A stretch of DNA of 64,000 bases from Desulfomicrobium escambiense DSM 10707 (GTDB lineage Bacteria; Desulfobacterota; Desulfovibrionia; Desulfovibrionales; Desulfomicrobiaceae), in assembly GCF_000428825.1 (NCBI RefSeq), contig NZ_AUAR01000017.1, forward strand, positions 1 through 64,000. The letters are read 5' to 3'. A model generated the notes under the pieces. The model was not told where the DNA came from, ran no database searches, and was given only the letters and a program-made list of their open reading frames with translations. The translations under genes and the position numbers were made by a program. Within the stretch, counting starts at the first letter, position 1; each line of letters starts with the position of its first letter. Positions 1 through 64,000 of the stretch are shown here, one piece after another.

Positions 1-600
1 GACGATGGCCTTGACGCCCTTGGAGCCCATGACCGCACCCATGCCGCCGCGGCCGGCGGAACGGGAAGGCAGGCCCTCGGGGTCCGAGAACTGGATGGTG
101 GCGGCGGCCAGGCACTGCTCGCCGGCGGGGCCGACCATGGCGGTCACGGCCTTGTCGCCGTAGGCGGCCAGGAGCTTTTCCTGGGCGGCGTAGGTGCGCA
201 TGCCGGCCACGGCGGAATCCTTGAACACGACCTTGTCGGCGGAGACGAAGATCTCCTGCATGGGGCTGCCGGCCTCGGGCTTGTCCTCGAGGATGATGGC
301 CAAAAGGCCCAGCTTGGGCAGGGTGTGGGCGAACTGTCCGCCGGAGTTGCTTTCCTTGATGCCGCCGGTCAGGGGCGACTTGGCGCCCACGGAGACGCGG
401 CCGGAGTTGGCGGCGTTGGTCGGGGCCAGGACGCCGCCGGCGAAGATGAGCTTGTTGTCGGCGGAAAGGGCGTGACAGTCCGCCGGCACTTCCCTGTTGA
501 CGACCCTGGAAGTCAGGGCGCGTCCGCCGAGGCCGGCGTAGTCGCCGAGCTCCTCGAACTTGAAGGACTTGGTGCGGGTATTGATGCGCAGAATCTTCAT
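1..600 (-). CDS. Aldehyde:ferredoxin oxidoreductase, N-terminal 200 residues (cut by window edge)
   Basis: The protein reads MKILRINTRTKSF from an ATG at 598-600, preceded by AGGAGA. The first 200 residues match the N-terminal domain of tungsten (molybdopterin) aldehyde:ferredoxin oxidoreductases: a GRVSVGAKSPLTGG segment near residues 67-80 and the Gly-rich GRGGMGAVMGSKG segment near 183-195. The C-terminal part, with most cofactor and FeS ligands, lies outside the window. The family oxidises aldehydes to carboxylates with ferredoxin as acceptor in the cytoplasm. It sits downstream of an Fe-alcohol dehydrogenase on the same strand, so oxidation of the aldehyde made by that enzyme (ethanol to acetaldehyde to acetate) is a reasonable inference. 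A strong hairpin terminator separates the two, so this gene probably has its own promoter or depends on readthrough. I found no convincing promoter in the short gap. Confidence 0.93.
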   Translation of the reverse strand, partial: MKILRINTRTKSFKFEELGDYAGLGGRALTSRVVNREVPADCHALSADNKLIFAGGVLAPTNAANSGRVSVGAKSPLTGGIKESNSGGQFAHTLPKLGLLAIILEDKPEAGSPMQEIFVSADKVVFKDSAVAGMRTYAAQEKLLAAYGDKAVTAMVGPAGEQCLAAATIQFSDPEGLPSRSAGRGGMGAVMGSKGVKAIV

Positions 601-664
601 GGTCTCTCCTATGGCAAGTAAAAGGGTTGAACGGCAGCAAGTGCTGTCAATTATGACATAAAGC

Positions 665-710
665 AAAAAAAAGGGCAGGGTTGGAGTTAATGCCAACTCC
701 AACCCTGCCC
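665..710 (-). terminator. Rho-independent terminator after the adh transcript
   Basis: A perfect 16-bp stem (673-688 pairs with 695-710) encloses a 6-nt loop. On the minus strand it is followed directly by eight T residues (672-665). It is oriented to stop transcription coming from the alcohol dehydrogenase and the small ORF before the AOR gene. Confidence 0.9.
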
Positions 711-776
711 CCGGTGACTGGCATCGCAAACTTCGCGGCAGTCTCTTTTCCGGCTCAGATCATGGTGATCCCAGCG

Positions 777-953
777 TCATGTGCATTCATAGGCAGTCGT
801 TGCTTCCTCCTGCATGCCGCACCACATCTCATCGAAGCCGGCCGTCTCCGGAACGCGCTGGTCGCACACGGATACGCTGAGTTCACCCCGATCGTTGCCG
901 ATCTTCCAGTCGACCTCTTCCAGGCGAAGGAGTGAAGCGTCGTCGAACCACAT
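777..953 (-). CDS. Small hypothetical protein (58 aa) downstream of adh
   Basis: This open frame lies between the alcohol dehydrogenase and the terminator on the same strand. It starts at ATG 951-953 (MWFDDASLLRLEEVDWK) with GAGGTG about 7 nt upstream, and ends at TGA 777-779. An in-frame ATG at 974 would add seven residues but lacks a good ribosome site. The product is acidic, with two cysteines in the C-terminal half (a WCGMQEE stretch and a terminal ECT). I do not recognise a family. Position before a strong terminator and a good Shine-Dalgarno support a real gene cotranscribed with adh; the short length keeps confidence moderate. Confidence 0.45.
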   Translation of the reverse strand: MWFDDASLLRLEEVDWKIGNDRGELSVSVCDQRVPETAGFDEMWCGMQEEATTAYECT

Positions 954-1033
954 GATGCACCTCGTTTCCGGCATGTACCGCGAAGCAGGTTGCGCGCCGG
1001 AGAGACTCCGGCGCGCGGGCGATATCGTAAGGC

Positions 1034-2215
1034 TTACAGGGCCGCCTCGTAGATGGCCGCCACATCGGCGTCCTTCAGGCAGCGGGGGTTGGTAAAACCG
1101 CAAGCGTCCTTCTGGGCGTTGCCGGTCATGATGGCGATGTCTTCCTTCTTGACGTTCTTGCCGTAGCGCTTGCCCAGTTCGATCAGGCCGGCGGGAATGC
1201 CGACGTCGGTGGACAGCTGCTTGATGGCGTCAAGACACTTCTCGGCGGCGGCGCGGACGGACATACCTTCCACGTTCTCGCCCAGGAACTTGGCCATGTC
1301 GACAAAGCGTTCCAGCTTGGCGTTCATGTTGGCGCGCTCGACATGGGGCAGCAGGATGGCGTTGCATTCGCCGTGCGGCAGGTCATAGAAGCCGCCCAGC
1401 TGGTGAGCCATGGCGTGGACGTGACCGAGGCTGGCGTTGTTGAAAGCCATGCCGGCCAGGTACTGGGCGAAGCACATGCCTTCGCGAGCCTCGATGTCCT
1501 TGCCGTTGGCCACGGCCTTGCGCAGGTACTTGGCGATCAGTTCCATGGACTTCTGGGCGCAGGCGTCGGTCATGGGGTTGGCGATGGTGGAAACGTAGGC
1601 TTCCACGGCGTGGGTCAGGGCGTCCATGCCGGTGGCGGCGGTCAGCGCCGGGGGCATGCCGACCATCAGCATCGGGTCGTCAATGGCGATGCCGGGGGTG
1701 ACGCGCCAGTCGACGATGGCCATCTTCACCTTGCGGGAGGTGTCGGTGATGATACAGAAGCGGGTCATTTCAGAGGCGGTGCCGGCGGTGGTGTTCACGG
1801 CCAGGTACGGGGGCATGGGCTTGGTGGACTTGTCCACGCCTTCGAAGTCGTGAATCTTGCCGCCGTTGGCCACGACCAGGCCGATGCCCTTGCCGCAGTC
1901 ATGGGAGGAGCCGCCGCCCAGGGAGATCAGGGAGTCGCATTTCTTTTTCTTGTAAACTTCAACGCCGGCATGGACGTTGTTGTCCGTGGGGTTCGGGATG
2001 GTTTCGTCGTATACTTCGTACTTCATTCCGGCGGCGTCCAGCAGGTCGGTGATCTGCTTGGTCAGACCGCAACCGGTGATACCCTTATCGGTAACGACCA
2101 GAGGCTTGCTGCCGCCCAGGGCCTTGATCTTCTCGGGAATCTGCTTGGAAGCGCCAATACCGATCAGAGTAACGCTGGGAATGAAGAAACCGTAAACCAT
2201 TTCTTGAACAGCCAT
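1034..2215 (-). CDS. adh: Iron-containing alcohol dehydrogenase (393 aa)
   Basis: This is a group III (Fe-dependent) NAD(P)-linked alcohol dehydrogenase, cytoplasmic, of normal family length. The N-terminal dinucleotide fold carries the GGGSSHD motif at about 100-106. The C-terminal helical domain has the metal ligands expected from FucO-type enzymes: Asp198 and His202 (MDALTHAVEAY), His267 (HVHAMAH) and His281 (LPHGE). The ATG at 2215 has GAGGTG upstream. A sigma-54-type promoter lies about 70 bp before the start, and a kinase/NtrC pair is encoded divergently nearby, so expression is probably activated by that pair. With the AOR downstream it likely oxidises ethanol or another short primary alcohol; the substrate cannot be read from sequence. 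Confidence 0.95.
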   Translation of the reverse strand: MAVQEMVYGFFIPSVTLIGIGASKQIPEKIKALGGSKPLVVTDKGITGCGLTKQITDLLDAAGMKYEVYDETIPNPTDNNVHAGVEVYKKKKCDSLISLGGGSSHDCGKGIGLVVANGGKIHDFEGVDKSTKPMPPYLAVNTTAGTASEMTRFCIITDTSRKVKMAIVDWRVTPGIAIDDPMLMVGMPPALTAATGMDALTHAVEAYVSTIANPMTDACAQKSMELIAKYLRKAVANGKDIEAREGMCFAQYLAGMAFNNASLGHVHAMAHQLGGFYDLPHGECNAILLPHVERANMNAKLERFVDMAKFLGENVEGMSVRAAAEKCLDAIKQLSTDVGIPAGLIELGKRYGKNVKKEDIAIMTGNAQKDACGFTNPRCLKDADVAAIYEAAL

Positions 2216-2283
2216 GATTACACCTCGCTAAAGATTGTTACAAACGAAAAGGACCTTAGTTGACTCTCGTGATTTTCCCTTAG

Positions 2284-2298
2284 GCAAAAACGGGGCCA
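2284..2298 (-). promoter_or_regulatory. Sigma-54 promoter of adh
   Basis: On the minus strand the sequence reads TGGCCCCGTTTTTGC. The invariant GG (2297-2296) and GC (2285-2284) are separated by exactly 10 nt, matching the TGGCAC-N5-TTGC consensus except inside the -24 box. It lies about 70 bp upstream of the adh start codon. NtrC-type activators encoded at 5080-6456 and 25053-26456 could act on it; the adjacent one is the likelier partner. Confidence 0.75.
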
Positions 2299-2461
2299 GA
2301 ATGAAAAATGAATGATTTTTTACCTCATTTTTTACGCTAACCCGCCATAATCACAGCGAAGGCACCACCAGAATTCCTCGGAGGGCAGGAGCGAACACCG
2401 CCTCCGCGGCACGGCGCACCCCCTCTTTGTATCACTTTGATCCTTGCGCTGACGACGCTTC

Positions 2462-2478
2462 TGGGTCAAAAAGACCCA
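2462..2478. promoter_or_regulatory. Palindrome, candidate activator (enhancer) site
   Basis: TGGGTC at 2462-2467 and GACCCA at 2473-2478 form a perfect 6-bp inverted repeat around five A residues. It lies about 165-180 bp upstream of the adh sigma-54 promoter, a usual distance for NtrC-family upstream activating sites. It has no following T-tract, so a terminator is less likely. Binding by the neighbouring regulator is inference. Confidence 0.35.
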
Positions 2479-2714
2479 TTATGCCCGTTCATCGCCGCAA
2501 CCACCCCTTGGCCTCTTCGTGAACCGCAGGCAGACAGAACCCCTTTGAACTGAATTTTGCACCTTATTTACAGTGTGTTACAAAGTGCTTCGCAAAAATC
2601 GGAGCACCCGCTCCGGCAGAAGGACGCTGATCGTATCCTTTTTGCACACACCTTCAGCGGACGATCCCACCGCCAGGCCCGGAGCACGTTGAACCTACCC
2701 AAGCGAGGATGAGC

Positions 2715-3857
2715 ATGGACATTCGGAAATTTTCTTTGCCGGAAATCATATTCGGCCACGGCAGCATGGAGTACACCGGTTCCTACGCCCTTCAGCTGGG
2801 CGCGAAGAAGGTCTTCGTGGTCAGCGACCCGGGACTTGAGAAAAGCGGCTGGGTGAAGAAACTGCTGCAGATCATCGAAGCCTCCTCCCTGCGCTGGGTC
2901 TACTACTCCAATGTCAGCTCCAACCCCCGCGACTACGAGGTGCACACCGGAGCGGAACTCTACAAGGCCGAAGGGGCGGACGTTGTCATCGCCCTGGGCG
3001 GCGGCAGCCCCATGGACATGGCCAAGGGCGTGGCCACCGTGGTCAGCAACGGCGGGACCATCCAGGACTACGAGGGCGCAAACCTCATCACGAGCCCGCT
3101 GCCGCCCATGATCTTCCTGCCGTCCACGGCCGGCAGCGGATCGGACATCTCCCAGTTCGCCATCATCACCGACGTGGCCCGCAAGGTGAAGATGTCGCTC
3201 ATCAGCCGTTCGCTGACGCCCAACGTGTCCATCATCGACTCGGAACTCCTGTCCACCGTCGACGACGACCTCCTCATCTCCTCGGCAGTGGACGCCCTGG
3301 CCCACGCCGTCGAATCCTACGTGTCCCTCATCGCCCACACGCTGACCGAAACCCAGGCCCTGAAGGCCATCCACCTCATACTCGACAACATGCAGCCCGC
3401 CCTCAAGACCAGGGACCCCAAGGCCCTTGAATTCCTGTCCATCGCCGCCACGGCCGCGGGCATGAGCTTCAGCAACGCGAGCCTCGGCGCCTGCCACGCC
3501 ATCGCCCATTCCCTGGGCGGCTTCTTCGACACGACCCACGGCATGGTGCATCCGGTCCTGCTGCCGGCGGTCATGAAATTCAATCTGCCTGCCTGCGAGG
3601 AGAAGATGGCCACCATCGGCGAAATCGTCCTCCGGCGCAGGCTGTCCTCCTCGCGCCAGACCGCGGAAGGGGGCATCGCACGGTTGCACGAGATTTTCGA
3701 GGAACTCGGGACTTCGACCCATTTCAGGGAGATCGTCAACGATCGCACCGCCTTCCCGCAGATCTGCGAGATGGCCACCAAGGACGCCTGCCTGCTGACC
3801 AACCCCCGCCCGGCCACGGCCGAGGAGCTTCTGGCCATCTGCGAAGAGGTCTGGTGA
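2715..3857 (+). CDS. Second iron-containing alcohol dehydrogenase (380 aa)
   Basis: A paralogous Fe-dependent alcohol dehydrogenase. The glycine motif GGGSPMD lies at 95-101, and the metal ligands are Asp193 and His197 (VDALAHAVESY), His261 (ACHAIAH) and His275 (TTHGM). The ATG at 2715 is preferred: GAGG at 2705-2708 is 6 nt before it, whereas the ATG at 2709 abuts the Shine-Dalgarno. It overlaps the downstream histidine kinase by one base and is cotranscribed with it. It could be a catabolic enzyme or a signal-generating partner of the kinase/regulator pair. It is shorter and clearly diverged from the dehydrogenase at 1034-2215. Confidence 0.92.
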   Translation: MDIRKFSLPEIIFGHGSMEYTGSYALQLGAKKVFVVSDPGLEKSGWVKKLLQIIEASSLRWVYYSNVSSNPRDYEVHTGAELYKAEGADVVIALGGGSPMDMAKGVATVVSNGGTIQDYEGANLITSPLPPMIFLPSTAGSGSDISQFAIITDVARKVKMSLISRSLTPNVSIIDSELLSTVDDDLLISSAVDALAHAVESYVSLIAHTLTETQALKAIHLILDNMQPALKTRDPKALEFLSIAATAAGMSFSNASLGACHAIAHSLGGFFDTTHGMVHPVLLPAVMKFNLPACEEKMATIGEIVLRRRLSSSRQTAEGGIARLHEIFEELGTSTHFREIVNDRTAFPQICEMATKDACLLTNPRPATAEELLAICEEVW

Positions 3858-5083
3858 TGAACAGGACCAAGCTGTCCGACATCGTCGGGCCTGAGTACAC
3901 CAAGCTCGGCTTCTTCCGCGAAGTGCAGGAGAAGATGGCCGAACTCGAAACCTACAATGCCGAGCTCGAGCGCAAGAAGCAGGAGATCCAGGATATCCTG
4001 AACGGCATCATGGACCTCCTGGCCGTGGTTTCGCCCGACTACCGCATCGTCTACGTGAACAAGGTCTTCCACGACTATTTCGAAATCGACGAACCCAAGG
4101 GAATGTATTGCTACGAAGTCTTCCGGGGCCGGTCGACGCCGTGCCGGACCTGCCCCCTGCGCACGGCCCTGCAGACGGGCAAGCCGGACCGCACTTCGTA
4201 CCTCGACCCCCGCTCGGAACGTAACCTGCGCTTCGAGGTGGTGGCATCCCCCATGTTCGACGACAAGGGGCACGTCCGCACGGTCCTCGTCTCCAAGCGC
4301 GACGTGACCATGGAAAAGGAGTACCAGGCCAAATACTACCAGGCCGAGAAGATGGCCACCATCGGCCTCCTGGCCGCCGGCGTGGCCCACGAGATCAACA
4401 ACCCCCTGGCGGCCATCAGCGGCTTCTCCGAGGCCCTCAAGCGCCGTATCCCGGCCCTGGCCACTTTGTTGGCCGATAACGCGGACTCATCGTTGCTTGA
4501 AGATTTCACCGACTACACCACCACCATTCTGGAAGAGTGCAACCGCTGCCGCGACATCGTCGGCAACCTGCTCTCCTTCAGCAGCCAGAAAACCTGCAAG
4601 TTCAACACGATAGATTTGAACACGCTGGTCACCGACTCCGTCAAGATCCTGCACCACCAGATCAAGCTGCGCCCGGGCATCAATCTGGTCCTGGACCTGC
4701 ACTCCTCAGCCGTAACCATCCAGGGAGCCCAGGGGGAGCTCAAGCAGGTTCTCCTCAATCTGGTGCTCAACGCCATGGACGCCATCGATTCCGATGGGAC
4801 CATCACCATCCGTACCAGCTTCGGCAGGCCGGGACACGCGACCCTGACCGTCGAGGATACGGGACAGGGCATCTCCCCAGACAAGTTGGGCAAACTGTTC
4901 ATCCCCTTCTTCACGACCAAGAGCCAGGGACACAGCATCGGCATCGGCCTGTCCATCTGCTACAACATCATCCAGCAGCATAAGGGGGAGATCCTCGTCT
5001 GCAGCGAACCGGGCAAGGGTTCCATCTTCAAGGTCATGCTTCCCACCGGATTCCCCGGAAACAACAAGGAACGAAACACATGA
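3857..5083 (+). CDS. PAS sensor histidine kinase (NtrB-like, 408 aa)
   Basis: A soluble sensor kinase with no membrane segment. An N-terminal coiled-coil stretch (about 20-48) leads into a PAS domain (about 48-155) that carries a CRTCP motif (Cys96, Cys99), a possible redox or metal site. The H-box VAHEINNPLAAISGF has phospho-acceptor His178. The ATP-binding domain shows the N-box (LNLVLNAMDA, Asn305) and DTGQGI (334-339). The ATG at 3857 overlaps the stop of the dehydrogenase, and its own stop overlaps the start of the NtrC-type gene. It likely phosphorylates that regulator in response to cytoplasmic redox or alcohol/aldehyde status; the ligand is unknown. Confidence 0.93.
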   Translation: MNRTKLSDIVGPEYTKLGFFREVQEKMAELETYNAELERKKQEIQDILNGIMDLLAVVSPDYRIVYVNKVFHDYFEIDEPKGMYCYEVFRGRSTPCRTCPLRTALQTGKPDRTSYLDPRSERNLRFEVVASPMFDDKGHVRTVLVSKRDVTMEKEYQAKYYQAEKMATIGLLAAGVAHEINNPLAAISGFSEALKRRIPALATLLADNADSSLLEDFTDYTTTILEECNRCRDIVGNLLSFSSQKTCKFNTIDLNTLVTDSVKILHHQIKLRPGINLVLDLHSSAVTIQGAQGELKQVLLNLVLNAMDAIDSDGTITIRTSFGRPGHATLTVEDTGQGISPDKLGKLFIPFFTTKSQGHSIGIGLSICYNIIQQHKGEILVCSEPGKGSIFKVMLPTGFPGNNKERNT

Positions 5084-6456
5084 GCATCTTCAATTCCATC
5101 GAGATCCTCGTCGTCGACGACGAGTCCAACATACGCAAGCTTTTCTCCCGCGAACTCACGTCCCCCGGGCGCAACATCCATACCGTCGGGAGCGCGGCCG
5201 AGGCCTTCGATTTCCTGCACAAGAACTTCTGCGACATCATCATCCTGGACATCCGGCTGCCAGACGCCAACGGCCTTGAATTGATGAGCAAGCTGCTGGA
5301 GACGGTGCCCAACGTGGCCATCATCCTCATCACCGGCTACGCCGACGTGGACAACGCCGTGGAGGCCATGAAGAACGGGGCCTACGACTACATCACCAAA
5401 CCATTCTCCCTGGAACGCATGGAGCAGGTCATCGAAAAGGCCTACCAGCGGGTGCGGCTGCAGCGGGAGAACGAACTCCTGCGGCACAACTCGGAGCACA
5501 AGTCCATGCCCAAGTTCATCGGCCACTCCAAGTCCGTGCAGCAGGTCCGCTACCTCATCGAAAAGGCGGCCCCCACGGACGTGCCGGTGCTGCTGACGGG
5601 CGAGAGCGGCACGGGCAAGAACGTGGCCGCGGCCGCCCTGCACGCCCAGAGCCGTCGCGCAGACCAGCCGCTGATCATCAAGAACTGCGGCACGTTCGAC
5701 AAGGAGCTGCTGAGAAGCGAGCTGTTCGGCTACTGCAAGGGCGCCTTCACCGGCGCCGACCGCAGCACCGACGGCCTGCTGACCCTGGCCCACAAGGGCA
5801 CGCTCTTCTTCGACGAAGTGGGTGAACTGAGCCTCGAACTGCAAGGCGCGCTCCTGCGCGTGCTGGAGACCCAGCACTTCCGCCGGGTGGGCGACAAAGA
5901 GGAGCGCTGCGTGGACGTGCGCTTCATCTTCGCCACCAACAAGAATCTGGCCAAGGAGGTGGAGGAGGGGCGGTTCCACGACGCCTTCTACCACCGCATC
6001 AATGTCTTCACCATTGAGCTGCCGCCCCTGCGCGAGCGCCGCGAGGACATCCCGTCCCTGGTCGAGCATTTCCTGATGTCCCTGGCCAAGGACGGCAAGG
6101 AGTACAAGATCTCCCCCCGGGCACTGCAGCAGCTCATGGACAACCCCTGGCCCGGCAACGTGCGCGAACTCAAGAACATCATCGAGCGCGGCATGATCCT
6201 GGCCGAGAACAACCTCATCAACGTCAAGGCCCTACCCTTCTGCCAGAAGAGCTGCCAGAACCCGCGCGAAAAGGGCTTCTCCACCCTGGAGGAGCTGGAA
6301 CGCTCGCATATCAGCATGGTCATGCACGCCGTGCAGGGCAACAAGTCCAAGGCCGCCCAGATGCTGGGCATCGGCCGCAAGACCCTGTACCGCAAGCTCG
6401 AGGAATACAGTCTGACGGATGTGGCGGGGCAGGACATCGGATTCCTGGGCAAGTGA
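5080..6456 (+). CDS. Sigma-54-dependent response regulator (NtrC family, 458 aa)
   Basis: Three domains are visible. The receiver (1-120) has Asp13-14, phospho-acceptor Asp57 (ILDIRLP) and Lys107. The AAA+ domain (about 145-375) has Walker A GESGTGKN (174-181), the sigma-54 contact loop GAFTGA (221-226) and Walker B TLFFDEVGEL. A Fis-type helix-turn-helix sits at the C-terminus (KSKAAQMLGIGRKTLYRKL). Walker A ends KN rather than the usual KE. It overlaps the kinase gene by ATGA, so the two form a cognate pair. It probably activates the sigma-54 promoter of the divergent adh gene. Confidence 0.95.
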   Translation: MSIFNSIEILVVDDESNIRKLFSRELTSPGRNIHTVGSAAEAFDFLHKNFCDIIILDIRLPDANGLELMSKLLETVPNVAIILITGYADVDNAVEAMKNGAYDYITKPFSLERMEQVIEKAYQRVRLQRENELLRHNSEHKSMPKFIGHSKSVQQVRYLIEKAAPTDVPVLLTGESGTGKNVAAAALHAQSRRADQPLIIKNCGTFDKELLRSELFGYCKGAFTGADRSTDGLLTLAHKGTLFFDEVGELSLELQGALLRVLETQHFRRVGDKEERCVDVRFIFATNKNLAKEVEEGRFHDAFYHRINVFTIELPPLRERREDIPSLVEHFLMSLAKDGKEYKISPRALQQLMDNPWPGNVRELKNIIERGMILAENNLINVKALPFCQKSCQNPREKGFSTLEELERSHISMVMHAVQGNKSKAAQMLGIGRKTLYRKLEEYSLTDVAGQDIGFLGK

Positions 6457-6589
6457 CCGGGTCATTTCGACACATCCCCCGAGAACCCGCCTGGAGGCGT
6501 GCTTCCGGAAGCGCGCCGCCAGGAGGGCATGACTGCGTCGTTGTCCCGGACGTGACGCGTGTTTTTTGGCGCGCCATGGAGGATCGCCG

Positions 6590-7720
6590 ATGCCGACGGT
6601 GCTGATTTTTTGCGATGCAACGGGGCGGATCGTGGAAACCCGCGCCGGCAAGAACCCCGAATGGGATCTCCCGCCGGGCACGCCTTTGTGGGAGGCGCTG
6701 GGCATGGAGGCCTCCGATTTCGGGGAACTGCTGACGCGGTCCCCGACAGGCAGCGCCCACAGCCTGACCGGTCCCCTGGGCCAGCCCCTGGTCCTGAACC
6801 TCGTTGCGCTGCCGGATCGGCTGGCGCCATCGGGCGGGTACCTGGCGACCCTGACCTTGGCCGCCCTGACCCTGACGGCGCCGGCTGGGGACTCGCCCGC
6901 CCCCACTGCATCCGCCCTCGACTACGCCGTGTTCAACGCCGTCTTCAACGACGCGCGCGACGCCATCCTGCTCACGGATGACTCCTTCCGCATCCTGGCG
7001 GCCAACCGCAAGGCCCACACGCTCTATGCCGCGGGAGACGAACGCCTGGACGGCTCGGCCCTGACGCGCATCCTGCCCCCGTCGGACGAGCCCAGGCTCC
7101 TGGCCACGGCCCGGGCCCTCAAAAGCGGCGCGCACTGGCGCGGCTCCCAGGTCACCCTCGGACCTGCCGGCCAGGAAACGCCCGTCCGAATGACCATCCG
7201 CTGCCTGAGCGTCGGCCGGGTGCGACTCTACCAGTTCATGCTGGGCGACCAGCGCAGGCGCATGGCCCTGGAGCGCGACCTGGCCAGGAGCCGCCGGCAG
7301 GTCGCGGACATGGACACGGCCCTGAAACACGTCCTGCGCAACGTCGAGGAAGAACGCCAGGAACTCAAGGAGGGCCTTGTGCAGCAGGTCCGCGAGGAGG
7401 TCCTGCCCACGGTGGAGCGCATCGTCCAGGAGAACTCCCACCTCGTCCGCCAGGCCTACCGTTCGGCCCTGGAGGAGCGCATCGCGGACATGGCCGAGGC
7501 CCCGTCGGACACGGCCGCCCTCTTCGCCCTGCTTACCCCCCGGGAAATGGACATCTGCCGCCTGATCCAGCAGAGCTGGCAGGGCCGAGCCATCGCCGAG
7601 CAACTCGATATCTCGTTTGAAACCCTGCAGACCCACCGCAAGAACATTCGCCGCAAGCTCGGCCTCAAAGGCGGCCCCGTCCCGCTGTCCGCCTTCCTTC
7701 AGCAGCACCCGCCTCTCTAG
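6590..7720 (+). CDS. PAS-LuxR transcriptional regulator (376 aa)
   Basis: The start is ATG 6590 with GGAGG about 8 nt upstream. A poorly conserved N-terminal region (1-115) is followed by a PAS-like domain (about 118-225; NDARDAILLTDDSFRILAANRKA), a long charged helical linker (about 225-300), and a C-terminal LuxR/GerE helix-turn-helix (LTPREMDICRLIQQSWQGRAIAEQL...TLQTHRKNIRRKLGL). There is no receiver domain or membrane segment. It is followed after 141 bp by proVWX on the same strand, with a perfect dyad between them, so it probably controls betaine/proline uptake. The signal sensed by the PAS domain is not evident. Confidence 0.85.
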   Translation: MPTVLIFCDATGRIVETRAGKNPEWDLPPGTPLWEALGMEASDFGELLTRSPTGSAHSLTGPLGQPLVLNLVALPDRLAPSGGYLATLTLAALTLTAPAGDSPAPTASALDYAVFNAVFNDARDAILLTDDSFRILAANRKAHTLYAAGDERLDGSALTRILPPSDEPRLLATARALKSGAHWRGSQVTLGPAGQETPVRMTIRCLSVGRVRLYQFMLGDQRRRMALERDLARSRRQVADMDTALKHVLRNVEEERQELKEGLVQQVREEVLPTVERIVQENSHLVRQAYRSALEERIADMAEAPSDTAALFALLTPREMDICRLIQQSWQGRAIAEQLDISFETLQTHRKNIRRKLGLKGGPVPLSAFLQQHPPL

Positions 7721-7722
7721 CC

Positions 7723-7746
7723 ATCGGGTATGTCCGCATACCCGAT
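7723..7746. promoter_or_regulatory. Perfect 10-bp dyad between the LuxR regulator and proV
   Basis: ATCGGGTATG (7723-7732) is perfectly repeated in inverse orientation at 7737-7746, with a 4-nt centre TCCG. It begins two bases after the regulator's stop codon and lies about 115 bp before proV. A T-tract is absent, so it is either a weak terminator or, since LuxR-type dimers bind dyads of this size, an operator. I cannot separate these from sequence. Confidence 0.5.
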
Positions 7747-7861
7747 CCATCCCCGTCAGGTCCCCTTGATCCCCTGCCAATCCGAGGTATTCTGCCCGAT
7801 GCTGAATACAGGCGGACCGCGGAAGGCGGCGCGCCCCCGAACCCGCAGCCAAGGAGACTGA

Positions 7862-9055
7862 ATGGACAAAATACGTGTCGAAGGACTGTACAAGATATTC
7901 GGACCGAACCCGAAAAAAGCGTTGCAGATGCTTTCCAAGGGCCGGACCAAGGACGAGATCATGGCCGAGATCCGCCATGGCATCGGCGTGAACAACGCCT
8001 CCTTCGAAGTGAAGGAGGGCGAGATCGTAGTCGTCATGGGGCTGTCCGGCAGCGGCAAGTCCACCCTGGTGCGCTGCCTCAACCGGCTGATCACGCCCAC
8101 GGCAGGCAAGGTCCTCGTCGACGGGCAGGACGTCGCCACCATGGATGACGAGGAACTCAGGCATCTGCGGCAACGCAAGATGGGCATGGTCTTTCAGAAT
8201 TTCGCGCTCTTCCCGCACCGGACCGTGCTGGAAAACGCCGCCCTGGGCCTGGAAATTCAGGGCATGGACAAGCCCGAGCGTCTGCGGCTGGCCGAAGAGG
8301 CGCTGTCCATGGTCGGCCTGAACGGCTGGGGCGAGTCCTACCCGCGCCAGCTCTCGGGCGGCATGCAGCAACGCGTGGGCCTGGCCCGCGCCCTGGCCCT
8401 GTCCCCGGACATCCTGCTCATGGACGAGGCCTTCAGCGCCCTGGACCCACTCATCCGCCGCGACATGCAGGACGAACTCATCAACCTGCAGGAGAGGATG
8501 CGCAAGACCATTGTCTTCATCTCACACGACCTGGACGAGGCCCTGAAGCTCGGCGACCGCATCATCCTCATGAAGGACGGCGCCATCGTGCAGATCGGCA
8601 CGCCCGAACAGATCCTGACCTCGCCGGCCGACGAGTACGTGGCCCGCTTCGTCGAGGACGTGGACATCACCAAGGTCCTGACGGCCGAATCCGTCATGAA
8701 ACGCAGCGAGGCCGTGGCCGACCTGCGCACCGACGGCCCACGCGCGGCCCTGCGCAAGATGCGCAAGCACAACATCGCCCATCTCTTCGTGGTCGACCAC
8801 AACCACCGGCTGGTCGGTATCGTGTCCGCCGACGCGGCCGCGAACCTGGCCGCCCGGGGCGAGGAACAGCTGGCCGAGGCCATCTGCACCGAGATCAAGA
8901 CCGTCTTCCCGGACACCCCGGCCCAGGACCTCTTCGGCATCATGGCCGACCTGCCCTACCCGCTGGCCGTGGTCGACGAGAACAACAAGTTCAAGGGCCT
9001 CATCGTGCGCGGCACCCTGGTCGCGGCTCTGGCCGAACGAGGAGGTGCCGCATGA
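7862..9055 (+). CDS. proV: Glycine betaine/L-proline ABC transporter ATP-binding protein (397 aa)
   Basis: This is the ATPase of a ProU/OpuA-type osmoprotectant importer. It shows Walker [10 protein letters not shown] (60-68), signature LSGGMQQR, and Walker [16 protein letters not shown]-terminal pair of CBS domains (about 275-397) probably senses ionic strength or nucleotides, as in OpuA. AAGGAGA precedes the ATG by about 5 nt. The stop overlaps proW by four bases (ATGA), giving translational coupling. It works at the cytoplasmic membrane with the permease and binding protein encoded next. Confidence 0.96.
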
Positions 9056-9888
9056 ACGACTTCAGACTGCCCGTGGGCGAATCCATCGAATCCGGCATCG
9101 ACTTCCTGGTCGAGCACCTTTCCTTCATCACCAAGGCCAGCGCCGCCATCATCGAGACGGTCCTCGGGGCCATGGAAAGCGGCCTGCTGCTGGTCCCCAT
9201 CCCGGTCTTCATCGTGCTGGCGGCGGCCGGCGTATGGCTCCTGACGAGGGACCGCAGGCTGACCCTTGGCAGCGTCCTGGGCCTGGCCCTGATCTGGAAC
9301 ATGGGGCTGTGGGCGGCCACGGTCAGCACCCTGGCCCTGGTACTGGTCTCGACCCTGTGCGCCATCGCCCTGGGCGTGCCGCTCGGCATCCTCGCGGCCA
9401 TCAACACGCGCATGTACCAGGCGGTCATGCCCGTGCTCGACGTGATGCAGACCATGCCGGCCTTCGTCTACCTCATCCCGGCCATCCCCTTCTTCGGCCT
9501 GGGCAAGACCGCGGCCATCTTCTCGACGGTCGTCTTCTCCATGCCGCCGGCCATCCGCTTCACCTGCCTGGGCATCCGCCAGATCCCGGCGGAACTGGTG
9601 GAGTGCTCCACGGCCTTCGGCGCGACGCGCATGCAGCGCCTCATGAAGCTGGACCTGCCCCTGGCCGCGCCGACCATCATGGCCGGCGTCAACCAGACGG
9701 TCATGCTGGCCCTGTCCATGGTCGTCATCGCGTCCATGATCGGCGCCAAGGGCCTGGGCGGCGAGGTCTGGAAGGCCATCCAACGGCTGCAGATGGGCCG
9801 CGGCTTCGAGGCGGGCATCGCCATCGTCATCGTGGCCATGATCCTGGACCGGGTGCTGCAGAAACTGGGCACCCGCAAAGACACATAA
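9052..9888 (+). CDS. proW: Glycine betaine/L-proline ABC transporter permease (278 aa)
   Basis: An integral membrane protein of the OpuAB/ProW type with several hydrophobic helices. The conserved cytoplasmic EAA loop (VECSTAFGATRMQRLMKLDLP, about 183-203) contacts the ATPase. The hydrophilic N-terminal segment before the first helix (about 1-40) resembles ProW N-tails. The gene overlaps proV by ATGA and is followed 18 bp later by proX. Confidence 0.95.
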   Translation: MNDFRLPVGESIESGIDFLVEHLSFITKASAAIIETVLGAMESGLLLVPIPVFIVLAAAGVWLLTRDRRLTLGSVLGLALIWNMGLWAATVSTLALVLVSTLCAIALGVPLGILAAINTRMYQAVMPVLDVMQTMPAFVYLIPAIPFFGLGKTAAIFSTVVFSMPPAIRFTCLGIRQIPAELVECSTAFGATRMQRLMKLDLPLAAPTIMAGVNQTVMLALSMVVIASMIGAKGLGGEVWKAIQRLQMGRGFEAGIAIVIVAMILDRVLQKLGTRKDT

Positions 9889-9906
9889 TAAACAAAGGAG
9901 AATCGC

Positions 9907-10746
9907 ATGAAGAAAATCCTGCTTACCCTGATCTGTCTGATGTTTCTGGCCGCGCCGGCCATGGCCGCCAAGGGCAAGGTCCGCATCGCCTACGTCGAGT
10001 GGGACTGCGCCACGGCCAGCACCATGACGGCCAAGGCCGCCCTGGAGCAGATGGGATATGAAGTCGAGACCCTGCCCGTCGCCGCGGCCGCCATGTGGCA
10101 GGCCCTGGGCACGGGCGACGTGGACGCCATGGTCACGGCCTGGCTGCCCGTGACCCACGCCGACTACTACGAAAAGGTCAAGGACAAGGTTGAAAAGGTC
10201 TCCGTAGTCTCCGGCGGCGCCAAGCTCGGCTGGGCCGTGCCCGCGTACGTGACCATCGACTCCATCGAGGAACTGAACGCCAACGCCGACAAGTTCAACG
10301 GCAAGATCATCGGCATCGACCCGGGCGCGGGCCTCATGAAGCTGTCCGAGCAGGCCATGGCCGACTACGGCCTGAACAAGCTCGAACTGATGGAAGGCAG
10401 CGGCGCGACCATGACCGCGGCCCTGGACACCGCCATCAAGAACAAGGATTGGGTGGTCGTCACGGCCTGGTCCCCGCACTGGATGTTCGGCAAATGGGAC
10501 CTCAAGTATCTGAAGGACCCCAAGGGCGTACTGGGCGCCGAAGAGAAGATCGAGGCCATCGTGCGCAAGGGCCTGAAAGAGGACATGCCCGAGGTCCACG
10601 CCTTCTTCTCCAACTTCAAGTGGGATTCCCCGGCCCAGCTGCAGATGGTCATGGCCTGGAACCAGGAAGGCGGCACCCCCGAAGAGAACGCCAAACGCTT
10701 CCTGAAGGAACACCCGGACACCGTGAAGGGCTGGATGGGCAAGTAG
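9907..10746 (+). CDS. proX: Glycine betaine/proline-binding periplasmic protein (279 aa)
   Basis: A classical signal peptide (MKKILLTLICLMFLAAPAMA, cleaved near residue 20) precedes an OpuAC-type solute-binding domain. Aromatic residues typical of the quaternary-amine cage are present in VEWDCATAS, AMWQALGTGDVDAMVTAWLP and AWSPHWMFGKWDL. AAAGGAGAATCGC precedes the ATG. It delivers betaine or proline to ProVW; it is soluble in the periplasm because no lipobox cysteine is seen. Last gene of the operon. Confidence 0.95.
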   Translation: MKKILLTLICLMFLAAPAMAAKGKVRIAYVEWDCATASTMTAKAALEQMGYEVETLPVAAAAMWQALGTGDVDAMVTAWLPVTHADYYEKVKDKVEKVSVVSGGAKLGWAVPAYVTIDSIEELNANADKFNGKIIGIDPGAGLMKLSEQAMADYGLNKLELMEGSGATMTAALDTAIKNKDWVVVTAWSPHWMFGKWDLKYLKDPKGVLGAEEKIEAIVRKGLKEDMPEVHAFFSNFKWDSPAQLQMVMAWNQEGGTPEENAKRFLKEHPDTVKGWMGK

Positions 10747-10758
10747 GCTGATGCAATG

Positions 10759-10899
10759 CGGGGCTCCGCCCCGCGCCCCGCAAGGGGCTCGCCCCTTGAC
10801 CCGGTTGGGGTAAGGGGCTCGATTCCCGCTTCCGGCGAGGCGTTCCTCCCATACCCCCTGAACGGGGTGCAGGGGGCGCGCCCCCTGCCCGCCGGAGGC
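10759..10899. repeat. GC-rich palindromic intergenic repeat cluster
   Basis: Three tight palindromes lie in a non-coding gap after proX: 10760-10772 (GGGGCTCCGCCCC), 10782-10797 (AAGGGGCTCGCCCCTT) and 10870-10887 (CAGGGGGCGCGCCCCCTG), followed by GCCGGAGGC. This resembles REP/BIME-like intergenic elements of GC-rich deltaproteobacteria. It may stabilise the 3' end of the proVWX transcript. Confidence 0.55.
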
Positions 10900-10926
10900 C
10901 TCTTCCTCCTCCCCCACCACCAACGA

Positions 10927-10958
10927 AAAACCCCGGCTCGCACCGGGGTTTTCGTTTT

Positions 10959-10959
<1 letters not shown>
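10927..10959. terminator. Bidirectional terminator between proX and secA
   Basis: AAAACCCCGG (10927-10936) pairs with CCGGGGTTTT (10943-10952) around the loop CTCGCA. T-rich tracts follow on both strands (TTTT-CG-TTTTT to the right, A-tract to the left). It lies between the convergent proX and secA genes and serves both. Confidence 0.88.
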
Positions 10960-13475
<2,516 letters not shown>

Positions 13476-13613
13476 GAATACTCCCGACTCGTTGGTCCTG
13501 GGGGTGTAAGAGATTCTTGCCGGGCGCGGCCGCGGCCGCTAAGTTCCTTGGCCACCGCCCGCGTTCACGCACTAGGGCAGTTTCCACGCAATGACAACCA
13601 CAGGAAGGACGCC

Positions 13614-14198
13614 ATGAACGAGGCCCTGCTCATCATCGACATGCAGAACGATTTCGCCGTGCCCGGGGGTACGTGCGAAGTGCCCGGGGCCCACGCCACC
13701 ATCCCGGCCATCCGCAGGGTGCTCCTGCGCTTCCGGGAACTGGGGCTGCCCGTGTTCCACGTCGTGCGCGAATACCGCGCCGACGGTTCGGACGTCGAGA
13801 TCACGCGCCTCGCCGCCCTGAAGGAAAAAGACATGGTCGTGCCCGGCACGCCGGGGGTGCGCATCGTCCCGGGCCTGGAGCCCGAGGCCGGCGAATACCG
13901 CATCGTCAAGCCGCGCTTCAGCGCCTTCATGTTCACGGAGCTGGACCTGATCCTGCGGCGCAAGGGAATCACGCACCTCGCGGTGACGGGCACCCAGCTG
14001 CCCTTCTGCCTGCGCGCCACCCTCTTCGACGGCCTCTGCCTAGGCTACCGCATGACCCTGATCACGGACGCCTCCTCCTCGCGCACCGAGGAGATCCACC
14101 ACGCCAACATCCGCGACATCCGCGACGCGGGCATGGACTGCGTCAGCGTGGACGAATACCTGCGCGGCCTGGCCGCCGGGGCCCAGGCACCGTCCTAG
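13614..14198 (+). CDS. Cysteine hydrolase of the isochorismatase/nicotinamidase family (194 aa)
   Basis: The start is ATG 13614 with AGGAAGGA upstream; the frame stays open far upstream, but only this portion has family character. The likely catalytic triad is Asp9 (LIIDMQNDF), Lys99 (IVKPRFSAF) and Cys132 (GTQLPFCLRAT). These enzymes hydrolyse isochorismate, nicotinamide, carbamoyl-sarcosine, ureas and similar compounds; the substrate is not predictable. The cysteine is preceded by TQLPF rather than the more usual T-x-x-C-V, suggesting a divergent subgroup. It is convergent with smpB, only 9 bp apart. Confidence 0.85.
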   Translation: MNEALLIIDMQNDFAVPGGTCEVPGAHATIPAIRRVLLRFRELGLPVFHVVREYRADGSDVEITRLAALKEKDMVVPGTPGVRIVPGLEPEAGEYRIVKPRFSAFMFTELDLILRRKGITHLAVTGTQLPFCLRATLFDGLCLGYRMTLITDASSSRTEEIHHANIRDIRDAGMDCVSVDEYLRGLAAGAQAPS

Positions 14199-14207
14199 CC
14201 GCCCGCC

Positions 14208-14672
14208 TCAGAACCGGTTCAGTTCACGCTCCGTGTCGCGGTCCACGGCCTTCTGCTTGAGGTCCTCGCGCCGGTCGTGGACCTTCTTGCCCTTGGCCAG
14301 GGCCAGCTCGATCTTGATCTTGCCGTCCTTGAAATAGAGCTTGGTCGGCACCAGGGTCAGACCTTTCTGCTCCATCCTGGACTTGAGGGAGGCGATCTCG
14401 TGGCGGTGCATGAGGAGCTTGCGCTCGCGGTCAGGCTCGTGCTGGGCGTAGCCCGCGTTGGCGTAGGTCGAGATGTGCACGCCCGAGAGCCAGGCCTCGC
14501 CGCCTGAAATGCGCACGTACCCGTCCATGAAGTTGACCTTGCCGTCGCGCAGGGACTTGACCTCGGAGCCGGTCAGCATGATGCCGGCCTCGATGAAGTC
14601 CAGCAGTTCGTAATAATGTCGGGCCTTGCGGTTGGTCGCGATGACCTTGATGCCCGTCGGTTTGGCGCACAT
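14208..14672 (-). CDS. smpB: SsrA-binding protein SmpB (154 aa)
   Basis: The tmRNA-binding partner for trans-translation. The conserved OB-fold core is visible: [27 protein letters not shown], then NFMDGYV and the [10 protein letters not shown] helix. A basic C-terminal tail ([15 protein letters not shown]...RELNRF) follows. The start is ATG 14672 with AAGGA upstream. It is the last gene of the long ffh-to-smpB run. No tmRNA gene was found in the window. Confidence 0.96.
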
Positions 14673-14695
14673 GGGAAAATCCTTGGAATTGAAGG

Positions 14696-16462
14696 CTACT
14701 CGTCCACCAGGGAGGAGTAGAACATGAGCTCCTCGGGGAAGCGTCGAAAGATCATTTCCCGGACGAGCTTGTTGTTGCGGGCCACGGACTGGCTGGTCAT
14801 GACCTGTTTCAAGAGGGCGCTGCACTCCTCCATGGAGGCCTGACGCACTATGCGCTTGATGCCCGGAATGGCGTGGGGCCCCAGGCTGATGGAATCGACC
14901 TGCATGCCCATGAGCACGGGGATGCAGAAGGGATCCGCGGCCAGCTCGCCGCACAGGCAGACCTCGATGCCGGCCCGGTGGGCCGAGTCCACGACCCACT
15001 TGATGGAGCGCACGATGGCCGGGTGCAGGGGCTGGTACAGGTAGGACACGTCCTTGTTGGTGCGGTCGATGCCCAGGGAGTACTGGATCAGGTCGTTGGT
15101 GCCGATGCTGAAGAAATCGACCTCGCGGGCCAGGAAATCCGCGGTGATGACGGCGCTGGGGACCTCGATCATGATGCCCATGGGCATGTCCTCGCGGAAG
15201 CAGATGCCCTCGGCGTGCATCTCGCGCTGCACCTCGCGGTAGAACTTCTTGACCTCGACGAGCTCCTGCAGGCCCGAGATCATGGGAAACATGATGGACA
15301 CGTTGCCGAGCACGCTGGCCTTGAGGATGGCGCGAAGCTGCGTGCGGAACACGTCGCGGTGCTTGAGGCAGTAGCGGATGGCCCGCAGCCCCAGGGCGGG
15401 GTTGGGCTCGCTCGGGACCTGCATGCGCATGAGCTTGTCGGCCCCGACGTCCAGGGTGCGGATGACCAGCTTCTTGGGCGCGACCAGGGAAGCCATGTCC
15501 ATGTAGATCTCGGTCAGCTCGTCCTCGGTGGGCATGCCACCGTGGCTCATGTAGCTGTATTCCGACCGGTACAGGCCGATGCCCTCGCCGCCGTTGTCGT
15601 TGACCGCCACGACCTCCTCGAAAAGCTCGATGTTGGCCAGCACCTGCATGCGGTACCCGTCGATGGTTTCGGCGGGCAGCTGGCAGGAGCGCATGATGGT
15701 GGCCTGGTAGCTCTCGAACTGGGTCTGCAGGTCCGTGTAGCGGGCCAGCTCGTCCTCGTCGGGCTCCAGGATGATGCGCCCGTGGAAGCCGTCGAGGATA
15801 ATGATGTTGCCCTCGGCCAGGTCGTCCCCGAGGCCCTCCACGCCGACCACGGCCGGAATCTGCAGGGACCTGGCCAGGATGCCGGCGTGGGAGGTCTTGC
15901 CGCCCTGGGCCGTGGCGAAGGCCATGATCTTGTTCACGTCCAGCTCGATGGTGTCGGCCGGGGACAGGTCGTGAGCCAGGAGGATGGCGCGGTGGGTGAT
16001 GGCGTTCAGCCCCCCCTCACCGCCGACCAGCTTGCCGAGCACCCTTTCGGCCACGAGGCGCACGTCCTGCATGCGCTGGCGCAGGTACTCGTCGGCGATG
16101 GCGGCGAAGACCTCCTGCAGGTCCCCCACGGCGCGCTCCAGGGCCCACTCGGCGTTGATCCTGGTGTTCTCGATATGATCCAAGGCGCGCTTGCGGAACT
16201 TGTGGTCGCGCAGCATCATGAGGTGCGACTCGATGATGGCCGCGTGCTCCTTCAGGTCCTCGGGCACGAGGCTTAAGATCCGTTCCAGGTCCTGCAGGGC
16301 GGCTTCGAAGGCGCGGCCCAGGCGCTCCATTTCGCGCGGCACGTCCTCCTGGCCCAAGGTCTGGCGGGCCATGCCGGAAAAATGGTTCCTGTTCAGGCAA
16401 TAGGCCTTGCCGATGGCGATGCCTGCGGAAACCGGAATGCCGTAGAGGGTGCGGGAAGGCAT
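14696..16462 (-). CDS. ptsI: PTS enzyme I, phosphoenolpyruvate-protein phosphotransferase (588 aa)
   Basis: The first phosphocarrier of the PTS, transferring phosphate from PEP to HPr. The phospho-His motif [14 protein letters not shown] has His192. The C-terminal PEP-binding barrel ends with the active-site Cys motif [11 protein letters not shown]. Length is close to the family norm. GGAGAGGATCG precedes the ATG, which overlaps the HPr stop by one base (TGATG). The only sugar-permease-like partner nearby is an EIID; no IIA, IIB or IIC is present in the window. A regulatory role is possible. Confidence 0.95.
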
Positions 16463-16740
16463 CAGCGATCCTCTCCAAACATGTCTTCGAACATCCTGGT
16501 CAGGCTCGAAATGGCCTCGACCGCGTCGGGTCCCTGGGCGCGCAGCCGGAGCTCCGTGCCCTGCGGGGCGGCCAGGGACAGGAGGTCCAGGATGGATTTC
16601 GCGTCGGCCTCCATGCCGCCGGAGTGCACGCTGATGCTGGCCGCATAGCGCTGGGCCTCCTGCGATATCTTTCCGGCGGGCCGGGCGTGGAGGCCGAGGC
16701 TGTTGCCGACCCGGATGGTTCTTTCCTGCACGTCGTCCAT
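16462..16740 (-). CDS. ptsH: HPr-like phosphocarrier protein (92 aa)
   Basis: HPr fold with the active-site motif GNSLGLHARPAGK (His18) and the regulatory-serine region ADAKSILDLL (Ser49, equivalent to Ser46). Ser is present, but no HPr kinase gene is seen here. The ATG at 16740 is favoured: TAGGTG is 6 nt before it, whereas the ATG at 16746 abuts that site. It overlaps ptsI and follows EIID by 9 bp. It is phosphorylated by EI and passes phosphate to a EIIA elsewhere. Confidence 0.93.
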   Translation of the reverse strand: MDDVQERTIRVGNSLGLHARPAGKISQEAQRYAASISVHSGGMEADAKSILDLLSLAAPQGTELRLRAQGPDAVEAISSLTRMFEDMFGEDR

Positions 16741-16749
16741 ACGCATCAC

Positions 16750-17496
16750 CTACATGGATACAAGGGGGAGAACCCTCTCCCAGGGAACAGCCAAACCGCC
16801 CAGCACCAACGCCGCCAGGATCAGGTCGCGGTCCCTGGACCGGAACATGCCGCACGCGGCCAGCAGAACCGCGCAGCCTGCCCAGGCCAGGGTCCAGAGT
16901 CCGCCCCGCGGCGCGACCTGCAGCACGAACAGGGCCAGCAGAACACCGTTGACCAGCTTGAGGCGCCGGCCCCAGTCGATGAGCCCCCAGGACTTGAGGC
17001 GCTGGAGAAAGGCCAGCCCCTGGGCGTAGCCGCGGCCGAAAGTGAACATCTTGAAAAACTGCAGGGCCGCCAGACAGAGGAGCACCCAGCAGGCCAGGAG
17101 CCAGATGCGGTCCGCAGCCGCGAGGTTGACCCCGACCAGGGACCACATGACCAGGAAGCTGCCTCCGAAAAAGGAGTCGCCCAGGGCCGAGAGGGTGTAG
17201 ACCGTGGTCGTGCGCAGCTTGGGCAGGATGTCGGCGGGAAGCAGGCCCGCCGCGATCTTGCGCTCCATGGCCAGGAATATCCCGGCCAGCAGCGGCGTCC
17301 AGTAGGGGTGGGTGTTGTAGTGCTTCAGGTACCGGCCGCGGGCGCGCTTCAGGGCTGCCGGGTCGGCTCCGTAAAGGGCGCGCAGACCTGGCTCCATGAT
17401 GAAGGCCAGACCCACGTTCTGCATCCCGCGGGTGTTGAACGTGGCTCCGACCATGTAGGTGCGCAGAAAAACCTGCAGCAAGATGCGCGTATCCAA
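16750..17496 (-). CDS. PTS mannose-family EIID membrane component (248 aa)
   Basis: This matches the mannose/fructose/sorbose EIID family: RTYMVGATFNTRGMQNVGLAF near the N-terminus and several hydrophobic helices in the C-terminal half. The start is probably TTG 17496, two bases after the rsmI stop with GGAG about 5 nt before it; the first in-frame ATG (residue 15) would remove conserved residues. EIID normally works in a complex with IIC at the inner membrane, but no IIC gene is adjacent. Either the partner is elsewhere or the protein acts differently. Confidence 0.85.
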   Translation of the reverse strand: MDTRILLQVFLRTYMVGATFNTRGMQNVGLAFIMEPGLRALYGADPAALKRARGRYLKHYNTHPYWTPLLAGIFLAMERKIAAGLLPADILPKLRTTTVYTLSALGDSFFGGSFLVMWSLVGVNLAAADRIWLLACWVLLCLAALQFFKMFTFGRGYAQGLAFLQRLKSWGLIDWGRRLKLVNGVLLALFVLQVAPRGGLWTLAWAGCAVLLAACGMFRSRDRDLILAALVLGGLAVPWERVLPLVSM

Positions 17497-17498
17497 CC

Positions 17499-18329
17499 CT
17501 ACTCCGCGTCCTGTTCGAGAATCAGCTCGTAAATCCGCTTGGCGGTCCAGCCTCTGGTCCGTTCCCGCACGGCCCGGGCGGCGTCCTTGGGGCGCATGCC
17601 CTCGACGATCATGGCCTTGGCCAGGCCGAGCACTTCCGCTTCACCCGTGGCGGCTCCCGCCTCGGGAGGGCCCACGACCACGGTCACCTCGCCCAGAAGC
17701 TCGCCGTCCATGTCGGGGGCCTGACCAAGCCTTCCGTTGATAAACTGCTCATGTTTCTTGGTCAATTCCCGGGCCAGACAGAATTCCCTCTCTCCGAGGA
17801 CCTCGAAGGCCAGCGCGAGCGTCGGCAGGACGCGGTTCTTGCGCTCGAAGAAGACCAGGGTGGCCGGCACGTGGGCGTACGCGCCGAACAGGGCCCGCAC
17901 CTCGCCGGCCTTGCGGGGCAAAAAACCCAGGAAGACGAAGGGGTACGGGGGCAGGCCGCTGGCCATGAGGGCGGTGATGGGCGCGCAGGGGCCGGGCACG
18001 GGCACGACGGAAACGCCGGACCTGCGGCAGGCCGCCACGAGTCGGTAGCCGGGGTCGGCGATGAGGGGGGTGCCGGCGTCGGAGACCACGGCCACCTGCA
18101 GCCCCTGGCCGAGCAGTTCCAGGACCTCGGCGATGCGGCTATCCTCGTTGTGTTCGTGCAGGCTCAGGAGGCGCTTGCCGCCGATGCCCGCCAACTGCAG
18201 GAGGTGGCCGGCGCGGCGGGTGTCCTCGGCCAGGATGACGTCGGCTGCTTCGAGGGTCTGCCGCCCCCGGGGCGAAAAATCACCAAGGTTGCCAAGGGGC
18301 GTGGCCACGATCCAGACCGTCCCGTACAT
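17499..18329 (-). CDS. rsmI: 16S rRNA (cytidine-1402-2'-O)-methyltransferase RsmI (276 aa)
   Basis: A tetrapyrrole-methylase-fold enzyme acting on C1402 of 16S rRNA. Diagnostic segments are [12 protein letters not shown] (6-17), ILAEDTRRAGHLL, SDAGTPLIADPGYRLV and PGPCAPITALMASGLP. GGGAGG lies about 10 nt before the ATG. It overlaps yraN by 50 bp and is followed directly by the EIID gene. Confidence 0.96.
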   Translation of the reverse strand: MYGTVWIVATPLGNLGDFSPRGRQTLEAADVILAEDTRRAGHLLQLAGIGGKRLLSLHEHNEDSRIAEVLELLGQGLQVAVVSDAGTPLIADPGYRLVAACRRSGVSVVPVPGPCAPITALMASGLPPYPFVFLGFLPRKAGEVRALFGAYAHVPATLVFFERKNRVLPTLALAFEVLGEREFCLARELTKKHEQFINGRLGQAPDMDGELLGEVTVVVGPPEAGAATGEAEVLGLAKAMIVEGMRPKDAARAVRERTRGWTAKRIYELILEQDAE

Positions 18330-18684
18330 CGATGATATCCTCCCAGTGTTCGACGAGGGTCTCCCCGTCCAGGAAAAGCACTGCCACCAGGTCGAAGCGG
18401 CAGGGCCGGCTCCAGGCCTTCTTGCGGCTCAGGTACTGCGACGCGGCCCGGATCAGGCGCTTTCTCTTGGCCGGCCCAACGGCCTCGCCCGGCTCGCCGC
18501 GCACGTGACCCGAGCGGGTCTTGACCTCGACGAAGACGAGGGTGCCACGGTCCTCGCAGACCAGGTCGAGTTCCCCGCCGACGCAGCGGACATTGCGCTC
18601 GACGACCCGCAGGCCTTTCTCCTGCAGGTACGCGGCGGCCAGGTCCTCCCCGGCCAGACCCGTGATCAGATGCCGGGCAGCCAC
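18280..18684 (-). CDS. yraN: UPF0102/YraN family nuclease-fold protein (134 aa)
   Basis: YraN proteins have an endonuclease-like fold. Here [23 protein letters not shown] (about 33-55) carries the E-x-D ... E-V-K catalytic pattern. The likely start is GTG 18684, with GGGAG about 9 nt upstream, 19 bp inside the end of rnhB. The C-terminus overlaps rsmI. The frame stays open further upstream across rnhB, but that part is a shadow. Exact role unknown; the family often neighbours rnhB and rsmI. Confidence 0.88.
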
Positions 18685-19259
18685 AGGGTCTTCTCCCGGG
18701 GCGCGGGGCACACGCCCTTGAACGTCCTGCGATGGGCCGGACTGGGGCCAAGACGGCGCAGGGAGTCGAGGTGCTCCTGCGTGCCGTAGCCCTTGTGTAC
18801 GGCCAGGCCGTAGCCGGGGTAGCGCTCGTCCATGCGTTCGAGCAGTTCGTCCCGGAAGGTCTTGGCCAGGATGGAGGCGGCGGAGATGCAGGGGTGGATG
18901 GCGTCGCCCCCGACCACGGTCGTCAGCGGCAGGGCCGTCGGAAAGGACCGGTTGCCGTCGACCAGCACGCAGTCGGGCTGCACGCGCAGGGCGCACAGCG
19001 CCCGCGACATGGCAGCCAGGGTGGCCTGCAGGATGTTGATGCGGTCGATTTCCCGGGGCCAGGAAAAACCTAAGGCCCAGGACACTGCCTGGGCCTTGAT
19101 GGCTTGTGCGAGCACCGCGCGACGCCGCGGGGAAAGCTTCTTGGAATCCGTCAGTCCCGGGAGGTCGTATCCGGGGGGCAGGATGACGGCCCCCGCCACG
19201 ACCGGGCCGGCCAGGCAACCGCGGCCGGCCTCGTCGATGCCGGCCCGGACCCCGTCCAT
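18666..19259 (-). CDS. rnhB: Ribonuclease HII (197 aa)
   Basis: It removes RNA from RNA-DNA hybrids and misincorporated ribonucleotides. The family signature [19 protein letters not shown] carries the first metal-binding Asp-Glu; VDGNRSFP and [14 protein letters not shown] supply the other acidic residues. The ATG at 19259 gives a start just before the core. A TTG at 19289, ten codons upstream and close to the rplS stop, has a somewhat better-placed AGG and may be the true start. Confidence 0.94.
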
Positions 19260-19296
19260 GCCCCGGGAACAGCCTTTCTGGCTGAGCAAATCGGGC

Positions 19297-19644
19297 CTAC
19301 CAGGCGTTCTTGGTCTTGATGCGGGCAGCCTTGCCCCTGAGGCGACGCAGGTAGTAGATGCGGCTCTGACGCACCACGCCTTCGGACACGACCTCGATGC
19401 GGTCGATGGTCGGGGCGTGCAGGGGGAAGATGCGCTCCACGCCGACGCCGTCGGAAACCTTGCGCACGACGAAGGTGCTGTCCGTGGTGCCTCTCTTCAG
19501 ACGCATGACCACGCCCTGGAAGACCTGGATGCGCTCCTTTTCCCCTTCGATGATGCGGGTATGCACCTTGACGGTGTCACCGGCCCGGAACTTGGGGACG
19601 TCGGCACGCAGGTGCTCGCTTTCGATCTTTTTGATGATGTCCAT
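19297..19644 (-). CDS. rplS: 50S ribosomal protein L19 (115 aa)
   Basis: Conserved L19 sequence: [33 protein letters not shown], and [17 protein letters not shown] followed by [18 protein letters not shown]. The ATG at 19644 has AAAGGAG about 7 nt upstream. It follows trmD, the usual order in the rpsP-rimM-trmD-rplS block. Confidence 0.98.
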
Positions 19645-19688
19645 GATTTTCTCCTTTATCTGAAGCGGCCTGTACGCCGCCACGAATC

Positions 19689-20963
19689 TTAACCCACATC
19701 GCCCAGCAGGCGGTCCACCATGATGGACGCCGCGGAGCGGACAGAAAGGTGGTTGTACCTATCCATAAAACGTATGGCCCGCAACATGCCGTCGGCCCCT
19801 TCCAGAACCTCGGGCCGCAGGCCGTGCCCCGTGCCCAGTACCAGCAGGACCGGTTCGTCCCGCAGCCACCGGGCCGCCTGCTCGCAGGTCATGTTCCCGG
19901 CCTTGGCGCTGGTGGCCAGAACCTTGGGCCTGCGCCCCGTGCGCGCAGCGATGTCGGCCACGGCATCGTCCAGGAGACTTACCACCCGGACCCGGCCCAG
20001 AGCCTCGCTGCGATCGGGGTTTGCCGTGAGCCCGTACCCCTCGCGCCAGTGGCCCACGAGCGTGCGGGCCAGCGTCTGCTGATCCACCACGGGCGTGCAG
20101 ATATAATATCCGCCGAGCCCATAGGTACACGAAACGCGTGCAATATCGTGGAGGTCGAGATTTGTCAAAGACGTTGTGATGGTCTGGCCGGATTTATTTT
20201 CGACCGGGTAGTGCACCAGGGCCACGTGCAGGTTGCGACCCGGCCGAACCCTGTCCAATGCCTTGAGATATTTGATGTCCGCGTCGGTCAGAGGAGCGTT
20301 GGCCAGAATGTCGGGCCGCATGCGCAGGGTCGTTTCCAGGCTCTGCTCCCGCCGCCACTGGGCGATGCGGCCGTGATGCCCGGACGACAGAACCTCGGGC
20401 ACCTTCAGCCCCTCGTACTCCTCGGGCCGGGTGTAGTGCGGGTATTCGAGAAAGCCCGTGCTGAAGCTCTCCTCGTCTGCGCTCTCGTCCTTGCCCATGA
20501 AGTCGGGGATGAGACGGCCCACGGCCTCGATGAGACACAGGGCGCCGGTCTCGCCGCCGTTCAGCACGAAGTCGCCCACGGACACGGCCTCGATGGGGCA
20601 GAGCTCCTCCAGGCGGGCGTCGAAGCCTTCATACCGGCCGCACAGCAGGGCCAGTTCCTCCTCCCCGGCCAGTTCGCGGGCCAGGGCCTGGGTCAGGGGG
20701 CGGCCCTTGGGGCTGAGCATGAGGATGCGCGCCTTGGGGCCGAGGGTGGAGATGGCGCGCCTGAGCGGGTCCACGGCCATGACCATGCCCGGCCCGCCGC
20801 CGTAAGGCCGATCGTCGACGTTATGGTGCCTGTCCGTGGAGTGGTCGCGCGGATTGATGAACGAAAACTCGACCAACCCCTTCTCCCGGGCCTTGGAAAG
20901 CAGACCGCAGGACAAGGGCGATTCGAAGAATTCGGGAAAGATGGTGATGACGGAAAAACGCAT
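19689..20963 (-). CDS. trmD: TrmD fused to a second SPOUT-like RNA methyltransferase domain (424 aa)
   Basis: Residues 1 to about 240 are tRNA (guanine-37-N1)-methyltransferase: [36 protein letters not shown], and [19 protein letters not shown]. Residues about 246-424 match the domain I know as PF09936 (SAM-dependent RNA methyltransferase): [39 protein letters not shown], and [18 protein letters not shown] at the end. TrmD alone is normally about 240-250 residues. The fusion is uninterrupted and in one frame. The first half makes m1G37 in tRNA; the target of the second half is unknown. It lies in the rpsP-rimM-rplS operon. Confidence 0.95.
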
Positions 20964-20999
20964 TGCATCTGCTCCGGCCGGGACCGACCGGAGGTCGGG

Positions 21000-21548
21000 T
21001 CAGGGGTTCTGGTACAGTTCGAGGAGCCCCTCGGGCGGGTCGACGACGATAACACCGGCGTCCAGGTCTATGTCCAGGACGAACTCCTCCACGGCCGGCA
21101 GCATAATCTCGCGGCCCTGGTCGTCATGGATGAACCACAGCTCCTGTCCGGCCACGTCGCGGATGTCCGCCAGGATTCCGATCCGCGACCCGTCGACGTG
21201 CATGACCGGCAGATCTATGAGATCCTCCGGCCGCACCTCGCCCTCTTCGAGCTCAGGCAGGTCCTTCTCCCTGGCAAGCACCTCGGCCCCTCGCCAGCCC
21301 TCGGCCTGGTCCCGCCCCTGACAGCGGTCGACAAAAATCAACGCGCGCCCCTGGTGGGGACGCCACTCCAGAAGCTCGCAGGGCCTGGGCTTCTTGCCCG
21401 GGAGCTGGAGGTAGATACGCCGCAATCCCTCAAAGAGGAAAGGGGAGTCTGCATAAAGTTCGATGCAGAGCTCCCCCTTGAGGCCATGCGGTTTCTGGAC
21501 CCGGCCCAGCTCCACAAGCCTGACCGGGCCTGAATTCTCGACGGACAC
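21000..21548 (-). CDS. rimM: Ribosome maturation factor RimM (182 aa)
   Basis: It assists 30S head assembly by binding S19. Visible are the N-terminal RimM motif ELGRVQKPHGLKGELCIEL (about 13-31) and a PRC-barrel segment (EDLIDLPVMHVDGSRIGILADI) ending in MLPAVEEFVLDIDLDAGVIVVDPPEGLLEL. The start is GTG 21548, one base after the khpA stop, with GGAG 4-5 nt before it. Confidence 0.96.
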   Translation of the reverse strand: MSVENSGPVRLVELGRVQKPHGLKGELCIELYADSPFLFEGLRRIYLQLPGKKPRPCELLEWRPHQGRALIFVDRCQGRDQAEGWRGAEVLAREKDLPELEEGEVRPEDLIDLPVMHVDGSRIGILADIRDVAGQELWFIHDDQGREIMLPAVEEFVLDIDLDAGVIVVDPPEGLLELYQNP

Positions 21549-21549
21549 G

Positions 21550-21783
21550 CTACTCCAGAATCTCCAGGACGGAACGTTTCCTGGCCTTGGTCGAAGCCGC
21601 GCCCAGTATGGTGCGCATGGCCCTGGCCGTGCGACCCTGCTTGCCTATGACCTTGCCAAGGTCTTCCTTGGCCACCTTGAGTTCAATGACGGAAGTCTGC
21701 TCGCCCTCGATTTCGGAAACGGAAACACTGTCCGGATTGTCAACCAAAGACTTGGCTATGAATTCGATCAAATCCTTGAGCAT
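21550..21783 (-). CDS. khpA: KH-domain RNA-binding protein KhpA (77 aa)
   Basis: A small single KH-domain protein (YlqC/KhpA). It contains [13 protein letters not shown] and the GxxG loop in [25 protein letters not shown] lies 6-7 nt before the ATG at 21783. Placement between rpsP and rimM is the usual one. It probably binds RNA in the cytoplasm as a post-transcriptional regulator. Confidence 0.94.
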
Positions 21784-21845
21784 AGGTACCTCCGCTGTAG
21801 AGCTGTAGGGTCGCAAGTCGAGCCGAACGACGAGCCTTGGAGGTA

Positions 21846-22091
21846 CTAATTACTGAATCCAGCTTTCTTTAGCAAGGAGCGAACGGTATCCGTGGGCTGT
21901 GCGCCGCGTTCCATCCAGCTTTTGATCTTGTCCTGGTCGATCTTGATGTCGGCGGGCTCGGTCATGGGGTTGTAGTAGCCCACGTAATCAAGGACCCGGC
22001 CGTCGCGACGGGAAGCGGAATCCACGGCGACGATGCGGTAGAAGGGTTTCTTCTTGGAGCCCATGCGGGTCAGTCTGAGTTTCATAGCCAT
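21846..22091 (-). CDS. rpsP: 30S ribosomal protein S16 (81 aa)
   Basis: Typical S16: [23 protein letters not shown], then [14 protein letters not shown] and [20 protein letters not shown]. The ATG at 22091 has GGGAG about 8 nt upstream. It sits 72 bp downstream of ffh. Confidence 0.98.
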
Positions 22092-22163
22092 TGTAGTTCT
22101 CCCTGAACGTAAGTGTGGTGCGCGTCCGGCGCCCGCCTCCAGCGGAAGGGGCGAGCCGGGCGG

Positions 22164-23672
<1,509 letters not shown>

Positions 23673-23707
23673 GCAAGGGCACCTATTGTAGGGAAAAGAA
23701 GTAGGGT

Positions 23708-23736
23708 TGCATAGACAAGTTCCATGCACCCGTCAA
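23708..23736 (-). promoter_or_regulatory. Sigma-70-type promoter of the ffh operon
   Basis: On the minus strand TTGACG (23736-23731) and TATGCA (23713-23708) are separated by exactly 17 nt. The -10 box is about 35 bp before the ffh start codon. The -35 box matches consensus at five of six positions and the -10 box at four of six. No other good pair was seen in this gap. Confidence 0.65.
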
Positions 23737-23836
23737 GTACGGTCTCGGCGCCCCGCAACGCAGCGCGTCGCGGGGGCGGAGACGAAAATAGGCAGAAAAG
23801 GGACGCCGGTCCAAAACCCGGCCGCCCCCGACAGTT

Positions 23837-25027
23837 CTAGGCCATGGCCTTGGCAAAGGCCCGCGCGAAGCCGGGGCCGGCGCCGCGGATGGTGCTTTCG
23901 TCCACACAGAAGGCCAGACGGAAATATCCGGGGTAGCCGAAGCCCGAGCCCGGTACGGCCAGGATCTGCTCCTGCATGAGCTCGTTCACGAAGGCCGCGT
24001 CGTCGCTGCCCTTGGGGATGCGCGGGAAGAAATAGAACGCGCCCTGGGGCACGGAAAAGGCGTAGCCCGCCTCGCGCAGGACCTCGGCCATGGCGTCGCG
24101 GCGACTGGCGTAGATGGACGCGTCCACCTGGTGGCCGAGGGCCTTGGCCAGCAGCTTCTGCCCCACGGCCGGGGCGTTGACGAAACCGAGGATGCGGTTG
24201 GTCAGGATGATGCCCGCCACCAGTTTGCCCGCCTCGGGCATTGCCGGGTTCACGGCCACGTACCCGACGCGCTCCCCGGCCAGGGCCAGGTTCTTGGAGA
24301 AGGAGCTGACCACCACGCTGTGCTCGTAGACCGGAAAGATCGCCGGGACATCGGCGCCGTCGTAGGCCAGAAAGCGGTACGGCTCGTCGGAGATGAGCAG
24401 GATGGGCCGGCCCGTGCGGGCCGAGGCCTGGCGCAGGACGTCGGCCAGGCTGGCCAACTCGTCTAATGTATAGATGCGGCCCGTGGGGTTGTTGGGCGAG
24501 TTAACGAGCACGCAGCGGGTGCGCTCGGTGATGGCCGCGGCCAGGGCCTTGACATCCAGTTCGAAGGTCAGGGGCTTGGACGGCACGGCCTTCAGCACGC
24601 CGCGGTGGTTCTCGGCGTAGAAGCCGTACTCCACGAAATAGGGCGCCGGGCAGAGCACCTCGTCACCGGGCTCGAGCACGGCCCGGAACAGGGCGTTGAT
24701 GCCTCCGGCCGCGCCGCAGGTCACGACCACCTGATCGGCGGTCACGGCCGTGCCCTGCTCCCCGGCGATGACCTCGGCCAGGCGCTGCCGCACCTGGGGA
24801 TAGCCGGCATTGGGCATGTAGCCGAAGGCGAAGGGCTTGCAGGCGTCGTCGGCCAGCTCGCGCAGGCCTTCGGCCACGGCCGCGGGCGGCGCCAGATCCG
24901 GATTGCCCAGGCTGAAATCGTACACGTTCTCGGACCCATATTTCTTCTTGAGCTCGATGCCGGCCTCGAACATGCGTCGGATCCACGACGACCTGGACAG
25001 GTAGCCCTCAACTTGCGAACAAAGCAT
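23837..25027 (-). CDS. PLP-dependent aminotransferase, class I/II (396 aa)
   Basis: A fold-type I aminotransferase of the AspC/AlaT-like group. It shows SLGNPDLAPP, NSPNNPTGR (Asn180 region), SDEPYRFLAYDG (Asp214), and the PLP Schiff-base lysine in SSFSKNLALAGERVGY (Lys245). The ATG at 25027 has GAAGGAG upstream; the open frame upstream of it is a shadow of the regulator gene. Its amino acid substrate cannot be assigned. It follows the sigma-54 regulator by 25 bp and is probably cotranscribed with it. Confidence 0.9.
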   Translation of the reverse strand: MLCSQVEGYLSRSSWIRRMFEAGIELKKKYGSENVYDFSLGNPDLAPPAAVAEGLRELADDACKPFAFGYMPNAGYPQVRQRLAEVIAGEQGTAVTADQVVVTCGAAGGINALFRAVLEPGDEVLCPAPYFVEYGFYAENHRGVLKAVPSKPLTFELDVKALAAAITERTRCVLVNSPNNPTGRIYTLDELASLADVLRQASARTGRPILLISDEPYRFLAYDGADVPAIFPVYEHSVVVSSFSKNLALAGERVGYVAVNPAMPEAGKLVAGIILTNRILGFVNAPAVGQKLLAKALGHQVDASIYASRRDAMAEVLREAGYAFSVPQGAFYFFPRIPKGSDDAAFVNELMQEQILAVPGSGFGYPGYFRLAFCVDESTIRGAGPGFARAFAKAMA

Positions 25028-25052
25028 GATATTCTCCTTCACGGCCCGGTCT

Positions 25053-26456
25053 TCAGGGGATGTCCAGGCCGATCTTTCTGTATTCACCGAGTTTGTTGCG
25101 CAGGGTGCGCACGGAAATTCCAAGCAGCTCCGAAGCCTTGGTACGGTTGCCGGAGGTCCTGTCCAGGCTCTTGATGATGAGCTGCATCTCCATCTCCTGG
25201 ATGGTCGGGATGCGGCCGCCCTCTTCAAAGGAAATGGACGGGGCCTGGACCGGGGCGGCGCTGCCTGCCGCATCCTCGGCCTCCTCGTCCTCCGGCGACC
25301 ATTCCTGGCCGTCCATGAGGAAGTGCACCGGCCGGATGGGGCCGCCGCCGGCCAGGAGCACGGCCCGCTCCATGAGATTCTGGAGCTCGCGCACGTTGCC
25401 CGGCCAGTCGTGGGCCATGAGCCACTGCCTGGCGTCGTCCGAGAGCTGCAGGGCGCCCAGGCCGTATTCGCGAGAATTGCGGCGGATGAAGAAATCGGCC
25501 AGGAGAAGCACGTCCTCGCCACGCTGGGCCAAGGGCGGCAGGCGCAGGGGGATGACGTTCAGGCGGTAGAAGAGGTCCTGGCGGAACTCGCCCCGCTCGA
25601 CGCTCTGCTCCAGATTGCGGTTGGTGGTGGCCAGCACGCGCACGTCGACCTTGACGGTCTCGACGCCGCCGACGCGGTCGATCTCGCCCTCCTGCAGGGC
25701 GCGCAGGAGCTTGGCCTGCAGGGGCAGGGCCATCTCGGAAATTTCGTCGAGGAGCAGCGTGCCGCCGCTGGCCAGCTCGAATTTGCCAAGCTTGCGTGAA
25801 ATGGCGCCGGTGAAGGCGCCTTTCTCGTGGCCGAAGAGCTCGCTCTCCAGGAGATGCTCGGGCAGGGCCGCGCAGTTCACGGCCACGAAAGGCCCGTTCT
25901 CCCGGCCCGAATGGATGTGGATGAAGCGCGCGAACATCTCCTTGCCCGTACCCGACTCGCCGGAGATGAGCACCGTGGCCTTGGACGCGGCCACCTGCCG
26001 GGCCAGGGCCAGGACCCGCATCACGGCCGGGTGCCGGCCGATGATGGACACCTCGCGCGGTTTTCCCTGGAGCGGCGCGGCGGGCGTGGAGGGTCCGGAA
26101 GGGACATCGGCGGGCAGGGCTGCCTGGACCTTTTCCCAGGTCAGGGGGCAGAGCCAGTAGTCCTGGGCGCCAAGCTCCATGAACAGACGGGCCTCGTCGG
26201 CGCTGCCCTTGTCCGTGAAGACGATGACCGGCAGGGGGTTGTCGGACTGCTGCACGGTTTCGAGCAAGTCCTGGGCGCGGTATCCGGGCAGACTCGGCAG
26301 GGTGAAGACGAGATCTGCCTTGCGCCCCTCGATGACTTTCAGGGCCGAGGCGCGGTCCTCGACGACCATGGCCTGGCAGTCATGGGCCTTGAACTGCGCA
26401 TGGAGCGGGGAAACAAGTTCCGATCGTGAAATGAAGAGGATACGCTTGGCCGCCAT
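25053..26456 (-). CDS. Sigma-54 activator with degenerate receiver (FlbD/FlrC-like, 467 aa)
   Basis: The N-terminal receiver-like domain (1-115) lacks the phospho-acceptor: the usual Asp position reads VFTLPSLPG. The AAA+ domain has Walker A GESGTGKE, GAFTGA (HEKGAFTGAISR), and Walker B LLLDEISEM. A Fis-type HTH ends the protein (NRTKASELLGISVRTLRNKLGEYR), close to FlbD/FlrC of flagellar cascades. Phosphorylation-independent control is likely. Start is uncertain: ATG 26456 gives a standard receiver start but has no good ribosome site; a TTG at 26480 with AGAGG just before it is an alternative. The true targets are unknown. Confidence 0.9.
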   Translation of the reverse strand: MAAKRILFISRSELVSPLHAQFKAHDCQAMVVEDRASALKVIEGRKADLVFTLPSLPGYRAQDLLETVQQSDNPLPVIVFTDKGSADEARLFMELGAQDYWLCPLTWEKVQAALPADVPSGPSTPAAPLQGKPREVSIIGRHPAVMRVLALARQVAASKATVLISGESGTGKEMFARFIHIHSGRENGPFVAVNCAALPEHLLESELFGHEKGAFTGAISRKLGKFELASGGTLLLDEISEMALPLQAKLLRALQEGEIDRVGGVETVKVDVRVLATTNRNLEQSVERGEFRQDLFYRLNVIPLRLPPLAQRGEDVLLLADFFIRRNSREYGLGALQLSDDARQWLMAHDWPGNVRELQNLMERAVLLAGGGPIRPVHFLMDGQEWSPEDEEAEDAAGSAAPVQAPSISFEEGGRIPTIQEMEMQLIIKSLDRTSGNRTKASELLGISVRTLRNKLGEYRKIGLDIP

Positions 26457-26592
26457 ATCCGCGCACGCTATCTTTTCCAAAGCCTCTTTGCAATACGGGC
26501 CGGCCCCGGCGACTTGCCCGCCCCCGGCCCTTCTGCTAGGGCTGGGGCGGATTTTCCGTGACCGCCCATCATTTTATCAGGTACATTCTTTC

Positions 26593-27345
26593 ATGAACCC
26601 CAAGAATCTCGAACAACTGCTGCGCGATGTCGCGGCCGGAAACATCTCCTGCGAAGCGGCGGCGCAATCCATTACCGGCTGCGGGCACGACGGGCTGCAC
26701 CTCGACCCTGGTCGCTTCGAGCGCACACGAGTGGGCGAAGTGGTCTACGGCCAGGGCAAGACTCTGGAACAGATCGCAGCTTCCCTGGACGCCCTCGGGC
26801 GGCACCACCCCGTCCTGGCCACCAGGATCGCCGAGAGGCAGGGACGGGAACTGCTGCGCCTCTTCCCGCACGGATGCCTGTGGGAAGAAGCCCGTCTCTT
26901 CAGCCTGGGCGCGGACCTGCTTTCGCCGGACCCCAGGGCGCCCGAGTCGGACGTGCTCATCGTCACCGCCGGCTCCTCGGATCTGCCCGTGGCCCGCGAG
27001 GCCCTGGGCACCGCCAGATTCCTGTCCTTGAGCGCGCACCTGGTCTCCGACGTGGGCGTGGCCGGCCTGCACCGCCTGGAGCGGCACCTGGACACCCTGC
27101 GCCAGGCGCGCGTCGTCATCGCCGTGGCAGGCATGGAGGGAGCCCTGCCCAGCGTCCTGGGCGGCCTGGTCAAGGCCCCGGTCATTGCGGTCCCGACCTC
27201 GACAGGCTATGGGGCCAATTTCGCCGGCCTGACCCCCCTCCTGGCCATGCTCAACTCCTGCGCCCCGGGCGTGGGCGTGGTCAACATCGACAACGGCTTC
27301 GGGGCGGCCGTGCTGGCGAAAAAAATTTTGGGGCAAAACGAATAG
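26593..27345 (+). CDS. larB: LarB: pyridinium-3,5-biscarboxylic acid mononucleotide synthase (250 aa)
   Basis: LarB carboxylates and hydrolyses nicotinic acid adenine dinucleotide in synthesis of the nickel-pincer cofactor of lactate racemase. Related AIR-carboxylase (PurE-like) features are visible: VLIVTAGSSDLPVAREA, VVIAVAGMEGALPSVLGGL, and PTSTGYGANFAGLTPLLAMLNSCAPGVGVVNIDNGFGAA in separated segments. Start at ATG 26593. larC, larE and larA are not in the window. It precedes the glycosyltransferase gene by 2 bp, so it is probably cotranscribed with the envelope-glycan operon, perhaps only by position. Confidence 0.92.
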   Translation: MNPKNLEQLLRDVAAGNISCEAAAQSITGCGHDGLHLDPGRFERTRVGEVVYGQGKTLEQIAASLDALGRHHPVLATRIAERQGRELLRLFPHGCLWEEARLFSLGADLLSPDPRAPESDVLIVTAGSSDLPVAREALGTARFLSLSAHLVSDVGVAGLHRLERHLDTLRQARVVIAVAGMEGALPSVLGGLVKAPVIAVPTSTGYGANFAGLTPLLAMLNSCAPGVGVVNIDNGFGAAVLAKKILGQNE

Positions 27346-27347
27346 CC

Positions 27348-28457
27348 ATGCGCAAACCGGTTCTTTTTCGGGTCACGAACAACCTCAAGGTGGGCGGCGT
27401 CCAGCGCAGGCTGCGGGCGCTCCTGCCGCTGCTCGCGGAGGATTACGACGTTCACGTCGTGACCTACAAGGACAAGGGGGTGTTCTTCGACGAGTTGGCA
27501 GTCTTGGGCGTGCGGACGCACTTCCTTCCCCGCAAGGGCCACTGGGACCCGCTGGCCATCGTCAGGCTGGCCCGACTGTTCCGGGAGCACAAGGCCGACA
27601 TCGTGCACACCCACTCCTTCGGCGGCAACATTTTCGGGATTCTGGCGGCTTGGCTCGCCAAGATACCCGTTCGTATCGGCCAGGTTCACTCGCGCGGCCA
27701 GCATTGGTACGGCGCAACACGGTTTCGCCGGTGGAAACAATGCAAGGAAGAAGCCGCCGTCATGGGCCTGATGGCCCACCATGTCGTTTGCGTCTCAGAG
27801 GAGACCCGAGCATACTATCATCAAATGACACGGCTGCCGTTGGACAAGATCAGCGTGCTCCACAATGGGCTCGATAAACTCGCATCTATGGGCACCATGG
27901 CCCTTGAAGAATTTCACCTTCCCCATGACAAGCCCCTCATTGGCTTCGTAGGTAGGCTTACGGCAGGAAAGGGCCTGAATTTTTTTCTCCATTTTGCGGC
28001 AAAGGCCCTGCAGGAGTGCCCAGGAAGATTTCATTTCGTGATTATTGGCGGAGGGGACCAAGCACCTCATAAAAAGCTTGCCGGGCTTTTGAACATTGAG
28101 GCCGAAGTCACATTCACTGGGGAGATGAAGGACATGCACGCCGCCTACTCCGCACTGGATGCCCTGCTTTTCACGTCGGGACCAGCGCATGAAGGAATGC
28201 CGGGAGTCGTTCTTGAAGCGTGCTCTTATGGTTTGCCGATCCTGGCCAGACAGTCCGAACCGTTGCGGGAAATACATTCCTACTACAACCGTATCAACTT
28301 TCTCAACGAAAGCATGTCCCCCGCACTTCAACTGGAGCAGACATTGGCGCTGCCCCCCGCCGACCAAGTGGAATTCAGAAACGAGTTCTCCATAGAAGCC
28401 ATGCGCGACAGAACTCTCGATCTTTATGCCAGATTAACGAAACTGGCCAGACAATGA
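27348..28457 (+). CDS. Glycosyltransferase family 4 (369 aa)
   Basis: GT-B retaining glycosyltransferase. The N-terminal acceptor domain has NNLKVGGVQRRLRALLPLL and VHTHSFGGNIFGILAA; the donor domain has FVGRLTAGKG and the E-x7-E type motif AHEGMPGVVLEACSYG. It has no signal or membrane helix, so it acts at the cytoplasmic face, probably on LPS core or a lipid-linked intermediate. Starts 2 bp after larB; its stop overlaps the next start by ATGA. Sugar unknown. Confidence 0.9.
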   Translation: MRKPVLFRVTNNLKVGGVQRRLRALLPLLAEDYDVHVVTYKDKGVFFDELAVLGVRTHFLPRKGHWDPLAIVRLARLFREHKADIVHTHSFGGNIFGILAAWLAKIPVRIGQVHSRGQHWYGATRFRRWKQCKEEAAVMGLMAHHVVCVSEETRAYYHQMTRLPLDKISVLHNGLDKLASMGTMALEEFHLPHDKPLIGFVGRLTAGKGLNFFLHFAAKALQECPGRFHFVIIGGGDQAPHKKLAGLLNIEAEVTFTGEMKDMHAAYSALDALLFTSGPAHEGMPGVVLEACSYGLPILARQSEPLREIHSYYNRINFLNESMSPALQLEQTLALPPADQVEFRNEFSIEAMRDRTLDLYARLTKLARQ

Positions 28458-29452
28458 AACCGCTGTCTCTTCTGCAGTCAACTCTGGGTGGAAGCATTCC
28501 AATCCTGTGCTACCATCAGGTGCGGCCGGACAGTGGCATGACGCCGGAAAAATTCGGCAGCCACCTGGACCTTCTCGCCAGTATGGGCCTCGAAAGCATC
28601 AGCCTCAAGCACCTGCTCGAAATCATACGAGGCCAGCGGCGCATGGCTGGGCCATCGGTGGTCCTGACCTTCGACGACTGCACATTGGACAGCTGGGTCT
28701 ACGCGGTTCCAGAACTGCTGCGGCGCGGCATGTGCGCCTCCTTCTTCGCCGTCACGGATTTCCTGGCGCCAGGCAAGGTTCGCCCGCGTGCGGACCAGGG
28801 AGGCCAGGGCACAAACGTACCATCCCTGGGCGATATCATACGGCGAGCGATCAAGGGGCATTTCGAGGGCTTTATGAACCATGACGAGGCCCGGGCCGTG
28901 GTCCACGAGGCGGGGATGGAGGTCTATTCGCACTCGGCAGCGCATCAGGCCTGTTTCATAAACCGGATTCAGCAGGGCGTCCTGGGCGACAACATGCACT
29001 GGAGCCACGAAGCCCTGTGTGGGCCGGCACCTGCGGACACCCCGGTCCACCCCGTCGGAAGCGCCTATGCACATGCCGGTTTCGGCCTTGACTGGGCCGG
29101 CCGCCCCCTGACCCTGACAACGCCTGAAGAGCGCCTGGCATTCTGCCTTGATGATTTCAGCAACAGCAAGGGTCATTTGGAGAGCGTTCTCGAAAAGCCC
29201 TGTCCTTTCCTCTGCCTCCCTTGGGGGGAATACGACGACATCACCCTGGAGGCGGCCAGGCAGGCAGGATATGAAGGAGTGCTGAATCTTCGGGCCGGAT
29301 ACGTCGGGCCGGGTACAGATCCCCTCCGCATTGGAAGGCTGGCGGTCACGGACCGCAAAAGCCGCTCATGGCTTGGGGTCAAGACGACCCTTCTGGCCAC
29401 AAAACGCACGTCTTCGCTTGTCCGGGGAAGACGCCCCGAGGGGCGTGCGTGA
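28454..29452 (+). CDS. Polysaccharide deacetylase family protein (332 aa)
   Basis: NodB-homology fold. The first motif VVLTFDDCTLDSW supplies Asp74-Asp75, and SHSAAH (His160, His164) matches the H-x3-H metal site. A PCPFLCLPWGEYDD segment probably forms the R-x-P-like third motif. No signal peptide, so a cytoplasmic or lipid-linked GlcNAc derivative is the likely substrate, as in lipid-A/core or glycan deacetylases. Overlaps both neighbours by four bases (GTGA/ATGA). Confidence 0.85.
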   Translation: MKPLSLLQSTLGGSIPILCYHQVRPDSGMTPEKFGSHLDLLASMGLESISLKHLLEIIRGQRRMAGPSVVLTFDDCTLDSWVYAVPELLRRGMCASFFAVTDFLAPGKVRPRADQGGQGTNVPSLGDIIRRAIKGHFEGFMNHDEARAVVHEAGMEVYSHSAAHQACFINRIQQGVLGDNMHWSHEALCGPAPADTPVHPVGSAYAHAGFGLDWAGRPLTLTTPEERLAFCLDDFSNSKGHLESVLEKPCPFLCLPWGEYDDITLEAARQAGYEGVLNLRAGYVGPGTDPLRIGRLAVTDRKSRSWLGVKTTLLATKRTSSLVRGRRPEGRA

Positions 29453-30513
29453 ACATCTGTTTCGTCAACTCCACAAATAAATGGGGCGGCGTCAAGAGCT
29501 GGACCCTGGACGTTGCCTGCGGTCTGGCCACACGGGGCAATCACGCCGTCATTGTCGGACGCCCGGGGCCCTTTGTCGACAAGGCTCGCGATATGGGCTT
29601 GGAAGCCATGGGACTCTCCTTCGGCCCTGATTTCAACCCGCTGCTGATTTCACGCTTCATTGGGATGTTCAGAAAAGGTAAGATCGATCTGATTGTCGTC
29701 AATGTCGGCAAGGACATGCGTACGGCCGGCGTCGCGGCCAAGGTTCTCGGCATTCCTGTCGTGCACCGGGTCGGGCTGGCAGGCGACATGCTGAACACCT
29801 GGAAGGTACGCTTGATGCACAAATGGGTGCGGCCGTCCATCCTTGTCCCCTGTGAACAGATCAAGGAGGGCCTACTGCAGGAACTGCCCCATCTCAGATC
29901 GGAAGAGGTCACGGTGGTCCTGACGGGCAAGGAGCCGGCGCCGGCGCCGCCTGCCACGGCGCACTTCCCTCTGCGCTTCATCTCCACCAGCCAGGTCAAC
30001 GAGGACAAGGGGCACCGAGATGTTCTCGAAGCCCTGGCCGACCTGAAAAAACGCGGGTATGATTTTTTTTATGACATTGTGGGGACCGGACGCATCGAGA
30101 CTGAATTGAAAGCGCTGACGTCCCGGCTCGACCTTGACGACCGGGTCGTATGGCATGGGTTTCAGAAGGATGTGAGGAGCGCGTTGCGGCAGTCGGACAT
30201 TTTTCTTCTCCCTTCCTTCAGCGAGGGACTCCCCAACACCCTGCTTGAAGCCATGGCAGAAGGACTGGCGTGCGTGGCCAGGGATATCGGCGGAGTAAAC
30301 GAAGTCTGGCCGCACCAGGCACAGCGTCTGTTGCTGCCCGCTTCTTCCGGCGCATCACATGTCGCTGCCGTCCTGGAAAGCCTGCTCGAAACCGAAGTCG
30401 AGGATATCCTGGGACTCGGCAAAATTTTCTGGAATGCAGCAAATGAGAATTCGCTGCGCATCATGTCCGATAAAATTGAACTTTTTTTCCAGGCACGAGG
30501 AGCTTGCCGGTGA
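29449..30513 (+). CDS. Glycosyltransferase family 4 (354 aa)
   Basis: GT-B fold. N-terminus MNICFVNSTNKWGGVKSWTLD; donor-site pattern SEGLPNTLLEAMAEG (E-x7-E) and GFQKDVRSALRQSDIFLLPS. The GTG start at 29449 overlaps the stop of the deacetylase by four bases. Its own stop overlaps the next GTG start. No membrane segment. Likely an LPS core transferase by context; donor sugar not determinable. Confidence 0.9.
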   Translation: MNICFVNSTNKWGGVKSWTLDVACGLATRGNHAVIVGRPGPFVDKARDMGLEAMGLSFGPDFNPLLISRFIGMFRKGKIDLIVVNVGKDMRTAGVAAKVLGIPVVHRVGLAGDMLNTWKVRLMHKWVRPSILVPCEQIKEGLLQELPHLRSEEVTVVLTGKEPAPAPPATAHFPLRFISTSQVNEDKGHRDVLEALADLKKRGYDFFYDIVGTGRIETELKALTSRLDLDDRVVWHGFQKDVRSALRQSDIFLLPSFSEGLPNTLLEAMAEGLACVARDIGGVNEVWPHQAQRLLLPASSGASHVAAVLESLLETEVEDILGLGKIFWNAANENSLRIMSDKIELFFQARGACR

Positions 30514-31130
30514 TTGAACTTGGCCCCCCGATCGTCAAAGGCGGCTGGTGCGAAATTCGCGCCGTGGTCGGCCAACCCGAACTCTGCGCCAAGGTGTTGA
30601 TACAGAAACGCAGGTTCAAGGGAGGGCGCCCCGATCCTGATGAAATAGTGAATGCCAAATACGGAATCAGGGATTTTCTCGAATACGAATGGAAGAACTA
30701 CAATAAGATTATCGCGGTCTGTCCCTCGGAACTCCGCCGCTATTTTGTGCACATACACGGGATTGAAACGACTCAGGACGGCGTCAAGGCGCTCGTCATG
30801 GACGTTGTTCGTGACGACAGGGGAGATATCGCGCCAAGCCTCGTCAAGAACACGCGTGTACTCAGCCCCGATTTCTGGACGACACTTGAACGCATTCGGC
30901 GCGAAGTCTTTGTACGCCACGCCATTGATCATTTTGGGATCGTGCCACGCAACATCCTGGTAAAGTCACCGGAATGTCCGGTCTTCATCGACTTTCAAAC
31001 CGGCAGAGAGCGCTACAGGGGGCAATTCTGGTTACGCTGGCCCTTCTTTGTCCGGGCCAAGACCAACCGCTGCTTCCGCAAACTGTACAAGGAGATGGGC
31101 ATTGCCGAAAGGCTGCCGAGTAAATCATGA
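30510..31130 (+). CDS. YrbL-like kinase-fold protein in the LPS operon (206 aa)
   Basis: Resembles the YrbL (PhoP regulatory network) family, a small protein-kinase-like fold. AKVLIQKRRFKG provides a possible ATP-binding Lys; DHFGIVPRNILVKSPECPVFIDF resembles the catalytic loop plus DFG-like Asp (H-x-G-x4-N-I-L ... D-F). The GTG start at 30510 has GAGGAG about 8 nt upstream and overlaps the GT stop; the C-terminus overlaps msbA. In this position a sugar kinase phosphorylating core heptose or Kdo is plausible but not proven. Confidence 0.7.
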   Translation: MIELGPPIVKGGWCEIRAVVGQPELCAKVLIQKRRFKGGRPDPDEIVNAKYGIRDFLEYEWKNYNKIIAVCPSELRRYFVHIHGIETTQDGVKALVMDVVRDDRGDIAPSLVKNTRVLSPDFWTTLERIRREVFVRHAIDHFGIVPRNILVKSPECPVFIDFQTGRERYRGQFWLRWPFFVRAKTNRCFRKLYKEMGIAERLPSKS

Positions 31131-32878
31131 AATTCCTGGAAAACCATACTGTAAATCTGCTTCGGCGCAGCCTGAGCTACTTTTTACCGTACAAGCTGCT
31201 TATTGTCGCCTCTTTTGCGGCCTTGGGCGTTGTCGCGCTCAGCACAGCAGGAGCTGCATACCTAGTCCAACCAGCTCTTGACGAAATTTTTATCAAAAAG
31301 GACGCTACCTCACTGGTCATTGTTCCATTTCTTCTTGTCGCTGTCTTTCTTGCAAAAGGACTTGGGCTCTTCGTACAGAAGTTTCTCATGTCCTACTGCG
31401 GAACAAAAGTTCTTGAGCAACTGCGATATGAGCTGTTTGCGAAGATAATCTGCCTGCCGATGGATTTTTTTGGCGAAACCCGCGTCGGGATGCTCATGTC
31501 CCGCATCATCAGCGATGTGAATCTGATCAGCGCCAGCCTGCCGGAACTCATACGGCTCATACAGCACAGCCTGACCATGGTCGGACTGATCGGCCTTGTC
31601 CTCTACAGAGACATGCAGCTCGCCTTCTGGGCCTGTCTTGTCTTCCCGCTGGCAGTCTATCCAGTCATCTACTTCGGACGGAAGTTGCGCAAAATCGGCA
31701 GAAAATACCAATCTGAACTGGCTGATATTTCCTCCCACCTCCAGGAGAGCTTCAACGGGCTGCGGGTGGTGAAGGCTTTTGCTTCCGAGGAGTACGAAAA
31801 AAACAAATTCAGGCATGTCAGCAACAACCTGGCTCGCATCGGCATCAAAGGGAAGATGTACAACCAGCTCTCTTCCCCGATCATGGAACTCATTGGAGCC
31901 GTCGGCGCCGGGCTGGTCATTTGGTACGGCGGCAGCCAAGTTATTGCCGGAAACCGGACTCCCGGAGAATTCTTCTCCTTCATGACAGCCCTGATCATGC
32001 TGTACGATCCCTTCAAATCCATCAGCCAAGCCAACAACACCATCCAGCAGGCCATGGCAGGGGCGGAGCGCGTCTTCGAAATTCTTGATTCGGCGGAACT
32101 GGTTGAAGAAACCGGCGGCACGCTCGAATACACCCCCCCGTTCACCGTGCTGTCCTTTGAGCGTGTGAGCTTTTCCTATCCGGGAGCGCCGGAACCGGCT
32201 CTGAAGGGCATCAACCTGACAATCAACGCAGGTGAGCGCATCGCCTTGGTCGGCCAGAGCGGCGCCGGCAAAACGACCTTTGCGCACCTGGTGCCGCGTT
32301 TTCACGATTGCACGGAGGGTGTAATTCGTCTGAACGGCCGCCCATTGCGCGACTACACGCTGGCCAGTCTGCGCACGAACATTGGAATCGTGTCTCAGGA
32401 CCCGTTTCTCTTCAATCTGTCGGTACGAGACAATATCGCCTACGGGCAACCGGGCACGGACCATATCCTGGTGGAGCAGGCGGCAAAGGCAGCCTACGCC
32501 CATGACTTCATCATGGAACTGCCCCAAGGCTACGACACAGTCGTCGGCGAAAAAGGCGTGAAGCTCTCAGGGGGACAGAAACAGCGTCTGACCATTGCCA
32601 GAGCCATCATGAAGAACCCTACACTTTTGATCCTGGACGAAGCCACGTCAGCTCTGGATACCGAATCCGAGCGCATCGTCCAGCAGGCGCTGGACAACCT
32701 CATGAAGGGGAGAACCAGCATCGTCATCGCACATCGCCTCTCCACCGTGCTCTCCGCAGACCGGATTATCGTCATGCGAAACGGTGAAATCGTCAGCCAA
32801 GGCACCAACGAACAACTCCTGCAGACCTGCCCGCTGTACACCAAGCTCTATACGCTTCAGTTTGAAGGTCAAAAATGA
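31127..32878 (+). CDS. msbA: MsbA-like ABC exporter (583 aa)
   Basis: Half-transporter with an N-terminal six-helix domain (about 1-315) and a nucleotide-binding domain: Walker A GQSGAGKTT, signature LSGGQKQRL, Walker B LLILDEATSALD, and H-loop IAHRLST. This is the length of MsbA/lipid-A flippases. Context (core glycosyltransferases, ligase) supports lipid A-core flipping. A PglK-type lipid-linked oligosaccharide flippase is an alternative, since the window also encodes an N-glycosylation set without a dedicated flippase. Confidence 0.9.
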   Translation: MKFLENHTVNLLRRSLSYFLPYKLLIVASFAALGVVALSTAGAAYLVQPALDEIFIKKDATSLVIVPFLLVAVFLAKGLGLFVQKFLMSYCGTKVLEQLRYELFAKIICLPMDFFGETRVGMLMSRIISDVNLISASLPELIRLIQHSLTMVGLIGLVLYRDMQLAFWACLVFPLAVYPVIYFGRKLRKIGRKYQSELADISSHLQESFNGLRVVKAFASEEYEKNKFRHVSNNLARIGIKGKMYNQLSSPIMELIGAVGAGLVIWYGGSQVIAGNRTPGEFFSFMTALIMLYDPFKSISQANNTIQQAMAGAERVFEILDSAELVEETGGTLEYTPPFTVLSFERVSFSYPGAPEPALKGINLTINAGERIALVGQSGAGKTTFAHLVPRFHDCTEGVIRLNGRPLRDYTLASLRTNIGIVSQDPFLFNLSVRDNIAYGQPGTDHILVEQAAKAAYAHDFIMELPQGYDTVVGEKGVKLSGGQKQRLTIARAIMKNPTLLILDEATSALDTESERIVQQALDNLMKGRTSIVIAHRLSTVLSADRIIVMRNGEIVSQGTNEQLLQTCPLYTKLYTLQFEGQK

Positions 32879-33699
32879 ACGATTCCTATGCAATAGTAAC
32901 GAGCGCTGACGAAGGTTACGCCAATTTTGTTAGAAACTTGGCTGAAAACTGCTTACGAACGTTCGGGCAAAGACTGATCGTCTATGACCTTGGAATCTGC
33001 GAGGATACGAAAAAGACTATTGATGCTGAGTTTATCGAATTCAAGACAAGCGAAGAATACAAAGACATCAACTCAAAAAACAGTATTAGAGCAACACATA
33101 AGCCCAGATGCATTATCGACTATTTTCATAGATCACAGCAGAAATTCTTGTTTATCGACGCAGATTGCCTTTTCACGGAGCGCCCTGTTTTTCCTGAGGC
33201 AGATATCTGCCTGACTTTCAGAATATACTCCGAACAGACGGCAAGCGACTTTCGCAAAAACGGTATTATCAACAGTGGAGTCATACTGATAGACCCCCTG
33301 TCAAAAAATAAGGCAGGCTTGGAATGTCTGCTCAAAAATTGGATTTCAAGATGCGAAGGCGACCAGGACTCCACAGACCAAAAAGCCCTGAGCGACATAT
33401 TACTTGATATTAACAATATAATATCCCCTGGAAAAACATACAAATTCAATAATGCAGAAATTTTGATTCTCGAGTCCGAATTCTTCAATGATGTCAAAAG
33501 AAGAACCGGAAGCATACTCCACTTCAAAGCCGCATCGAGAAGTACTGAAAAAATGCGGGAATATCTTTTATTCTACAAACTAACAAAATTCAGCGCAATT
33601 TTAAAAGCCTACATATACGCAAACAGGTTCCTTCTAGGAATTAAAAGAAAAAAAAATCCTAAAAGATACAAAACACGGTTCCTCAAAGAGATGTCATAG
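32875..33699 (+). CDS. Putative GT-A glycosyltransferase (274 aa), AT-rich
   Basis: The sequence contains a central FIDADCLF motif (D-x-D like), preceded by KPRCIIDYFHRSQQKFLF and followed by NSGVILIDPLSKN, a pattern of GT8-like/nucleotide-diphospho-sugar transferases (donor loop and 'N-S-G' element). No membrane helix. It is noticeably AT-rich with frequent Lys/Asn/Ile, unlike the GC-rich genes before it. It overlaps msbA by ATGA. Donor unknown; family assignment is moderate. Confidence 0.65.
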   Translation: MNDSYAIVTSADEGYANFVRNLAENCLRTFGQRLIVYDLGICEDTKKTIDAEFIEFKTSEEYKDINSKNSIRATHKPRCIIDYFHRSQQKFLFIDADCLFTERPVFPEADICLTFRIYSEQTASDFRKNGIINSGVILIDPLSKNKAGLECLLKNWISRCEGDQDSTDQKALSDILLDINNIISPGKTYKFNNAEILILESEFFNDVKRRTGSILHFKAASRSTEKMREYLLFYKLTKFSAILKAYIYANRFLLGIKRKKNPKRYKTRFLKEMS

Positions 33700-33700
33700 A

Positions 33701-35023
33701 ATGAACGGAAATTTTTTCTACAATTGTAGCTATAATATTTTTAATACATCATTCTACAGTAAAGAAAATATAAATTCATTTTCTTACAATTTGCTTCGCA
33801 TAGGATTTTGCATATTCATCCTGACACTCCCAATCGGAAAAGCGCCCTCAAATGTTGGAGCAGTCATAGCTTTAATCGGGCTTACCGGATATTATTCAAC
33901 AAACTATTACAAATCAAATTTTTATAATCTGGAAAGATTAAAATGGATTTATATCTTATTTATCTCATTTTTATTTTTCAAAATATTTCATAACATTAAC
34001 ATATCAAACGGCTGGTACGGATTCTACACAAATACTGTAGGAGCATTTACACTTTTCCTCATTGGCCTGGAATTCATTCGGAATGAAAAGGACATCAAAC
34101 TTCTTGTCGTTCTTTTCGCAATCGCCGGATTTTACGAAGGACTTGACGGAATATACCAATACGTCACGGGATTCGACCTGATACGGGGCGATGCACCGCT
34201 CGGCGGACCTACGGGGATTCGACTGACAGGATCATTCAAGACATATCGCGTTGGAAACTACATGTCGCTTGTCCTCCCTGTGGCCTTGGCAACATGGTTT
34301 ATTTTACCGATAGCATGGAAAAAGTTCTCAAAATTCGCATTCATGACCGCCCTGCTTACACCCGGTATCTTTCTCCTTGCAGGATCTCAAACCAGAAGCG
34401 GCCTGCTGGGCTTTTTTGTGGCGACAACCGCCAGCCTCATCCTGCTCAACGCCATTTCCTGGAAGGGATTTGTCGGCTGCGGGACAGTGCTGGGCAGCGC
34501 CTTGCTCTTTGTCAAACGCACGTCGTTTGAGATGATCATGCGCGACGGTCGTATCAAAGAACTCTGGCCGTACGCCTGGAAAGTCTTTGAAAGCGCCCCC
34601 CTGCTCGGCGTGGGCCTGAACAGTTACAATCCTGGCGTACATGCGCTAGGTCTCAAATTCCACATGCATTCGCAAAGCATCCAGCACCCACATAACATCT
34701 ACCTCCAGTTCCTGTGTGAAATGGGCATCGTCGGCTTGGCGATCCTCCTTTTCTTCCTGCTGACCTATATGCTCTGGGCATTGCGCCGCATCGTCAACAA
34801 CCGCTCCAGGAATCAGGGTGTCTCCTGGAAACTGACCTCTTGCTTTTGGGCGGCATTTCTGGGGTACATGGCTTCGGGAATTAGCGCTCACGACTTCTTC
34901 CGGACATGGTGGCTTGGGATGGCGTTCTCAATCCTCGGCATTCTTTTGGGATGCAGTTTGGCGTTGAAAACTGAAGCAGAAGCAGAAATAGTATACGCTA
35001 CAAATGATTGTGCCACGGCATGA
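33701..35023 (+). CDS. O-antigen ligase family protein (440 aa)
   Basis: A polytopic membrane protein of the WaaL/Wzy_C type. Multiple hydrophobic helices surround a periplasmic loop with GSFKTYRVGNYMSLVLPVAL and, further on, SQTRSGLLGF and GVGLNSYNPGVHALG followed by HPHNIYLQFLCEMGIVGL (typical H-N-x-x-L motif). It probably attaches O-antigen to lipid A-core at the periplasmic face, ending the plus-strand operon. The first third is AT-rich. A Wzy polymerase is a less likely alternative because an ABC exporter is present nearby. Confidence 0.85.
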   Translation: MNGNFFYNCSYNIFNTSFYSKENINSFSYNLLRIGFCIFILTLPIGKAPSNVGAVIALIGLTGYYSTNYYKSNFYNLERLKWIYILFISFLFFKIFHNINISNGWYGFYTNTVGAFTLFLIGLEFIRNEKDIKLLVVLFAIAGFYEGLDGIYQYVTGFDLIRGDAPLGGPTGIRLTGSFKTYRVGNYMSLVLPVALATWFILPIAWKKFSKFAFMTALLTPGIFLLAGSQTRSGLLGFFVATTASLILLNAISWKGFVGCGTVLGSALLFVKRTSFEMIMRDGRIKELWPYAWKVFESAPLLGVGLNSYNPGVHALGLKFHMHSQSIQHPHNIYLQFLCEMGIVGLAILLFFLLTYMLWALRRIVNNRSRNQGVSWKLTSCFWAAFLGYMASGISAHDFFRTWWLGMAFSILGILLGCSLALKTEAEAEIVYATNDCATA

Positions 35024-35052
35024 TATCGGTGGCATAGAATCGCGGAAGGAAA

Positions 35053-36459
35053 TCAGCAGGCTCCACGGCAACGAAACACTTCACCGGGCGTCTTGATCAA
35101 AATGTAGATATCAAACCAGACCGACCAATTACGAACATAATAGGCATCCAGACGGACCCGCTCGGCATATGATGTATCGCTTCGCCCGGAAACCTGCCAA
35201 AGCCCGGTCAATCCGGGCTTAACCTTCTTATAGAGAGCAAAGCCGCCCTGATATTTGTCCACCTCGTCCCAGACAATGGGACGCGGACCTACCAGACTCA
35301 AATCCCCGCGCAAAACGTTCCAGAGTTGGGGCAGCTCATCCAGGCTTGTTTTTCGCAAAATGCGCCCCACACGGGTGATGCGCGGGTCACAAGCCAACTT
35401 GTGGTTCTGATCCCATTCGGCACGCAGAACTGGATCAACTGCCAAGCACTCTGTCAACGCATCGTCAGCATCCTGAACCATGGTCCGAAACTTCCAGATA
35501 AGAATGTCCCTGCCGTCCAGCCCGATGCGCTTTTGGCGATAAAAGACTGGGCCGGAGGAATCTTGCTTGATCCAGATGGCTATCGCCAAAGACAGCAATA
35601 AAATGAGCGGCAGAAAAAAGAAAATCAACCCGAGCTCCATACATCGCTTTACCCACTGCCTGCGCGGATCAAGAAGCTTCTGGTGAACCTCAAGACCTAA
35701 AATTCCGCCTAAATCAAAGGCTGAAATCCACAGCGAAGACGCGCCGAAGAAATCGGGGATCAAAATCAAGCGGCGAAACTCGGATGCCGGCCCTTCCAAT
35801 ATTTCCACGAGACGCGCAGGTGATACGCCAGGCATGGCAACGATGGCGACTGCGTCCCGGTATCCTCTGGTCAAATTCCCTGCGGATTGGAGCCCCCCTT
35901 CGACCGGCACGCCTTGGATGAGGGTCCCGATTTTGCGTGGATCGTCGTCAAAAAATGCAACTGGCCGTAGCCCGAGGCGATGCTCACGAGCCAAGGCTTT
36001 GCACACTTCCCGCCCGGTTTTACCCGCACCCAATATCACGACGGGATGCCCCCACCAATCCATGGCATGGGCCTTACGACGCAACAAAGAGCGAAACAGT
36101 GGAAGCACCAGAAGGGCTCCTAACCAAGCCATGAGAAAAATGCCCCGCGAGTAAAGCTCTCCCTGTTTCGAAAGAAACACCGCACCGGACATGGCAAGAA
36201 ATATGACAGAAGTGGACTGCGATAATTTTTTGAGTTCTTCAGGGGGGCTGAGCAGAATTCCAGGATATAAACCGACAAGAGCATTGGACACAAGAAACAA
36301 CCCCAGACACGGAACAAGGTGCCAATAAAGGAGAAGCCCAAACTGTCCACCAAAAGCATAACGGACCCAAACACTCAGGCACCAGACCAGCAGCAGCCCT
36401 GCGAAGTCCGAAACGGCAAATATACCGGCCATGGCAAGAGAATTGATTTTTCTTTTCAT
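35053..36459 (-). CDS. WbaP-type undecaprenyl-phosphate hexose-1-phosphate transferase (468 aa)
   Basis: Polyisoprenyl-phosphate hexose-1-P transferase. N-terminal membrane helices (about 10-120) and a Rossmann-like central domain ([17 protein letters not shown]) precede the C-terminal catalytic domain: [49 protein letters not shown] and [14 protein letters not shown]. It initiates a glycan on undecaprenyl phosphate (Gal/Glc-1-P type). Its start overlaps the upstream GT2 gene by ATGA. It is one of two initiating transferases in the window (the other is at 59916). Confidence 0.93.
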
Positions 36460-37397
36460 CGAAGGTCAGCCATCTTGCGAGACGGATTCGTTTGCCAAAA
36501 TCCTACGTGCATACTGAGGTGTTTTTTTATACGCAAGGGAATGAATTTTTCCAATTTGCCAAGAGTAAAGCCTGCAAATTTTGCGCATGTCTGTCCAATC
36601 GCATGAAAAAAAGCATACATCTCACCTTGCTTAAGCATGTGGGCAAGCAGTTCTCGAGTATATGCAGCGCCGCGTCCGTTGGTAGCCAGACCTGGAAGGT
36701 CAAAATGTCTGGAAAAAAAGACACCAATGTCGAAATATCGTTGAAATGTCTGCAGCAAAGAATAGTCATGCGAGTGATAAACCCTCGCATCTGCGGTATA
36801 TACGACCGCGTGCTCTGCCTCCAAAAGCTTCGCGCACATGAGCATGTCTTCATTCATGATCACATCATCAGCAAACATGCCCACATCCATGAATACATCT
36901 TTCCTTATTGCCGAAGACACGTTGGAAAAAAAATAGGCCCCTAGACCCATAGACTCATTGCTTGCACGCGTCCGTAGCTGGCTCACAGGTGGGTAGTTAA
37001 AATCTCTCGCAAACTTCTCGCCCGCGGAAGCGTTCGGATATGCCACCTGCCGCGCATAGCTTGCTACTGCCTTACCCGACAGGATCGGATCAAGCAAATG
37101 TTGCAGGAAAAAAGAATCCACCGGCAATGCATCCTGAGTCATGAAAACGAGGATATCACCTTGTGCATGAAGAGAGGCTAGGTTACGTGTGCCGCCATGG
37201 TTGAAATTGCACCGGTGAATTGGCAAAACCGTACAACCCAAGTCATGCGCTAGTTGAGCTGTACCGTCGGTTGATTCCGAATCAACAACGATAATTTCTT
37301 GAGGAACAGTAATTTGATTGCGCAAGGATGTGATGAGTGGTTTAAGCACCCTCGTCGCATTCAAACTAGGTATGATGACAGAAATATTTATGGACAT
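36456..37397 (-). CDS. GT2 glycosyltransferase, rhamnosyltransferase-like (313 aa)
   Basis: GT-A fold with N-terminal ISVIIPSLNATRVLKPLITSL, DSESTDGT and the motif FMTQDALPVDSFFLQ (TQDA in the D-x-D position, typical of rhamnosyltransferases). MNEDMLMCAKLL supplies the catalytic ED. No membrane helices. Located between WbaP and another GT2. rml genes nearby are consistent with dTDP-rhamnose donor, but this is inference. AT-rich relative to the core genes. Confidence 0.85.
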   Translation of the reverse strand: MSINISVIIPSLNATRVLKPLITSLRNQITVPQEIIVVDSESTDGTAQLAHDLGCTVLPIHRCNFNHGGTRNLASLHAQGDILVFMTQDALPVDSFFLQHLLDPILSGKAVASYARQVAYPNASAGEKFARDFNYPPVSQLRTRASNESMGLGAYFFSNVSSAIRKDVFMDVGMFADDVIMNEDMLMCAKLLEAEHAVVYTADARVYHSHDYSLLQTFQRYFDIGVFFSRHFDLPGLATNGRGAAYTRELLAHMLKQGEMYAFFHAIGQTCAKFAGFTLGKLEKFIPLRIKKHLSMHVGFWQTNPSRKMADLR

Positions 37398-37403
37398 AAT
37401 ACT

Positions 37404-38318
37404 TTAAATGTAAAGCAAGAGGCCGATATTTCTTAACAGATCTTGCTTCCAAAACCCATATTTATAAAGCGATAATAACCTCTGAGCATAAGATTTTTCA
37501 TGGATTTTCGCATAAATATCTGCCAGCTTAAGAGCGTCCACCATATCTTGTCTCGTGTTGAAACACTCGCAAAATGCCTGCGCCTGTCGTTGGGCTGCGC
37601 ACAAAGAACTTTGAGGATTCGTATTATTCAATCTTTTTATGGCACCTTTCAAATCGCTGCGGACAGCTCCTAGTTGATTTGCATCGTGCTGCCTGTAACG
37701 AACCAACGGACGTGATACGAACCCAATTTTTCCAACAGCTGATGCCACAAGCGCGAGCCACCAATCATGCATAACTGCAGCTTGGGGCACAGGAAAAGCC
37801 AAATCTTTAAGCGCCTTGTTGATAAGCATTGCACACCCGGTGACATTATTTTGCACAAGAAGACGACGAAAACTCTGAACATGAGGATTAAGACGTTGAT
37901 ACTTCCATAGAGAGGCATCAACAAGGCGTAGATGTGAATCACAAACGGATAAATCACTATGGATGAGAATAGGCATATCAGAGCCATACTGCTTCTCCAT
38001 CCGGACCATGAGTTCCATTTGGACGGCAAGCTTGTCAGACTCCCAGATGTCATCTTGATCTGCAAAGGCCACGTAAGCAGCGTCGGTTGTTTGTGCGAGA
38101 ATGTTGAAATTTTCTAATATCCCGACGTTTCCCAAACGATCACTCAAGAGAAGCAATTGATCTGCACGAGAGGCGAGAATTCGCGGAGTATTATCGCTAG
38201 AACCATCATCACGGGCAATGATTATTGGAGAAAGTGTCTGAGACAAAACTGAATCAAGAAGACCGCCCAAGTACAGAGAACCATTATAAGTCGCCAAAAG
38301 CAACGCCATTTGAGACAT
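37404..38318 (-). CDS. GT2 glycosyltransferase (304 aa)
   Basis: GT-A enzyme: MALLLATYNGSLYLGGLLDSVL, RDDGSSDNT, and FADQDDIWESDKL (D-x-D region, similar to rhamnosyl/abequosyltransferases such as RfbG-type). QHD-like and RYRQHDANQLG segment near the C-terminus is also family typical. AT-rich. Seven bases upstream of the next GT2. Donor unknown. Confidence 0.88.
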   Translation of the reverse strand: MSQMALLLATYNGSLYLGGLLDSVLSQTLSPIIIARDDGSSDNTPRILASRADQLLLLSDRLGNVGILENFNILAQTTDAAYVAFADQDDIWESDKLAVQMELMVRMEKQYGSDMPILIHSDLSVCDSHLRLVDASLWKYQRLNPHVQSFRRLLVQNNVTGCAMLINKALKDLAFPVPQAAVMHDWWLALVASAVGKIGFVSRPLVRYRQHDANQLGAVRSDLKGAIKRLNNTNPQSSLCAAQRQAQAFCECFNTRQDMVDALKLADIYAKIHEKSYAQRLLSLYKYGFWKQDLLRNIGLLLYI

Positions 38319-38429
38319 AAGCTGACAACCAAATTATAATATAAAAGTAATATTAAAACAAAAAAATTACAATATTAATTTTCCATAGAAATATTATATT
38401 TTTGTTAACTCCATACATAAGCTAACACT

Positions 38430-39287
38430 TTATTTTTTTTTATATATAGAATATATTATATCACTAGGAAATAATTTAAGAAAAGGCAACATCACTACGA
38501 TAATACAATATAATGCACAACTCGTTACAAAATTATAACTCCCAACATATGAAATACGCGTAAAAAGACCTTTAAAACGAAGACTTGGAAGGGATCCACG
38601 ACAGATTTCTGCAAATCCGAAACGACTGACAATACGGTTCAAATTATCCGAATTAAAATAATGTATGTGCGGAGAAGGCATATCCCTCTGCCATAGCCGA
38701 TCAAAATACAATTTAAATCCCATTCGATGAAGAAATTTAGCAACACGGTAAAATATTCCCCGACTACTAGGCAAGTTAAGCAGGAGCAGCCCGCCCGTAT
38801 TTAATCGATCATGACAAGCAGCAAGTACCATTTTTATATCTGACACATGCTCAATAACGTCATTGAAAACAATGATGTTAAATTTTTCATCCTCGAAAAG
38901 CGCTTCAGGAAAATAGCCAAATCGAATTGACCTTCCTTGAGATTTTGCGGCAGCAAAAACTCGCTCATCTGGCTCCACACCCATTACGTCAAAATCACGA
39001 CTTGCGGCATCAAGAAACCAACCATGACCAGCGCCAACATCCAGCAGGCGAGCACGTTTATTTGCCTGTAGCTCTTTAAGCTTATTAACCAAAGCTCTAA
39101 AATTTCTCTGCCTAAGTTCGCACAATGCCTTCTCTCTTAAAATCTCATCAACACGCTTATGCGCCTCAATACTGTTTATTGCTGGCTTGAAACGAGACTT
39201 TTCATATTTACAATTTTTACACAATAGGTGATACGATGCCTGACCGGCACTTATTAACTCACCACAAACTGGGCACATATTATTCAC
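38430..39287 (-). CDS. Class I SAM methyltransferase with N-terminal zinc ribbon (285 aa)
   Basis: The start is GTG 39287, with AGGGG 7 nt upstream. The N-terminus has two Cys pairs (MCPVCGEL and LCKNCKYE), forming a likely zinc ribbon. The SAM motif LLDVGAGHGWFLDAA and the NDVIEHVSD motif follow. A hydrophobic C-terminal stretch (about 255-285) suggests membrane contact. Probably methylates a sugar or caps the O-polysaccharide. This architecture (zinc ribbon plus UbiG-like MTase) is common in glycan clusters. Very AT-rich. Confidence 0.8.
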   Translation of the reverse strand: MNNMCPVCGELISAGQASYHLLCKNCKYEKSRFKPAINSIEAHKRVDEILREKALCELRQRNFRALVNKLKELQANKRARLLDVGAGHGWFLDAASRDFDVMGVEPDERVFAAAKSQGRSIRFGYFPEALFEDEKFNIIVFNDVIEHVSDIKMVLAACHDRLNTGGLLLLNLPSSRGIFYRVAKFLHRMGFKLYFDRLWQRDMPSPHIHYFNSDNLNRIVSRFGFAEICRGSLPSLRFKGLFTRISYVGSYNFVTSCALYCIIVVMLPFLKLFPSDIIYSIYKKK

Positions 39288-39300
39288 ACAAAGACCCCTT

Positions 39301-39648
39301 TTACTTCAAAGATGAAATCAAAACACCAACTAATATTAATGATGCACCAACAAAAGTATTCCAATATATTTTTTCACCAATTATAAAATGACCTAACAAA
39401 GGCACAAAAATGAACGCCAATGCCGCATATGGATAAGCGATGCGCAATGGAATCTGCTTAAGTACAAAAAGCCACATCCCTGTTGCAAAAAAATATACAA
39501 GCAGAGCAACTAGCAAATTAATATTAAACAGACTTAAAATACCCGCAAGTGAGAAATTAATTTTTTCTGCTGCGAGTTTAAATAATATTTGCCCTAGAGA
39601 CAATGATAGCACAGTAAAGAGTATCAATATTGTTTGCGACAAATTCAT
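39301..39648 (-). CDS. Small EamA/SMR-type membrane transporter (115 aa)
   Basis: Four hydrophobic helices with short loops, DMT-superfamily like (SLGQILFKLAAEKI, IPLRIAYPYAALAF, and IIGEKIYWNTFVGASLILVGVL). ArnE/ArnF-type subunits of Und-P-sugar flippases have this size. It is separated by only 2 bp from a DPM1-like glycosyltransferase, which makes a polyprenyl-phosphate sugar; this pair would flip and deliver it to the periplasm. This pairing is inference. Confidence 0.72.
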   Translation of the reverse strand: MNLSQTILILFTVLSLSLGQILFKLAAEKINFSLAGILSLFNINLLVALLVYFFATGMWLFVLKQIPLRIAYPYAALAFIFVPLLGHFIIGEKIYWNTFVGASLILVGVLISSLK

Positions 39649-39650
39649 TT

Positions 39651-40673
39651 TTATTTTCCCTTCAACATACAGTCATCATCCATCTTGTGGCACAATGCGC
39701 GAACCTGCAGACTTCGGGAAATAGGACGCGTTGGGACGGACGATATGTCATGCCCTAAAAATGCAAGGATAAATTGTATCCCCATCAGGACGGGCAAAGC
39801 AGCCAGCATCACAGTCCCTGACGAAGTAACTGAGTTAGCACTCGCCGAATTAATCCAGTGATAACCTCCAAATATAGCTCCAAAAGTTAAGAGAACAAGC
39901 CCAATCGGTAATTCAATTGAAGCCAACGAAAGGTCACGAAGGTAATAATTATAAAACAAGCGCTTTAAGAAATTTTTAAGATGCTTAACCATGAATTCAG
40001 CAGCAATTTTTGAAATTTTTAACCCACTAACTTCGTCGGCATATTTAGCTACCATGGGAACATCAAGTACAACGGCACGAAGTGTATTCAGCCTGAACAA
40101 CATATCTGTTTCAAAAAAGTAACGTTTACTGATTTTACTAAAAGGGAGATGTTTGGCAACATCAGCATGAATCGCAGTATAACCATTTGTTGGATCAAAT
40201 AAATTCCAATAACCAGACGAAAGCTTTGTCATAAATGAAAGTATGGCATTTCCAAACAGGCGGATTTTCGGCATCGACTTGACAGATTCCAGATTAAAAA
40301 ACCTATTCCCCTTAGTATAGTCAGCTTCTTTTTCAATTATGGGCAGAACGAATTCAGCAATAAGCGATGGGTCCATCTGTCCGTCGCCGTCAATTTTAAC
40401 TATGACTTCCATACGCTCATCGATAGCTGCTTGATATCCAGTCATCACGGCTGCGCCAACACCTCGATTGCGATCGTGGCGTATTACTACAACACGCTCA
40501 TCATGAGTATTCTCTTTTAAGAAACTACCGGAGCCATATGGACAACAATCATCAACTACGTAAATACGAAATACCTCAGGACCGATCGCAGCTACAACAT
40601 CAAGAATATGCTTCCTGACATTATAACAAGGGATTACTACTGCAATTTTTGGTTTTTCGTTAACTATCATCAT
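39651..40673 (-). CDS. DPM1/GtrB-like polyprenyl-phosphate glycosyltransferase with C-terminal helices (340 aa)
   Basis: GT2: KIAVVIPCYNVRKHILDVV, VVDDCCPYGSGSF, HDRNRGVGAAVMTGYQ, and KIDGDGQMDPSLI (D-x-D). The C-terminus (about 255-315) has two predicted membrane helices. This is the architecture of dolichol/undecaprenyl-phosphate mannose, glucose or aminoarabinose synthases. With the small EamA protein downstream it probably makes and moves a lipid-linked monosaccharide for side-chain modification. AT-rich. Confidence 0.88.
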   Translation of the reverse strand: MMIVNEKPKIAVVIPCYNVRKHILDVVAAIGPEVFRIYVVDDCCPYGSGSFLKENTHDERVVVIRHDRNRGVGAAVMTGYQAAIDERMEVIVKIDGDGQMDPSLIAEFVLPIIEKEADYTKGNRFFNLESVKSMPKIRLFGNAILSFMTKLSSGYWNLFDPTNGYTAIHADVAKHLPFSKISKRYFFETDMLFRLNTLRAVVLDVPMVAKYADEVSGLKISKIAAEFMVKHLKNFLKRLFYNYYLRDLSLASIELPIGLVLLTFGAIFGGYHWINSASANSVTSSGTVMLAALPVLMGIQFILAFLGHDISSVPTRPISRSLQVRALCHKMDDDCMLKGK

Positions 40674-40930
40674 TCACACCGTTATATTAGATGCCTTGCA
40701 AAACAGGTTCATGTTTTAAAATAAAGCAAAATTTTATCAAAAATGATGTATTTTATATAACCAGCGTACCGTAAAAAAGCATTTTTTTGGCCGAAATCAC
40801 TCCAAGGTCTCCAACGATGCAACCCAATAAAAGGGCCATCAGCGCAACTTTCTCTGCCCAGACTTGATCGATTAGCTCGATCCTTGAAACATCCTTCGGG
40901 GGTTGACCAAGGCCACCTCGGCAAATTTTC
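40674..40930. other. AT-rich intergenic spacer upstream of the DPM1-like gene
   Basis: No credible gene. It probably holds the promoter for the minus-strand DPM1-like operon in its AT-rich part (about 40690-40770); I could not pick a clean -35/-10 pair. Toward 40930 the sequence becomes GC-richer and grades into the transposase remnant. Confidence 0.5.
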
Positions 40931-41129
40931 GAGGTTAGCTTTCGGCCGCGCTATGCTGCAACCTGTCGCCCAACCAAGCCCGTCCGATTGATGGTTAGCC
41001 TTCTCATCTTAGAGCAACTTGAAAACTGAACTATGCACGCGTCGTCGAGATCTGGGTCCAAAGCCACTACTCCCAAGCCTTCTGCGGTCAGCAGCGGTTC
41101 ACTTGGGAATGTAAACCTCCCCAAGTTAG
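40931..41129 (+). pseudogene. IS5-family transposase remnant, left part
   Basis: Frame 1 gives CRPTKPVRLMVSLLILEQ and runs to a stop at 41027; frame 2 continues with LNYARVVEIWVQSHYSQAFC and then GQQRFTWECKPP. This matches the RLMVGLL...NLSDE...NPYYQAFCG region of IS5-type transposases. A frameshift and a missing start make it non-functional. It abuts the left end of the IS3-family element. Confidence 0.65.
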
Positions 41130-41932
41130 TGCCATCCAAAAGTAGAGACTTCCTTGGGTGAATTTTTCATGAGGAACTCTGCCGGGGTCAAATCGCCAAG
41201 AGACTCGTGGGGCCGCTCCTCGTTGTACTGCCTCAGCCAATTCTCCGTAATTTCTTTCACTTCCGTGAGGGACTTGAACAGGTAGAAGTCTAGGACCTCT
41301 TCCCTGTAGGTCTTGTTGAACCGTTCAATGTACGAATTCTGTGTTGGCTTGCCTGGCTGGATGAACTCCAATGCCACGCCGTTCTTCTCAGCCCAGTCGG
41401 CCAGCAGCACGGAAATCAGCTCCGGCCCATTGTCCATTCTCAAAGGAAGCCCGCGCCAAGCCACTATCCGATCCAAAACCCGCAATACCCTTGCCGCTGG
41501 CAGATTCGTGTCGACTTCGATCGCCAAACACTCACGGCTGAAGTCGTCCAGCACGTTGAAAGTCCTAAACCTTTGACCGCTGGCCAGTGCGTCATGCATG
41601 AAGTCAATGGACCAGCAGACATTCGCGCACGGCGGAACCGCCAGTGGTTGCGGGTTTCGCGAGGGCAGGCGTTTTTTCCCTTTACGCCGGAGATTCATCT
41701 TCAAAAGACAATATACCCGATAGACGCGTTTATGGTTCCAGCGAAAACCGTGTCTGCGCAATACTGCGAACAGCTTGCCGAAACCGTAACGAGGATACCG
41801 GTCGGCCAGTCCCAGAAGCGCTTCAATGATCGGCGAATCATCTCTCGGTTTGGGCTCATACCGGTACACTGTCCGGCTAAGACCCTGCGCAGCGCTTGCC
41901 TGCCGTTCACTAAGGCCATGCTCACTGTGCAA
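41126..41932 (-). CDS. IS3-family (IS407 group) transposase OrfB
   Basis: The catalytic domain of an IS3-family transposase, about 268 residues. It carries the DDE triad in CWSIDFMHDAL, LRMDNGPELIS and NSYIERFNKTYREEVLDF, plus the HTH_21-like segment at the N-terminus. It has no convincing ribosome site; it is read as OrfAB after -1 slippage on the orfA frame (slippery heptamer at 41971-41977). The junction gives KKALRPAEKRDLADF leading into HSEHGLS. Complete and apparently intact. Confidence 0.92.
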   Translation of the reverse strand: MHSEHGLSERQASAAQGLSRTVYRYEPKPRDDSPIIEALLGLADRYPRYGFGKLFAVLRRHGFRWNHKRVYRVYCLLKMNLRRKGKKRLPSRNPQPLAVPPCANVCWSIDFMHDALASGQRFRTFNVLDDFSRECLAIEVDTNLPAARVLRVLDRIVAWRGLPLRMDNGPELISVLLADWAEKNGVALEFIQPGKPTQNSYIERFNKTYREEVLDFYLFKSLTEVKEITENWLRQYNEERPHESLGDLTPAEFLMKNSPKEVSTFGWH

Positions 41933-41964
41933 GAAATCCGCTAAATCGCGCTTCTCGGCTGGCC

Positions 41965-42231
41965 TCAGAGCTTTTTTGCGATGACGTCCTTCAAGGCCTC
42001 GTTTTCGAGGCTGAGATCGGCGAACATGCGCTTGAGCTTGCTGTTCTCTTCTTCAAGCTCTTTGAGCCTGCGGATATCCGAGGCTTCCATGCCACCGAAC
42101 TTGGCCTTCCATTGGTAGTAGGTTGCCTGGCTCACGCCGTGTTCACGGCAAATATCGGCAACCTTGCGACCGCCATCAGCCTCTTTCAAAATCCGAATGA
42201 TCTGGCTCTCCGAAAACCGAGATTTCTTCAT
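41965..42231 (-). CDS. IS3-family transposase OrfA (88 aa)
   Basis: N-terminal DNA-binding protein of the element: MKKSRFSESQIIRILKEAD, a helix-turn-helix (VADICREHGVSQATYYQWKAK) and a leucine-zipper stretch (LKELEEENSKLKRMFADLSLE). GGAGGGCAAG precedes the ATG at 42231. The frame ends in KKL-stop just after the A-AAA-AAG slippery site. Confidence 0.93.
   Translation of the reverse strand: MKKSRFSESQIIRILKEADGGRKVADICREHGVSQATYYQWKAKFGGMEASDIRRLKELEEENSKLKRMFADLSLENEALKDVIAKKL
41971..41977 (-). promoter_or_regulatory. Programmed -1 frameshift site (A AAA AAG)
   Basis: On the minus strand orfA reads GCA AAA AAG CTC TGA. Slippage by -1 on AAAAAAG gives AAA GCT CTG AGG CCA, which continues into the orfB frame with no stop. 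This is the standard way IS3-family elements make the OrfAB transposase. Confidence 0.85.
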
Positions 42232-42258
42232 CTTGCCCTCCGTGAGGCAATCTTTACC

Positions 42259-42282
42259 AGAAATCTCTATTTTTCAATGGCC
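42259..42282. repeat. Right terminal inverted repeat of the IS3-family element
   Basis: Inverse complement begins GGCCATTGAAAAATAGAGAT and matches the left end at 41130 (TGCCATCCAAAAGTAGAGAC). Boundary is uncertain by 1-2 bp because the outermost base differs (T versus G). Confidence 0.6.
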
Positions 42283-42650
42283 CGGTTTTACGGGAAGGCT
42301 ACAGGAACTGCTGTGCAACCCGTCCGAACTGACCCATTTTCAGCGCCGGATCGGCGAAGACACGCACGCATAATTTTCGAAGCCCCCATGGCTACTAAGC
42401 CAATGACGCGGAAATGTTAGCAGACTTCACCGTGCAGGAAAAGAACATCACCTTCCCCACGGGCATCAAACTACCAACCAAGATCTTGGTGCGTTGCCGC
42501 ATCCTGGCCAAGCTAGCAGACGTCAAACCTCGGCGTAGCTACCAGCGCAAGGTCAAAAATCTGACGTGGATCATTCGCTTCAAGTCCAAAGGCCGCTAAC
42601 ATGGCAAGGCAGAACGGAAGATCAGACGTATGCAAACACACAGATTTGGC
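42283..42650 (+). pseudogene. IS5-family transposase remnant, right part
   Basis: The first frame has QELLCNPSELTHFQRRIGE (about 42302-42358) and stops at 42371. After a shift it continues at 42414-42599 with DFTVQEKNITFPTGIKL and then VKPRRSYQRKVKNL, the V-D-T-T-V-Q-E-K-N-I-T-F-P region of IS5-type transposases, before a further stop. Non-functional. Both this and the left remnant contain a CNPSEL-like stretch (left: CKPPQV), so they are not simply two halves of one interrupted gene. Confidence 0.65.
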
Positions 42651-42785
42651 CCTAAGCACAGCCCGTGCAGGTCTGAGCCTGACGTAGCTTTTTTTATGAA
42701 TTACTACATTTTCCGGTGCAACGGGGTGACTACCTTTACTGAAGTGGGCAACCCGCCACCGGCCATTTCCTAACCATCCACTCCC

Positions 42786-44879
42786 TTATTTGGTCACCTC
42801 GTACAGTTCGACACCCTCCCACTCCGCAATACGAGGATAGTGCTCTTTGATAAATGGAAGTAGCACAATCCTCTGGTCTGACGCCATGCACCCGTCCGTG
42901 ACCAGGTGAGTCACGCCAGTGGCCCGCAAATACTGTTCGAAATTTTGGAAATTCAGAAGTTGCGACTCTCGACTTTTCCATGAATAGTTATGCCAAGTTG
43001 TGTAGATCGTCCTACCGTTGAAATGGGCACCATAGGGACAGCCGAGCATCAACACAGTGGGGATCCTTCTCTCCGAGGCGGCGAGAAGAGCTCCCAGATA
43101 ACGATGCCCGTCAATCGATTCCTCGCTGAAGTTGGCGGACAGTACCCCACGGAACTTGCCCGGCACGAACATATTCTTGACCGGAATGTGCATCAACCCA
43201 TTTCTGAACCTGCTTGACGGAAGACCGATAACGTTTGCCGCGAGGAGGGCGCTCAAAGTCACAAACCAGAGGAACCCGTTGAGACGACGTACGTAAATTT
43301 GCAGATAAAAAGCAAGGCTGACAGAAATGAGCAAAAAACCGGGCAACAAATAGCGCAGGTACTGAACCTGCATACCCACGCCCACGAGATAGAGCACCCC
43401 AACACAGAGTGGAACCACAGCGAAAAAATTGCTTCGCGAAAGGGCCCGCAGGCTGCCTGCACAAACAATCAGAAACATCAAAACCAAGCCCATCGAACCA
43501 TCACTCGACTCCTCGTAGCGAGAAGACTCGAAAGTCATCCTCCAAGCCAAATCCCAATTCACGTCCCCAATCCACCGCCTGTCAAGAAAATTGATCGGGT
43601 CCCAATACTGAGACTTGAACACACCATTGAAGAACGGGAAGAAGGGATTCCCCGTTTTGATCCACGCCACAGCGTAAAAAAACACGGCAAGGGCGATTGC
43701 CAGCAGTAACTGTAATAATAATCGGGGTTTTTCAGAGGACGACAGCAATTCACGCCTATTGATAACTAAAACAAATAGTACTACGGGCGGAAGCAGCAAG
43801 CCGAAGGGCTTGGTGGAGATGGCCCCGGCAGCGCAAACACCAGCCAGCATTGATATCTCGGCAGATTTGTGGCGCAGCCCTGAGGCGAGTAAGACGGCCG
43901 AGGCCAGTATGAAACCACATAGGGGCACCTCGACGAAAAGGCCTGCGATCTCCCGCACGAAGAGCGGCATAAAACAAAACACGGCCGCCAGAGCCAACCC
44001 TGCCGGCCGAGCTCGGAAGCCCCCCCCCGTTGCCACCAAGGCCAACACCATCAGGAATTCCAAGACGAGTTCCGCCTTCACGGCCTCGATGCCGCCCACC
44101 ACGAACATTGCACTGAAGTTCAGTTGCGGCGCAAGTGGCATGACGGCGAAAACGTACTCCGTAACGTCATAAGCCCAGAAACCTTTATTCAACATCTCGC
44201 GGGCGACCCGCATGTGCATGGTCATCGCGTCGCCATCAAAACCGGGATGCACTGTGGCGAGAATAAGGAGCAGCAGGGAAAGCATGAAAAAGAAGCTTGG
44301 AACGACCCAGTCGCGGCTGCGTCTTGAACGCTTTGGGACGTCGTGAAGAAAGCTACCGACCACTCGCCACGCCTCACGAAGCCCACCCGGCGAAGCCATG
44401 ATCAACAGTACCGGCACTACGCCATGCAGGAAACGGCTATTTACCGGAAAAAAACTCAGCACTGCCAGCACTAGCAAGTAGACCGCTTTGCCTACCCAGA
44501 AGGCTAACACGAAGCGCCCTAAGTTCGACCGCGCCAATTTCGGTAGCGCGCGGCTCCCTGTCACCTGATAACCAAGGGCTACCGCAGCTAGACTTGCAAG
44601 AAGTGCACACGTCGTCGCAGCGAGGCCGGCCATCAGCATCAGAGCGAGAATCACAGCGGTGACTGCGTGCCAACGCCGCCCTCCCCATAGAACCAACAAC
44701 GTGACAATCAGTGCAATCGCAAAGCAAATAGCAGCGTTACTCACCTCGTAGGGGTTGCCCCAAAGTGGGAGGAGCGAAGCAGCCGGTCGACCGACTAAAA
44801 AAAGGACCAGCAACAAAACTGCCGAACTCGCCAGAGCTGCCTCGATGAACAGCGAACGAAATTTGTTTGATCTACTCAC
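42786..44879 (-). CDS. GT-C-like polytopic membrane glycosyltransferase (697 aa)
   Basis: About a dozen hydrophobic helices followed by a soluble C-terminal domain (about 565-697). An early periplasmic-loop motif HPGFDGDAMTMHMRVAREML (acidic pair, as in GT-C enzymes of the ArnT/PMT type) lies near residue 210. FFPFFNGVFKSQYWDP is a further conserved-looking loop. It probably uses a polyprenyl-phosphate sugar at the periplasmic face. GTG start at 44879 with GGGA about 6 nt upstream. Exact family uncertain. It ends just before the IS5 remnant. Confidence 0.7.
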   Translation of the reverse strand: MSRSNKFRSLFIEAALASSAVLLLVLFLVGRPAASLLPLWGNPYEVSNAAICFAIALIVTLLVLWGGRRWHAVTAVILALMLMAGLAATTCALLASLAAVALGYQVTGSRALPKLARSNLGRFVLAFWVGKAVYLLVLAVLSFFPVNSRFLHGVVPVLLIMASPGGLREAWRVVGSFLHDVPKRSRRSRDWVVPSFFFMLSLLLLILATVHPGFDGDAMTMHMRVAREMLNKGFWAYDVTEYVFAVMPLAPQLNFSAMFVVGGIEAVKAELVLEFLMVLALVATGGGFRARPAGLALAAVFCFMPLFVREIAGLFVEVPLCGFILASAVLLASGLRHKSAEISMLAGVCAAGAISTKPFGLLLPPVVLFVLVINRRELLSSSEKPRLLLQLLLAIALAVFFYAVAWIKTGNPFFPFFNGVFKSQYWDPINFLDRRWIGDVNWDLAWRMTFESSRYEESSDGSMGLVLMFLIVCAGSLRALSRSNFFAVVPLCVGVLYLVGVGMQVQYLRYLLPGFLLISVSLAFYLQIYVRRLNGFLWFVTLSALLAANVIGLPSSRFRNGLMHIPVKNMFVPGKFRGVLSANFSEESIDGHRYLGALLAASERRIPTVLMLGCPYGAHFNGRTIYTTWHNYSWKSRESQLLNFQNFEQYLRATGVTHLVTDGCMASDQRIVLLPFIKEHYPRIAEWEGVELYEVTK

Positions 44880-44889
44880 TGAAATCCCG

Positions 44890-45927
44890 TCACATTATTC
44901 TTTGAATTTTTCGCACCGTCCAGCGCTCCCGAATTCGTGCAATGGGGCGCTCCACCAGCACGACAACAATAATTCCGAGACCAAGCGTGGCCAGCAGCGT
45001 CTGGACAGGTTTGGACGGCAGAAAATCGTAAGGAGCCACGAGAGAGTGAACGGGCCAGTGAAGAATATAGACGGGGTAGGACAGGTCACCCACGAATTTG
45101 TCCAACCGGATGTTCTTCGTAAGTTCGAAAAGTTTCGGAATTGCCAGTGCAAGAACGAGGTAGAACGAACTCCCGTAATGAAGAGGAGCAGCCAGAAATG
45201 CCAACGTGCCCAACAGCATGAAAAAATAGGCAACAGCCGAGGCCGGCAACTCCGTACGGGAAAACCAAAACACCAGCGCGCCAATACCGAAGAATGGCAG
45301 GAAATAAGGGTAGTAGAGATCGTAGCGATATTGTCCGATCAATTCTTGAGGCAGAACACGCAAGGACAATGCAAACCCTACGCCCACCATCATGAACAAC
45401 AACGTAGCCCGGAAGCTGCGGACCACAAAGGGTGCCACCAGATAGAACATCATTTCGATCCAGATAGTCCAAGCAGGCATGTTAAATATGAATGTATTAC
45501 CATTATGGACTTGACTACGACCCGCCTCGGCAAAAGCGACGCCTTCTGGACCGAGGCTGATGTGGGTAAAGAGGTCAAGCCCAACGAGACTCAGATTTGA
45601 AAAAAGCACGGCGAAGGTCCACTCGCCTGGAAATAACTTGAGCGTCGAAACCAAGCCAGGCAAGGAATTAATTTTCCACATGGCGATAAACATAAAAACC
45701 AGCGAAATGGCGTAAGTCGGCCAGAGCCTCACGTAGCGGTTGATATAAAATGTAGGGACCGACCCTGGGCCGACGTACTTCGTATTTAGGACCAGCGACA
45801 TGTAAAATCCTGAAATTATAAAGAACGAAAAAACAGCCACCCCCGCGTCGACAAACTGGAAAGGGCCGATTTGCCCAACATGCTGCAACACGACGGCTAT
45901 CGCCAATAAAAAACGCAATGTTCCCAC
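44890..45927 (-). CDS. Acyltransferase family 3 (OafA-like) membrane protein (345 aa)
   Basis: Integral membrane acyltransferase with the expected VGTLRFLLAIAVVLQHVGQIG N-terminus (His catalytic), VDAGVAVFSFFIISGFYMSL, and INRYVRLWPTYAISL. The GTG at 45927 fits better than the TTG at 45960: GGAG lies 5 nt before it and the family starts here. It probably O-acetylates a sugar of the exported glycan. Confidence 0.88.
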   Translation of the reverse strand: MGTLRFLLAIAVVLQHVGQIGPFQFVDAGVAVFSFFIISGFYMSLVLNTKYVGPGSVPTFYINRYVRLWPTYAISLVFMFIAMWKINSLPGLVSTLKLFPGEWTFAVLFSNLSLVGLDLFTHISLGPEGVAFAEAGRSQVHNGNTFIFNMPAWTIWIEMMFYLVAPFVVRSFRATLLFMMVGVGFALSLRVLPQELIGQYRYDLYYPYFLPFFGIGALVFWFSRTELPASAVAYFFMLLGTLAFLAAPLHYGSSFYLVLALAIPKLFELTKNIRLDKFVGDLSYPVYILHWPVHSLVAPYDFLPSKPVQTLLATLGLGIIVVVLVERPIARIRERWTVRKIQRIM

Positions 45928-46011
45928 GGAAGCTCCGAGCAGTAGGATGACTATGGACAACGCGAACTGGACCCTGTCTAACGCCCAGAACGTCCTTATT
46001 GTTTCGAATTT

Positions 46012-47553
46012 TCAATAGCATATACCACGAAACACATCTCGAACTCTATCGGGAAAATTCTCAAGAGAAAAGCGCCCGATCGACTCCCTAGCCTTGGCCG
46101 CGATCCGGCGCAACGATTCGGGATCGGCCCGGGTCAAGGCTTCCATGCGCGGCACCAAAGTTTCATAACTTGAGTAGTGAAAACCCACCTCCTCACTGAA
46201 AACGATTTCCCGCTGGCCCCCCGCGTCGTAAACTACTGGGACACAACCGCTCGCCATCGCCTCGCAGGTGGTGATACCGAAATGCTCGAAGCGCTCCGGA
46301 TGCAGAGCCACTCGTTCGCCCCACCCTGCAGCGTGCCAATAAATGGACGCACAGCGATAGTAATCCAACAATTCCGAATACGGTAGGTCGGGTCGGATTT
46401 CTATTTCTTCATGGTCCCGGCATATTTCTTCAAGATTCCTAAAATAAGCAATGTGCTTCGGATGATCACGGTGCCGCGAGCCGACCATCACAAGACGCCA
46501 ACCGTCGGGAATCACGCCCTCGCGGCGCATCCGGATAAAGGCCAGGGCCATTTCCGTGTGCTTCTTATTGTGGCCACCGAAAAAGAAGCGGCCAACAGAC
46601 AGAATGATTTTCTCCTTCTCCACACAGGGGAATGAAAAAGTTGCGGTGTCGATAGGCGGCGGCAACTCCACTGACGGCAATTGCCACCGCTTTTTGATCC
46701 AGTTGGAAGTAAAACTAGAGTTTGAAATGACCAGATCGTAACGGCGGAGAGACTCGCGCCAGCCAGGGTTCCATCCTTGCAGCCAGAAGTCCTCAACCCA
46801 ATTTAGGCGCCGGGTATCCACACAGGCTCCCAGCCGCCTAGTTTCTATAGATTCTGGAATATCACGGGCGGCGATGGGTTCACTGTCGATGAATATCAGC
46901 CTTTTTTTGAAGTCTGCATCATGGACATCAACATGAAGCACACCCTGCGTTACGTGCCAGCGCACCTCCTGACCATCTACTCGAATGCTCCGAATGCCGT
47001 TGTAGCTGCCAGGCCATAAGGGAATTCGTAGCCCCTTGGAGTGGCAACCTGATATGGCAAGTACGGATTTCACGCTGAGCCACGACCTACCATCGCCTTC
47101 CACCGGAAAGACGCCACACACAGGCACTATCGTTCCCTCTTCCGGGGCATGATAACTCTGACAGATGAACAGATTCCTAGAAAGTAACCCCCGAAGCCAC
47201 GTAGAGGTGCGCATGCGCATAGTCGTTAATCTGTCAACGCGATGCGGAAAGAAACACATGTAAGCCGAAAGCCTCGAACGGGGCATCATCGACGAACCAT
47301 AGGTGCTGTTGATGAAAAGCTCATAGTCGGATGAAAAAAGGGAGAGCTGCGCACAAGAATCGCCGGGCCACTCTTTCTTCGTGCAGCGGGAGAGGTCGAG
47401 CCTGAGGCGAGATTCAACTTGTTCCCAGTCCACCGGCCCCACAGAGATGAGCTCAACTTCATGATCGCGAGACAGAACTTCGACGACAGCACCAATATGC
47501 TTTTCCCCACCTCCAAAAGTGTTCCAATATCTATTATACACACCGATTTTCAT
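46012..47553 (-). CDS. GT4 glycosyltransferase with an inserted beta-rich module (513 aa)
   Basis: N-terminus MKIGVYNRYWNTFGGGEKHIGAV is a GT-B acceptor domain. The C-terminal donor domain has SVGRFFFGGHNKKHTEMALAFI, and EHFGITTCEAMASGCVPVVYDAGGQREIV (E-x7-E). Residues about 147-247 are an extra module without a GT match: GVFPVEGDGRSWL, then alternating hydrophobic strands and IDSEPIAARDI...TRRLG. The same strand order and closing pattern occur in the inserted segment of the neighbour at 47559. Five bases separate the genes. Probably cytoplasmic, using a nucleotide-sugar donor. Confidence 0.82.
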   Translation of the reverse strand: MKIGVYNRYWNTFGGGEKHIGAVVEVLSRDHEVELISVGPVDWEQVESRLRLDLSRCTKKEWPGDSCAQLSLFSSDYELFINSTYGSSMMPRSRLSAYMCFFPHRVDRLTTMRMRTSTWLRGLLSRNLFICQSYHAPEEGTIVPVCGVFPVEGDGRSWLSVKSVLAISGCHSKGLRIPLWPGSYNGIRSIRVDGQEVRWHVTQGVLHVDVHDADFKKRLIFIDSEPIAARDIPESIETRRLGACVDTRRLNWVEDFWLQGWNPGWRESLRRYDLVISNSSFTSNWIKKRWQLPSVELPPPIDTATFSFPCVEKEKIILSVGRFFFGGHNKKHTEMALAFIRMRREGVIPDGWRLVMVGSRHRDHPKHIAYFRNLEEICRDHEEIEIRPDLPYSELLDYYRCASIYWHAAGWGERVALHPERFEHFGITTCEAMASGCVPVVYDAGGQREIVFSEEVGFHYSSYETLVPRMEALTRADPESLRRIAAKARESIGRFSLENFPDRVRDVFRGICY

Positions 47554-47558
47554 TGCGC

Positions 47559-49817
47559 TTACCTATTTCCAAAAAGCGAATTGAAACGTCGCAGCAGGAT
47601 GCCCGGAGTCATACTGATCACGTCTAGCAGCGCAACGAATTCAATTCGTGAAGGTTCCATGTCTTCTAGTGGCCCAGTCGGAGTGTGACGCAAGTTGCGA
47701 CACTTGCCCTGCATAGCACGCCTCAGGAATGCATATACAAGCCGGGCCAGCAGAACGAATAATGTCGACCCTTCGGCGTTTTTCAGACCGTTCAAACGGT
47801 AGTTCCTAGTTACATGGTAGCGGAAACTTGGAGACCACTCGCCGCTGCTACCCGCATGTATGTGACGCACCACCGAAAATGGCTGGAACGCAATCTTCAA
47901 CCCGTTCTTACGCATTCGCCAGGACAGGTCGGTATCTTCATAATACATGAAAAATCGCGGATCAAAACCACCTAGCTTCAGAAAGACATGGCGCGGCATC
48001 AGAACACTGCAGCCGCAAAATGCTTCGCAGTCCCTAACCCCATCGAATTGCCCCCTGTCAGGCTGGTTAATGCCTATATCGGCAGCAGTTCCGTATTCGT
48101 CGAGTTGACTGCCGGCATTGTTGATGACCCATGCTGCAGCACTCCGGAGATCCGTCGGAATATCAATTTCAAATCTGGCAAAATGTTCTGTAAGGCGGCA
48201 AGATCCTAGAGGCACACCCTCGCACTCCACCTCCAATTCCACCTCCTCGCGCCGTCCCGTCACGCTTGCCACAATGTACAAGCGCAAGGGTGTGTCTACA
48301 GCGTCCTCATTCACCGGAAGCATTAGTTCGGCATCACCACATGTCCAGCGCACAACACGCCCACTGGACCATTTCTCTTCATCATAAAAACCACTAACTG
48401 CCAGGGGCTTTATGTAACCGACGCCGCAAATGTGCGTACTGGAAAACTCGATTGCAGCCCCGAGGGCTCGAGTATCGCCCCCCTCTGGTGTGAACACCTG
48501 GCAGCGTAAACGAAAAGACAGAAAACGGTTAAAGAAACGAATCTTGGGCGAAACAGCACCTACCGAATCGCCGTCTGCCGTTCGGCTTACCCATGTACCC
48601 ACTAGAAGTTCAAGCCAATCAGGGTCGACAACAGTATCGTTATTGATCAACGCCAGTAGGGACGATGAGGCTGCTTGGACGCCAAGGTTGTTGCCACCCG
48701 CAAAGCCGAGGTTTCTTTCGCTACGGACCACCTTCACAAAAGGATACGCTTGGCGCAGAAAATCTGCGGAACCATCCGTGGACGCGTTGTCGACGACAAT
48801 GATCTCAGCCGGGGGAAGGCTCTGCACAAGAAGGCTGTCAATCAGGCCGGGGAGAAACGCCAGCCCGTTGAAATTGACAGTGATCACGCTGACTTTGGGA
48901 ACCACACTGCGGAGACAGTTCATCCATTTCGAGTTGCAAGCAACTTGAGTGTCAATAGTAGCTGTCAGGCGCGACACAGTGCATTCGGTCAAGCCTCCGA
49001 GGGCATGCACAAGGGTGTCAGTATCGGCAACCTGCTTGATCCCGTAGATCTCGCGGACCGGCAGTTCGATTCGTCCGCGTTCCTCCCATGTGGAACGATC
49101 CAGGGCAACCACAGTAGCGGAGTTCAAACCGCTATCTTCGATGTTCCGAGAGCAACTCAAGCCCACATAAAGCAAATCCTGGCCGACGCATATACCGCGA
49201 GTGTAGCCGCTCAGCACAACTCTGCGCAGAAGGCGCATTTCCGAATCATATTCACGGATTTCCTTCTGTTCAGAATTGGCGAGCAGCAGTCGCTCCCCGT
49301 CCGGCACCAAGCTGTGGGGTTGGGACAGGCCCTCAATGAGCGTCCGTCCCCCAGTCAACTCGCGAACAAATCCCGCTCCTTCTGTCGCCATTTTGTAGCC
49401 CCGCGTGGAGGCAAATTCTCCGAAAGCAGAATAGACAACGGTACCATGCCACTGGGCTAGACAGTTAATGTGCCAAGAATCATCTGACTCAGAAAAAGTC
49501 CAACGCTGAATTTCGCGACCCTGAGAATCAAGACGAATCACCTCATTGCCCATCGTACCAACGATGTAGCAGGATTCCCCGGCTAAAAGCACATCGTGAA
49601 TATCGTCGAAAAGGACCTGTTCGCTCGCCACCTCCCAAGTATTATCACCGCTCAGAGCTACGGCTCTGGGTTGCAACCCACGGAGCACTGAAGCCCCTAC
49701 CACATCAAGCCCAGTGCAATGGAGGGAATCAATCTTCCTCAGTTTCCCTCCGTGAAGTAAGAAAAACCCACCACCGTTGGGGCAAGATATGAGTAACCTG
49801 TCGAAAATTTTATCCAT
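47559..49817 (-). CDS. DUF4915-GT2 fusion glycosyltransferase (752 aa) with inserted beta module
   Basis: Residues 1-305 resemble the DUF4915/beta-propeller family: LLISCPNGGGFFLLHGG, QPHSLVPDGERLLLANSEQKEI and YTRGICVGQDLLYVGLSCSRN. Residues about 308-680 are a GT2 (VSVITVNFNGLAFLPGLI, DNASTDGS, NLGFAGGNNLGV, INNDT, and FMYYEDTDLSWRM). Between the donor and acceptor parts (about 474-585) sits a beta-rich insert: SGFYDEEKW...RWTCGDAELMLP...LDEYGTAADIG. The ATG at 49817 overlaps the end of wzt by 8 bp. A propeller joined to a glycosyltransferase suggests glycan recognition, but function is unknown. Confidence 0.85.
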   Translation of the reverse strand: MDKIFDRLLISCPNGGGFFLLHGGKLRKIDSLHCTGLDVVGASVLRGLQPRAVALSGDNTWEVASEQVLFDDIHDVLLAGESCYIVGTMGNEVIRLDSQGREIQRWTFSESDDSWHINCLAQWHGTVVYSAFGEFASTRGYKMATEGAGFVRELTGGRTLIEGLSQPHSLVPDGERLLLANSEQKEIREYDSEMRLLRRVVLSGYTRGICVGQDLLYVGLSCSRNIEDSGLNSATVVALDRSTWEERGRIELPVREIYGIKQVADTDTLVHALGGLTECTVSRLTATIDTQVACNSKWMNCLRSVVPKVSVITVNFNGLAFLPGLIDSLLVQSLPPAEIIVVDNASTDGSADFLRQAYPFVKVVRSERNLGFAGGNNLGVQAASSSLLALINNDTVVDPDWLELLVGTWVSRTADGDSVGAVSPKIRFFNRFLSFRLRCQVFTPEGGDTRALGAAIEFSSTHICGVGYIKPLAVSGFYDEEKWSSGRVVRWTCGDAELMLPVNEDAVDTPLRLYIVASVTGRREEVELEVECEGVPLGSCRLTEHFARFEIDIPTDLRSAAAWVINNAGSQLDEYGTAADIGINQPDRGQFDGVRDCEAFCGCSVLMPRHVFLKLGGFDPRFFMYYEDTDLSWRMRKNGLKIAFQPFSVVRHIHAGSSGEWSPSFRYHVTRNYRLNGLKNAEGSTLFVLLARLVYAFLRRAMQGKCRNLRHTPTGPLEDMEPSRIEFVALLDVISMTPGILLRRFNSLFGNR

Positions 49818-51165
49818 TTACACTCCAACTGCACTCGAAGCCGAAATCCACAATTTCCGTCGCACGACTGCCGGGAACCGGCAATACCCTAAACGCAAGA
49901 ACGTCCGCCTTTCTATGCAATACAACTTCTTCGTTGGAACCGTCACAGCCGAACACGCCGGAATTGACAAAATAAACCCCCGGGTTCAGATGGCAGTTGA
50001 AGAAATAATCAACTTCAAAGCCTTCCCCAGCCTCCACTACCGACAACCCTTCGTCTTGGGACGCCGCCGACAGTCCCCCGCCAAGAGGCATGCCGGTACC
50101 TGTCTTGATCAACATCGAGAAACGAACATTTGTAACAGCACGTTCGAAACGCACGTCGTAACGAAAACAGTAACGGCGCCCCCTGATGAGCCCATTTACT
50201 TGGCGTCCGTCCAGAGTGAAGATACGAGCGTCACCAATGTGCGCACCACGAGACTCAAAAACCATCGTACTTTGAGGGATGAAGCCCGAGTCAAAGATCT
50301 CCTCTGAGCCACCACATGCAACCGACTCGCCAAGGATTCCCCCGAAGGGGTCTGCCACAAAAGCTGCACCCTCATCTTCAAAACGGGCGCCTGCGATTGA
50401 AGCACGAATTGCCTCCCGCTTTTGGGCTGGGGCGTAAAGGAGTTTCTGATAGCTACCCACCACCCGTTTTGGCCGTCCGACGGTTAGGAGATCGCCCCCA
50501 TCAAGCAGAATCGCCCGGTCGCAAAGGTCAACGACAGTCACTCCCGAATGGGACACAAACAGAACCGTTGCGCCCGTCCTTCGGATCGCCTCAATACGGG
50601 AAAAGCACTTCCGTTGAAAAAGTTCGTCTCCCACCGACAGCGCCTCATCTACCACCAGTATTAGGGGGTCCACGTTGATGGCAACCGCAAAAGCGAGGCG
50701 CACAACCATACCACTCGAATAGCTTTTGACAGGCTGATCCATAAAAGCGCCAATATCAGCAAAATCGGCAATCGTGTCGAAACGCGCATCAATTTCCGCG
50801 CGGCTAAGACCTAAGACGCAACCGTTTAGATACACGTTTTCACGTCCGCTAAATTCTGGACTGAAGCCACTCCCCAACTCCAGCAGTGCAGCGATTCGAC
50901 CGCTTGTAATGACATGTCCACATGTTGGACGGAGCGTTCCGCAGATCAACTGAAGCAAAGTGGATTTTCCACTGCCGTTACGACCTACAATACCTACGCA
51001 TTCGCCTTTGCGTACCTCAAACGACACATCCTTGAGCGCCCAAAACTCGCGATAATACTGTCTTCGTCCCCGCATAAGCATCTGCATTAAACGATCACGA
51101 GGCTTGTCGTAAATTTGGTAACATTTGCTCAGGTGGTCAACTTTAATGGCTATATCAGAGGACAT
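49810..51165 (-). CDS. wzt: O-polysaccharide ABC exporter ATPase Wzt with C-terminal glycan-binding domain (451 aa)
   Basis: N-terminal ATPase: Walker A GRNGSGKST, signature SYSSGMVVRLAFA, Walker B LILVVDEALSVGD. The C-terminal part (about 255-451) fits the Wzt_C beta-sandwich that recognises the modified non-reducing end of O-polysaccharide in such exporters. The start is ATG 51165, which overlaps the wzm stop by 11 bp; the frame upstream is a shadow. It works with Wzm to export an undecaprenyl-linked glycan. Confidence 0.93.
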   Translation of the reverse strand: MSSDIAIKVDHLSKCYQIYDKPRDRLMQMLMRGRRQYYREFWALKDVSFEVRKGECVGIVGRNGSGKSTLLQLICGTLRPTCGHVITSGRIAALLELGSGFSPEFSGRENVYLNGCVLGLSRAEIDARFDTIADFADIGAFMDQPVKSYSSGMVVRLAFAVAINVDPLILVVDEALSVGDELFQRKCFSRIEAIRRTGATVLFVSHSGVTVVDLCDRAILLDGGDLLTVGRPKRVVGSYQKLLYAPAQKREAIRASIAGARFEDEGAAFVADPFGGILGESVACGGSEEIFDSGFIPQSTMVFESRGAHIGDARIFTLDGRQVNGLIRGRRYCFRYDVRFERAVTNVRFSMLIKTGTGMPLGGGLSAASQDEGLSVVEAGEGFEVDYFFNCHLNPGVYFVNSGVFGCDGSNEEVVLHRKADVLAFRVLPVPGSRATEIVDFGFECSWSVNG

Positions 51166-51973
51166 CAGCAAACCCCTGACGCGTTTTCTGGAACCAAGCG
51201 AACCCCAACCAAGCCACGCAGAGCGTCGCCGAGTAATATCCGACAAGCAGTAGCCAATCAGGCGAATCTCCCCAAAAAAGAACAGCCCTAGTCTGCTCAA
51301 TGGCAGGCATCAGCGGGTTTAACAGCAATATATAACGGTACGCCTCTGGTAGCGCGGTGATCGGGTAAAAAATAGGCGATAAAAACATCAAGACCGTAGT
51401 CAGCAACCCTACGATCTGGGATACATCTCGCAAATATACTCCCAAAGAGGTCAGGGCCCAAGATACACCCATGATGAAAAAGCACAGGGGGAGCAATATC
51501 AGAGGCAGATACAAAACCGTGAGATGCGGCAAACCATAAAGCAAACAATACGCTCCAATCCACACAAATACACTGATCGCGGTATGGAACAAGGCTGCGC
51601 AAAGAGCCACCCATGGTAAAATTTCCAAGGGGAAAATCACCTTCTTCACGTAGTTGACATTGGACAAGATAAGACCCGGAGCTCGACCGAAACATTCGGC
51701 AAAAAGGTTAAACACGATCAATCCTGCGAATAGAACCAAGGCAAACTCGGTCTTAGTGCCTGTTCCGTCACCCCAGCGAGCCTTGAAAACTACGCTAAAG
51801 ACAAAGGTGTACACGGCCAGCATGAACAAAGGATGAAAAAAAGACCAAAAGATACCAAGAAATGATCCGCGATAACGCCCCACGACTTCGCGCTTGGTTA
51901 ATGCCATGACCAGTGAGCGATTACGCCACAGACTGACAATCATCTCATAAGGGGAAACTGAAAAATTGCGCAT
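51155..51973 (-). CDS. wzm: O-polysaccharide ABC exporter permease Wzm (272 aa)
   Basis: ABC-2-type permease: NRSLVMALTKREVVGRYRGSFLG near the N-terminus, then six hydrophobic helices (for example FALVLFAGLIVFNLFAECFGR and LPLCFFIMGVSWALTSLGVYLRD) and the conserved late FLSPIFYPITALP segment. ATG 51973 follows a TTG; AGGA is about 11 nt upstream. It partners with Wzt for export of a completed O-chain or similar polymer. Confidence 0.94.
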   Translation of the reverse strand: MRNFSVSPYEMIVSLWRNRSLVMALTKREVVGRYRGSFLGIFWSFFHPLFMLAVYTFVFSVVFKARWGDGTGTKTEFALVLFAGLIVFNLFAECFGRAPGLILSNVNYVKKVIFPLEILPWVALCAALFHTAISVFVWIGAYCLLYGLPHLTVLYLPLILLPLCFFIMGVSWALTSLGVYLRDVSQIVGLLTTVLMFLSPIFYPITALPEAYRYILLLNPLMPAIEQTRAVLFWGDSPDWLLLVGYYSATLCVAWLGFAWFQKTRQGFADVL

Positions 51974-52003
51974 CAAAAACCGTGTCCTTTCAAAATTAAC
52001 CGC

Positions 52004-53104
52004 TCACAGGTCGTACTGTTGGGCGATCCATTGACGATATTCGCCGGTTTGCACATCGCGCCACCACGTTTCGTTTTCCAAATACCACTGAATCGCCTTG
52101 CGTATTCCCGTGGCAAAGCTTTCCTTGGTGGTGAAGCCCAGGATCATTTTCGTTTTAGTTGCGTCTATGGCGTATCGCCGATCATGCCCGGGCCGGTCGG
52201 TGACAAAGGTAATCAAATTCTCGGCCTTTCCTTTCAGTGCAGACTCGGCTTTGGGAAAAGCTTTCCGATTGCCTTCATCTTGCATGGCTTGATTCATCAA
52301 CCCGCAGATTAGTCTGACAATATCGATATTGGCCCACTCGTTGTCGCCGCCGATATTGAAACACTCGCCAACCTTGTCTGACTTGAGGATCAAATCGATG
52401 CCACGGCAATGGTCTTCCACATACAGCCAGTCGCGTATCTGCAAGCCGTCGCCGTACACAGGCAACGGCCGGTCATCCAGGATATTGGTGATGACCAGAG
52501 GGATGAGCTTCTCGGGGAAGTGATATGGCCCGTAATTGTTCGAGCAGTTGCTGATGGTCACCGGCAGACCATACGTTTCCATGTAGGCCCGAACCAGATG
52601 ATCCGAAGCGGCCTTGCTCGCTGCATAGGGGGAGTTTGGCGCGTAGGGCGTTGTCTCCGTGAAGGCCGGGTCATCCGGCCCCAGAGTGCCATAGACCTCG
52701 TCAGTGGAAACGTGGTGAAAACGAACGGTTCTTTTCCCTTCCCACTCCTCCAGCCAGACCCGGCGGGCGGCCTTCAGCAGGCTGTGAGTGCCGACGATGT
52801 TCGTTTCGATAAAGGCATCCGGCCCGAGGATGGAGCGGTCCACGTGTGACTCGGCGGCGAAATGGACCAGCGTGTCGATCTCGTGCTTGCGGAGCAGTTC
52901 TTCAACCAGCGTCTGGTCAAGGATATTGCCATGCACAAACAGAAACTTGTCCGAATCTTCCAGATCAGCAATATTGGCGCGATTGCCCGCATACGTCAGC
53001 GCATCCAAAACAATTACCATATCATCAGGATATTTCGCCCGCCAGTAGCGGGCGAAATTGGAGCCGATAAACCCTGCTCCTCCGGTGACCAATAGCCGGC
53101 TCAT
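52004..53104 (-). CDS. rmlB: dTDP-glucose 4,6-dehydratase (366 aa)
   Basis: SDR enzyme of dTDP-rhamnose synthesis. It has NAD-binding [44 protein letters not shown], the [15 protein letters not shown] catalytic Tyr-Lys, and [18 protein letters not shown]. Length normal. ATG 53104 overlaps the stop of rmlC by ATGA. Confidence 0.97.
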
Positions 53105-53685
53105 TGTCTCATCTCCATCGCTGTGCGCCGGAAGGAGAACCCATCCGGAAACACCTCAGCCTCGACCAAGCGAGCGCCCTGCAGATCCTTGCCGGAGAGC
53201 ACTGGCTCGCAATCCAGGGGCCAGAGGATATTCAGGTCCGGATCGTTCCAGACAATGGAGCGCTCATGTTCGGGCGCATAGAAGTCCGTACACTTGTACA
53301 TGAAAGCGGCCCGGTCGCTGAGTACGCAAAAGCCGTGCGCAAAGCCCGGCGGCACCCAGAGCATACGCTTGTTCTCGGCCGAAAGCCGCACCCCGACCCA
53401 TTTGCCGAACCACTTCGAGCCGCTGCGGATATCGACGGCCACGTCGAACACTTCGCCCTCTGCAACGCGCACCAGTTTACCTTGGGGCTGACGGATCTGG
53501 TAGTGCAGGCCGCGCAAAATCCCCCTGCCGGACAGGCTGTGATTGTCTTGCACGAAATCAAAATCGATCCCATTCTCGGCAAAGGTCTTACGTTGCCAAG
53601 TTTCCATGAAAAACCCGCGCTCGTCGCCAAAGACACGCGGCTCGATGATCACGACATCGGGGATTTCCGTTTTGATGAAGCGCAC
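53101..53685 (-). CDS. rmlC: dTDP-4-dehydrorhamnose 3,5-epimerase (194 aa)
   Basis: Cupin epimerase: [38 protein letters not shown] (catalytic His), and [14 protein letters not shown] leading to [15 protein letters not shown]. It converts dTDP-4-keto-6-deoxyglucose to the rhamno form. Spaced 3 bp from rmlA. Confidence 0.97.
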
Positions 53686-53688
53686 CGT

Positions 53689-54573
53689 CTACTCCCCGCC
53701 GGACAAAATTTTCAGAAGATAGACGCCGTAACCGCTCTTTTTCTGCTCCTCGCCGAGTCGCCTAAGTTGCGAAGCATCAATGAAGCCCTGACGGTAGGCG
53801 ATTTCTTCCGGACAGGCGATTTTAAGTCCCTGGCGCTTCTCGATGGTCTGAACGAACAGGGAAGCTTCTAGCAGGTTGTCATGGGTGCCGGTATCGAGCC
53901 ACGCGCTACCCCGGCCCAATTTCTCCAGGCAAAGGGCGCCGGATTCAAGGTAGCATCGGTTCACATCCGTGATTTCCAACTCGCCCCGGGCCGACGGCGT
54001 TATGGACTTTGCGATGTCCACCACGGAACTGTCGTAAAAATACAAGCCGGTCACGGCATAGTTTGACTTGGGCTTTTCAGGCTTCTCTTCCAGCGACGTC
54101 ATGTTTCCGTTCGCGTCGAAGCCCGCCACGCCGTATGCCCGCGGATCGGATACGTGATAACCGAAAACCGTCGCCCCGCTTTCCCTGGCCGCGGCCCGGC
54201 GCAGCTTTTCCGACAGCGTGTGGCCAAAAAAGATGTTGTCCCCGAGCACTAGGGCCGAGGGAGCACCATCCAGAAAATTTTCACCAATGATGAAAGCCTG
54301 GGCCAAACCATCAGGAGACGGCTGCTCAGCATACGAGAGCCGAATACCCCACTGGTTCCCATCGCCTAGAAGGCGTTCGAAAAACGGTAGGTCCAAGGGC
54401 GTGGAAATGACCAGGATATCCCTGATTCCCGCCAGCATGAGGGTGCTGAGCGGGTAGTAGATCATGGGCTTGTCATATACCGGCATGAGCTGCTTGCTGA
54501 CCCCTTTGGTCAAGGGGTAGAGCCGGGTCCCGGACCCGCCGGCGAGTATGATGCCCTTGCGTTCGATATTCAC
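53689..54573 (-). CDS. rmlA: Glucose-1-phosphate thymidylyltransferase (294 aa)
   Basis: Nucleotidyltransferase: [17 protein letters not shown] near the N-terminus, [35 protein letters not shown], and [20 protein letters not shown]. It makes dTDP-glucose, the precursor used by RmlB and RmlC. First of the three rml genes. rmlD is not found in the window, so the final reduction to dTDP-rhamnose is either elsewhere or the pathway diverts. Confidence 0.97.
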
Positions 54574-54647
54574 AGACTAAAGCTCCTCACGGTCAATGCA
54601 ACAAAGCAATCCATCCAAAACGTTCATCGCGTCGATCCGCACACATT

Positions 54648-55451
54648 TCACTGCACAAGAAACCAGGGGTTGAGAAGATCTTCCTTGTTGTAGCGAAGCT
54701 CATCCCCTGTTTTCCAAGACGTAATTTTTTTTCCGGCGAATTTTACGATGGCGTGTCCGGCCGCGATATCCCACTCCATGGTCGGACCGAGCCGCGGATA
54801 CATGTCCGCGGCACCTTCAGCGACTCGGCATATCTTGAGCGAACTCCCTGCCGGTACGATCTCCACCTTGCCGCGCTCTTCCCGTACCTTTTCAACAAAA
54901 GCGGCAAACTCCGGCGAAGAGTGCGAACGAGAGCCCATGATGACCAAAGCATCCTCACCGCGGCCGGCCAAGGGCAAACGCAATCCCTTCCGGCATAGCT
55001 CGCCGTGGGCTGTCGAGGAGGGATTATCCACCCGAAAGGACCCGACTCCCGCCGCTGCGAAGAACAATTCTCTCGCCACAGGCGCAAAAACTACTCCACA
55101 AACGGGCTCGTGATCGTGGATCAACGCAATGTTGACGGTAAATTCCCCGTTTCGCTTGATGAACTCTTTCGTTCCATCAAGAGGATCCACGATCCAAAGC
55201 GGATTCCAGCCGCGCCGCTCAGTGTATGGAATGCTTCGCCCCTCTTCGCTGAGAACCGAGTACGGGGTCTGCTCCAGAATGTTCATAATCACAGAATGCG
55301 CCGCACGATCCGCTTCGGTCAGGGGGGAGTTGTCACTCTTCAGTTCCACACCGTACGCCGATGCGGCATACACATCCATGATGGCCCGGCCTGCCGTCAC
55401 AGCCGCCTCAATGGCCGCGTCGAGACAGACTCGCAAATCAGCGGGAAACAT
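54648..55451 (-). CDS. cysQ: 3'(2'),5'-bisphosphate nucleotidase CysQ (267 aa)
   Basis: Inositol-monophosphatase fold. Motifs: LSEEGRSIPY, WIVDPLDGTKEFIKRNGEFTVNIALIHDHEPV (metal-binding D-P-x-D-G-T), and the late WDIAAGHAIV. It hydrolyses PAP to AMP. The ATG at 55451 overlaps cysC by 14 bp, with GGAG 7 nt upstream. Placed right after cysC, it would clear PAP produced by a PAPS-using sulfotransferase. Confidence 0.93.
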   Translation of the reverse strand: MFPADLRVCLDAAIEAAVTAGRAIMDVYAASAYGVELKSDNSPLTEADRAAHSVIMNILEQTPYSVLSEEGRSIPYTERRGWNPLWIVDPLDGTKEFIKRNGEFTVNIALIHDHEPVCGVVFAPVARELFFAAAGVGSFRVDNPSSTAHGELCRKGLRLPLAGRGEDALVIMGSRSHSSPEFAAFVEKVREERGKVEIVPAGSSLKICRVAEGAADMYPRLGPTMEWDIAAGHAIVKFAGKKITSWKTGDELRYNKEDLLNPWFLVQ

Positions 55452-56058
55452 GCTCTGGCTCCAGTTGCTCCATGACGAAGGACACAATCCGGTCAACACA
55501 CCCCTGGACCGTGCAGGAATCAGTTTCCACAACCAGCGATGGGCTTAAAGGCTCTTCATAAGGCGCTGAAACTCCAGTGTAATTCTGAATCTTTCCGGCC
55601 CTGGCCAACTTGTACAAGCCCTTTACGTCCCGCTCTTCACAGACCTCCACGGGGCACTTCACGTAAATCTCGAAAAAATCCCTCTCGCCGACAATCTCCC
55701 GCACCTTTTGTCGGTCCCTTTCCAAGGGTGAAATGAACGCGGTCAGGCACAGAATCCCGGCGTCGAGGAAAAGTTTGACCATCTCAGCGATGCGCCGCAA
55801 ATTCTCGGCCCGTGCCTCTGGCGAAAAACTCAAGTCTCCACAGAGGCCGTGACGGACATTATCACCGTCGAAAACATATGTACGCATCCCACTCCGATAC
55901 AGTTCCTCTTCAACCGCATGGGCGAGCGTGGACTTCCCGGATCCCGAGAGCCCCGTAAACCAAAACACCTTTGCGGGATGCCTGTTCAACGATTCTCGGG
56001 CCAAGCGGTCAATTTTGCCTCGGTAGACAACCGTATTTGGCGACTTGAGCATATTCAT
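55438..56058 (-). CDS. cysC: Adenylylsulfate (APS) kinase CysC (206 aa)
   Basis: APS kinase with Walker [31 protein letters not shown], and FISPLERDRQKVREIV. It makes PAPS from APS. In a sulfate reducer the dissimilatory pathway uses APS directly, so a kinase in a glycan cluster next to CysQ suggests sulfation of a glycan or lipid. No sulfotransferase gene was recognised in the window. Confidence 0.94.
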   Translation of the reverse strand: MNMLKSPNTVVYRGKIDRLARESLNRHPAKVFWFTGLSGSGKSTLAHAVEEELYRSGMRTYVFDGDNVRHGLCGDLSFSPEARAENLRRIAEMVKLFLDAGILCLTAFISPLERDRQKVREIVGERDFFEIYVKCPVEVCEERDVKGLYKLARAGKIQNYTGVSAPYEEPLSPSLVVETDSCTVQGCVDRIVSFVMEQLEPEHVSR

Positions 56059-56231
56059 AATCAGGCCGAGCCTTAATCACCCCTTTCTTCTTAGGTCAAC
56101 CGGCATTTCGGTATGACAAACCAGCGTTGCGTCACCCGACAGAGCCTGCCGTCTGACGCGAATCTTTCCAGCCGGCCGAAAACACCGACCCATATCAGCA
56201 AACGGCGCTTTTGACCAAGCACGCACCCCAC

Positions 56232-58109
56232 TCACAAACTGTGAACCCGTGCATCTTTGGCCGGAACATATTCAGGCACCAACGCTTCAAGCCCCCGTCT
56301 GACAGCCTCGACTTCAAAACACCGTACAGCCTCCAGTAGGGATGACAATGTTGCGTCAATATCAACCGTTGCCCTATCTGATCGCAGCACCATGATTTTC
56401 TCATGCCCAGTCTCAAGCACATCCTCACCCGCCGTAATCAGTTCCTCGTAAAGCTTCTCGCCCGGCCGCAGACCTGTAAACCTGATCTTGATCTCCGCCG
56501 GATCCTTGCCCGAGAGCACAATCAAATCTCGGGCCAGATCCGCGATTCGCACGGGCTTGCCCATCTTCAGCACGAAAATTTCCCCTCCCCGGCCCTGAGC
56601 TCCTGCCTGCACGATGAGCTGGGCCGCCTCGGGGATGGTCATGAAGTAGCGGGTCACTTCGGGATGGGTGACCGTGACCGGACCGCCGCGTTCGATCTGG
56701 TCGCGGAAAAGAGGGATGACCGAGCCCGACGAGCCCAGCACGTTGCCGAAGCGCACGGCCATGAACAATGTCCTGCCGCCCGCGAAACCGTGCATCATGA
56801 GTTCGGCCACGCGCTTGGACGCCCCCATGACATTTGTCGGCCGTACGGCCTTGTCCGTGGACACGAGCACGAAGCGCTCCACCCCGTGCCGGACCGAAGC
56901 CTCCATGACGGTGCGCGAGCCGACGATGTTGTTCGTCACGGCCTGCCAGGGGTTGAGCTCCAGCATGGGCACGTGCTTGTAGGCCGCTGCATGGAAGACC
57001 ACGTGCGGCTGGTGCGTGCGGAACACGGTCTCCACCAGGGGCACGTCCTGCACCTGCCCGAGGACGGGCACGTAACTCGCGAAGCCCCGTTGGTGCACGA
57101 GTTCCATTTCGATGGAATACAGGTTCTCTTCCCCAGCATCGAAGAGCACGAGCTTCCGGGGGCCGAAGCGGATGATCTGGCGACACAGCTCCGATCCGAT
57201 GGAACCCCCGGCACCCGTCACCAGCACCACCTTGTCCGCAAGGTACCCCTTGATCCCAACTTCATCGAGGTGCACTTCCTCGCGGCCCAGCAGGTCCTCG
57301 TAGCGCACGTCGCGCAGGGCCTTGACCGAAACCTTGCCGCTGGCGATGTCAGCCAGGGCGGGCAGCTTTTTGATGCGAACCTGCGCGGCCTCGCATGCCT
57401 CCATGACCCGTCGCAGGTTGTCCCCGCTCTGGGCTGCGCTGACCAGCACCTCTTCGGCCCGGATCATCCCGATCATCCGGCCCAGCTCCTCCAGGGGACC
57501 GAACACGGGAAGACCGTGGATGCGGCGCCCGATGCAAGACGGATCGCTGTCCACAAAACCGACCAAGCTCAGGCCGGAATCCCGGACCTCCAGAATCTCC
57601 TTTGCGATCCTCGCCCCCACGTCATCGGCCCCGACGATCAGGGCTCGCACGCCGGGCGCCGGAGCGCACAGCATCCCCGGCAGCAGGGCCGAGAACACGG
57701 CCCTGGGCCGGAAAGAAAATTCGTACACCGAGCGGATGAAAACCCGCGCCCCGCAGGCGAAGACGAACGCCAGCAGAGGGTCCAGAATGAAGACCGACCG
57801 CGGGTAGCCCTGGAAGTGGGACGCGAAGACGACCCAGATAATGAGCGCCACCTCGGCCATGAACACGGCCCGTGCGATCCGCCACAGGTCCGACAGGCCG
57901 GTGTAGCGCCACATGCCGCGATACAGGCCGGTCAGGAGAAAGAAAGCGAGTTTGAAGGCCACGGCCAGAGGCAGGAGACTCAGCATCTGGCGGAAGAAAT
58001 CCGGGGGGATGTCGAATTCGAAACGCAGCAGGAAGGCGATAACCAGAGCCAGGGCAAACAGCCCTGATTCGCCGATGATCATGATGTAGAAATTGGCATT
58101 GCGAAACAT
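56232..58109 (-). CDS. pglF: UDP-GlcNAc 4,6-dehydratase, PglF/WbpM type (625 aa)
   Basis: Membrane-anchored long SDR. N-terminal membrane helices (about 1-120), a degenerate Rossmann domain (VRALIVGADDVGARIAKEIL), and the catalytic domain with TGAGGSIGSE (298-307). In TNVMGASKR (425-433) Met428 replaces the usual catalytic Tyr, the hallmark of PglF/WbpM/FlaA1-type dehydratases. It forms the 4-keto-6-deoxy sugar for bacillosamine. ATG 58109; a GTG at 58115 with GAGG 6 nt upstream is an alternative start. Confidence 0.93.
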   Translation of the reverse strand: MFRNANFYIMIIGESGLFALALVIAFLLRFEFDIPPDFFRQMLSLLPLAVAFKLAFFLLTGLYRGMWRYTGLSDLWRIARAVFMAEVALIIWVVFASHFQGYPRSVFILDPLLAFVFACGARVFIRSVYEFSFRPRAVFSALLPGMLCAPAPGVRALIVGADDVGARIAKEILEVRDSGLSLVGFVDSDPSCIGRRIHGLPVFGPLEELGRMIGMIRAEEVLVSAAQSGDNLRRVMEACEAAQVRIKKLPALADIASGKVSVKALRDVRYEDLLGREEVHLDEVGIKGYLADKVVLVTGAGGSIGSELCRQIIRFGPRKLVLFDAGEENLYSIEMELVHQRGFASYVPVLGQVQDVPLVETVFRTHQPHVVFHAAAYKHVPMLELNPWQAVTNNIVGSRTVMEASVRHGVERFVLVSTDKAVRPTNVMGASKRVAELMMHGFAGGRTLFMAVRFGNVLGSSGSVIPLFRDQIERGGPVTVTHPEVTRYFMTIPEAAQLIVQAGAQGRGGEIFVLKMGKPVRIADLARDLIVLSGKDPAEIKIRFTGLRPGEKLYEELITAGEDVLETGHEKIMVLRSDRATVDIDATLSSLLEAVRCFEVEAVRRGLEALVPEYVPAKDARVHSL

Positions 58110-58123
58110 GTTCACACCACGCC

Positions 58124-59302
58124 TCACCCGTTCATCGCACGACGGATCACCTGCTCCACAGCGTCGGCGTACCTTTCCATGTCGCACCGGGAAAGTGTCG
58201 GGTGGACAAGGAGCAGAAGGCTTCGCCGCCCCAGATCTCCAGCCACGGGCAAAGGATTTACCGGCGCCAGGCCGGCCTGCACAAAAGCCTGCTCCCTGTA
58301 CATCTCCGGGCAGATACCCGCCAGGCACGGAAAACCCGCCGCATTTACTTCCGCAACGATCCGGTCCCTGTCCCAGCCGGTCCGGAGTCTGGCGGCTTCG
58401 AGAGTAAGGTAAAATTTATAGTAGGCATGATAATAATCCGACCCGGGCACAGCAACGTGCACTCCCGGCAAGGTCTCCAGCCTCTCGGTCAAACACCTGG
58501 CATGGACCCTGCGGGAAGCGACCCAGCCGTCCAGCTTGCGCAGCTGCACCCGACCGATGGCGGCCTGCATCTCGGTCATACGCCAGTTGGTCCCGAACGA
58601 CTCGTGCACCCAGCGAAAACCCGCCGGATGATCAGTACGATGCACAGCGTCCCACTCTTTGCCGTGATCCTTGTAGGCCCAGGCTTTTTTCCAGGCGTCG
58701 TCATCGTCCAGCAGCAACATCCCACCTTCGCCGCCGGTGGTCATGATCTTGTCCTGGCAAAAGGAGAACGCAGCGGCATGGCCGATGCTTCCCACCGGCC
58801 TGCCCTTGTAGCAGGCGCCGTGGGCCTGGGCGCAATCCTCGATGACGAGAAGGCCTCGCTCCCGCGCCAGCTCCATGATCGGATCCATGTCGCAGGGCCA
58901 CCCGACCAAATGCACGCAGATGACGGCCCGGGTCCGAGGCGTGAGGACCCGGGAGATGGTTTTCGCCGAGACATTGCGAGAAATGGGGTCCACATCCGCG
59001 AGCACCGGCACGGCGCCCCGAGCCACTGCGCAGCTCGCCGAGGCGATGAAGGACCAGCAGGTGGTCACCACCTCGTCGCCGGGGCCGATGCCGAAGGCCT
59101 GGAGGGCAAGTTCGAGTGCCACGGTCCCGTTGGCCAAGGAAATGGCGTGTTTTCGGCCGACGTAGGCGGCGAACTCATCTTCGAACCGGCGGCACTCCTC
59201 GCCTGTCCAGTAATTGACCTTGCCCGATTCCAGCACACGCATGGCAGCGAAGCGCTCATCTTCGGCAAAAACAGGCCAGGAGGGAAATTCAGCCTTCAGC
59301 AT
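58124..59302 (-). CDS. pglE: DegT/DnrJ-type aminotransferase, PglE-like (392 aa)
   Basis: PLP sugar aminotransferase: ANGTVALELALQAFGIGPGDEV, VIEDCAQAHGACYKG and FSFCQDKIMTTGGEGGM with PLP-lysine Lys185. It would aminate the C4 of the PglF product. The ATG at 59302 is chosen; upstream open frame is shadow of pglD. It lies between pglD and pglF, spaced 14 bp from pglF. Confidence 0.92.
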   Translation of the reverse strand: MLKAEFPSWPVFAEDERFAAMRVLESGKVNYWTGEECRRFEDEFAAYVGRKHAISLANGTVALELALQAFGIGPGDEVVTTCWSFIASASCAVARGAVPVLADVDPISRNVSAKTISRVLTPRTRAVICVHLVGWPCDMDPIMELARERGLLVIEDCAQAHGACYKGRPVGSIGHAAAFSFCQDKIMTTGGEGGMLLLDDDDAWKKAWAYKDHGKEWDAVHRTDHPAGFRWVHESFGTNWRMTEMQAAIGRVQLRKLDGWVASRRVHARCLTERLETLPGVHVAVPGSDYYHAYYKFYLTLEAARLRTGWDRDRIVAEVNAAGFPCLAGICPEMYREQAFVQAGLAPVNPLPVAGDLGRRSLLLLVHPTLSRCDMERYADAVEQVIRRAMNG

Positions 59303-59919
59303 GACGCCTGAAACCTCACTATTCGAGCTGGGGAGCCCACGACAACCGCATTGTCCGGGATATCCCGCAACACGGTCGCTCCCGCGCCAACCATGACGTT
59401 GGTCCCAATGCGGACGCCCTGTATGACAACGCTGCCGATCCCCACCCACGTGCCGTCGCCAATCGTGACGCCACCGCCGATATTCGCGCCAGGGCAAACG
59501 TGCACAAAATCCCCCACACGACAATCGTGATCGATCGTAGCTCCGGTATTGACGATGCAATGCCGACCTATATTGCTGTCAGGTTGCACCACAGCCCCTG
59601 CGCAAATCACGGATCCCTGGCCGATCCGGGCCGTCGGATCAACCCAGGCCGTCGCATGGATGGCTTCAACCCAACAAGCGTCACGGCACATCCCGACTAC
59701 CTGTCTTCTGATCATGCAATCGCCTATCGCGACAATGGCTTGTCCCGCACGCCGCGCAAAATCAGCAACTGTCCCAAGAACGGGCGTATCAGACACGGCC
59801 CTGCCGACCAACTCCTCATCATCGTCATAAAAACCAAGGACAGCCGTCTGCGACGAACGCAAAACTCCAAGGACAACCTTTCCGTGGCCACTGGCCCCAA
59901 GAATGCAGACTCCGTTCAT
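59296..59919 (-). CDS. pglD: NeuD/PglD-type sugar N-acetyltransferase (207 aa)
   Basis: N-terminal nucleotide-sugar-binding half (CILGASGHGKVVLGVL) and C-terminal left-handed beta-helix hexapeptides (IGQGSVICAGAVV, IGRHCIVNTGATIDHDCRVGDFVHVC). The His in DHDC is the expected catalytic base. It acetylates the 4-amino sugar to UDP-diNAcBac. It overlaps both neighbours by a few bases. Confidence 0.93.
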   Translation of the reverse strand: MNGVCILGASGHGKVVLGVLRSSQTAVLGFYDDDEELVGRAVSDTPVLGTVADFARRAGQAIVAIGDCMIRRQVVGMCRDACWVEAIHATAWVDPTARIGQGSVICAGAVVQPDSNIGRHCIVNTGATIDHDCRVGDFVHVCPGANIGGGVTIGDGTWVGIGSVVIQGVRIGTNVMVGAGATVLRDIPDNAVVVGSPARIVRFQASC

Positions 59920-60527
59920 TCACCTCTCCGTAAATCGCCCGAACCGGTGAACCTCGGCATGGTCTCGTGCCCTTCCGAACTGATCCCTTGCCGCAGAAAA
60001 ACCGACCGTACCGTCAGCCACAGGATCTTCAGATCCAACCATATACTTTGGTTGTCCACATACCAGACATCAAGAGCGAACCGCTCCTCCCAGCCAAGGG
60101 CATTGCGCCCGTTGACCTGGGCCCACCCCGTGATACCGGGCTTCACTTCGTGACGCCGCGCCTGTTTCGGCGAGTACAGCGGCAGATACTCCATCAGGAG
60201 GGGACGTGGGCCGACGAGGCTCATGTCTCCTGTGAGCACGTTCCACAACTCGGGCAACTCATCCAAGGAGGTGGACCGCAGGAAACGCCCGAACGCGGTC
60301 AGTCGCTGCGAATCCGGCAGAAGGTTCCCCCGCCCGTCCGTGGCCCTCGCCATGGTTCGGAACTTGATCATGTGGAACGGATGCCCCCCCAACCCCGGCC
60401 GGGTCTGCACGAATAGAACCGGGCAGCCCATGGCGGCCCACACAGCCAAGGCGACCAGCACGAGCAGCGGCGCCAGCGCGAGCAGCAACCCCGCCGAAAC
60501 CAGGATATCGACGATCCGCTTGATCAT
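59916..60527 (-). CDS. pglC: Sugar-1-phosphate transferase, PglC-type (203 aa)
   Basis: Monotopic phosphoglycosyl transferase: N-terminal helix, then PGLGGHPFHMIKFRTM, STSLDELPELWNVLTGDMSLVGPRPLL, and KPGITGWAQVNGRN. Compact (about 200 aa), unlike the large WbaP-type enzyme at 35053. It would transfer diNAcBac-1-P onto undecaprenyl phosphate to start the N-glycan. The ATG at 60527 overlaps pglB's stop. Confidence 0.93.
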   Translation of the reverse strand: MIKRIVDILVSAGLLLALAPLLVLVALAVWAAMGCPVLFVQTRPGLGGHPFHMIKFRTMARATDGRGNLLPDSQRLTAFGRFLRSTSLDELPELWNVLTGDMSLVGPRPLLMEYLPLYSPKQARRHEVKPGITGWAQVNGRNALGWEERFALDVWYVDNQSIWLDLKILWLTVRSVFLRQGISSEGHETMPRFTGSGDLRRGE

Positions 60528-62680
60528 CTGGCCCGATACACCCGAGCCCACGGGAACCTGTCATCGACCAGTTCGAAGTGGGGTTCAAAGGAACGAGGAT
60601 CGGCGATGAGCATTTGAATCATCATGGAACGGTACATTTTCGAGTCCATGAGGAAAACCTGCCGGGAGAGCTGGTTGATGACAGCATGCGAACCGGCACC
60701 CTTGGGCCAGTCGAAATGCCGCGTGCCGTTCTGCTCCACCACGTCGAGGGAATCCACGGGCACGCCGTTGCCGGACACGACCATAGTGCCCGTGGCCGTA
60801 TCGATACGGACTTCGCCCTTCACCTGCTGTATCTTGCCGGGATTCGACGTGCCCGAAACGAGATCCCAGTTACCGTAGTAGCCGATCCACCCGCCCAATC
60901 GCAGATTCTCCCAGGACACGACCAGATACTGGGCTGGCAGGTCGGCCGGAAAGTCCTGCTTTGTGAAGGCCAGGTCAGCAACGAAGGCAGTTGCGTTCTG
61001 CGCCCCCATGGCTCGCAGGGACGCTATGGGATCGGCCCAATAGTACTTTGTCGGAGCTTGGTCGGACGCGTTGTTCCTCTGGTCCAGCGTAACGAATTTC
61101 ATCAGCTGCGCAGCCTGCAGGGGCGAGGAAGTGCTGTGCACCCGGGCTAGGGGGTATAGCCACTGGCCATCATGAGAGCCGCCATCGCCGAATGTCGCGC
61201 GTTCGGCATAGTATTGACCGGCGTATCCGTAATCCCACCATTGCCACAGACGCGCGTCAGGCTCGGTCCTGTCGCGCAGGTCCACAAAGGTCTGCGCGTA
61301 CAGCTTCGGAAGTACAGGCACAGGCTGCATGTCCTGCATGAATGCGCTGGCCGGCCAGAAGGCGAAACAGGCCAGCAGGAGCTGCGCTATCCAGCGCCGT
61401 CCCTGATTCTGCCCGAGCAGACGCATCATTTCGGCAAGACCGAATCCGAACCCCACCCCCAAGGCGACCCCGCCGAACATGGAAAAACGGTTACCAAGCT
61501 TCACGCTGGCCAGACCCAACCCGAGGAATGGCAAAAAGAGCAGGAGCTGCGGCCTTCGGAAGACCGCGAAGACATATCCCGCAAGGCCTATGACGAACAG
61601 GACCCAGTTCCCCGCCATTCTGTCCGCCACCTGGCCCCACGGCAGATTCTGCGCTTCGCGCACGCTTTGGGCGATGGCCGGAAGCTGCAGGGTGCTGGCG
61701 TTGGAACCGATCTCCACGGAATCAAGCTTGGAGTAGGTCGCAACCGCTTGCAGATATTTTAGAACCATCTCGGGCAACCCCGCCCAGATCATGACACATA
61801 TTGCGGCCACACCGACAACGGCTGGCGCAGCCTTGCGTTCAAGCAAATCGGGCCGACCAAGCAGTATTCCTCCGAGCGCCAAGCCGACCCCCCAACCGCC
61901 CCAACCGCCGAAAGCCAAAGCATAGATCAGCAGCAATCCCGACCATGCTTTCACACCGCCGGATTTTGGTCCGAGCACGAAGGTCAAGATGGCAGACGCT
62001 CCGAGAACAGCCAACAGCAGGCTTCCGCCCTGGGTATAAAAAGAGATATTGATCGCACCGAGAGCGCCAGAGAGAACGGCATAGGCCAAAGACTGCCGGC
62101 TCGATTTGGCTTCTTCCATCCCTCGCCACCACCAGACGTGGCTGGTTTCCGAAGCCAACCACGCCGTCACCGCGCAGGTGAAGGCGAGGGGAAAAAACAG
62201 GGAGACCAAGTCCGTATCACAAAAACCCAACCTGGTGCGCACCAGATAGCCCAGGCTCGACCCGGCGGTCAGGGCGAAGATGACTCCGGCTTCGGTCATG
62301 CGCAGCGTCCGTGCCAGAAGGCAGGCCGGGACGGCCAGCCACGGTACCGTCAGCACCGGCAGCCAGAAGCCGATGGTCCCGAGGGGCAAGCCCGTTATTT
62401 CATGCAGCCACCTGATGCCTATGGAAAAACGCGAAGCCGCATAGGCCCCGACCCCTTTGGCCCCCGCCAGCCAAGCATAAGCGTCATGGGTGGCCATGAG
62501 GGGCTCCTGCCCAATAAAAAATGGCTCTGCCTGCCATGCGCCGTATTCGATCAGACGAATGGCCGCATTCAAAAAAAAGCCCAGGGCCAGGGCCAGAACC
62601 AATTCACCGTTTTCCGACATCTCCCAAACGGTCTTGCCCTTTCCTTCGACGCGCACTGTTGCGCCATCCGATTTGCGCAT
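60524..62680 (-). CDS. pglB: STT3/PglB-type oligosaccharyltransferase (718 aa)
   Basis: Large membrane GT-C enzyme with roughly a dozen or more helices and a soluble C-terminal domain. Key features with the ATG at 62680: first-loop THDAY (Asp66), CDTD (Asp155, Asp157), the SVREAQ element (Glu342, the SVxE motif), and WWDYG (481-485) in the C-terminal domain. These are the catalytic and sequon-binding elements of N-linking OSTs. It transfers lipid-linked glycan to Asn in D/E-x-N-x-S/T or N-x-S/T; the acceptor preference is not readable here. It overlaps pglA and pglC. Confidence 0.95.
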   Translation of the reverse strand: MRKSDGATVRVEGKGKTVWEMSENGELVLALALGFFLNAAIRLIEYGAWQAEPFFIGQEPLMATHDAYAWLAGAKGVGAYAASRFSIGIRWLHEITGLPLGTIGFWLPVLTVPWLAVPACLLARTLRMTEAGVIFALTAGSSLGYLVRTRLGFCDTDLVSLFFPLAFTCAVTAWLASETSHVWWWRGMEEAKSSRQSLAYAVLSGALGAINISFYTQGGSLLLAVLGASAILTFVLGPKSGGVKAWSGLLLIYALAFGGWGGWGVGLALGGILLGRPDLLERKAAPAVVGVAAICVMIWAGLPEMVLKYLQAVATYSKLDSVEIGSNASTLQLPAIAQSVREAQNLPWGQVADRMAGNWVLFVIGLAGYVFAVFRRPQLLLFLPFLGLGLASVKLGNRFSMFGGVALGVGFGFGLAEMMRLLGQNQGRRWIAQLLLACFAFWPASAFMQDMQPVPVLPKLYAQTFVDLRDRTEPDARLWQWWDYGYAGQYYAERATFGDGGSHDGQWLYPLARVHSTSSPLQAAQLMKFVTLDQRNNASDQAPTKYYWADPIASLRAMGAQNATAFVADLAFTKQDFPADLPAQYLVVSWENLRLGGWIGYYGNWDLVSGTSNPGKIQQVKGEVRIDTATGTMVVSGNGVPVDSLDVVEQNGTRHFDWPKGAGSHAVINQLSRQVFLMDSKMYRSMMIQMLIADPRSFEPHFELVDDRFPWARVYRAR

Positions 62681-63813
62681 CAACTCACCCCATACAGTTC
62701 AAGATATTGTTGCACCACATGCCGCACGTCGAATTCACGCACCGCCTTTTCGCGACCGGCCCGGCCCATGCGTTCCCGCAGTGCCGGGTCGTCGAGCAGG
62801 GTCGCAATCCCCCTGGACAGAGCCTCGCTGTCGCGTACCGGGACGAGGATTCCATTAATTCTGTCCTCGACCACTTCCCGGCATCCAACCGTGTCCGTCG
62901 TCACGATGGGCTTGGCCATAGACGCGGCTTCGAGCAGCGTCCGAGGAACTCCTTCCCGGTAGCTGGGCAGCACGTACACGTCGCACAAGGCGGTCAGTTC
63001 CGCAATATCGGTCCGCGGCCCAAGCCAGCGTACATGAGGCTGATTCAGCAGATATTCTCGTGAAGCCGAAGAAGGATTTCCTAAGTCGACGTCTCCCGCC
63101 AAAAGAAAGACCGCATCAGGATACTGGATGCGAAGCATTCTCGCGGCACCGATGTATTCCGCCAGCCCCTTGTGCCAAATGGCCCTGGCGACCATGAGCA
63201 CTACTCGGGACGCGGAAGCAAGTCCAAGCTCTCGGCGAACCGACGACGCATCATAAATTTCAGGGCTGAACATCTGCGTGTCGATGCCCACGCTGCGAAT
63301 GATACGCATCTTGGCCTGCGGGACCAGCCTGTGAGAGCGAAAGTGATCTGCGTCGTCCCGGTTGACGAAGACCGTGCTGTCGGACAGGCGGCAGGAAATG
63401 GCGTAAAGCCCCTCCATGCAGACCCTCACGCAGCGGTTGCGCAGGGAGTCCTCCACGTAGAAAGAGCCCAACCCCTCGACGAGGTTGTAAATAACCGGCA
63501 CCCGAGCCATCCGACCGGCAAGAGTTCCATAGATGTTAGGCTTGGCGGTAAACGTATGCAGAACATCGGGTCTGTGCTGACGTAGCAAGGACGCTAAATG
63601 AAGAATGACGGGATATTCACGCAGAGGGTTGAGGCTGGATCGGTCGACGTCGTAGTCGACCGCCGTAACACCGTGCTCTGCGAAACGATCAAACACATCC
63701 CCCCTGGGGCACAAGGCTATTGCCTCGTGCCCTCGTGCGATCAGGGCTTGCATGATAGGCAGACGGAACAAGAACAAATTAAGATCGAGATGAGAAAGGA
63801 AAACAAACTTCAC
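62680..63813 (-). CDS. pglA: GT4 glycosyltransferase, PglA-like (377 aa)
   Basis: GT-B enzyme: FLSHLDLNLFLFRLPIMQALIARGHEAIALCP, HTFTAKPNIYGTLAGRMARVPVIYNLVEGLGSF, and the donor motif YREGVPRTLLEAASMAKPIVTTDTVG (E-x7-E). The start is GTG 63813, with GAGGAAGGG upstream. By position it probably adds the second sugar to the undecaprenyl-linked diNAcBac, but the sugar is not known. Its stop overlaps the OST start (TGATG). Confidence 0.88.
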   Translation of the reverse strand: MKFVFLSHLDLNLFLFRLPIMQALIARGHEAIALCPRGDVFDRFAEHGVTAVDYDVDRSSLNPLREYPVILHLASLLRQHRPDVLHTFTAKPNIYGTLAGRMARVPVIYNLVEGLGSFYVEDSLRNRCVRVCMEGLYAISCRLSDSTVFVNRDDADHFRSHRLVPQAKMRIIRSVGIDTQMFSPEIYDASSVRRELGLASASRVVLMVARAIWHKGLAEYIGAARMLRIQYPDAVFLLAGDVDLGNPSSASREYLLNQPHVRWLGPRTDIAELTALCDVYVLPSYREGVPRTLLEAASMAKPIVTTDTVGCREVVEDRINGILVPVRDSEALSRGIATLLDDPALRERMGRAGREKAVREFDVRHVVQQYLELYGVS

Positions 63814-63876
63814 AACCCTTCCTCGTAGCACCCCACAAATCGACAACAATACTCACCAGGCATTCTCGAAGTTATC

Positions 63877-64000
63877 CTAAATTGAATATTTATTATATAT
63901 TTTTTTAAATATAATAACATCTTTGGTTGCTGGCTTAGCGCTCATACGCCAAAAATAAAGAGCATCAAGCATCGGAAGCGACGCAAAAAAATCAACGACG
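63877..64000 (-). CDS. C-terminal fragment of an unknown AT-rich gene (cut by window edge)
   Basis: On the minus strand, read 3'-terminal, the last 40 codons give FFASLPMLDALYFWRMS, then KPATKDVIIFKKIYNKYSI and TAG at 63877-63879. AT-rich composition contrasts with pglA. It may be an additional glycan gene. Family not recognised; only the end is visible. Confidence 0.45.
   Translation of the reverse strand, partial: VVDFFASLPMLDALYFWRMSAKPATKDVIIFKKIYNKYSI

Follow-up and report, generated by a model that had tools for sequence, protein, structure and literature searches.

Does a compact run of six genes in the window, the whole 64,000-nucleotide stretch of DNA analysed here, encode N-linked protein glycosylation of the PglB kind, and which sugar would it link to protein? 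Systems of this kind are already known and the present locus lies in a sulfate-reducing bacterium; to our knowledge, N-linked glycosylation beyond the Campylobacter relatives is thinly studied. The initial annotation had described a collinear pglA-B-C-D-E-F locus at 56232–63813, and this was confirmed, with six open frames on the minus strand that overlap or nearly touch. pglA and pglB share 1 base (TGATG), pglB and pglC share 4 (ATGA), provided that the ATG of pglC is its start, pglC and pglD also share 4 (ATGA), pglD and pglE overlap by 7 bases, and a 14-base gap separates pglE from pglF. We consider it highly probable that the locus is a PglB-kind N-linked protein glycosylation operon in a Desulfomicrobiaceae bacterium.

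The oligosaccharyltransferase

pglB (60524–62680, minus strand) encodes an STT3/PglB-type oligosaccharyltransferase (OST) of 718 amino acids, the sole STT3 match in the genome. Its identity as a PglB-type enzyme, claimed from the start, was upheld by Pfam domains (PF02516, STT3, 29.2 bits with a cut-off of 24.5; PF21436, STT3-PglB_core, 63 bits with a cut-off of 23), by PDB sequence matches to PglB (5ogl and 6gxc, E 1e-26) and by fold comparison, in which the AF2 model matched PglB 5ogl with a TM of 0.79 at only ~19% identity and the next-ranked folds were likewise OSTs. The model is weak (pLDDT < 50) at residues 317–329 and 335–344, around E342. Numbered from the ATG at 62680, the protein carries D66, D155-T-D157, S-V-R-E342 and W481-W-D-Y-G485, so that the positions originally given for Asp66, the DxD motif (155–157), Glu342 of SVxE and WWDYG (481–485) are exact. 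An alignment, proposed earlier as a check on the catalytic Asp and Glu, found D66, D155/D157 and E342 present here and kept among relatives: in 10 aligned OSTs all listed catalytic and motif residues are invariant (10/10) except V340 and R341 of SVRE, and across 64 OSTs of the order D66, D157 and E342 occur in 64/64 and D155 in 63/64. W481, W482, D483 and G485 are each present in 64/64, with position 484 occupied by Y (40), W (17) or F (7). Across the order this OST is widespread, with 194 of 297 genomes encoding it.

With 104.4 bits, the protein missed the cut-off of 1300 of the NCBIfam equivalog NF050801 (ProtGlycPglB), and we class it by its sequence as a divergent member of the PglB kind outside that equivalog. 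Because of the low identity to 5ogl and a score so far below the ProtGlycPglB cut-off, its preferences may differ from those of PglB. R354 aligns with R331 of 5ogl and is present in 43/64 OSTs of the order. Arg354 was considered as a predictor of an acidic sequon and rejected, as the published Desulfovibrio enzymes break the rule; the modelled cavity lacks an Arg in DvPglB and retains one in DgPglB, so that R354 cannot settle the sequon (accessible part of PMC4894442). The Desulfovibrio PglB enzymes are, like this one, deltaproteobacterial OSTs. Their assay by others bears out the initial remark that the system class is known: in the portion of that report available, activity in E. coli was shown for the OSTs of D. 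desulfuricans, D. gigas and D. vulgaris, which took N-X-T sites with relaxed acceptor use, and D. gigas HmcA bore N-linked HexNAc3 (PMC4894442).

Predicted assembly of the glycan

The proposed roles of PglC, PglD, PglE and PglF as diNAcBac enzymes each held against sequences of solved proteins. pglF (56232–58109) encodes a membrane UDP-GlcNAc 4,6-dehydratase, closest in the PDB to the WlaL protein (E 1.4e-95, vs CapD at 9.8e-48), which we take to be C. jejuni PglF; it carries the motif STDKAVRPTNVMGASK, in keeping with the dehydratase assignment. The PLP aminotransferase encoded by pglE (58124–59302) matched 7l7x (E 4.4e-141), presumably the Psychrobacter 0638 enzyme of PMC8040287, and this best PDB relative acts at the same 4-amino-sugar step. 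pglD (59296–59919) specifies a NeuD/PglD-family N-acetyltransferase (NCBIfam TIGR03570, 228.5 bits with a cut-off of 160.8; Pfam PglD_N), with perosamine N-acetyltransferase as best PDB match (6.5e-38) and UDP-N-acetylbacillosamine N-acetyltransferase at 2.8e-19. pglC (59916–60527 from the ATG; a GTG start at 60551 is possible) encodes a monotopic phosphoglycosyl transferase with a Pfam Bac_transf match, closer to diNAcBac-1-phosphate transferase (E 3.5e-66) than to WbaP (4.8e-35). The joint presence of all four, as judged by sequence, points to a diNAcBac-initiated pathway. pglA (62680–63813, GTG start) encodes a GT4 glycosyltransferase with a Pfam Glycos_transf_1 match; its best phmmer match in the PDB, a diNAcBac-PP-Und alpha1,3-GalNAc transferase (E 5e-89; next other protein 2.7e-17), assigns to it the predicted alpha1,3-GalNAc addition to diNAcBac-PP-Und. 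PglA matched the models of PglH and PglJ, which like PglI are transferases of the Campylobacter locus, far below cut-off, and the upstream glycosyltransferases were covered by the Pfam scan only. The best PDB relatives of PglA, PglC and PglF are, by a wide margin, solved diNAcBac-pathway enzymes, which we take to be Campylobacter proteins. The closest solved relatives of PglD and PglE are other than Campylobacter enzymes.

The extent first given for the locus needs correction, as it continues upstream past the window edge. Just outside, on contig C15, lie glycosyltransferases of families GT2, GT11 and GT2 (C15:63877–66495), followed by a Wzx-type flippase (C15:67702–69198), and a methyltransferase is also found in this upstream part. 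The GT11 protein has a Pfam GT11 match of 3e-36; its PDB search returned only two weak klotho chains (E ~1e-3), which were set aside. Further upstream are gmd (608 bits, cut-off 415) and fcl (435 bits, below its cut-off of 500).

The identities and order of the genes, the catalytic residues and the predicted fold of the OST are shown here; from them we infer the substrate of each step, the role of the flippase, the glycan structure and the transfer to Asn as follows. PglF, PglE and PglD would convert UDP-GlcNAc to UDP-diNAcBac, PglC would place diNAcBac-phosphate on undecaprenyl phosphate and PglA would add the alpha1,3-GalNAc, so that the predicted glycan very probably starts with GalNAc-alpha1,3-diNAcBac. 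The GT2, GT11 and GT2 enzymes would extend it, GT11 probably adding fucose supplied via the gmd/fcl genes; the Wzx-type protein would bring the lipid-linked glycan to the periplasm, and the OST would transfer it to Asn of N-X-S/T sites in exported proteins. The locus shares the PglA, PglB, PglC, PglD, PglE and PglF functions with the Campylobacter pgl locus and differs in its distant OST and in a PglE nearer to another aminotransferase, and the GT11 enzyme and methyltransferase suggest an outer glycan other than that of Campylobacter.

A possible further difference from Campylobacter, whose locus has the ABC flippase PglK, concerns the flippase, for which we compared the 11 same-genus genomes that hold this OST. 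A MOP-type flippase lies upstream on the strand of the OST in 7/11, namely a PF01943 protein in G000 (the genome of the window), G001, G002, G010, G013 and G015 and a MurJ-family protein in G012; no PF01943 protein was found near the OST in G005, G006, G007 or G009. In G015 and G007 the region contains an MsbA/PglK-like ABC transporter of full or nearly full length. The G015 protein reaches 202 of 1000 bits with the PglK model; with this MsbA/PglK-like protein (not PglK itself) as query, full-length or near full-length relatives occurred only in G015 and G007 among the matches listed, and the best matches listed for G000 mainly cover the ATPase part. Given these exceptions, the Wzx-type protein upstream is a candidate flippase.

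Initiation genes in the same genus

Two unrelated initiation systems occupy the place between the OST gene and pglF among the 11 genomes, and this is what is new here. In type 1 (6/11) pglC-(D)-E stands there; in type 2 (5/11) an SDR gene and a gene for an unrelated polytopic sugar-phosphate transferase (PF00953) do, and the initiation genes of these type-2 relatives change along with the OST clade. pglC, D, E and F adjoin the OST gene in five of the six type-1 genomes (G000, G001, G006, G009, where the contig ends early in pglF, and G012). In the sixth, G005, pglD is missing and ATP-grasp and HAD genes stand at its usual place. The window itself holds a clean, complete-looking type-1 example, compact and much like the Campylobacter set.

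The OST and pglF trees disagree, as if a module of OST plus initiation genes had been exchanged beside pglF. In a species tree of three genes (including gyrB and uvrA) built from tblastn matches, as well as in a tree of rpoB alone, G000 falls with type 2 and not with G005, G006 and G012; the rpoB tree omits G001, G004, G009 and G020, for which no rpoB was found. Among same-genus relatives, the genes that determine the protein-linked sugar seem to be interchanged. We put forward tentatively, at a little under an even chance, that this sugar is a swappable module in the genus, OST and initiation genes being exchanged as a unit beside a resident pglF. One variant would be pglB-C-D-E, making diNAcBac; another pglB-C with ATP-grasp/HAD genes replacing D, yielding an acylated variant comparable to neisserial GATDH; a third the OST with the SDR and polytopic PF00953 transferase, of QuiNAc or FucNAc type. 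If this were true, each OST clade would be matched to its linking sugar, providing natural pairs of N-OSTs with preferences for different reducing-end sugars. The orthologous OSTs beside two unrelated initiation systems are natural pairs for testing OST adaptation to the linking sugar; the reducing-end sugar restricts the use of PglB in glycoengineering, as stated in the accessible part of PMC11164674.

Our literature search found no paper on a Desulfomicrobium PglB and no report of such a cassette swap in work on PglB with WbpL or FucNAc or on Desulfovibrio glycosylation loci, seen as titles and abstract openings and including few subscription papers. In Neisseria, pglB and pglB2 are mutually exclusive and determine the sugar at the reducing end, with an ATP-grasp variant taking the place of the acetyltransferase (available text of PMC11130364). 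The ATP-grasp and HAD genes of G005 resemble this arrangement, whereas glycosylation in Neisseria is O-linked and, in the present genus, the clade of the N-OST shifts with the initiation genes.

Downstream genes and rival explanations

Behind pglF, after 173 bases, the minus strand continues with cysC, an adenylyl-sulfate kinase (55438–56058; NCBIfam apsK and PRK03846 over cut-off), and cysQ, a 3'(2'),5'-bisphosphate nucleotidase (54648–55451, start inferred, frame open from 55532; NCBIfam TIGR01331 over cut-off). A scan for terminators gave no site in the pglF–cysC gap, but with a total of 2, below the shuffle mean of 4.6, it is uninformative. Next come frames whose products were recognised by eye: an rmlA-like glucose-1-phosphate thymidylyltransferase (53689–54573), an rmlC-like epimerase (53101–53685) and an rmlB-like dTDP-glucose 4,6-dehydratase (52004–53104), with homologues of 87% (in the same place), 81% and 83% identity in G001 (locus L004), and a wzm-like ABC exporter permease (51155–51976). 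wzt, an exporter ATPase with Pfam ABC_tran and Wzt_C domains, follows (49810–51300, true start probably downstream). The contiguous rml, exporter and cysCQ neighbourhood is present as initially described, but calling it unusual is the weaker part of that description, since it recurs in identical order after pglF in G001 and wzm-wzt directly follow pglF in G006 and G012 (wzm homologues in L004, L012 and L036, respectively). CysC and CysQ were considered as a possible sign of glycan sulfation; 0/20 region proteins scanned with Pfam match a sulfotransferase, and the one PF13469 hit in the genome is on a different contig (C3).

Since wzm and wzt lie in this same run of genes, some of the sugars could go to LPS. 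It is conceivable that the diNAcBac genes work chiefly for a lipopolysaccharide chain that Wzm/Wzt export, with the OST drawing on that or another glycan secondarily, as the co-directional downstream genes and their recurrence in G001, G006 and G012 would allow, and diNAcBac is part of a Psychrobacter O-antigen (accessible part of PMC8040287). We regard this as unlikely, because pglC overlaps the OST gene, PglA is closest to a diNAcBac-PP-Und GalNAc transferase and, in type 2, a change of initiation genes goes with a change of OST clade. O-linked glycosylation with the same diNAcBac genes, which Neisseria uses for O-glycans (PMC11130364, as far as its text was available), is hardly credible given a transferase whose family and fold are those of STT3/PglB.

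Decay or silence of the locus, for which one could cite an additional OST end piece of 30 residues in G009 and a transposase ORF at 41126–41932 of the window, recognised by eye, appears very improbable with six open frames and every catalytic residue present here. A damaged OST in G006 was likewise rejected: its two matches are no sign of damage, as they belong to one open frame that holds a run of 100 N.

Gene row and oligosaccharyltransferase

The six genes pglA-B-C-D-E-F lie in a collinear row on the minus strand, from 63813 down to 56232 of contig C15 (99,355 bases, the first 64,000 of which are the window, in a 3.78 Mb genome), as the initial annotation had described. Successive genes overlap by 1, 4, 4 and 7 bases and the final gap is 14 bases; owing to this tight spacing, a single transcript over pglA-F is likely. 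For pglC we preferred ATG 60527 over GTG 60551 as the putative start, since the protein then opens with MIKR and KR is also found in the aligned best PDB relative.

The oligosaccharyltransferase (OST, the pglB product, 60524-62680, minus strand) passed both the STT3 and STT3-PglB_core Pfam cut-offs, was the only STT3 match in the genome and had PglB structures as its best solved relatives (E 1e-26). An alignment of 10 OSTs yielded a model (mean pLDDT 77.9, poor in the stretch around E342) that was closest to 5ogl (TM 0.79), followed by 6gxc and 3rce and then by archaeal and eukaryotic OSTs. The catalytic residues were found at the positions originally assigned to them (Asp66, DxD at 155-157, Glu342 and WWDYG at 481-485), invariant in 10 of 10 aligned OSTs and invariant or nearly so across 64 Desulfovibrionales OSTs, i.e. 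that of the window and 63 others, with the exclusion of G006, whose OST was split over two matches. The first Asp of DxD is replaced by Ala in a single row, L071.

OST relatives in named records came mostly from Desulfovibrionales, Desulfomicrobiaceae and Desulfohalobiaceae assemblies (12 loci). The OST was matched in 194 of the 297 genomes of the order, in 41/61 near genomes (the present one, G000, included) and in 11 of 16 genomes of the genus. The five congeners with no OST match (G003, G004, G008, G011 and G014) have fragmented assemblies, with 240 to 510 contigs each, and pglF is kept in G003 (85% identity) and G014 (91%, with a stop), so that a missing match does not equal OST loss. In G023, of the same order, three full-length OST genes lie on contigs C17, C26 and C28. 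Bacterial N-glycosylation by PglB and Desulfovibrio OST activity are described in the excerpts consulted of PMC4894442 and PMC6025236, and the locus is a further example of this known system.

Predicted glycan start and flippase

Among PDB proteins, PglC matched the diNAcBac-1-phosphate transferase with 226 bits (WbaP, 125 bits), PglF matched WlaL with 324 bits (CapD, 166 bits), and PglA matched the diNAcBac-PP-Und alpha1,3-GalNAc transferase with 302 bits, the next protein reaching 66 bits. PglD exceeded the NCBIfam cut-off for NeuD/PglB/VioB acetyltransferases and has a perosamine N-acetyltransferase as its best PDB relative. That of PglE is 7l7x (474 bits), which we take to be Psychrobacter 0638. 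According to the excerpt consulted of PMC8040287, the substrate of Psychrobacter 0638 is that of PglE. Based on these matches, the first two sugars of the glycan are predicted to be GalNAc-alpha1,3-diNAcBac, the same start as in Campylobacter. Despite this Campylobacter-like start, the pgl gene set of G000 is a mosaic.

Upstream of the window, the same strand carries GT2, GT11, second GT2 and methyltransferase genes, a Polysacc_synt (Wzx-type) protein, and then fcl and gmd. A PF01943 protein is encoded upstream on the strand of the OST in G000, G001, G002, G010, G013 and G015; the nearest, in G000, is ~5.6 kb from the OST and the farthest, in G002, 12.4 kb. No PF01943 protein was found near the OST in G005, G006, G007 and G009, where the contigs of G006 and G009 extend only ~2 kb upstream; in G012, the one genome examined for this family, a MurJ-family protein lies ~8 kb upstream. 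The ABC transporters of G015 and G007 speak against a purely Wzx-based scheme. The former is full-length, ~7 kb downstream of the OST (L038:18331-20000), and equally like MsbA (204 bits) and PglK (202 bits), each far below cut-off; among the matches listed, a relative of nearly full length occurs only in G007, where it lies ~15.6 kb upstream of the OST. For the remaining nine genomes the best matches listed cover mainly the ATPase part, and since this includes G000, its Wzx-type protein would be the likeliest flippase. The stretch that separates fcl from the Wzx gene (L002:9470-12020) holds several small ORFs, recognised by eye as nucleotidyltransferase/HEPN-like, which may form an MNT/HEPN toxin-antitoxin group.

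Two initiation gene sets within the genus

The genes between the OST and pglF define two types. Type 1, in 6 of the 11 same-genus OST genomes (G000, G001, G005, G006, G009 and G012), has pglC and pglE there, with pglD in 5/6. In G005, the place of pglD between pglC and pglE is taken by HAD and ATP-grasp genes, the latter with PylC-like_N and ATPgrasp_Ter matches (L037:6487-8095), reminiscent of neisserial pglB2. The G009 contig stops early in pglF, and a nearly whole pglF begins at base 1 of another contig. In G009, a second C-terminal piece of the OST (30 residues, 83% identical) lies ~1.2 kb behind the OST, directly before pglC (L003:2912-4161), as if an insertion with a duplicated end had taken place at this junction.

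Type 2 (G002, G007, G010, G013 and G015, with loci L038 to L042, of which L038 is that of G015) carries an SDR and a polytopic transferase at the pglC-D-E site, assigned by Pfam in G002 to PF01370 and PF00953; the other four genomes are 77-89% (SDR) and 68-86% (transferase) identical to this pair. No NCBIfam model matched the pair above cut-off. By analogy with WbpM-WbpV-WbpL, type 2 may correspond to a QuiNAc/FucNAc start. Linking sugars other than diNAcBac are known in bacterial N-glycans, for instance in H. pullorum, whose PglB1 works with a HexNAc at the reducing end (PMC11164674 and PMC6025236, in the parts consulted). In G027, of another genus, SDR and PF00953 genes directly precede the OST and pglF follows it. 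The other 53 OST places examined gave a mixed pattern: pglC- and pglE-like genes flank the OST in G059, a PF00953-like gene lies 2-3 kb off on the opposite strand in G029, G033, G037 and G049, and several further places have a nearby pglE-like gene (~30% identity). At many of the 53 places none of the query proteins matched close by; these came from this genus and G027 and will miss distant homologues.

The species tree (rpoB, gyrB and uvrA; 17 genomes; LG+G4; rpoB missing for G001, G009 and G020) groups G001 with the five type-2 genomes (100/100) and G000 with G014, and rejects a single clade of the six type-1 genomes (AU p 8e-8); on this tree one type switch suffices. Gene order had fixed the two types ahead of all tree building. 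More than one clade test was run, and all p values are single-test values. In the OST tree, built from 14 rows with G006 left out, type 2 forms a single clade (100/100) on a long branch. A clade of G000, G001 and type 2 was rejected (p 3e-5) and one of G001 and type 2 more weakly so (p 0.018), both having been picked after the species tree was seen. In the pglF tree neither type is a single clade (type 1 rejected with p 4e-62); G001 falls beside G015 and G002, and G000 beside G014 and G003, matching the species-tree expectation.

Because the two trees group the types differently, OST and pglF differ in history, which would fit an exchange of the OST together with the initiation genes as a module beside pglF. 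We give this exchange slightly less than an even chance. The long branches of type 2 and the G027 outgroup count against it, as do the late choice of the two OST clades and the uncorrected p values, and a local cassette swap followed by faster change of the OST would also pull type 2 apart. Initiation-gene exchange is known in the O-linked system of Neisseria (PMC11130364, in the part consulted); among the papers listed by literature searches only partly aimed at the question, none was seen to describe such exchange within a genus for an N-linked system.

Downstream neighbourhood

Behind pglF, after a gap of 173 bases, G000 carries cysC (55438-56058), cysQ (54648-55451), rmlA, rmlC, rmlB, wzm and wzt. 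The initial annotation had noted these rhamnose, exporter and cysCQ genes correctly and called the arrangement unusual; it is common to part of the genus, as the same order stands behind pglF in G001 (its cysQ only 33% identical) and wzm and wzt follow pglF directly in G006 and G012. The position of cysC and cysQ beside pglF in a sulfate reducer suggests PAPS supply for sulfation; the single PF13469 sulfotransferase match lies away from the locus (G000:C3:5209-5868), and in this analysis no link of rhamnose or sulfation to the N-glycan was found. Further along, a 752-residue protein (47559-49817) fuses a DUF4915-like N-terminal part, whose TIGR03032 match is far below cut-off, to a GT2 glycosyltransferase, and an IS3-type transposase ORF (41126-41932), recognised by eye, lies inside the polysaccharide gene region.
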